Source: a virus. Taken from it: DNA of 23,312 bases. Position 1 is the stretch's first letter; the number at the start of each line of letters is the position of its first letter. The stretch spans positions 1-23,312 of the IMG/VR virus record IMGVR_UViG_3300035698_004241; one strand, 5' to 3'. Positions 1-23,312 of the stretch are shown in pieces. Under the pieces are notes generated by a model. That model worked only from the letters and a program-made list of their open reading frames with translations, was not told the origin of the DNA and did no database searches. Made by a program: the position numbers and the translations under genes.

Positions 1-36
1 AGTTTGCATGATTCTGATTAGTATGTTATTGCTCAT
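1..36 (-). CDS. start of a small ORF running off the left edge
   Basis: An ATG at 36-34 is preceded by AAGGAG four to five bases upstream and opens a frame beginning MSNNILIRIMQT that reaches the window edge without a stop. It overlaps the last codons of the upstream gene (stop at 28-26) by 11 bases, in keeping with the tight packing of this leftward operon. Twelve codons are too few to assign a function. The ribosome binding site is the main evidence that it is real. Confidence 0.5.
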   Translation of the reverse strand, partial: MSNNILIRIMQT

Positions 37-286
37 TTCTCTCCTTTATCCATTTCAGCCAGCCAGTCAAACGATCTGTTTTTGCGGTTGCTGTGTCGAG
101 CCGCTTCTTTGTTCTATCATAGTGATCCGAGGTTTTCAGATATTCTATAAGAGTCGCCTGGCTTGCCTTTGACAATCTCAATTCTTTTTCCAGATACATC
201 AGAAGACTAGATATAGAATCTGCTTTTGTCCCACAAATAGGGCAAAAAGGGGTATTAAATGGTTTTCCGCAACATTCCTGTCTCAT
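26..286 (-). CDS. small zinc-ribbon/coiled-coil protein
   Basis: An 86-residue protein of unknown function. The N-terminus carries C5-C6-G and, nine residues later, CPICG (C15, C18), the usual layout of a short treble-clef or zinc-ribbon knuckle. The remaining 65 residues are charged and predicted by eye to be helical (SSLLMYLEKELRLSKASQ). I place the start at the ATG at 286-284 rather than at an upstream TTG, because GAAGGG lies just in front of this ATG. The previous gene ends two bases upstream (TAA at 290-288), so the two are probably translationally coupled. Small zinc-ribbon proteins of this kind are common in phage early operons and may bind nucleic acid or a host protein. That role is inference only. 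Confidence 0.75.
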   Translation of the reverse strand: MRQECCGKPFNTPFCPICGTKADSISSLLMYLEKELRLSKASQATLIEYLKTSDHYDRTKKRLDTATAKTDRLTGWLKWIKERNEQ

Positions 287-287
287 A

Positions 288-506
288 TTATTTCCCTTCA
301 ATTTCGGGCAAAGCCCATAAAAATTCTAAGTTCTCAATCTCGCGCGTAACCCGCCGGACATTTTCAGCGGCGAATCTCGCGCGTTTTCTGCAAGCAAAGA
401 CCAGGTTTTCGGGTAGTCCTGGCTCACGGCTCACACCGAGGTAGAAGTCCCGGCAGTTTTCCCATTCTTGCAGCGTAAAGTCAATGTCTGGCTGATCTAA
501 AAACAT
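288..506 (-). CDS. small phage protein of unknown function
   Basis: A 72-residue protein beginning MFLDQPDIDF. It has a charged helical middle (FACRKRARFAAENVRRVTRE) and a hydrophobic end. I recognise no domain. The start is the ATG at 506-504, because AAGGAGG sits eight bases upstream. This ATG overlaps the TAA of the preceding gene by one base (TAATG). The same 16-base junction AGGAGGCCAAAATAAT occurs at the next upstream gene boundary, so the initiation region looks duplicated. Its own 3' end encodes EIEGK-stop, and the codons for EG supply the Shine-Dalgarno of the next gene. Translation of the whole block is therefore likely coupled. Confidence 0.7.
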   Translation of the reverse strand: MFLDQPDIDFTLQEWENCRDFYLGVSREPGLPENLVFACRKRARFAAENVRRVTREIENLEFLWALPEIEGK

Positions 507-730
507 TATTTTGGCCTCCTTGTCCATTGGGAAGTCGCATTTCGCCACCGTATTTTTCGCCGTTCGTGGTTGGTGTCTGCGTCATAGCCGATAACCTTTC
601 GATTACAGCACGGACAGTTCCGTTCGTCATCGCAGATAGCACACTCGCAGCATTCAGTAAACATTGTACTATTTGTACCATTTGGCCCTAGCGGAAGAAT
701 CTGGGCTATCACTCCCGGATTTAAATACAT
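506..730 (-). CDS. Cys-rich small protein, likely zinc-binding
   Basis: A 74-residue protein starting MYLNPGVIAQ. The central segment has seven cysteines (C27, C28, C30, C33, C39, C41, C42) in the pattern CCECAIC-x5-CPCC, which would suit one or two zinc sites. It is followed by a basic stretch (HERRKIRWRN) that could contact nucleic acid. It ends in RRPK-stop. The codons of this tail (AGG AGG CCA AAA TAA) provide the ribosome binding site for the next gene, whose ATG overlaps the stop by one base. The start at 730-728 is chosen because the identical AGGAGGCCAAAATAATG context precedes it; longer in-frame extensions upstream have no such signal. Function unknown; a small regulatory or takeover protein is possible. 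Confidence 0.75.
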   Translation of the reverse strand: MYLNPGVIAQILPLGPNGTNSTMFTECCECAICDDERNCPCCNRKVIGYDADTNHERRKIRWRNATSQWTRRPK

Positions 731-903
731 TATTTTGGCCTCCTTCCGATATTCAGACGTTCGCCGAACCGTTCTTCTCGCGCCTTTGGCTTCGGCTTTG
801 GATCGCTGCCGGATGCCTGGCGACACTTTACGCCGTTCCGATACAGATTGTTTTCGCGGCATACGCCCGCACATTTTTTCCCATTACATGAACATATAAT
901 CAT
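730..903 (-). CDS. 57-aa Cys-rich protein
   Basis: A 57-residue frame beginning MIICSCNGKKCAGVC and ending GRRPK-stop. Five cysteines (C4, C6, C11, C15, C27) suggest metal binding. A proline/lysine linker (SDPKPKPKAREER) follows. The ATG at 903-901 has GAAAGG six bases upstream. The stop (732-730) overlaps the next ATG by one base. The final RRPK codons supply the next Shine-Dalgarno exactly as in the following gene, and this shared tail is the best evidence that the frame is translated. A longer open frame through the same DNA (MCGRMPRKQS...) lacks these signals and is a shadow. Function not recognised. It is the first gene of the tightly packed half of the operon, after a 157-base structured spacer. 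Confidence 0.7.
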   Translation of the reverse strand: MIICSCNGKKCAGVCRENNLYRNGVKCRQASGSDPKPKPKAREERFGERLNIGRRPK

Positions 904-936
904 TTCTTGCCTTTCGTAAAAGTTATAAAATTAATT

Positions 937-981
937 GTTAAGCTCACACACCGAATTGGGTGTACAGTGTGCGGCCTTAAC
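937..981 (-). promoter_or_regulatory. long imperfect hairpin in the leader of the Cys-rich gene block
   Basis: Outer arms GTTAAG (937-942) and CTTAAC (976-981) enclose CACAC (945-949) with GTGTG (967-971) and ACC (950-952) with GGT (959-961), closed by a six-base loop. A five-base bulge lies at 962-966. In RNA from the minus strand this fold lies about 35 bases before the ATG at 903. No U-run follows it closely, so it is more likely a structured leader or processing site than a terminator. The whole spacer (904-1060) has no ORF. Confidence 0.45.
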
Positions 982-1060
982 GACTACACAGCCGTATTAA
1001 CATTTGAAACCCGCTTTGCAATTGAATGCCACACGCCGACACGGTGAGCGGGGGAAGGTG

Positions 1061-1252
1061 TTAGTTGCCTTTTGCGATCTCGATAGTCTCGGCAATATCG
1101 AAAGCTTTATGCGCTTCCTTATTAGCTTCTATTGCAATACCAAACTCAACATAACCGATTTTCATGTTGCGGAATGCTTTTGCTGATGTCATATACGCTA
1201 ATGCTTCGATGCGAAAGATTTCAAGTGCTTCGTTGTACTCTTTTGATGCCAT
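1061..1252 (-). CDS. small helical protein of unknown function
   Basis: A 63-residue protein, MASKEYNEAL..., rich in Ala, Glu and Ile, with the look of a continuous helical bundle (FRIEALAYMTSAKAF, EANKEAHKAFDIAETIEI). No catalytic or metal motif is visible. The start is the ATG at 1252-1250. A TTGGAG lies nine bases upstream; the two alternative starts just ahead (ATGATT at 1258, and a far-upstream one) sit too close to, or upstream of, this signal. It is separated from the gene before it by a spacer with the repeated AT-rich leader, and from the gene after it by the 157-base structured leader. I do not recognise a family. Confidence 0.65.
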   Translation of the reverse strand: MASKEYNEALEIFRIEALAYMTSAKAFRNMKIGYVEFGIAIEANKEAHKAFDIAETIEIAKGN

Positions 1253-1257
1253 AATCA

Positions 1258-1287
1258 TAAACTCCAATAAAATAAATAACAATTAAC
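1258..1287 (-). repeat. AT-rich leader repeat, copy A
   Basis: On the minus strand this reads GTTAATTGTTAT-TTATTTTA followed by TTGGAGTTTA and the start codon. It shares a 21-base identical stretch with copy C (1865-1893) and the TTAATTGTTAT core and TTGGAGTTTAT Shine-Dalgarno with copy B (1474-1504). It may be a duplicated ribosome-loading leader or a minor promoter. Confidence 0.6.
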
Positions 1288-1300
1288 AGTTAAATGACGG

Positions 1301-1471
1301 TTAAATCCAAGTATCCATCGTAGAGAGTACCGGACACATGCCACAAGTGCATTTTTCCTCATGCTTACAGATAAAATACCCACCATAGGCATTTTCAATA
1401 ATATGCCCGTTAGAATCAGCAAGCGTCTTTTCAGCATCTTCAAATGTGTTGTAATGTGCAATCGTTTCCAT
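1301..1471 (-). CDS. 56-aa protein with Cys cluster
   Basis: A 56-residue protein, METIAHYNTF..., with an N-terminal alpha/beta-looking half and a C-terminal cluster CKHEEKCTCGMC (C35, C41, C43, C46) that could bind zinc. The ATG at 1471-1469 follows TTGGAG by seven to eight bases. The longer frame upstream begins with a TTG that is part of this ribosome binding site, so I reject it. The gene lies between two spacers that carry the AT-rich leader repeat. Function unknown. An overlapping open frame (1255-1461) in another phase has no ribosome binding site and is a shadow. Confidence 0.65.
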   Translation of the reverse strand: METIAHYNTFEDAEKTLADSNGHIIENAYGGYFICKHEEKCTCGMCPVLSTMDTWI

Positions 1472-1473
1472 AA

Positions 1474-1504
1474 TAAACTCCAATAAAGTAATATAACAAT
1501 TAAT
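1474..1504 (-). repeat. AT-rich leader repeat, copy B
   Basis: The minus strand reads ATTAATTGTTAT, a diverged AT stretch, then TTGGAGTTTATTATG. It is directly preceded by a short hairpin (TAACCG-CCTT-CGG-TTA with a two-base bulge, about 1502-1517). The order hairpin, AT core, Shine-Dalgarno, ATG is the same as at copies A and C. Confidence 0.55.
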
Positions 1505-1525
1505 CCCGAAGGCGGTTAGTGTTAG

Positions 1526-1861
1526 TTAAAAGTTTTGAATTATAATTCCACCATCAAATTCAATAACCTGAGTATTATTACGCAGATAATCTAAGCAATC
1601 TTCTTCTTGATCATGTTCGTCAACATCGTCGCAGGGTGCGAAGTCATAACCAGCGTCATTTATGCAGTCAACAGCTGATTCATATTCGGTATACTCGCAA
1701 CATAGAGCGATAATATCAAGCTCAATTTCACAATCACAATCATTTTCAAGCTCTTCAAGGTAATCAAACAACGCCCTTTTGCCTTCATAACTGAACTGAT
1801 CCTGGCGGTCATGTGAATGGAATCTATCGGTAAAATCGCAAAAGCTTACTTGTTCTTTCAT
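1526..1861 (-). CDS. conserved acidic phage hypothetical protein
   Basis: A 111-residue acidic protein, MKEQVSFCDF..., that resembles a widespread small phage/plasmid hypothetical family. Shared features recalled from that family are an N-terminal FxDxFxxxxRxxQFSYEG segment, a middle EIELDIIALCCEYTEY, and a C-terminus FDGGIIIQNF; all three are present here. No function has been established for it that I know of. Many Asp/Glu residues give a strongly negative surface, so DNA mimicry or binding to a basic host protein is conceivable but unproven. The start is the ATG at 1861-1859, preceded by AAGGG. The first half of the spacer upstream folds into a three-way junction (1900-1940). Confidence 0.75.
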   Translation of the reverse strand: MKEQVSFCDFTDRFHSHDRQDQFSYEGKRALFDYLEELENDCDCEIELDIIALCCEYTEYESAVDCINDAGYDFAPCDDVDEHDQEEDCLDYLRNNTQVIEFDGGIIIQNF

Positions 1862-1864
1862 AAT

Positions 1865-1893
1865 TAAAACCCTTAAAATAAATAACAATTAAC
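1865..1893 (-). repeat. AT-rich leader repeat, copy C
   Basis: The minus strand reads GTTAATTGTTAT-TTATTTTA and then AAGGGTTTTAATTATG. It is the best match to copy A and differs mainly in the Shine-Dalgarno region. It lies immediately downstream of the three-way junction fold at 1900-1940. Confidence 0.6.
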
Positions 1894-1899
1894 ATTAAA

Positions 1900-1940
1900 C
1901 CCACTGCCGGTAACGATCCGGCTAAACGCTGTTTGGTGGG
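1900..1940 (-). other. predicted three-way-junction RNA element
   Basis: Three perfect stems nest exactly: P1 CCCAC (1900-1904) with GTGGG (1936-1940); P2 GCCGG (1906-1910) with CCGGC (1918-1922), loop TAACGAT; P3 AAAC (1924-1927) with GTTT (1931-1934), loop GCT. Only single unpaired bases (1905, 1923, 1935) join the stems. The fold starts two bases after the stop of the upstream gene and ends 39 bases before the next ATG. There is no U-run. It could be a stability or processing element, or a ligand- or protein-binding leader. Confidence 0.5.
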
Positions 1941-1942
1941 CG

Positions 1943-2275
1943 TTAGGCAAGCTGTAATTTACCGCAAACTTGCATTATCTGGTTGAATGTAGCCTTATCA
2001 GTATCAGACTTACATGCTTCATCATCAATGCACCAGAGAGCATAATAAGGCCCGTCTTTATCAGACTGCCGGCTATACCAAAGAATATTATCGTCTAATA
2101 CGTCACCCATGTAAGACTTAACCTGTGAGCTATACTTACCCTTATCTTGGCGTATTTTATGAGCATTGACCCAAGCTAATAAGCCTGTGCTAATAAGTGA
2201 GCCCTTACCAGTGGATACAAACAAAGACTCTAATTCGATATTCTTTACAGTGGTGTTTAGTGTTGCTAGTTTCAT
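1943..2275 (-). CDS. first gene of the leftward operon, unknown function
   Basis: A 110-residue protein starting MKLATLNTTV. It has a mixed alpha/beta composition and a C-terminal region with scattered cysteines (ALWCIDDEACK, QVCGKL). I recognise no family. The start is the ATG at 2275-2273, preceded by AAGGA at good spacing. A longer frame upstream runs through the promoter and is rejected. It is the promoter-proximal gene, with an mRNA leader of about 35 bases, so it should be among the earliest and most strongly expressed products of this operon. Such a position often holds host-takeover or anti-defence genes, but nothing in the sequence itself shows that. Confidence 0.7.
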   Translation of the reverse strand: MKLATLNTTVKNIELESLFVSTGKGSLISTGLLAWVNAHKIRQDKGKYSSQVKSYMGDVLDDNILWYSRQSDKDGPYYALWCIDDEACKSDTDKATFNQIMQVCGKLQLA

Positions 2276-2317
2276 GGTTAAAATCCTTAAAAAATGATTA
2301 TTGTTTGTGTTACTGTT

Positions 2318-2347
2318 ATAATATACACCCCATCGGCACAAAGTCAA
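2318..2347 (-). promoter_or_regulatory. sigma70-type promoter for the leftward operon
   Basis: The minus strand has TTGACT (2347-2342), an 18-base spacer, and TATTAT (2323-2318). A TATATT with a 16-base spacer overlaps it. The match to both consensus boxes is strong, and the first ATG lies about 43 bases downstream. A TAAAGTTTG (2357-2349) sits one base upstream of the -35 box; the same nonamer forms both arms of the dyad at the promoter before the portal gene. Confidence 0.7.
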
Positions 2348-2540
2348 GCAAACTTTAGATTTTAATTTGCGTACTGAAAAGATTTATCCAGCTCTTGAAT
2401 TAAATCGGGGAATACAGGCTAGTATTAAGGATTACAAGTCAAGCCATTATTTCCAGCAAGCCACATAGACAGACTCAGTACGAGGCGCACAGAGGCCAAA
2501 CAGCCCTGACAACCGACAACCAGCCGGATAATACGCAAAC

Positions 2541-2580
2541 AGCCACACAAGCCACAGCCACACAAGCCACAGCCACAGCC
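2541..2580. repeat. 15-bp tandem repeat, about 2.7 copies
   Basis: The unit AGCCACACAAGCCAC occurs at 2541-2555 and identically at 2556-2570, followed by a partial AGCCACAGCC (2571-2580). It sits in the A/C-rich block of the control region. It could be an iteron array or simple replication slippage. Confidence 0.75.
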
Positions 2581-2761
2581 CGACACAACAACGCACGCAG
2601 ACAGTCAACGTCTCACACACACGACACACAACCCCACAGTTGACGCACCAGCTTGCGGACTTGCCGTACCCGTACTGGTATGCGATAAGGCTACACCACA
2701 ACCAATACGCATATAGCACCATGCACAACACGCACACCACACAAGACACAAGTACACCACA

Positions 2762-2807
2762 ACACGTGGTAACTACGGGACACATCACAACACACGTGGT
2801 AATTACG
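2762..2807. repeat. pair of ACACGTGGTAAYTACG repeats, 30-bp period
   Basis: ACACGTGGTAACTACG lies at 2762-2777 and ACACGTGGTAATTACG at 2792-2807, exactly 30 bases apart, about three helical turns. Each contains the palindrome CACGTG. The second also forms the dyad CACGT-n7-ACGTG (2793-2809). This is the layout of a protein-binding site (operator or initiator); no specific regulator is identified. Confidence 0.6.
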
Positions 2808-2869
2808 TGGGTAACTCGATCGCGTGTCCCGTTTCGCCAGGTGTCCAAGCAGTCCAAGATTCAAGTCTG

Positions 2870-2895
2870 AATTCGTAGACAATAGGCTACGAATT
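2870..2895. repeat. 9-bp perfect stem-loop
   Basis: AATTCGTAG (2870-2878) pairs with CTACGAATT (2887-2895) around an eight-base loop. There is no T-run on either side, so it is not an intrinsic terminator. Its right arm plus two loop bases, GGCTACGAA, recurs in the loop of the terminator at 7901-7942. Confidence 0.6.
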
Positions 2896-3102
2896 GCTAG
2901 TGTGAACGCATTAGCACGCCTAAAACAGGCCCTCAGACCATAAAAAAACGGGTTTTTATGAGAGGATCGCGGGTATTGTCAGGATTCGAACCACACCCCC
3001 CCCCTTTTTTATTTTGGAGTCCCTAGTTACCCTGTGAAACACCTTTCCCCTTTTCCTATTCCCGACTTATATTATAACAATCAGTTTGAAACGGATTGTC
3101 TT

Positions 3103-3131
3103 TTTTCTAGTCTTCTTCCAGTATATATAAT
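3103..3131 (+). promoter_or_regulatory. weak candidate rightward promoter
   Basis: A perfect TATAAT at 3126-3131 lies in AT-rich DNA, but the base window 17 upstream (TTTTCT, 3103-3108) is a poor -35. Other -10-like elements are TATATTATAACA at 3068-3079 (identical to the -10 of the leftward promoter) and TATAAA at 3208-3213. One of them probably starts the rightward transcript, and I cannot decide which. Confidence 0.3.
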
Positions 3132-3326
3132 ACATATGGTTTCTTTTGCGTTATAGGATATTTGGACATTAGTAATTGTTTAGTCTTTAGTTAACTTTCG
3201 TAGTTGTTATAAAAGGACTTTACTTTTGGATTTAGGTTGGATTTAATTTGCAGGTTAGTCGAAAAGATGTTATTGTTTTACATATCACAAGTGGCATTAT
3301 TGAAAAGTTAATATATAAGGATAATC

Positions 3327-4331
3327 ATGGCAAATAAATGTCCAGACGATGAATGCGTACGCCTCAAGAAGAGAATTGATATTCAACTCCGAACCATAGA
3401 TCGGCAAAGCGAGAAAATCGCAACGACTAATTCTGAGCTGGCAAGGATTACGGAATTCAACAAAGATCAGGTTGGCATTATTACGAAACTTGTATGTGCT
3501 AACGAAAAGGGCAACGAAGCCTACCAGCGTATATTCGACGAGAAGGTCGAACGCTGCATGTATATTGCCGAGCTTGAAGCGAAGATTGAACGCCTATCGT
3601 CCAGAGGTATTGAGGATATGCAGGACACAATAGCAACGCTTGAAGCCGAGAACGCCAACCTCCGCAAGTCCATCGCCGCTTACGAGCCATTGGATAGGCT
3701 TATGAAGGAGCGGGATGAGTTGAAAGCTCAAGAATCAGAAGGCATGGAAGCTACATTAAGCCAAATGTTATCTAAAGAACAGGCAGAGAGATGGGGTTTA
3801 GACGAACACGGACATAAAAGAAATACCCAACAAATATTTATGAGAGCGTGTCTAGCCATTGACGACCTTGAAACTAAGTCAGCAGCAGACCTCAAACAGT
3901 ACCTTGATATTGTTGACAGAAATGCCGAGCTTGAAGCGAAGTTGCTTGCCGAGTATAAGTGGGTTAGCGTTGAGGAAGATGGCAGCAACCTTCCGTCCGA
4001 TCCCAACGAAGAAGTTTTCTGGAGAGAACCATCTGGTCACATAGAAAAATATAACTCAGAAATGTTTGTTAAACGTGAGGTTACTCATTACATGCGAATA
4101 CCTCCCATCCACCTGCCAGAAGCAAAGCCAGAGATGAAGAATGATAAGCCACTGTACGGTGCTTTTGAGTCTCAAATCAAGCCAGCCGACGACAAGAAGG
4201 TGTGCGAATGGAAGAGTAGTAGTTATAATCATACTACATCATGTGGCATTTCATGTCCTCGCAACCTAGAAGAAGATTTTTTTACATACATATGCCCCTA
4301 CTGCGGGCTGCCGATCAAGGAGGTGGAGTGA
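3327..4331 (+). CDS. coiled-coil protein with DUF551-like and zinc-ribbon segments
   Basis: A 334-residue protein in three parts. Residues 10-150 and 175-210 are heptad-rich coiled coil (AELEAKIERL, IATLEAENANLRKS, AELEAKLLAEY). Residues 210-262 match the DUF551 pattern: a YKWVSVEEDGSNLP start, then EVFW, and a VTHYMRIPPIHLP end. Residues 293-333 form a Cys-rich tail with C293, C306, C310 and a CPYCG knuckle (C323, C326). DUF551 proteins are common in phage early regions and have no known function. The start has AAGGA six bases upstream and nothing longer is possible. An 18-base sequence is exactly repeated (3567-3584 and 3924-3941), so the coil has probably grown by internal duplication. The stop overlaps the next ATG (TGATG). 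Confidence 0.75.
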   Translation: MANKCPDDECVRLKKRIDIQLRTIDRQSEKIATTNSELARITEFNKDQVGIITKLVCANEKGNEAYQRIFDEKVERCMYIAELEAKIERLSSRGIEDMQDTIATLEAENANLRKSIAAYEPLDRLMKERDELKAQESEGMEATLSQMLSKEQAERWGLDEHGHKRNTQQIFMRACLAIDDLETKSAADLKQYLDIVDRNAELEAKLLAEYKWVSVEEDGSNLPSDPNEEVFWREPSGHIEKYNSEMFVKREVTHYMRIPPIHLPEAKPEMKNDKPLYGAFESQIKPADDKKVCEWKSSSYNHTTSCGISCPRNLEEDFFTYICPYCGLPIKEVE

Positions 4332-4555
4332 TGACCTGCCCATTAGACAAAGACTGCGTATTTGCGAACCAACAGTCTGAGTGCGACCGTGTCCAGCTAT
4401 GCTGTAATGAGAAGCTGGCTGTCAAGGACGCTGAGATTGCCGCCTTGAAGCTTGAGAACGCTGAGTATTTACAGCACATGCACGACATGCAGCGTGAATG
4501 GCTTGATACTATCAAACGACTTCGCAAGAAACTTGGAGAGCTTGATAATGACTGA
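4331..4555 (+). CDS. small Cys/coiled-coil protein
   Basis: A 74-residue protein, MTCPLDKDCVFANQ.... The N-terminal 26 residues hold five cysteines (C3, C9, C18, C24, C25); the rest is an amphipathic helix or coiled coil (LAVKDAEIAALKLENAEYL, TIKRLRKKLGEL). The ATG at 4331 overlaps the stop of the previous gene by one base and follows AAGGAGG with a seven-base spacer, so I prefer it to the longer upstream frame. The Cys plus coil layout echoes the first gene of this operon, and a paralogous or fragment relation is possible. It overlaps the next gene by eight bases. Function unknown. Confidence 0.7.
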   Translation: MTCPLDKDCVFANQQSECDRVQLCCNEKLAVKDAEIAALKLENAEYLQHMHDMQREWLDTIKRLRKKLGELDND

Positions 4556-5222
4556 ACCGATAAAAAAACTAACCAGGTTCACAGAGCAAGAACTGAAACA
4601 GCGTAAGATTGGTGACTTCATTGACCCGGAGGGCATGTACGAAAAGTCCAGCCAGTTCAAAACCAAAAAAGAGACTTATGCAGCCGAGGGCGTACTGAAG
4701 TCTTATACATCGCTCTACAAGAGTTTTTGTGTGCTTCTGATTAAGGCAGACATACGTGCTACTGATGCTCCGGATAGGTATGCTTCGGCAAAATGTGCCC
4801 AGCTGATGATCGACGCATATTTATTGCACAGGAGTCGCGGTCAGGACGCTGAAATTCCGAACCAGGTTCACCTTTACAAAGTCAATAAGGAAAGCGAAGC
4901 CGAGGAATCAGGTATCGAACTGTACGATGCTGAACTTTTTGAGGAAGGCGGCGGGGTGAGCGAGAACGAAATGATTCGGTGGGTCAATAAGAATATGCGT
5001 ATCGCTGACATTGAACCAGTAGACGCGCCGTGTTCAGACGCCTATGGGATGTTGTTGCATTACCGCAAGACAGAGCAAAGGCAGGAGAAGTTCTACGACA
5101 CAATGGTTCCGAAACTCCTTTCTAAGGAAGACGCGAAAAAAACAAACAAACTTGAGGACCCCGGCAAAGATACAATTGATTTAATCAAGCGGTTACAAAA
5201 AGCATTACCGGAAAGCGAGTAA
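4548..5222 (+). CDS. candidate terminase small subunit
   Basis: A 224-residue protein beginning MTEPIKKLTRFTEQELKQR. It is largely helical and charged, with a C-terminal helix (DTIDLIKRLQKALPE). It lies a few small genes before the large terminase, where the small subunit that recognises packaging sites normally sits, and its length and helical character fit. I see no clear helix-turn-helix, so the call rests mainly on position. The region QMIDAYLLHRSR-like (residues 85-100) and the acidic middle (ELYDAELFEEGGG) are not diagnostic. The ATG at 4548 overlaps the end of the upstream gene. The longer frame upstream lies inside that gene and is rejected. It may instead be an unrelated packaging accessory protein. 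Confidence 0.45.
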   Translation: MTEPIKKLTRFTEQELKQRKIGDFIDPEGMYEKSSQFKTKKETYAAEGVLKSYTSLYKSFCVLLIKADIRATDAPDRYASAKCAQLMIDAYLLHRSRGQDAEIPNQVHLYKVNKESEAEESGIELYDAELFEEGGGVSENEMIRWVNKNMRIADIEPVDAPCSDAYGMLLHYRKTEQRQEKFYDTMVPKLLSKEDAKKTNKLEDPGKDTIDLIKRLQKALPESE

Positions 5223-5225
5223 AAA

Positions 5226-5465
5226 ATGATACTAACAGTTTCTGCAATAATTGGAATGTTCCTTGCTTATCTTTTTGGCTGGCTCTTAGGTGCATGGTTT
5301 AATTACTGGCCTTTATTTAGGCCCAAACAGCGAAGATGTAAAGATTGCTCACATAATAAATGGCTTAGGTCTTGCTTTGCAAAACAATATAGAGCGAAAA
5401 ACGGTGTTATTAAACCATGTAGCGTATACCGCCGCAAGTGGTGGAAATTCTGGAGGCCGAAATAA
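5226..5465 (+). CDS. small membrane protein with C4 motif and Trp-rich basic tail
   Basis: A 79-residue protein. Residues 2-31 are a hydrophobic segment rich in Leu, Phe and Trp that should span the membrane. Next come a CKDC-x8-C-x14-C arrangement (C38, C41, C50, C65) and a cationic, tryptophan-rich end, RRKWWKFWRPK. The tail resembles membrane-active peptides, so a role in lysis or membrane disturbance is conceivable. A membrane-anchored zinc knuckle is the other reading. It starts three bases after the previous stop, with no strong Shine-Dalgarno (only an A-run), which suggests translational coupling. The next gene begins directly at its stop. I do not recognise a family. Confidence 0.65.
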   Translation: MILTVSAIIGMFLAYLFGWLLGAWFNYWPLFRPKQRRCKDCSHNKWLRSCFAKQYRAKNGVIKPCSVYRRKWWKFWRPK

Positions 5466-5642
5466 ATGAAAACAATACTTGCATTTTTACTAGCGATTAC
5501 AGTAATAATAATCCTTGCGTTTGGTGGCTGGAAGCTGGAACGCTGGGCTAACTGGAAGTTAAGCTATGGCGGAAAAGTTGACGCTCAGATTACGCAACTT
5601 AAAAAGCGTATTGAAGTACTTGAGAAAGCGAGTAATAAGTGA
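5466..5642 (+). CDS. 58-aa membrane-anchored coiled-coil protein
   Basis: A 58-residue frame, MKTILAFLLAITVIIILAFG, then a basic/aromatic hinge (KLERWANWKL) and a short coiled coil (QITQLKKRIEVLEK). The N-terminus is a single membrane span or signal anchor. The ATG directly follows the TAA of the preceding gene. Its TGA overlaps the next ATG by one base, so the frame fits the operon perfectly. The architecture (N-terminal anchor plus coil) recalls inner-membrane spanins, but it is far shorter than Rz-type proteins. A holin-like or other accessory role is equally possible. No lysozyme or endolysin gene is visible nearby to support a lysis cassette. Confidence 0.65.
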   Translation: MKTILAFLLAITVIIILAFGGWKLERWANWKLSYGGKVDAQITQLKKRIEVLEKASNK

Positions 5643-5848
5643 TGGCAATACCAAAATCAAAATCCTATAAAAACTTGCCTCCTGAAACGATAGAGAATCA
5701 AGTTAATAGAAAACTTTACTATCGAGCCTTTTCTATGGATTTGGCATTTCTTTATAGCCATCCTGGATTTAACTGGCAAAATCACATAGACAGAACTTTC
5801 TACGATTGCCTTGAATCAACAAAGCAAAGATTTATGAGGGTAACCTAA
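5642..5848 (+). CDS. small protein upstream of terL
   Basis: A 68-residue protein, MAIPKSKSYKNLPPETIENQ..., with no transmembrane segment or recognisable domain. A helix with aromatic residues (KLYYRAFSMDLAFLY) fills the middle. The ATG at 5642 overlaps the previous stop (TGATG); a GTG three bases upstream is less likely. Its end abuts the terL start exactly (TAA then ATG). The GAGGG inside its last codons is the ribosome binding site for terL. It may be a terminase accessory protein, by position only. Confidence 0.6.
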   Translation: MAIPKSKSYKNLPPETIENQVNRKLYYRAFSMDLAFLYSHPGFNWQNHIDRTFYDCLESTKQRFMRVT

Positions 5849-7765
5849 ATGCTACCAGTCCAAACGCTTTTAGACATCAAGCAAGAATATGAAGAAAAAG
5901 CTGCTGAGATACAGTCTGGCGACAGATACCCGTTTTATTCATTTTGTTGCAAAAACGTACCTGGATTCAAGACACTGCGCGGGAACCTTGCTTTCCGGTT
6001 GAAGATTCTGGAGCTAGCTGCGAACGATATTGATTTTAAGAGCGACATCTATGCCATGTGCAGTAGGGATATGTTGTTTTATATCAATACGTTTTGCTTT
6101 ACATATGATCCCAGATTACTGCCATTGCCCACAGAAGTTCCATTCATAACTTATAATTTCCAAGATGTAGCTCTGGACGATATAAAATTAGCGATTGACG
6201 CTCCGCATGATGAATTGACGGAGAAATCGCGTGGTGTTGGGGCTAGCTGGATGTACTTAACTGTTTTCGGATGGTTCTTCCATTTCAGAGATTACGTTAC
6301 TTTCAGACTCTTGAGTGAGAACGAACGTAAAGTTGATGATTCAATTGACCCAGACGCTTTGTTCTGGAAGCTAAGATTTTGGCTGAAACATTTAGTTGCA
6401 TGGCTAAAGCCAGACTGTAGAGTGATCCAGTTAAATATTCTTAATAATGATAATTTCTCTACGCTTACAGGTTGTGCTACAACTTCAGATGCGGCTCGTG
6501 GTGGAAGGTGTACCGCAATGCTTCCAGATGAGTTTGCAGCGGTTCCAGATGGGCATGGAATGCTAGAGTCAACTCAGCACGTAACAAAATGCAGGCTGTT
6601 CAATTCAACTCACAAGGGTTCAGCTACGGCGTTTTATAAACTGAGCATAGGCTCAATTAAAAAATTGATAATTCATTGGTCTGTGCATCCTGTTTTTAAT
6701 CTGGGGTTGTATTACAGTGTTGGGAATGATGTAGTTCACCTTGATAATTATCACGGCGAAGTAACAGTTACCAGAGAGAAATATAACTATCCAAGCGAAT
6801 ATCCATATCGTAAAGACGGCAAACTCAGAAGCCCTTGGTATGATAATGAGTGCGATAGAGCCGTTCACCCGATGGCAATCGCACAGGAATTGGATATGGA
6901 TCCGTTCAGTTCCGACTCGCAGTATTTTGACGCAGAAATAATCGACCATATCGAAAAGACTAATGTGTGCAATCCTTACGATGAAGGCGAAGTTGAGTAT
7001 GACGAAGATACGCTTGACCCGATGGGTTTTGTGCATGGTGTAAATGGTTCGTTAAAGTTGTGGATTTATCCAGACTTTATGAATAAGATCGACAGGAATC
7101 TTGAGATAGGAGCCGGAGCAGACATTTCCGCTGGAACCGGAGCGAGTAATTCAACTATGACGTTTGTTAATTTGAGAACTGGCGAAAAGCTGGCAGAATA
7201 CGCGAACCCTTGGGTTCGACCTGAGCAGTTTGCGAAAATAGCCATTGCCTTATGTCGGTTCTTTAACGATGCGTTTTTAGTATTCGATGCAAGCGGTCCA
7301 ACAGGCAGAGTATTTTCAGACGAACTGATGCGGGTTGGCTACAGAAATATCTATTACCGCAGGGACGAAGTTGGCCTTAAAAAGAAGGTATCCGACAAGC
7401 CGGGCGTTTTCCTTAACACAAAAGAAAAAGCCTCTGTATTGGGTTTGGTGCGAAGATGTTTGAAAGATGGAACATTTATCCAGAGAAGTCACGACGCTAA
7501 CCAGGAGTACCTTGAGTACATTCAAAAGAGTAGTGAGGAGATCACCCATAGTTCTGCCGCGAACAGCGTAGACCCGTCCGGAGCCGGTCAGTCACATGGA
7601 GATCGCGTGATTAGCGATGCTTTGGCGATGAAGTGCTGTCAGTTCCTTGGCAAGTTGGTTAAAAAAGGCGGTAATCAGGATAATCGTAGCGACCCGCCGC
7701 CCCGGAGTTTTCTGGGCATGAAGCGGGCGGAAAAACTTAAAGAACGTAAATCGAAAGAGTGGTAA
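5849..7765 (+). CDS. terL: terminase large subunit (packaging ATPase/nuclease)
   Basis: A 638-residue protein, a typical size for TerL. The ATPase half shows a variant Walker A, EKSRGVGAS (residues 125-133), a Walker B of hydrophobic residues ending LPDEF (D227, E228), and a coupling segment FNSTHKGS (251-258). The C-terminal half has RNase H-fold nuclease acidic residues: D425 in GAGADISAG, D480 in FLVFDASG and D585/D590 in HGDRVISDAL. It pumps DNA into the procapsid through the portal and cuts it. It is the best-supported gene of the window and fixes the identity of the whole element as a tailed phage. It starts directly after the preceding stop. A promoter, small RNA and terminator follow it before the portal gene. 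Confidence 0.95.
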   Translation: MLPVQTLLDIKQEYEEKAAEIQSGDRYPFYSFCCKNVPGFKTLRGNLAFRLKILELAANDIDFKSDIYAMCSRDMLFYINTFCFTYDPRLLPLPTEVPFITYNFQDVALDDIKLAIDAPHDELTEKSRGVGASWMYLTVFGWFFHFRDYVTFRLLSENERKVDDSIDPDALFWKLRFWLKHLVAWLKPDCRVIQLNILNNDNFSTLTGCATTSDAARGGRCTAMLPDEFAAVPDGHGMLESTQHVTKCRLFNSTHKGSATAFYKLSIGSIKKLIIHWSVHPVFNLGLYYSVGNDVVHLDNYHGEVTVTREKYNYPSEYPYRKDGKLRSPWYDNECDRAVHPMAIAQELDMDPFSSDSQYFDAEIIDHIEKTNVCNPYDEGEVEYDEDTLDPMGFVHGVNGSLKLWIYPDFMNKIDRNLEIGAGADISAGTGASNSTMTFVNLRTGEKLAEYANPWVRPEQFAKIAIALCRFFNDAFLVFDASGPTGRVFSDELMRVGYRNIYYRRDEVGLKKKVSDKPGVFLNTKEKASVLGLVRRCLKDGTFIQRSHDANQEYLEYIQKSSEEITHSSAANSVDPSGAGQSHGDRVISDALAMKCCQFLGKLVKKGGNQDNRSDPPPRSFLGMKRAEKLKERKSKEW

Positions 7766-7778
7766 ATAAAAGAAATAA

Positions 7779-7821
7779 ACAAACTTTAAATTTTTATCTT
7801 GCGTTCTCCGATAAAGTTTGT
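7779..7821. promoter_or_regulatory. 10-bp inverted repeat overlapping the promoter (operator-like)
   Basis: ACAAACTTTA (7779-7788) and TAAAGTTTGT (7812-7821) are perfect inverted repeats separated by 23 bases. The right arm fills the -10/-35 spacer and ends on the first base of the -10 region. The -35 lies between the arms. There is no T-run, so it is not a terminator for terL. The core TAAAGTTTG also abuts the -35 of the leftward promoter, as expected of a shared regulator site. Confidence 0.55.
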
Positions 7822-7828
7822 ATATACT
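7799..7828 (+). promoter_or_regulatory. candidate promoter between terL and portal
   Basis: TTGCGT (7799-7804), an 18-base spacer and TATACT (7823-7828); TATATA at 7821-7826 gives a 16-base alternative. The surrounding DNA is AT-rich and intergenic. Predicted start of transcription is about 7835. The element overlaps the inverted repeat at 7779-7821. Confidence 0.5.
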
Positions 7829-7834
7829 AAATAG

Positions 7835-7942
7835 AGTAATAGACAAGTTAATACGGGTATGACTGATTCCGGCCAGTTGAAGTCATAGCAAAATAATCAA
7901 AGACGCCTCGTAGGGCTACGAACCTACAAGGCGTCTTTTTTT
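7835..7942 (+). ncRNA. candidate phage small RNA or attenuated leader
   Basis: The gap between a promoter (7799-7828) and a strong intrinsic terminator (7901-7942) has no ORF with a ribosome binding site. It contains a perfect 7-bp stem TATGACT (7858-7864) with AGTCATA (7881-7887) around a 16-base loop. An alternative stem ACTG (7862-7865) with CAGT (7874-7877) competes with it. The product would be about 108 nt with a 5' single-stranded part, one stem-loop and the terminator hairpin, a classical small-RNA layout. If the terminator is leaky or controlled, the same element would act as an attenuator for the head genes. Confidence 0.45.
7901..7942 (+). terminator. strong intrinsic terminator before the portal gene
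   Basis: AGACGCCT (7901-7908) and GTAGG (7910-7914) pair with CCTAC (7923-7927) and AGGCGTCT (7929-7936), with one C-A mismatch and an eight-base loop GCTACGAA. A run of seven T follows (7936-7942). This is the only canonical intrinsic terminator I see in the window. Confidence 0.9.
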
Positions 7943-7965
7943 ATGCCCGCGTATAAAGGAAACTT

Positions 7966-9747
7966 ATGGCTTTTGACGTAAATAGCAAAGCAGACGTGGC
8001 AGACCTGTCACAAGCAGTAGGCTATTCTCGCGATGTTGGCGAAGTCTACCGCGTCAATAGGCTTACCCTGATGAAGCAGGCAGTCGGGCATAATTACTCT
8101 GATAACGGTGCGGCTGACAAAGTTCCGATGAATTTGCTTGAGCTAGCCACAAATATCTATTTACAACGTCTTGTAGCCCAAAACCCTCAAGTTTCGATCA
8201 ACACGTTTTATCCACAATTAAAAGAGATTGTTACACGATTTGAGATGGCTGGTAACAATCTGATCGAGGACATTGAACTTGGGGAAACTCTTTCAACAGT
8301 TGTATATGCGGCTTTATTCTCTAAGGGTATTCTCAAGATAGGGCTTAACCGGTCAACGGTCGAGGTCGGAGGGATTACCCACGACAGCGGACAGGCGTTT
8401 GCTGATGCTGTATCGCTGGATGACTGGGTTGAGGACATGACCGTTTCGGAGAATGAGAACGGCCAATTTGAAGGAAATTACTGGTATCCGACGATTGACG
8501 AAGCAATGGAATTGTTCCCTGAAGCAGAAGAAAGTGACTTTTCCTTAAAAAGAGAGCAAACTGGTGAAAAGACCAAAGACCATGATATTCAAGAGGGTGA
8601 TTCTAATAAGTCAACTCGCGTAGAATTCCGACCGGTCGTAAAGATGCTGGATTTATACCTTAAAAAGCAGAATTTAATCCTGCAATGCACCTATTCTGGT
8701 GACGACAAAGACCCAATCGGAACAGTTTTGAATAGCTTTGAATGGGAAGGCCCTGAAAACGGGCCATATCACAAGCTGGGATTTGGCGTTGTCGAAGGCT
8801 GTACGATGCCATCGGCGCCAGCACAGCACTGGATTGATATTCACACGCTGACAAATAGGCTTTTCCGTAAACTCGGACGGCAGGCTGATCGGGAAAAGAC
8901 TGTTGTTGGTGTTAAACAAGGTGGAGATCGAGACGGAAACATTTTAGTTGATGCCAGTGACGGCCAAACGGTCAAGATGGACGATCCGAATAATATAGGC
9001 GAAATTCATACTGGCGGTATAAACCAGTCAACATTGGCATTCGTACTGATGCTCAAAGACATTTTCAGCTACATGGGCGGAAACCTAGACAATCTTGGTG
9101 GATTGGGCCCACAGTCGGAAACGCTTGGCCAGGATCAACTTCTCTCGGCTTCTGCGTCCATGCGGATCCAGAAGATGCAAAAAGACGTAACTGTTTTCAC
9201 CACGAAAGTCTTGAAGGACTTAATGTGGTACTTGTGGTATGACCCAAATCCAAAACAGAAGGATGTTATCAAGACGGCTCCTGGCTTTGAGAGTGTGACA
9301 ATTGCTGTCCCCTTCAACCCAGAAGACCGCGAAGGCGACTATCTTCAATACAATATCATTTTAGAGCCGTATTCGATGCAACACCAGTCGCCTGAGAGCA
9401 AGTTGCAGGGGATTCGGACTGTATTGGCAGAAATGATCCAGCCGTTACTTCCGATGATGGAACAGCAGGGTGTGACGCTTGACATTGAAGGGTTGTTCAA
9501 AACAGTAGGTAAGTTGAGTAATATTCCAGAGTTGAGCAACTTTATAAAGTTTTCAAGTCCGAATCTTGAACAGCCGGTCGGTTCGTCATCAGAGGCCAGA
9601 CAAGCACCAAATACAACCCGTACAAATATACGAAAGAATATTCCAGGCGCAACCCAACAGGGTAAATCAGCCGTTTTACAGCAGGCTTTGCTTGGTAAAA
9701 AGCCACAGCAGTCGGAAGTAGCATCACTAACTAGAGCATCAGCATAG
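7966..9747 (+). CDS. portal protein
   Basis: A 593-residue protein directly after terL and two small genes plus Gp49 before the scaffold/capsid pair, the standard portal position. The N-terminal part is helical with LLELATNIYLQRLVAQNP, as in the stem/wing of podovirus portals. A later helix-rich stretch (QDQLLSASASMRIQKMQKD, then FTTKVLKDLMWYLW) resembles the long portal helices. The C-terminal 60 residues are polar and low in order (SSEARQAPNTTRTN). It would form the dodecameric ring through which TerL packages DNA and to which the tail adaptor binds. AAAGGA precedes the ATG. It lies immediately downstream of the terminator, so its expression depends on readthrough or an unseen second start. 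Confidence 0.8.
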   Translation: MAFDVNSKADVADLSQAVGYSRDVGEVYRVNRLTLMKQAVGHNYSDNGAADKVPMNLLELATNIYLQRLVAQNPQVSINTFYPQLKEIVTRFEMAGNNLIEDIELGETLSTVVYAALFSKGILKIGLNRSTVEVGGITHDSGQAFADAVSLDDWVEDMTVSENENGQFEGNYWYPTIDEAMELFPEAEESDFSLKREQTGEKTKDHDIQEGDSNKSTRVEFRPVVKMLDLYLKKQNLILQCTYSGDDKDPIGTVLNSFEWEGPENGPYHKLGFGVVEGCTMPSAPAQHWIDIHTLTNRLFRKLGRQADREKTVVGVKQGGDRDGNILVDASDGQTVKMDDPNNIGEIHTGGINQSTLAFVLMLKDIFSYMGGNLDNLGGLGPQSETLGQDQLLSASASMRIQKMQKDVTVFTTKVLKDLMWYLWYDPNPKQKDVIKTAPGFESVTIAVPFNPEDREGDYLQYNIILEPYSMQHQSPESKLQGIRTVLAEMIQPLLPMMEQQGVTLDIEGLFKTVGKLSNIPELSNFIKFSSPNLEQPVGSSSEARQAPNTTRTNIRKNIPGATQQGKSAVLQQALLGKKPQQSEVASLTRASA

Positions 9748-9755
9748 GAGACAAT

Positions 9756-9959
9756 ATGGCCGCGGCAAACGATAAGTTGATTTGGTTGAAAGTTTTGATC
9801 GGTTTCATATTTACGCTTATGCTTTTGATGGTTACGGCAGGAGCTACACAGTTGGACAAAAAAGTAAATAAAGATGTTTTTGAATTGTATGAGGTGTATC
9901 AAAACAAGCAATTCATAGACATAAAGGATTCATTAACCCGAATCGAGGATAAGTTATAA
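9756..9959 (+). CDS. small single-span membrane protein
   Basis: A 67-residue protein. Residues 9-30 (IWLKVLIGFIFTLMLLMVTAG) form one clear membrane span, and the rest is charged and coiled-coil-like, ending DIKDSLTRIEDKL. The Shine-Dalgarno TAGGAGA overlaps the portal stop. The stop overlaps the next ATG by one base (TAATG). Architecture and size match the 58-aa protein before terL. Possible roles are a holin or spanin-like lysis component, or a membrane-associated assembly factor. None can be chosen from sequence alone. Confidence 0.65.
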   Translation: MAAANDKLIWLKVLIGFIFTLMLLMVTAGATQLDKKVNKDVFELYEVYQNKQFIDIKDSLTRIEDKL

Positions 9960-10306
9960 TGGCAGAGTACAGTTTTAAATGCCCAGAATGTGAGAATGAG
10001 CAAACTGTTACGAGAGTGATGGCGGACTACGACAAGCCGTTGAAGTGCGAGAAGTGCGGTACAAAGATGGCCAGGTTGTTGAGCGTTAGTGGCAAAAGCA
10101 GATGCGGCAACGGTTATCCGATGGCGTCGTATGCCGTTGGCGTTGGAGCAAGCGAAGTTCCGGCTGCGATGGAAGTTGACAAAAAAGGCGGCGTTCCAAC
10201 GAGATATACTAAAGACGGAGACCCGGAATTCACAAGCAGAGGTCATAGGAAGAAGTATTTGAAATTACACGGTTTTCACGATCGTAACAGTTATAATGGT
10301 GATTAA
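9959..10306 (+). CDS. FmdB-like zinc-ribbon protein
   Basis: A 115-residue protein. The first 42 residues match the FmdB/CxxC-CxxC zinc-ribbon pattern: aromatic start MAEYSFKC, CPEC (C8, C11), 18 residues, CEKCGTK (C30, C33), then a hydrophobic MARLLS. The C-terminal part is polar and basic, with HRKKYLKLHGFHDR. Zinc ribbons of this type beside portal genes are frequent in phages, and their role is not settled; they may regulate late genes or bind DNA during packaging. It is coupled to the upstream membrane gene and followed by a repeated ribosome-binding cassette (10305-10325). Confidence 0.75.
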   Translation: MAEYSFKCPECENEQTVTRVMADYDKPLKCEKCGTKMARLLSVSGKSRCGNGYPMASYAVGVGASEVPAAMEVDKKGGVPTRYTKDGDPEFTSRGHRKKYLKLHGFHDRNSYNGD

Positions 10307-10325
10307 AACCTAAACCGAAGGGAAG
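10305..10325 (+). promoter_or_regulatory. repeated ribosome-binding cassette, copy 1
   Basis: AAAACCTAAACCGAAGGGAAG precedes the Gp49-family gene. An identical copy lies at 10796-10816 before the scaffold gene. A related ACCGAAAGGCAGTAAAATG precedes two genes at 15033 and 15265. GAAGGGAAG is the Shine-Dalgarno; the conserved bases upstream go beyond what ribosome binding needs. Confidence 0.6.
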
Positions 10326-10328
10326 CAC

Positions 10329-10778
10329 ATGTATTACATTGGCGTAAAAAGAATCGAAGCAGAACCGATGACACTTGGTATGTATAATGATCACAAGGGC
10401 TGGACTATTCCAGAAGATGAAGACCCAGCTAAAGAAGGCTACTTGGTCACGTATTCAGACACGTACAGTTCATGGAGTCCGAAAGAAGTGTTCGATGACG
10501 CTTATCTTGCTATTGGGGGAGATGGCACAAAGATTACTCAGGACACAGTAAACGAGTTTATGGGAATCCTTGTGGCTTCACAGATCGACGACAAGACTAC
10601 TCTTGTGACTGCCGAGACTATTACCGGATTCAGGCAGCACGAAGTTTCCAGTTGCGTTGACCCGAAGAACTATGACGCTGAAATAGGCAAGAATATCTGC
10701 GAGAAGCGAATACAGGGCACAGTTTGGAAGTGCCTTGGATTTGTATTGCAGTGGGCAAATTACGGCCTAAAGAAATAA
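10329..10778 (+). CDS. N4 Gp49 / Sf6 gene 66 family protein
   Basis: A 149-residue two-part protein. Residues 1-60 hold a phage motif often fused to this family: KRIEAEPMT, YNDHKGW, EDEDPAKEGYLVTY and SWSPKEVFDDAY. Residues 67-149 match the N4 Gp49/Sf6 gp66 family, with the hallmark SCVDPKNYDAEIG (108-120) followed by a helical end containing VWKCLGFVL. The function of this family is unknown to me; it usually sits in early or accessory regions. Here it lies between portal and scaffold, within the head operon. The start has GAAGGGAAG six bases upstream, in a cassette duplicated before the scaffold gene, so the two genes may share an origin of their initiation regions. Confidence 0.8.
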   Translation: MYYIGVKRIEAEPMTLGMYNDHKGWTIPEDEDPAKEGYLVTYSDTYSSWSPKEVFDDAYLAIGGDGTKITQDTVNEFMGILVASQIDDKTTLVTAETITGFRQHEVSSCVDPKNYDAEIGKNICEKRIQGTVWKCLGFVLQWANYGLKK

Positions 10779-10795
10779 ACCAAAAACCTAACCCA

Positions 10796-10816
10796 AAAAC
10801 CTAAACCGAAGGGAAG
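10796..10816 (+). promoter_or_regulatory. repeated ribosome-binding cassette, copy 2
   Basis: Identical over 21 bases to the sequence at 10305-10325, and preceded by an extra partial unit (CAAAAACCTAACCC). It lies directly before the scaffold start at 10820. The likely cause is duplication of the whole initiation region. Confidence 0.6.
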
Positions 10817-10819
10817 AAA

Positions 10820-11788
10820 ATGGCAGACGAAAAGAAAACAGAAGAAGAATCAACGGAAGAAACCAAAGATGCTTTGAATTCCGCTATAGAAGCTGGCGAC
10901 GAAAAAGAAGCTGAAGATAAAGAGGAAAAACACCTCGAAGCTATGAAAGATTTTGACAGTTTAATCGACAGCGACGACGACGATTCCGCTGACGAAAAAA
11001 CAGACGATGATGGCGAAGAAAAAGACGATCCCGCCAAGGAAGAAGTCGAAGAACCTGCTAAAAAAGCAGAAGAAGCACCAGAACCAGGCAGTATAGACGC
11101 AGCGGCGGATGCTCTTGAAAAAGAGATTGAAACTGAAGCGGCTAAAAGTGACGAGCAGAAAGCTACTGAAAAGGCCGAAGCGGATGCGAAAGCAGCCAAG
11201 GAAGCCGAAGACGCTAAGAAGTCAGAAGAAGAACCGTATGATTGCGGACTGAATACTGATCCCGACGCTGAAGGCGAAGCCTACGAGCCTGCATTGGTCG
11301 AAGCATTGAACAAGCAGGGACAGGCGGTTCAGGATCGTGCAAAAGACGCAGAAGCGAAGAACACAGCCCTTGAGAGCAGACTTGACAGGCAGGAAGCGGA
11401 AAGAACCGCCGACTGGCTCGACGGGAAGTTCAACTCATTGGACGAAAACTTCACGGAAGCGGTTGGCTTTGGCGAGTTCCAGGACTTTGATTCCGGTTCA
11501 GTAGAACAGGAAAACAGGTTGGCTATTTCTAAGCGAATGCAGGTTACTGCAAAGGCTTGCGTGAGAGACGGCAAACCAATCCCGTCACGGAACAAACTGT
11601 TTGATATGGCTGTAAAGCGAATACTAACTAAAGAAACTAACAAGCCGGAAACTGATAAGGAGACCGCCAATAATCTTGCGAAAAGATCAAAGCAGGCTAT
11701 CGGACGGGCTTCTAAAAAGGGAACGGCATTATCGAAGGCGAAGTCAAACTTGCAAAAGCAAAAAGAGTTTGACGCTCTTCTTGACTAA
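10820..11788 (+). CDS. capsid scaffolding protein
   Basis: A 322-residue, very acidic protein between portal and capsid. The first 140 residues are almost entirely Glu, Asp, Lys and Ala (low complexity). The middle is coiled-coil-like (VQDRAKDAEAKNTALESRLD). The C-terminal 60 residues turn basic and helical (NNLAKRSKQAIGRASKKG, SKAKSNLQKQKEFDALLD). Position, acidity and a basic C-terminal helix are typical of podovirus scaffolds, in which the C-terminus binds the coat protein and the protein leaves the procapsid before packaging. No protease motif is seen. A reverse-strand open frame of 132 codons, rich in Ser, is only the shadow of the Asp/Glu-rich codons. Confidence 0.8.
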   Translation: MADEKKTEEESTEETKDALNSAIEAGDEKEAEDKEEKHLEAMKDFDSLIDSDDDDSADEKTDDDGEEKDDPAKEEVEEPAKKAEEAPEPGSIDAAADALEKEIETEAAKSDEQKATEKAEADAKAAKEAEDAKKSEEEPYDCGLNTDPDAEGEAYEPALVEALNKQGQAVQDRAKDAEAKNTALESRLDRQEAERTADWLDGKFNSLDENFTEAVGFGEFQDFDSGSVEQENRLAISKRMQVTAKACVRDGKPIPSRNKLFDMAVKRILTKETNKPETDKETANNLAKRSKQAIGRASKKGTALSKAKSNLQKQKEFDALLD

Positions 11789-11808
11789 CCTTCAGAAAGG
11801 ACATTAAG

Positions 11809-12885
11809 ATGTCCGTACACACAGAAGATATTTTAGATATGCTGGAAACGACTCGTGATTCTCACGACGACATGACCTTCATTGACATATCATCAGACTT
11901 GCAGGAATACACAGTTACTCCGTGGCTTTTAACTCAGGCTGGCGGATTGAAGGTTGAGTCCGGTGGTGGAACTGGTCACGAACAGTCGCTGATGTATAAC
12001 AACGGCGGCTACTCTAAGTGGGTTGACGAGTTTGCCGAGAGAACTGGCTCAATCATTGACCACCTGAAGAAGATGAAAGTCAATTATAAACTATTGCTAG
12101 ATGGTCTTCAATACACTTATGGCGAAATAGTTGACAACCGTGGCAAGGAGCGGATCAATAAGATCATCAAGCCTCGAACACGGTCAATGTGGTTGCGTGT
12201 TGCTAAGACGATGGAGCGTGATTTCTACGCCGAACCTGACGCTACGGATGACGAGACTCCGTGGGGCTTGAAGTATTGGATCGTCAAGAATGCTGAAACT
12301 GGATTCAACGGTGGGTATCCGACTGGTTTCACGAAAATCGGCAATATCGACTTGTCAGTAGTCACGAACTTTAAGAACTATACTGACGTTTATACCACTG
12401 TATCGAAGGACGATCTCATCAAGAAGATGAAGAAAGCTCATCTTCAGACTGGTTTTTATGCTCCTCGCACAGACGCAGGCGTTACAGGCGATTCAATGCC
12501 CAATAAGCGTATGTATCTTGTAAACGAAGTTACGATTGAAGGTGTCGAAGACATCGGCGAAGCTCAGAACGAGAACCTTGGTAACGACATGGCTCCAAAG
12601 ACCGCAGGTACAGGCAAGATGGGTCTGAGGATGGACGCTGGCGACAACATCACGTTCAAAAGGAATCCGTTCGTCTATGCTCGCAAACTTGATACTGATA
12701 CGACTGACCCGGTCTACGGCATAGATATGAGTACCATGCAGGCTCTGACTAAGAAGGGCGACAACATGAAGCTGAGTGAATACTACCAGCATCCGACTCA
12801 GAGGCGTTTGTTCCTTGCGGACTTGTTCCACAGGCATCAGACAATTTGCTTCAACCGTCGTAACAACTTTGTCATCAACAAATAA
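11809..12885 (+). CDS. major capsid protein
   Basis: A 358-residue protein directly after the scaffold, of normal length for an HK97-fold coat. Features consistent with the fold include a long acidic/aromatic N-terminal segment, a helix with FAERTGSIIDHLKKMK (a spine-helix candidate near residues 75-95), and the NRGKERINKIIKPRTRSM helix. A C-terminal SEYYQHPTQRRLFL is followed by RRNNFVINK. I assign it by position and general shape rather than by a diagnostic motif. AAGGA precedes the ATG. Two strong hairpins follow the stop, which may protect this most abundant message. Confidence 0.8.
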   Translation: MSVHTEDILDMLETTRDSHDDMTFIDISSDLQEYTVTPWLLTQAGGLKVESGGGTGHEQSLMYNNGGYSKWVDEFAERTGSIIDHLKKMKVNYKLLLDGLQYTYGEIVDNRGKERINKIIKPRTRSMWLRVAKTMERDFYAEPDATDDETPWGLKYWIVKNAETGFNGGYPTGFTKIGNIDLSVVTNFKNYTDVYTTVSKDDLIKKMKKAHLQTGFYAPRTDAGVTGDSMPNKRMYLVNEVTIEGVEDIGEAQNENLGNDMAPKTAGTGKMGLRMDAGDNITFKRNPFVYARKLDTDTTDPVYGIDMSTMQALTKKGDNMKLSEYYQHPTQRRLFLADLFHRHQTICFNRRNNFVINK

Positions 12886-12890
12886 TCAAC

Positions 12891-12935
12891 GCCGTCGGGT
12901 GTCCCCGGCGGCATAATATTCGGGTTGTCCCCGAA
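12891..12935 (+). other. tandem hairpins after the capsid gene, no U-tract
   Basis: Hairpin 1: GCCGTCGGG (12891-12899) with CCCGGCGGC (12904-12912), nine pairs with one G-U, loop TGTC. Hairpin 2: TTCGGG (12919-12924) with CCCGAA (12930-12935), loop TTGTC. Neither is followed by T-runs, so full termination is unlikely. A 3'-end stabiliser, RNase processing site or partial attenuator between the capsid and decoration genes is more plausible. Confidence 0.6.
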
Positions 12936-12949
12936 AGATTGGAGTTAAA

Positions 12950-14125
12950 ATGAGTAACGTACGAAATTTAGTGGGGTATGGCCAAAGGCGCAAGGAAAAC
13001 CTTGCCACTTTTGTTTATACCGGAACATTAGCGTTGAAGCGTGGTGACGGCATGTGCTTTGCACTTAATACCACCGACACTGGAACTGGCGAACTTGCCA
13101 CTGACCCTTGGGGTCGTAGAGGTCAGGTAGAAATTGCTGTCCCATCGGCATCAAACGCAAACAGGTTTGCAGGTGTGCTGACTCGGAGTTACGAGGCTGA
13201 CGCAGACGGCAAACTTAGGGTAGTCGAGCTTGCTATGCCGGGTGGTTGTGCGATGATTTCGCAGCGGGTTATTTCAACCGTTGGTTTGGGCCGCGTTACC
13301 TGTATCGTTGACAGCGTTGCTGGCGGTGGAATTTCAGGAAAATTTGCCCATGGCGGTTTGCCTGGCAGAGGTTCTGCTGTGCCGCTGGAAACGTTGGCCG
13401 CTGCTACGAGTGGCGACCTCGCCCTGACGCACACCACAACTTTGATGACAGCAAATGCCGCCTATTCCTCTTCGACCGGCTTAACCACCATCACAATGAC
13501 TGGTGCTGGGACGGCGATGGGTTATCTTACTGCTGCGGTTGATGCAAGCCAGTACGAGTGTACGGTAGTTGGCGGTGGTGCACTGGCTGATGGAGTCGTT
13601 AGAGCAACGCAGGGTGTCTATCCTGTAGTTCAAGCGACTGGAGCCAATACCTTTACGGTTACTGGCAACACTGGCGATGCGGTATGTACGGTCTTCCTAA
13701 CGAAGAAAAACCTGCTCAAGCTAGCTTATCTAGAAGATGGTCGCGAGTCTGGATTGTCAGATTACGTGACCCCTCTCAGTGGTGCTGCTGCTCAGTTTGT
13801 CTTGAACCAGGGTGGCTGTACTTTCATTTGTGGTGGCTCTGAAACAGCACAGCCTTGTACAGTCAATACACTTGCTGATCCGGTAGTAATTGGTGGGCTT
13901 GGCGATGGTGCAAGAAAAGCATTCTGCATGCTGGGAACACAAACAACAGGTACATATTTGGTAACAGTTACATCGGGCGAAAAATTCGATGGTGAGACAG
14001 ATATTAGTACGTTATCGTACCTGACAGCAGGCCATCATTCAATGCTGGAGTTCCATGGGGATTATGGTATTGACACTTCAGGTCGTTGGGCACTTATTGA
14101 AAGTCAAGGTGCTACAATAACCTAA
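12950..14125 (+). CDS. virion structural protein, likely capsid decoration
   Basis: A 391-residue protein immediately downstream of the capsid gene. It is Gly-, Thr- and Ala-rich and beta-strand-rich, with a Gly-rich middle (VDSVAGGGISGKFAHG) and a repeat-like insert at residues 144-250 (TTTLMTANAAY, TITMTGAGTAMGYLTAAV) resembling Ig/beta modules on phage surfaces. The end KLAYLEDGRESGLSDYVTPL and TGTYLVTVTSG follows a layout I associate with capsid-associated proteins of uncultured podophages. It is likely exposed on the head. TTGGAG precedes the start. A 13-bp hairpin follows the stop. Confidence 0.6.
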   Translation: MSNVRNLVGYGQRRKENLATFVYTGTLALKRGDGMCFALNTTDTGTGELATDPWGRRGQVEIAVPSASNANRFAGVLTRSYEADADGKLRVVELAMPGGCAMISQRVISTVGLGRVTCIVDSVAGGGISGKFAHGGLPGRGSAVPLETLAAATSGDLALTHTTTLMTANAAYSSSTGLTTITMTGAGTAMGYLTAAVDASQYECTVVGGGALADGVVRATQGVYPVVQATGANTFTVTGNTGDAVCTVFLTKKNLLKLAYLEDGRESGLSDYVTPLSGAAAQFVLNQGGCTFICGGSETAQPCTVNTLADPVVIGGLGDGARKAFCMLGTQTTGTYLVTVTSGEKFDGETDISTLSYLTAGHHSMLEFHGDYGIDTSGRWALIESQGATIT

Positions 14126-14145
14126 TAACAATATCGGTTTGGGTT

Positions 14146-14218
14146 GATGTAGGGCGTGGCTTCGTGGTCACGCCTTGCATCGTATTATAAATAATCTTGT
14201 TGACTCGCAATAGAGTCA
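14146..14218 (+). other. two hairpins between decoration-type genes
   Basis: The first stem is GATGTAGGGCGTG (14146-14158) with CACGCCTTGCATC (14169-14181), 13 continuous pairs including two G-U, loop of ten. The second is TGACTC (14201-14206) with GAGTCA (14213-14218), loop GCAATA. No T-run follows either. The second lies 15 bases before the ATG at 14234 and could modulate ribosome access. Confidence 0.6.
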
Positions 14219-14233
14219 GAAAGTGAGTATAAA

Positions 14234-14971
14234 ATGAGTAATGAAGCTGTAACTTACAGTCGAGGAAGAACGTATTATGTCGCTGGCGTTGGCATACTGT
14301 TCGACCACGGAACAACCGTCCCTACAGACGGAACATCAGACTATGCACCTGGTTGCATTTTTCAGGATACCGATGCTGCGGCTGATGCAAGTTTTTTAAT
14401 TAACCAGGGGACACTTGCTTCGTGCAACTTTGACGCGATTGATGTTGGTACGATTCTTGCTTCAAACGTGCCGATTCTTGACACTGCTGGGTGGTTTACA
14501 GCAACGAACACTGAGACTGTTCTGGCAGAGATTGGTGCACTTCTCAGGGTAGCAACAACAGCCGGCATAACTACTGGTGTCGTTTGTTGCAAGAAAATTG
14601 CGTCTGCACAACTTGAACTTTTGCTTGATACTAACGAAAACGACCTTTTCGCTGTCAATGAAGGGGATGTAATTCTCAAAGTTGAGTTAGTAATCCAGGC
14701 CGCTGCTGGTGCAACTTGTGCGGTAACTATCGGAACAGATGTTGACGTTGACGGAACTACGAAAGACCCTGATTCTCTACTGAAAGCTGGTGATGCAAAC
14801 GCAACCGGTATTCAGGCTTCAGATGATGTTGCCGGGACTTACTTAGGTGCAGACCTTGCATTCGGAAGTCTTACAGCCGACGACGATGGTTATGTAACCA
14901 TAACTTCCAGTGTGGATAAAAGTGCTTCAAGTTTTGTAGGTGAAGCATTGATGTATTACATTCCAGCATAG
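14234..14971 (+). CDS. capsid-associated protein (decoration or head fibre)
   Basis: A 245-residue beta-rich protein. The N-terminal part has VGILFDHGTTVPTDGTSDYA, PGCIFQDTDA, a Phe-Leu-Ile-Asn-Gln-Gly-Thr motif and SCNFDAI. I have seen this arrangement in capsid-neighbouring structural proteins of many phages, but the exact role is not known to me. The C-terminal part is acidic and Thr-rich (VDVDGTTKDPDSLL) and ends in EALMYYIPA. It lies second after the capsid gene, flanked by hairpins on both sides. Expected to be surface-exposed on the head. Confidence 0.6.
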   Translation: MSNEAVTYSRGRTYYVAGVGILFDHGTTVPTDGTSDYAPGCIFQDTDAAADASFLINQGTLASCNFDAIDVGTILASNVPILDTAGWFTATNTETVLAEIGALLRVATTAGITTGVVCCKKIASAQLELLLDTNENDLFAVNEGDVILKVELVIQAAAGATCAVTIGTDVDVDGTTKDPDSLLKAGDANATGIQASDDVAGTYLGADLAFGSLTADDDGYVTITSSVDKSASSFVGEALMYYIPA

Positions 14972-14978
14972 ATTTAAC

Positions 14979-15008
14979 GCCCCTGTCAGTCTCCATGACG
15001 ACAGGGGC
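14979..15008 (+). other. perfect 9-bp hairpin after the capsid-associated gene
   Basis: GCCCCTGTC (14979-14987) pairs with GACAGGGGC (15000-15008) around a 12-base loop. No T-run follows; instead the next ribosome-binding cassette begins (15017). It is the third in a series of strong hairpins that end the capsid gene and the two structural genes after it. Confidence 0.65.
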
Positions 15009-15016
15009 ATACCCTA

Positions 15017-15035
15017 ACCGAAAGGCAGTAAAATG
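15017..15035 (+). promoter_or_regulatory. repeated start cassette, copy 1
   Basis: ACCGAAAGGCAGTAAAATG, including the ATG of the gene at 15033, is repeated exactly at 15249-15267. AAAGGCAG is a Shine-Dalgarno of moderate strength. The 19-base identity implies duplication. Confidence 0.65.
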
Positions 15036-15263
15036 AAATTTGAATGCGAAATGATGTGTAGAGAGATTGGTGAGAAAACTAAAAGTAGGTTCTCGGCTGA
15101 GCTATATGTCCATAATGGAAGGGCAGAAGTAGATATGTCGGCGTTTAGAAGTCACATAGACGCTGGCACTCTTAAACTTGGCGAAATGGTCAGACAGCAG
15201 TTCAGACCAAGTAACAAATATCGTATTACTATTGAAGAAATAACCCAAACCGAAAGGCAGTAA
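15033..15263 (+). CDS. small structural-region protein, unknown
   Basis: A 76-residue protein, MKFECEMMCREIGEKTKSRF..., mixed alpha/beta: strands around AELYVHNGRAEVDM and a C-terminal YRITIEEITQ. No family recognised. The start lies in the duplicated cassette ACCGAAAGGCAGTAAAATG. The second copy of that cassette encodes the last residues (TERQ) and the stop of this protein, and then the next ATG follows. Position between head decoration and neck genes suggests a virion or assembly role. Confidence 0.6.
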   Translation: MKFECEMMCREIGEKTKSRFSAELYVHNGRAEVDMSAFRSHIDAGTLKLGEMVRQQFRPSNKYRITIEEITQTERQ

Positions 15264-15267
15264 AATG
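15249..15267 (+). promoter_or_regulatory. repeated start cassette, copy 2
   Basis: Identical to 15017-15035. It overlaps the end of the upstream coding region and the start of the next gene (ATG at 15265). Confidence 0.65.
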
Positions 15268-15855
15268 GACTATGACGACATGTTACACAAGATGGACCAG
15301 ATGCACAGGGATTCTCTCCGGCGTATGTTGGCCGTAAACGAAGTTCCTGAGCCAGTTATGGTCAGATATTTCGCTATGAAGCGGTATCTTGACAAGCTCA
15401 GTGCCCATATAACGACAGTTGACTTGCTCAGGATGGCAGAGGATTGTGGGTTTAATCTTGAGACTGGCCGGTTTGATACCGAAGACAAACAAGACGAAGC
15501 AAAGCAAGAATCAGTTTCAATACTGAAAGAAGAAGAAGTTGTCGAGAACAAACAAATAGCCGAGGCAGAAGCCAGACTTCAAAAATTGGCCGAAAGCGAC
15601 AAATACAAAATTCCAGAACCGGAGCCAGAGCCAGAACCGGAACCAGAGCCAGAGCCAGAGCCAGTCGTCGAGCCTCCGAAGTTTGCAGTCGAGCCTTCCC
15701 GCAAAGATGGCGATTCAGTGATAGTTTACATTGAAGGTGATCCGGTACAGGGCGTTGTCAGGGGCTATTTACCCAAGGGTCCGACCGAAGAAGTGACTTA
15801 CAAAGTCGAAGTTGACGGCGAAACAATAGAGATTAGCGAAGACGATATTGAATAG
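15265..15855 (+). CDS. neck-region protein with Pro-Glu repeat linker
   Basis: A 196-residue protein in three parts. Residues 1-112 are helical (MDYDDMLHKMDQMHRDSLRR, then a Glu-rich coil). Residues 117-133 are eight consecutive Pro-Glu dipeptides, a stiff extended spacer. Residues 145-196 look like a small SH3/Tudor-like beta barrel (DGDSVIVYIEGDPVQGVVRG, then YKVEVDGETIEI). The layout suggests an N-terminal oligomerising or anchoring part holding a C-terminal binding domain at a distance. It precedes the head-tail adaptor by eight bases and may act at the neck. No family is recognised. The repeat array (15613-15663) is prone to length change. Confidence 0.6.
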   Translation: MDYDDMLHKMDQMHRDSLRRMLAVNEVPEPVMVRYFAMKRYLDKLSAHITTVDLLRMAEDCGFNLETGRFDTEDKQDEAKQESVSILKEEEVVENKQIAEAEARLQKLAESDKYKIPEPEPEPEPEPEPEPEPVVEPPKFAVEPSRKDGDSVIVYIEGDPVQGVVRGYLPKGPTEEVTYKVEVDGETIEISEDDIE

Positions 15856-15863
15856 AGGTAATC

Positions 15864-17078
15864 ATGGCTGAAAGCTCATTAGCTGTTACATTTTCAGAAT
15901 TGAAGCAGGCCGTTGCTCATTACCTGGGCTATGGTCTTTCGGTAGCAGAGGACTGGTCTACCAACCAGACTGCTGAGATCGAGATGGCTATCAAAAGCGG
16001 TCTGCGCCAGTTTTACTTTCCTCCGAAGATATTTCAGGATAAGCAGTCGCACAAGTGGTCTTTTTTGACGCCTGTGACAACGCTGGACGTCGTTGGGCCC
16101 TATTCTACGGGAACTGTGAGCATTGGTCAGTATGCCACTGGTACGGTCACTGTGTTTGAAGGCGACTGTACTCTACTTGGCGGCATTTGGCCTTCGTGGG
16201 TCTCCGCTGGTGATACTTTGACTATCGGTGAGACTGTTTATGCCGTGACTACCCGAGATGATGACACAGGTTTGACAGTGACTGGTGACGACGTTAGCGA
16301 AGCCACAGCCTATACTATCGTTACTGACGACACGACAAACGCGGTCGCAGTCTTGGCAGGCGGAACATGGCCTTCGGCTTGGACGGAAGATCATGGTTCG
16401 ATTGTTATTGACAGCACTGAATACGCCATAACAACAAGGGATTCTGATACAGAACTCACCCTGTCAGCGGCATGGGCGGCGGCGGATTACATAGAGGGCG
16501 AAGACTACTCCCTGAAGCATAACGGCAACTATGACCTGCCAGACGGGTATGCTGGGATGGTCGGCGATATGGTTATCGAGTCTGACAATTACAATCCAGA
16601 CATTAAAATTGTCGGCGAAGGTGTTATCAGGAATTCCAGACAGCAGAATCCGCAAAACTCATCGACTCCGTTTTACGCAGCGATCAGACCGAAAGTGCAG
16701 ATCACTACGACTGGACAGCGGTTTGAGATTATGTTTTACCCATTGCCGAGTACAGCCTTGACGATCAGCTATGCAATGCGGCTTATACCGCAAATGTTAG
16801 TTGATACTTCGATTGAATACCCGGTCGGCGGTGCTACGCACTCAGAGACGATCAAAGCAAGCTGTCTTGCGGCGGCAGAAGTACAAGTAAAAGACGGGCA
16901 CGGCCCCTTATGGGAAGCGTTCAAAGAGGAGCTTTCGTCCTCAATAACCAGTGATAATGCCATGAACAGCCAGCAATACTTCGGCTATAATGGTGATAAC
17001 AGTGATGCAATTCACCGACCAGTGCAAGGTAGTCGGCGAGTTGTCAATCAAGGTCTTGTAACCTATAATGGAGGCTAA
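15864..17078 (+). CDS. head-tail adaptor (gp11-like) with inserted beta repeats
   Basis: A 404-residue protein. Residues 9-75 (TFSELKQAVAHYLGYG, IKSGLRQFYFPP, HKWSFLTPV) and 221-350 (YDLPDGYAGMVGDM, then RPKVQITTTGQRFEIMFYPL and GGATHSETIKASCLAAAE) follow the pattern of the podovirus adaptor that docks under the portal and carries the nozzle. Between them, residues 93-216 are two tandem, diverged copies of a beta module (WPS-W, YA[VI]TTRD-DT-LT in each), absent from the shortest relatives I know of. GAGG precedes the ATG. The stop and the next Shine-Dalgarno share the GGAGG codons (NGG-stop). Confidence 0.75.
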   Translation: MAESSLAVTFSELKQAVAHYLGYGLSVAEDWSTNQTAEIEMAIKSGLRQFYFPPKIFQDKQSHKWSFLTPVTTLDVVGPYSTGTVSIGQYATGTVTVFEGDCTLLGGIWPSWVSAGDTLTIGETVYAVTTRDDDTGLTVTGDDVSEATAYTIVTDDTTNAVAVLAGGTWPSAWTEDHGSIVIDSTEYAITTRDSDTELTLSAAWAAADYIEGEDYSLKHNGNYDLPDGYAGMVGDMVIESDNYNPDIKIVGEGVIRNSRQQNPQNSSTPFYAAIRPKVQITTTGQRFEIMFYPLPSTALTISYAMRLIPQMLVDTSIEYPVGGATHSETIKASCLAAAEVQVKDGHGPLWEAFKEELSSSITSDNAMNSQQYFGYNGDNSDAIHRPVQGSRRVVNQGLVTYNGG

Positions 17079-17079
17079 A

Positions 17080-17370
17080 ATGGCCAGAACACCAAAAATT
17101 CAGTATGACAAACTAACTTTTGAAGTCGGAGGCAAAGGCCTTGAACAGGCTTGGACGGTTCAAGGAAATATTGTGTCGATTGCTTTTCAGGTTACAGCCG
17201 GTACGGTTGTTCGTAACAATGTAACCGGACAGGGTACAGTTGGCTGGACAATAGCCAGCGGGCTTCCGCAGGGGTTCGACTTCCGAAACCTTGAAGGCGA
17301 AGTCATATACTTCACCGGCACTGAAGCTGCTACTATTGAAATCAGTTGGATAACCGGGCTTGGTTGCTAA
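17080..17370 (+). CDS. small beta-rich tail-region protein
   Basis: A 96-residue protein, MARTPKIQYDKLTFEVGGKG..., with alternating hydrophobic and Thr/Gly residues typical of a small beta sandwich (VSIAFQVTAGTVVRN, VIYFTGTEAATIEISW). The ATG at 17080 lies one base after the adaptor stop and follows GGAGG with a five-base gap. A frame opening four codons earlier starts inside that Shine-Dalgarno and is rejected. Possible roles are a tail accessory or plug protein. No family is recognised. Confidence 0.65.
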   Translation: MARTPKIQYDKLTFEVGGKGLEQAWTVQGNIVSIAFQVTAGTVVRNNVTGQGTVGWTIASGLPQGFDFRNLEGEVIYFTGTEAATIEISWITGLGC

Positions 17371-17381
17371 GGAGTTGTCAG

Positions 17382-17500
17382 ATGGGACAATTCTTTGGAA
17401 ATAGCAATAATCTTAACTCGCCGTAACAGCTAAGTGGGCTACTGCTAACGCGTCGAATATTTTCACCTGTACGCAGGGACTAATTGAATATAAGAACTAA
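17382..17500 (+). pseudogene. small ORF with apparent one-base frameshift
   Basis: An ATG at 17382 with AAGGAG in front opens MGQFFGNSNNLNSP and stops at 17424-17426. In the -1 frame, directly after, codons 17417-17500 read LAVTAKWATANASNIF and then TCTQGLIEYKN-stop. This is protein-like, but it has no start codon and a stop directly before it. Joining the two frames near 17417-17420 gives a smooth protein of about 39 residues. The first five residues, MGQFF, equal those of the tail spike at 17862. The explanation may be a one-base deletion, a base-calling error or a programmed -1 shift; I see no classical slippery heptamer. Confidence 0.5.
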
Positions 17501-17518
17501 TTTTAGAAAGGCATGAAA

Positions 17519-17617
17519 ATGGCAGCGAAAAAAGGCAGTTGCGGCGGGACTCCAAGAGTCGGGAAAAAAGGCGATAAGAAACCCAGTGGTGGTCGCAATA
17601 GAAACAAAAGAAAATAA
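17519..17617 (+). CDS. 32-aa strongly basic microprotein
   Basis: A 32-residue frame, MAAKKGSCGGTPRVGKKGD and then a KKPSGGRNRNKRK tail; about a third of residues are Lys or Arg, the rest Gly, Ser and Pro. AAAGG lies seven bases before the ATG at 17519; an in-frame ATG two codons earlier is too close to that signal. It sits between gene starts with proper spacing (next ATG at 17629 after AAAAGGAAA), so I consider it real. Similar short basic peptides occur among phage tail genes. Possible roles are DNA or RNA binding, or an internal virion peptide. Confidence 0.6.
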   Translation: MAAKKGSCGGTPRVGKKGDKKPSGGRNRNKRK

Positions 17618-17628
17618 AAGGAAACACG

Positions 17629-17859
17629 ATGGCTCAGAGAAAGTTTAGATTTCCGGTTCTTGGCGTTGACAAAAACTTCGCCGCTTCGTCCAGACCAGAC
17701 TTGACGGCTTCGGACATGAACAACGTCAGGCCGTTTGACGTGCTTGAAGAACGAGCCAGAGGCGGGCAGCGACCGGGACAGCGTAAAGTATTCAACCAGG
17801 ACATCGGCAACGGAACGCCGGTTGTTAAAATGACACAGATAACTACAGTGGAGCTATAA
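17629..17859 (+). CDS. small protein linked to the tail nozzle
   Basis: A 76-residue protein with a memorable core: RKFRFPVLGVDKNFAAS, DMNNVRPFDVLEERARGGQRPG. I associate this arrangement with a short protein or N-terminal segment found just before nozzle-like tail proteins in uncultured podophages. The Arg/Gly-rich end of the core could clamp onto the adaptor or nozzle. In this phage the nozzle gene begins 1.8 kb later, with a tail spike gene between, so the spike may have been inserted between former neighbours. AAAAGGAAA precedes the start. Confidence 0.65.
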   Translation: MAQRKFRFPVLGVDKNFAASSRPDLTASDMNNVRPFDVLEERARGGQRPGQRKVFNQDIGNGTPVVKMTQITTVEL

Positions 17860-17861
17860 TC

Positions 17862-19649
17862 ATGGGACAGTTTTTTTCAAATAAAGGTGTACAAGAGATA
17901 CAACCTACTGGTGGGGCTAGCGATAATCTGACTATAAATGCCGCCATAACAAAAGCTAATGCGGCAGGCGGCGGCATTGTTCAATTATCGGTAGGTACGT
18001 TTAATTGTGTGAATTCCGTCTTACTTTTATCTAATGTATGGCTAAGGGGGCAAGGATCAGCTACGATTCTTAAAAACACACAAGGCATTAACCCTACAAA
18101 ACACTGCCTTGATGTTAATTTACAAGATAATGTCATAATGACTGACTTCTGTATTGATGGCAATCTTGCTGTTAATGGTAGAAATTCAAGTGACATTAGT
18201 ATGGACCTCGCTATTCGGTTTTCTAGTAATGTTATTGCTTATAACATAGAAGCAAAGAACAGTCCATCTCAGGGCATCGCTGTTTACGCAGGAGACTCGC
18301 TTGGAGATTTAGGTTCATTTAACGTTAAGGTTGACACCTGTAATTCGCATGATAATAACCTGAGAGGACTTTATGCACAGGGTATTCTCGATACAGTCAT
18401 ATTTGATAAATGCACAGTCTACGATAACGATTTCAGCGGTATGCTTCTCGGCATGAATGCTTCATCTGATATTACAGTATCTAACTGCACATTCCGAGAC
18501 AACGGGAACAAAGTAGATTGTTCTTTTGGGTACACCAGACCAGAAATTGAGATCAATGCAATAGATTCAACTGCTGCCGTTCCGGGGCCCGCAGGATTAA
18601 GTGTTAGACGGAAGTTCATCAATAATAAAGTGTCAAGAAGTGGAGCGGCATCAAAGTTTACATTACTTAATGACGGTTCTGGCGGTTTGTTATTCCGGTT
18701 GAGTCCTTTAGCTAATAATCTTTTAGTTTCTGGCAACTCTTTCTATAGTGACGTTGAGGGTAATTATTATGACTTCTCCCTTCTCGGACCAATAAGAGGG
18801 TTTAAATTTACGGATAATGAATATAACTCAACAAGTCCAACGATAGCAGCAGGAAGTCAAGGACCTGTTTCATTGCGCAGATCAGGTAACCCCTCCAGCT
18901 GGGCGGCATCTACAGCGTACAAAAATATTGTGAGTGTAATGCCGCTTACCAAAACCATTGTAGTTGCTACGATGGTTCAACAGCCGGGCGCAGGCGATGT
19001 GCTAACTCAAGCAAATGCAGCTAATGCAACGCTGACCGTAGTAAGCTCTACAGCAACAACAATTACCGGAACAATGCCGGGGAATCAGATCTGGGACAAT
19101 ACGAACGCTTTCACCTCTAATGACACAAATGAAACAATGAATCCAGCCTCGAATACGCCTACGGCTGGTCCTAATGATTTCAGGTACTATGCTACGGTGG
19201 TTGATGAAGATAATCGAACATCGGGTGGCAGTGAACCAACATGGCCGACTTATGAGGGTGCTACAGTAGTTGATGGTGATATTACATGGACAGCTGTTAG
19301 AAATAAAGCTGTCTATGATTCCCAATTCATTGGTAATAGTTTTAAGAGTTCTAATTTCGCATTAATTATGAGAGCAGGAGTTGAGAGTCTTATCATAGCG
19401 GGCAATACTTTTGAATCTCTACAATATGGCAATATATACTTTGATAGTGCTGGAACAGAACCACTGAGTAAATCTATTATAACAGGTAACACATTCAGAA
19501 CGATAACCCCAACAAATGTAAGAAGCTCTATTAGGGATTATGGTGGTTCAGCAGATTGGAATATTATTAAAGATAACATTTATGAATACTCTGATTTTGA
19601 AAACCTCGGCGGTGGAAATAATATCATTTCGGATAATATTGCATATTAA
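17862..19649 (+). CDS. beta-helix tail spike
   Basis: A 595-residue protein. After MGQFFSNKG, the segment NLTINAAITKANAAGGGIVQL and many short IxxNxxxxN/D-G turns from residue 50 to 330 (VWLRGQGSATIL, ITVSNCTFRDNG, LLVSGNSFYS) mark a right-handed parallel beta-helix of the pectate-lyase type, resumed at 485-595. Residues 347-482 interrupt it with a WAASTAY-to-GGSEPTWP-type module, which itself holds a segment shared with the nozzle protein. Such spikes bind or cut surface polysaccharide; no catalytic pair can be fixed by eye. Its codons are visibly richer in A and T than its neighbours', a sign of acquisition. It starts three bases after the previous stop. Confidence 0.75.
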   Translation: MGQFFSNKGVQEIQPTGGASDNLTINAAITKANAAGGGIVQLSVGTFNCVNSVLLLSNVWLRGQGSATILKNTQGINPTKHCLDVNLQDNVIMTDFCIDGNLAVNGRNSSDISMDLAIRFSSNVIAYNIEAKNSPSQGIAVYAGDSLGDLGSFNVKVDTCNSHDNNLRGLYAQGILDTVIFDKCTVYDNDFSGMLLGMNASSDITVSNCTFRDNGNKVDCSFGYTRPEIEINAIDSTAAVPGPAGLSVRRKFINNKVSRSGAASKFTLLNDGSGGLLFRLSPLANNLLVSGNSFYSDVEGNYYDFSLLGPIRGFKFTDNEYNSTSPTIAAGSQGPVSLRRSGNPSSWAASTAYKNIVSVMPLTKTIVVATMVQQPGAGDVLTQANAANATLTVVSSTATTITGTMPGNQIWDNTNAFTSNDTNETMNPASNTPTAGPNDFRYYATVVDEDNRTSGGSEPTWPTYEGATVVDGDITWTAVRNKAVYDSQFIGNSFKSSNFALIMRAGVESLIIAGNTFESLQYGNIYFDSAGTEPLSKSIITGNTFRTITPTNVRSSIRDYGGSADWNIIKDNIYEYSDFENLGGGNNIISDNIAY

Positions 19650-19661
19650 CAGGGCGGATAA

Positions 19662-22466
19662 ATGGCAATAACTATTCCAAATCCAACTAATGCGGCAACG
19701 GACGTACCGATCAATGCAACGCTCGCTTGGGCTGATTCAGTCGAAAGTGATTCGTACAAGGTCTATTTTGGCACAGATACAGCAAAGGTAACAAGCCGTG
19801 ACGACGACGTTTACCGTGGCGACGTTACAGACTTGACATACGACCCCAGAGTAATGCTGACTTACAGCACTGAATACTTCTGGGCGATTGATGCTGTTCT
19901 GGATGGCGATGTTACGAGTCAAGTAACCAACTTCTCATTTACGGTTGTTGCTTCTGATGCGAATATTTCAGGCAAGAAGTACAAGAAGCGATTGTGTGCT
20001 TTGGCAGACGATAAGTTTTGGTATGAAGATATTGATTCTCAGCCGTCTGATATGGTCGAACTGGCAACGACACTCACGGTTGCATCAATGACCACGCAGC
20101 CAGCGGCAGGCGATATTCTGACTCAGGCTACTTCCCTCGCAACAATGACAGTCACAAATAGCACAGCGACCACGATACGAGGGCATGTGACAGGCACATG
20201 GGACTTGTCGCATACGTTTTCGTCGAACGATACTGGCGCAACAATGGACGAAGACACGAATACTCCGACTCTGATTTCAACTTTCGCACCTGATACCAGT
20301 ACACCGATTGATATGGTCGAAGCGTACCAGAAGATATTCGTGGTCAACGGTGCGACGAAGACAGTCGTTGACTTCACCAACACGAAGATCATCTCTAACG
20401 ATGCAGCCCCAGCCGTTATTGACCCTGCCCCAACAAGAGGGATGATCCTGACAGCGGCTTCAGGGGCGAAGATGACAGTTGACTATTGGGACGGTGGGGT
20501 AAACATTTACGGGTTCAATACGACTTCAAAGGTGTTTGCGTCGGGAAATGCAGTCACTGGCACAAACGCAGACGGCGGTGCAGTCAGCTTCACGATGACA
20601 GCGGCGGCGGGCGTAGCCCCAACCGTACCGCATTATTATACTTGGACTATGTTTGGGAACGAAACCACTACGACAGACCCAGATTACAAAGGTGCTTTGC
20701 CTGCACTGTCTACGATGTTGTGCAGATTCAGGGGTAGGGTTGTTCTGGCTGGAAACAGCAATGTCCCCCACAGTTGGAATATGACACGGCAGGACGATCC
20801 GTTCGATTTGCTGTTTCTGGAAGAAGACGCGGCTTCGGCTGTGCTTGGCCAGAACTCTGCTCTTGGTCAGATTGGTGACGTAGTTGTTGCTCTGATGCCT
20901 TACAACGATGACTATCTGATATTTGGCTGCTCAAATTCGATATGGATTCTTGCAGGTGACCCGGCAGGCGGCGGTTCGCTGGATCCGATGAATGAGACAA
21001 CCGGAATCATGGGTAGGGATGCTTGGTGTAAAGACGGTGACGGAAACACATATTTCGTCGGGACAGACGGCATTTACCGGATTGCAAAAAACCTGTCATC
21101 GTTTGATAATTTGACGATGGCGAAGATACCGACGATCATAGAAGACCTTGCCCTTGACGCAGACAAACAGATTATTACGATGGGCTATGACGGCAGACAG
21201 CATGGCTTGGTAATTTCCGTGACAACCCGCGAAGACGGAAGCAACGACAATTTCTGGTACGACTTGCGTACAGGTGGATTCTTCCCAGAAGACTACGCAG
21301 ACAGCAATGGGCTATTCAGTCAGCACTATTACAAGGCAGATAACCCAGAGTATAAGCGGCTGATAGTTGGCTGTAACGACGGCTATATTCGGACTTTTGA
21401 TACAGTTGAGAAGAATGACGATGCGACAGTTATGATTGACGACCTTGTAGGCCACTGGAAGATGAACGATGATGCTGCAACTAAAGTGGTTGTTGATTCA
21501 TCAAGTAATAGCAATGATGGGGCATCAATCCAAAATACAGAAGATGTTAGTGTTGCTGGTAAAATAAATGGTGCTTTATCTTTTGACAGTGCTTCGTTTG
21601 ATTTTGTTCAGTCTGATTATGATGCTACCGGAGTCACGAACATATCTTTCTCTATGTGGGTAAAACCTACAACTGACATCGGAATAAAAGCACTTGCAGG
21701 ACCTTCTTCGTGGGGCAATGACTTCTTTATTCTACGAAGATCAGCACAGAAGTTTTATATAACGACACGCAGAACAAGTGGAACTTCATACACTGTAACA
21801 TCAGGTAATTACCCTGCGGACGGAAGTTGGTATCACGTAGTAGGAAGCCTAGATATAGCGAATCAAGTCTTAAACCTTTATGTCAACGGAATCGCTATGA
21901 CTCCCGCTAGCACGCCAACGGCATCTGGTGCTATTAACGCAGACTGGGTTAAATTTGAAATAGGTAGATCAGCTGGTGCGCATCATTTCGATGGAGATAT
22001 TGACGATGTCCGCATATACAACAAAGAATTGACTCTTGCCGAGGTAGTTGGCATATACAATGATGGCGACGGCACAGAGGGCGTACCGCAGGTGCAGGAG
22101 CCGATTGACAGTTATGCTGTTTTGGGCCCAAAGCCGCTTTCGACAGACGACTTCGCCAATACGCAGATTACAGACCTGGTTATGATTTCCGGCGGTGGTG
22201 CGGTTGGTGGTTCGGAGCTGGACACAGACGGATTGACGATGGATTTACACGTTAAAGATACCAGTGAGGAAGTTACCGAGGCGATTAAAGCAGACGCTAC
22301 GCCGCAGTACACGTACACGCAGTCAGGCCCCGGTAGGGCACAAAACCAGCGTCCGAGGATTACTGGGCTGGTTGCAGGCATAAAGCTGTCAAACGCGAAA
22401 CTGGGCGAAACTTGGGCTATTGAGAAGGTGACAACGAAGACGAAGCCGTTTGGGAGGAAAAAATAA
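19662..22466 (+). CDS. nozzle-like tail protein with FN3- and LamG-type domains
   Basis: A 934-residue mosaic protein. Residues 4-95 resemble a fibronectin-III-like domain (PTNAATDVPINATLAWADS, EYFWAIDAV). Residues 138-203 are a module shared with the tail spike. Residues 220-590 and 815-934 form the core (AYQKIFVVNG, RFRGRVVLAGN, DDYLIFGCSNSIWILAG, YFVGTDGIYRIAK, RLIVGCNDGYIRTFD), resembling the propeller-like nozzle of podophages. Residues 594-805 are a LamG/concanavalin-type lectin domain (VGHWKMNDD, SMWVKPT, WYHVVGSLD, LYVNGI, FDGDIDDVRIYNKELT), cleanly inserted in the core. The nozzle seals the tail tip, and the lectin could add glycan binding. The stop overlaps the next ATG. Confidence 0.7.
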   Translation: MAITIPNPTNAATDVPINATLAWADSVESDSYKVYFGTDTAKVTSRDDDVYRGDVTDLTYDPRVMLTYSTEYFWAIDAVLDGDVTSQVTNFSFTVVASDANISGKKYKKRLCALADDKFWYEDIDSQPSDMVELATTLTVASMTTQPAAGDILTQATSLATMTVTNSTATTIRGHVTGTWDLSHTFSSNDTGATMDEDTNTPTLISTFAPDTSTPIDMVEAYQKIFVVNGATKTVVDFTNTKIISNDAAPAVIDPAPTRGMILTAASGAKMTVDYWDGGVNIYGFNTTSKVFASGNAVTGTNADGGAVSFTMTAAAGVAPTVPHYYTWTMFGNETTTTDPDYKGALPALSTMLCRFRGRVVLAGNSNVPHSWNMTRQDDPFDLLFLEEDAASAVLGQNSALGQIGDVVVALMPYNDDYLIFGCSNSIWILAGDPAGGGSLDPMNETTGIMGRDAWCKDGDGNTYFVGTDGIYRIAKNLSSFDNLTMAKIPTIIEDLALDADKQIITMGYDGRQHGLVISVTTREDGSNDNFWYDLRTGGFFPEDYADSNGLFSQHYYKADNPEYKRLIVGCNDGYIRTFDTVEKNDDATVMIDDLVGHWKMNDDAATKVVVDSSSNSNDGASIQNTEDVSVAGKINGALSFDSASFDFVQSDYDATGVTNISFSMWVKPTTDIGIKALAGPSSWGNDFFILRRSAQKFYITTRRTSGTSYTVTSGNYPADGSWYHVVGSLDIANQVLNLYVNGIAMTPASTPTASGAINADWVKFEIGRSAGAHHFDGDIDDVRIYNKELTLAEVVGIYNDGDGTEGVPQVQEPIDSYAVLGPKPLSTDDFANTQITDLVMISGGGAVGGSELDTDGLTMDLHVKDTSEEVTEAIKADATPQYTYTQSGPGRAQNQRPRITGLVAGIKLSNAKLGETWAIEKVTTKTKPFGRKK

Positions 22467-23312
22467 TGGCTGGACAGTTTACAGTTTCAGGTTCAAGCAA
22501 AGCCGACATTGCGAAAATTCGACGGCGGATCCAGTTCTTGTCGAGTACGCTGGCAAAGGCTCTATTCAAGGGTTCTTATGTCACCGAGGCGGCTTTGATC
22601 GCAGAACACGGAAACCCAAAAGAGAATTGGAGTTATTATAATACTTCAATCGGTCAGACGATCACTTACCATAAAGACACTTGGTATCAGTACACTGTTG
22701 ACGGCGAGAACGGAACAGGCGAAGACTACAAAGGCGAATTTGCAGTCGCTCCGTCCAGTCCGGTTACAGACGATGCTTACCTGGATTCAGTTGATAAGGT
22801 TGTTTACATTTACAATGGAGTGGCATGGGAGATCATGTCGCAGTCTGGTACGAATATCACAGTCACTTACCACGACAGTAACTATGAGGCAACTCCTGAT
22901 GATCCAGAGGCAGAAAGTGGAGGCATAACAGAGGGTTGGCATCTTGACGCAAGCGAGGACGTAAACTGGTTAAGCCAGAAAGTCGGAGCCGGTGACTGGG
23001 GAACACCGATACCGGCAAAGAACTTGGTTGGTGCGGTCGGGCCTGCTGGAGCGGACGGCGAAGATGGAGACCCAGGCGAAGACGGCGAAGATGCGTTTGA
23101 TGATATTGACATGCCGACTACTACCGGGATAGTATTCACGCAGTCAGGCACAAGCGTTGTCTGGACGACCGGCAATTTGAAGTACAAAGGCACTGATTAT
23201 ACAATAGCCTCTGGCACTACAGCCGGAACCAGTCACTATATTTTCTGGGATTTAGCTAGTGCCAATACGACGTTCAAGGTGACAAACACACTAAGCGATG
23301 CAATCGGTGGCG
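22466..23312 (+). CDS. tail fibre with collagen-like repeats, partial
   Basis: The frame opens with MAGQFTVSGSSKADI at an ATG overlapping the nozzle stop (TAATG) and stays open for 282 codons to the window edge. The N-terminal 40 residues are helical (KIRRRIQFLSSTLAKALF) and may attach to the tail. Residues about 60-180 are beta-rich. Around residue 190, seven Gly-x-y triplets (GAVGPAGADGEDGDPGED...) form a collagen-like stretch, nt about 23032-23094, a common trimeric shaft element in phage fibres. Beta-rich sequence follows. It is likely the receptor-binding fibre, and the C-terminal tip is outside the window. The GGAGG needed for initiation lies within the last nozzle codons. Confidence 0.75.
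   Translation, partial: MAGQFTVSGSSKADIAKIRRRIQFLSSTLAKALFKGSYVTEAALIAEHGNPKENWSYYNTSIGQTITYHKDTWYQYTVDGENGTGEDYKGEFAVAPSSPVTDDAYLDSVDKVVYIYNGVAWEIMSQSGTNITVTYHDSNYEATPDDPEAESGGITEGWHLDASEDVNWLSQKVGAGDWGTPIPAKNLVGAVGPAGADGEDGDPGEDGEDAFDDIDMPTTTGIVFTQSGTSVVWTTGNLKYKGTDYTIASGTTAGTSHYIFWDLASANTTFKVTNTLSDAIGG

Follow-up and report, generated by a model that had tools for sequence, protein, structure and literature searches.

A conserved three-way-junction RNA with a terminator-like stem upstream of late genes in phages linked to a planctomycete order

A conserved RNA, about 100 nt long and folding as a three-way junction of a helix P1, a hairpin P2 and a terminator stem P3, lies in the gap between terL and the next gene (7966–9747) of a 23.3 kb virus record and recurs upstream of structural genes in many other, unrelated phages and prophages. 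The conservation of the fold with compensatory changes places the element as a whole far beyond chance. It probably decides whether the late genes are transcribed. Our reading, held with slightly better than even confidence and based on sequence features, is that it acts in cis as a conditional intrinsic terminator, that is an attenuator or antitermination site of the late operon. Coordinates (Table 1) refer to the window, which is the whole stretch of 23,312 nt that was analysed.

The gap contains no plus strand ORF of at least 50 aa (7766–7965), as the earlier note on this DNA had held. The product of the gene 3' of the element was not recognised by Pfam nor, for the window member, by PHROGs. 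An AlphaFold2 model with 82 homologues as input reached a pLDDT of 79.7 and was used in place of one made from just 6 sequences (pLDDT 36). Its best Foldseek matches are the portals of phages SU10, Pan3, N4 and T7 (best E 1.9e-15), and on this predicted structure the gene is confirmed as a portal gene of podovirus-type fold. Elsewhere in the window, the stretch that separates the leftward from the rightward gene block, 2460–2860, is A+C-rich and G+T-poor with tandem repeats (ACAGCCACACAAGCC); a similar stretch is present near 2213–2535 of L001.

Table 1. Features of the element and its flanking genes in the window
Feature	Position	Strand	Basis
Large terminase subunit gene	5849..7765	+	phrog_5989, E 1.4e-7; relative L001 75% identical
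Promoter-like site TTGCGT-18-TATACT, conserved spacer CCGATAAAG	7799..7828	+	Sequence, conservation in relatives
Linear 5' motif GACAAGTTAATA, 3' half of host rRNA-leader boxA slot	7842..7853	+	Copy counts
P1 5' strand CGGGU	7854..7858 (to 7860 in window)	+	Pairing and covariation
P2 hairpin, 7 bp stem in window, foot common with P1	7858..7887	+	Covariation
P2 apical loop CGGCCA, self-complementary core GGCC	7870..7875	+	Palindrome count
J2/3 linker GCAAA, family consensus CGYAAG	7888..7892	+	Alignments
P3 foot AUAA, pairs with UUAU 7941–7944 across the U tract	7893..7896	+	Helix 3 covariation
P3 terminator stem-loop	7899..7938	+	-24.5 kcal/mol; double changes at 17/18 pairs (51 copies)
X-NN-X'1 inverted repeat TCGTAGGGCTACGA inside P3	7908..7921	+	Arm lengths
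U7 tract	7936..7942	+	Longest U run 6–8 in 44/49 copies
P1 3' strand AUGCCCG, past the U tract	7943..7949	+	Alignments and covariation
Ribosome-binding site of portal gene, purine-rich AAAGG	7955..7959	+	Sequence, by eye
Portal protein gene	7966..9747	+	AlphaFold2 model, Foldseek matches

The 109 nt window RNA has a folding energy of -33.2 kcal/mol (z -4.1 versus shuffles). All of the parts listed in the earlier note were found where it had placed them, including the stem-loop in which TATGACT (7858–7864) pairs with AGTCATA (7881–7887). The description was incomplete, since the third helix, P1, lies partly beyond the 3' end that had been given. P1 in the window pairs CGGGU (7854–7858) with GCCCG (7945–7949), and bases 7858–7860 are common to the foot of P2. 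The window P2 is among the weaker ones and has a large loop enclosing CGGCCA. At the foot of P3 the pairs across the family include AACAA/UUGUU, AAUAA/UUAUU and AGAAA/UUUCU.

Ten copies aligned with MAFFT without use of structure have compensatory changes in 26 of the 41 pairs, yet the junction was derived from these same ten sequences. They reach a covariation score of 0.384, compared with 0.196 for shuffles (0 out of 500) and 0.07–0.19 when the pairing partners are slid. In this unfitted alignment 98% of the P1 cells are paired and P2 has double changes in 11 of 12 pairs. Larger alignments, both fitted to the structure, have 92% of cells paired and 34 of 41 pairs changed on both sides (33 copies), and 91% and 39 of 41 (51 copies, two of these rows being minus strand partial matches). 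In the 51 fitted copies P1 is paired in 95% of cells, with double changes at all 5 of its pairs. The structure withstands the refuting condition set by the earlier note, a lack of stem conservation among close relatives. At one P1 position U.G, U-A and C-G pairs all occur, in the 33 and in the 51 copies, an exchange that fits selection on the plus strand RNA.

A function at the DNA level or on the minus strand was rejected on the grounds of the conserved U.G pairs, which favour plus strand RNA; for the minus strand, in addition, most model matches are low-scoring and cover P3 only. A leader peptide of nine codons overlapping P2 (ATG ACT GAT ... TAG) was also ruled out, as its frame and stop are lost in L004 and L025 and other copies have no ATG. 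The RNA family is absent from Rfam: no family in Rfam 15 scored above its gathering threshold, the best match being 24.5 bits for the window and 22 bits for copy L038 (cut-off 90 in both cases). A literature search gave nothing relevant on planctomycete or phage RNA motifs or on kissing-loop antitermination.

The P3 stem reads AAAGACGCCT-C-GTAGG / CCTAC-A-AGGCGTCTTT, with one C.A mismatch on the plus strand, and has the GC-rich stem and following U run of an intrinsic terminator. It is, as had been noted, the single strong site of this kind: the 10 other matches in 1–20000 have stems of 5–7 pairs, and the scan of 19900–23312 gave one match of 5 pairs. A GC-rich stem followed by a U tract is present in nearly all copies, the stem sequences differing completely. 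Conservation of the U tract behind stems of different sequence suggests that termination is selected. Because P1 covaries and its 3' strand lies past the U tract, transcripts that read through appear to be selected as well.

Within P3 there is a nested repeat, in which X can pair either with X'1 or with X'2 (7923–7927 in the window). The X-NN-X'1 arms are at least 5 long in 43 of 49 copies, with a mean of 5.6 against 2.1 when the loop letters are shuffled. Calculated energies for the window are -3.5 kcal/mol for X:X'1 alone, -15.7 for P3 with X:X'1 forced and -24.5 for the full stem, which is what a hairpin formed first and transiently should give. X:X'1 was rejected as a classical antiterminator, the lower P3 stem staying intact beside the U tract. 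L031 and L032 have, at about 2530–2680, two X-NN-X'1-X'2 terminator stems in tandem between terL and portal.

The promoter proposed 5' of the element is present where it was described (TTGCGT 7799–7804, an 18 nt spacer and TATACT 7823–7828) and its sequence is kept in relatives, although taken alone it does not rise above chance. A promoter scan gave 40 promoter-like sites against 32 expected, with this one under the scan cut-off. With the family promoter pattern, at up to 3 mismatches, it is the sole match in the window and 0 are expected. Most members found between terL and portal have a promoter-like site at a similar position. A spacer motif resembling CCGAWAWAG recurs in the -35/-10 interval of L001, L004, L007, L025, L028, L030, L097 and L116. 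A sigma-54 promoter was ruled out, there being no GG at -24. Several copies, for example L128, L250 and L208, start no more than about 15 nt after the upstream gene's stop codon. The promoter is therefore not an obligatory part of the element, and for copies with no space for an intervening promoter it may lie inside the upstream gene.

Just 5' of P1, GACAASTRAATA is found at up to 2 mismatches in 28 of 49 copies, against 0.6 expected from shuffles. The same slot is filled by an exact boxA, GYTCTTT(T)GAAAA, in L218, L223 and L027 and by a near match in L226 and L034. In the window and in most copies GACAASTRAATA stands alone, without the GYTCTTT of the boxA core GYTCTTTGA. About half of the host rRNA leaders read from the order have a boxA of the form GYTCTTTGACAAGTKAACA or GYTCTTTGAAAAGTTAACA, and it is on this basis that the phage motif is equated with the 3' half of the host boxA slot. 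The P2 hairpin follows the motif at a nearly fixed distance. A boxA and a boxB hairpin in nascent RNA are a known assembly site for antitermination complexes (PMC7819879). Among 25 Pfam families listed for parts of three related phage genomes there was neither an RNA polymerase nor an antiterminator; the lack of a polymerase is consistent with use of the host polymerase and Nus factors. A match to the 3' half of the host rrn boxA (TTGAAAAGTTAATA) is also present at 3300–3313 of the window, just 5' of the first rightward ORF (3327). The pattern TTGAMAASTDAAYA has 5 matches in 293 kb of related loci, against about 0.05 expected at equal base frequency. Three of these coincide with copies of the element, known or weak, and one is on the minus strand of L253 at 2961, as TTTCTTTGACAAGTTAATAG.

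The apical loop of P2 contains a 4 nt palindrome in 43 of 44 loops, the exception being GGCG in L028. At least 7 distinct palindromic cores occur (GGCC, UGCA, GAUC, AGCU, CGCG, GCGC and AAUU). Shuffling the loop letters is a weak test here, as it already gives 21.6 of 44 from the balanced composition, so what counts is how many different cores occur. By our own estimate, 7 of 8 cores being palindromic has a probability of about 1e-3 at a conservative 30% chance per loop. Pairing between the P2 and P3 loops of one molecule was rejected, no correlated change being seen when they were read side by side. A loop that is self-complementary in this way could pair with that of a second molecule, and a kissing dimer is the direct, though predicted, structural reading. 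It is conceivable, if rather unlikely, that the late-operon leader is an RNA switch that recognises a further copy of itself through this loop, with the terminated RNA or a second transcript kissing the nascent leader and setting the level of read-through. The palindromes differ among three copies of a single prophage (UGGCCA, UCGCGA and AGGCCU).

Relatives recovered with TerL and portal range from 82% to roughly 30% portal identity. As far as about 42% identity, the same arrangement is often seen in the whole terL-portal gap or in its last part, with terminator stems that nonetheless have no sequence in common. In most of the more distant relatives terL and portal nearly touch. In L004 an extra ORF separates terL from the element, which thus remains on the side of the portal gene. 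With the first model, weaker copies outside its training set were picked up in L034, L001, L007, L042, L031, L071, L092, L120 and L097, each of them 5' of the portal gene, and nearly all of its matches outside the training set in portal-relative loci fall in the terL-portal gap. A DNA pattern search gave more IMG/VR copies, and these do not precede a portal.

L102 comes from a Sedimentisphaerales MAG. In the GTDB order to which this MAG belongs, copies were found in 22 of 161 genomes (model R1, E<=0.01) or 23 of 161 (model R2, E<=0.001), the model E-values being rough. An even sample of the phylum Planctomycetota gave 8 of 392 genomes, three of them already known from the order, in a search less sensitive than that of the order because fewer candidates per genome were scored. 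Some of the weakest genome matches (e.g. L235–L237 and L240–L242) are probably plain terminators and were left out of the final alignment. One copy is present in the near-complete genome G120. The MAG contigs and the concentration of copies in one order suggest that the hosts belong to a single planctomycete order. Genes 3' of the copies include those for capsid proteins (Mu gpT-like in L250 and L251, phrog_1005 in L222, L226 and L248, Phage_capsid_4 in L217), scaffold (L220), head-tail adaptor (L249), GpA terminase (L248), lambda-family portal (L218, L227 and L239), tail tube (L205 and L206) and minor tail protein (L248). The prophage-like contig L248 (G137:C18) has three clear copies and one weak copy within 15 kb. 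Its clear copies each have a different P2 palindrome, and copies there stand before terminase, cement-like, capsid and tail genes. In L228, L230, L232, L233, L239 and L247, a subgroup with the P2 loop CUGAUCC, the element is separated from the portal-side genes by a tRNA-Met(CAT) gene.

A strong terminator placed before head, portal or tail genes, and sometimes repeated in one late region, makes no sense unless it is conditional. The order of a boxA-like motif and then a hairpin, like that of a loading site for Nus-dependent antitermination, is a further reason for proposing a conditional terminator. We infer termination, its regulation, the factor, the folding order, antitermination and dimerisation from the sequence. 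RNA polymerase would arrive from the promoter-like site, or in other copies from upstream genes, and the window RNA would start a few bases before the boxA-like motif. After the boxA-like entry motif, the polymerase would transcribe the P2 hairpin, and the small X:X'1 hairpin could form first and then give way to the long P3 stem. Release of the polymerase at the U7 tract would be the default, leaving an RNA of about 108 nt. If host Nus factors or a putative phage factor had modified the polymerase at the boxA-like/P2 region, it would read through; the three-way junction would then be closed by P1 within the 5' UTR, allowing expression of the structural gene that follows. Several observations stand against this: most copies have the 3' half of boxA alone, the full P3 and X:X'1 both leave the lower stem at the U tract, and P1 pairs 3' of the terminator, where it has no obvious role in termination.

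The lambda late leader (pR' - 6S RNA - tR') comprises a promoter, a short terminated leader RNA and a terminator with the late genes behind, a layout that the element resembles. In lambda, however, Q binds promoter DNA and needs no conserved RNA fold, while the element has such a fold and recurs inside operons. The phage HK022 put site, two stem-loops acting on later terminators, likewise folds in nascent phage RNA and controls termination; here the terminator is instead one arm of the fold. The lambda nut and rRNA boxA-boxB sites share the boxA-like linear motif followed by a hairpin, and a few copies of the element have an exact boxA. They differ in that most copies have no GYTCTTT, the third helix encloses the terminator, and the loop is palindromic rather than of boxB type. 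The HIV-1 dimer initiation site is similar in having a hairpin loop that varies yet stays a palindrome, but its context and stem are unrelated and the dimer of the element is predicted. Early pausing has been described at lambda late promoters (PMC4604602).

Of the two options raised in the earlier note, attenuation of late expression is the better supported, as different phages keep the element 5' of their head, portal, terminase or tail genes, nearly always with a terminator-like P3. A trans-acting small RNA of about 108 nt is improbable as the main function. The window family has its own promoter-like site and terminator and a stable fold, as such an RNA would, but L128, L250 and L208, starting at most about 15 nt past a stop codon, leave no space for a promoter in between, the place before late genes is conserved, and P1 needs bases past the terminator. 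In another reading, RNase III might cut P3, protecting the 5' end of the structural mRNA and splitting off that of the preceding gene. P3 has about 24 pairs, and the element is intergenic, can be repeated in one genome and precedes major structural genes; P1 forms only in read-through RNA, which fits with a role in the mRNA, and the long intergenic hairpins that are the RNase III sites of T7 are similarly repeated along the phage transcript. However, such processing needs no conserved U6–8 tract, boxA-like motif or self-complementary loop, and the U tract, P1 and boxA-like motif set the element apart from the T7 sites; we regard this as unlikely, though not as much so as a small RNA.

Control of translation, or of the mRNA through its 5' UTR, with a phage structural protein or something else as ligand, would suit the many copies within tens of bases of structural-gene start codons and the conservation of the loop and the J2/3 linker. 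It is slightly less probable again than a small RNA acting in trans, as the downstream genes are unrelated, the window ribosome-binding site is outside the fold, and one subgroup has a tRNA-Met gene between the element and the gene. A packaging RNA like the pRNA of phi29, forming part of the terminase-portal motor, would share a three-way junction of similar size, the terL-portal position and loops that change yet can pair between molecules. The element differs from pRNA in its built-in terminator, its other genomic contexts, with copies also upstream of tail and capsid genes, and its presence in up to four copies in one prophage rather than singly, which makes this reading very improbable. 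Least probable of all, to the point of being negligible, is an ordinary terminator with its surrounding structure arising by chance. A single strong stem and U tract could be explained in this way, but not the covariation in three helices, which no shuffle out of 500 reached and which slid controls fall far below.

Three testable predictions follow for this RNA family: termination at the U tract, dependence on Nus factors and loop-loop dimerisation. If the self-recognition switch were true, late-gene output would respond to the level of its own transcript, and having different palindromes would stop one switch from acting on another. Few phages, most of them infecting well-studied hosts, are known to control their late operons with structured RNAs. 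This RNA family is common to phages with unrelated capsids, portals and tails and is linked to one planctomycete order, which suggests a host-adapted transcription control module that is exchanged between phages.
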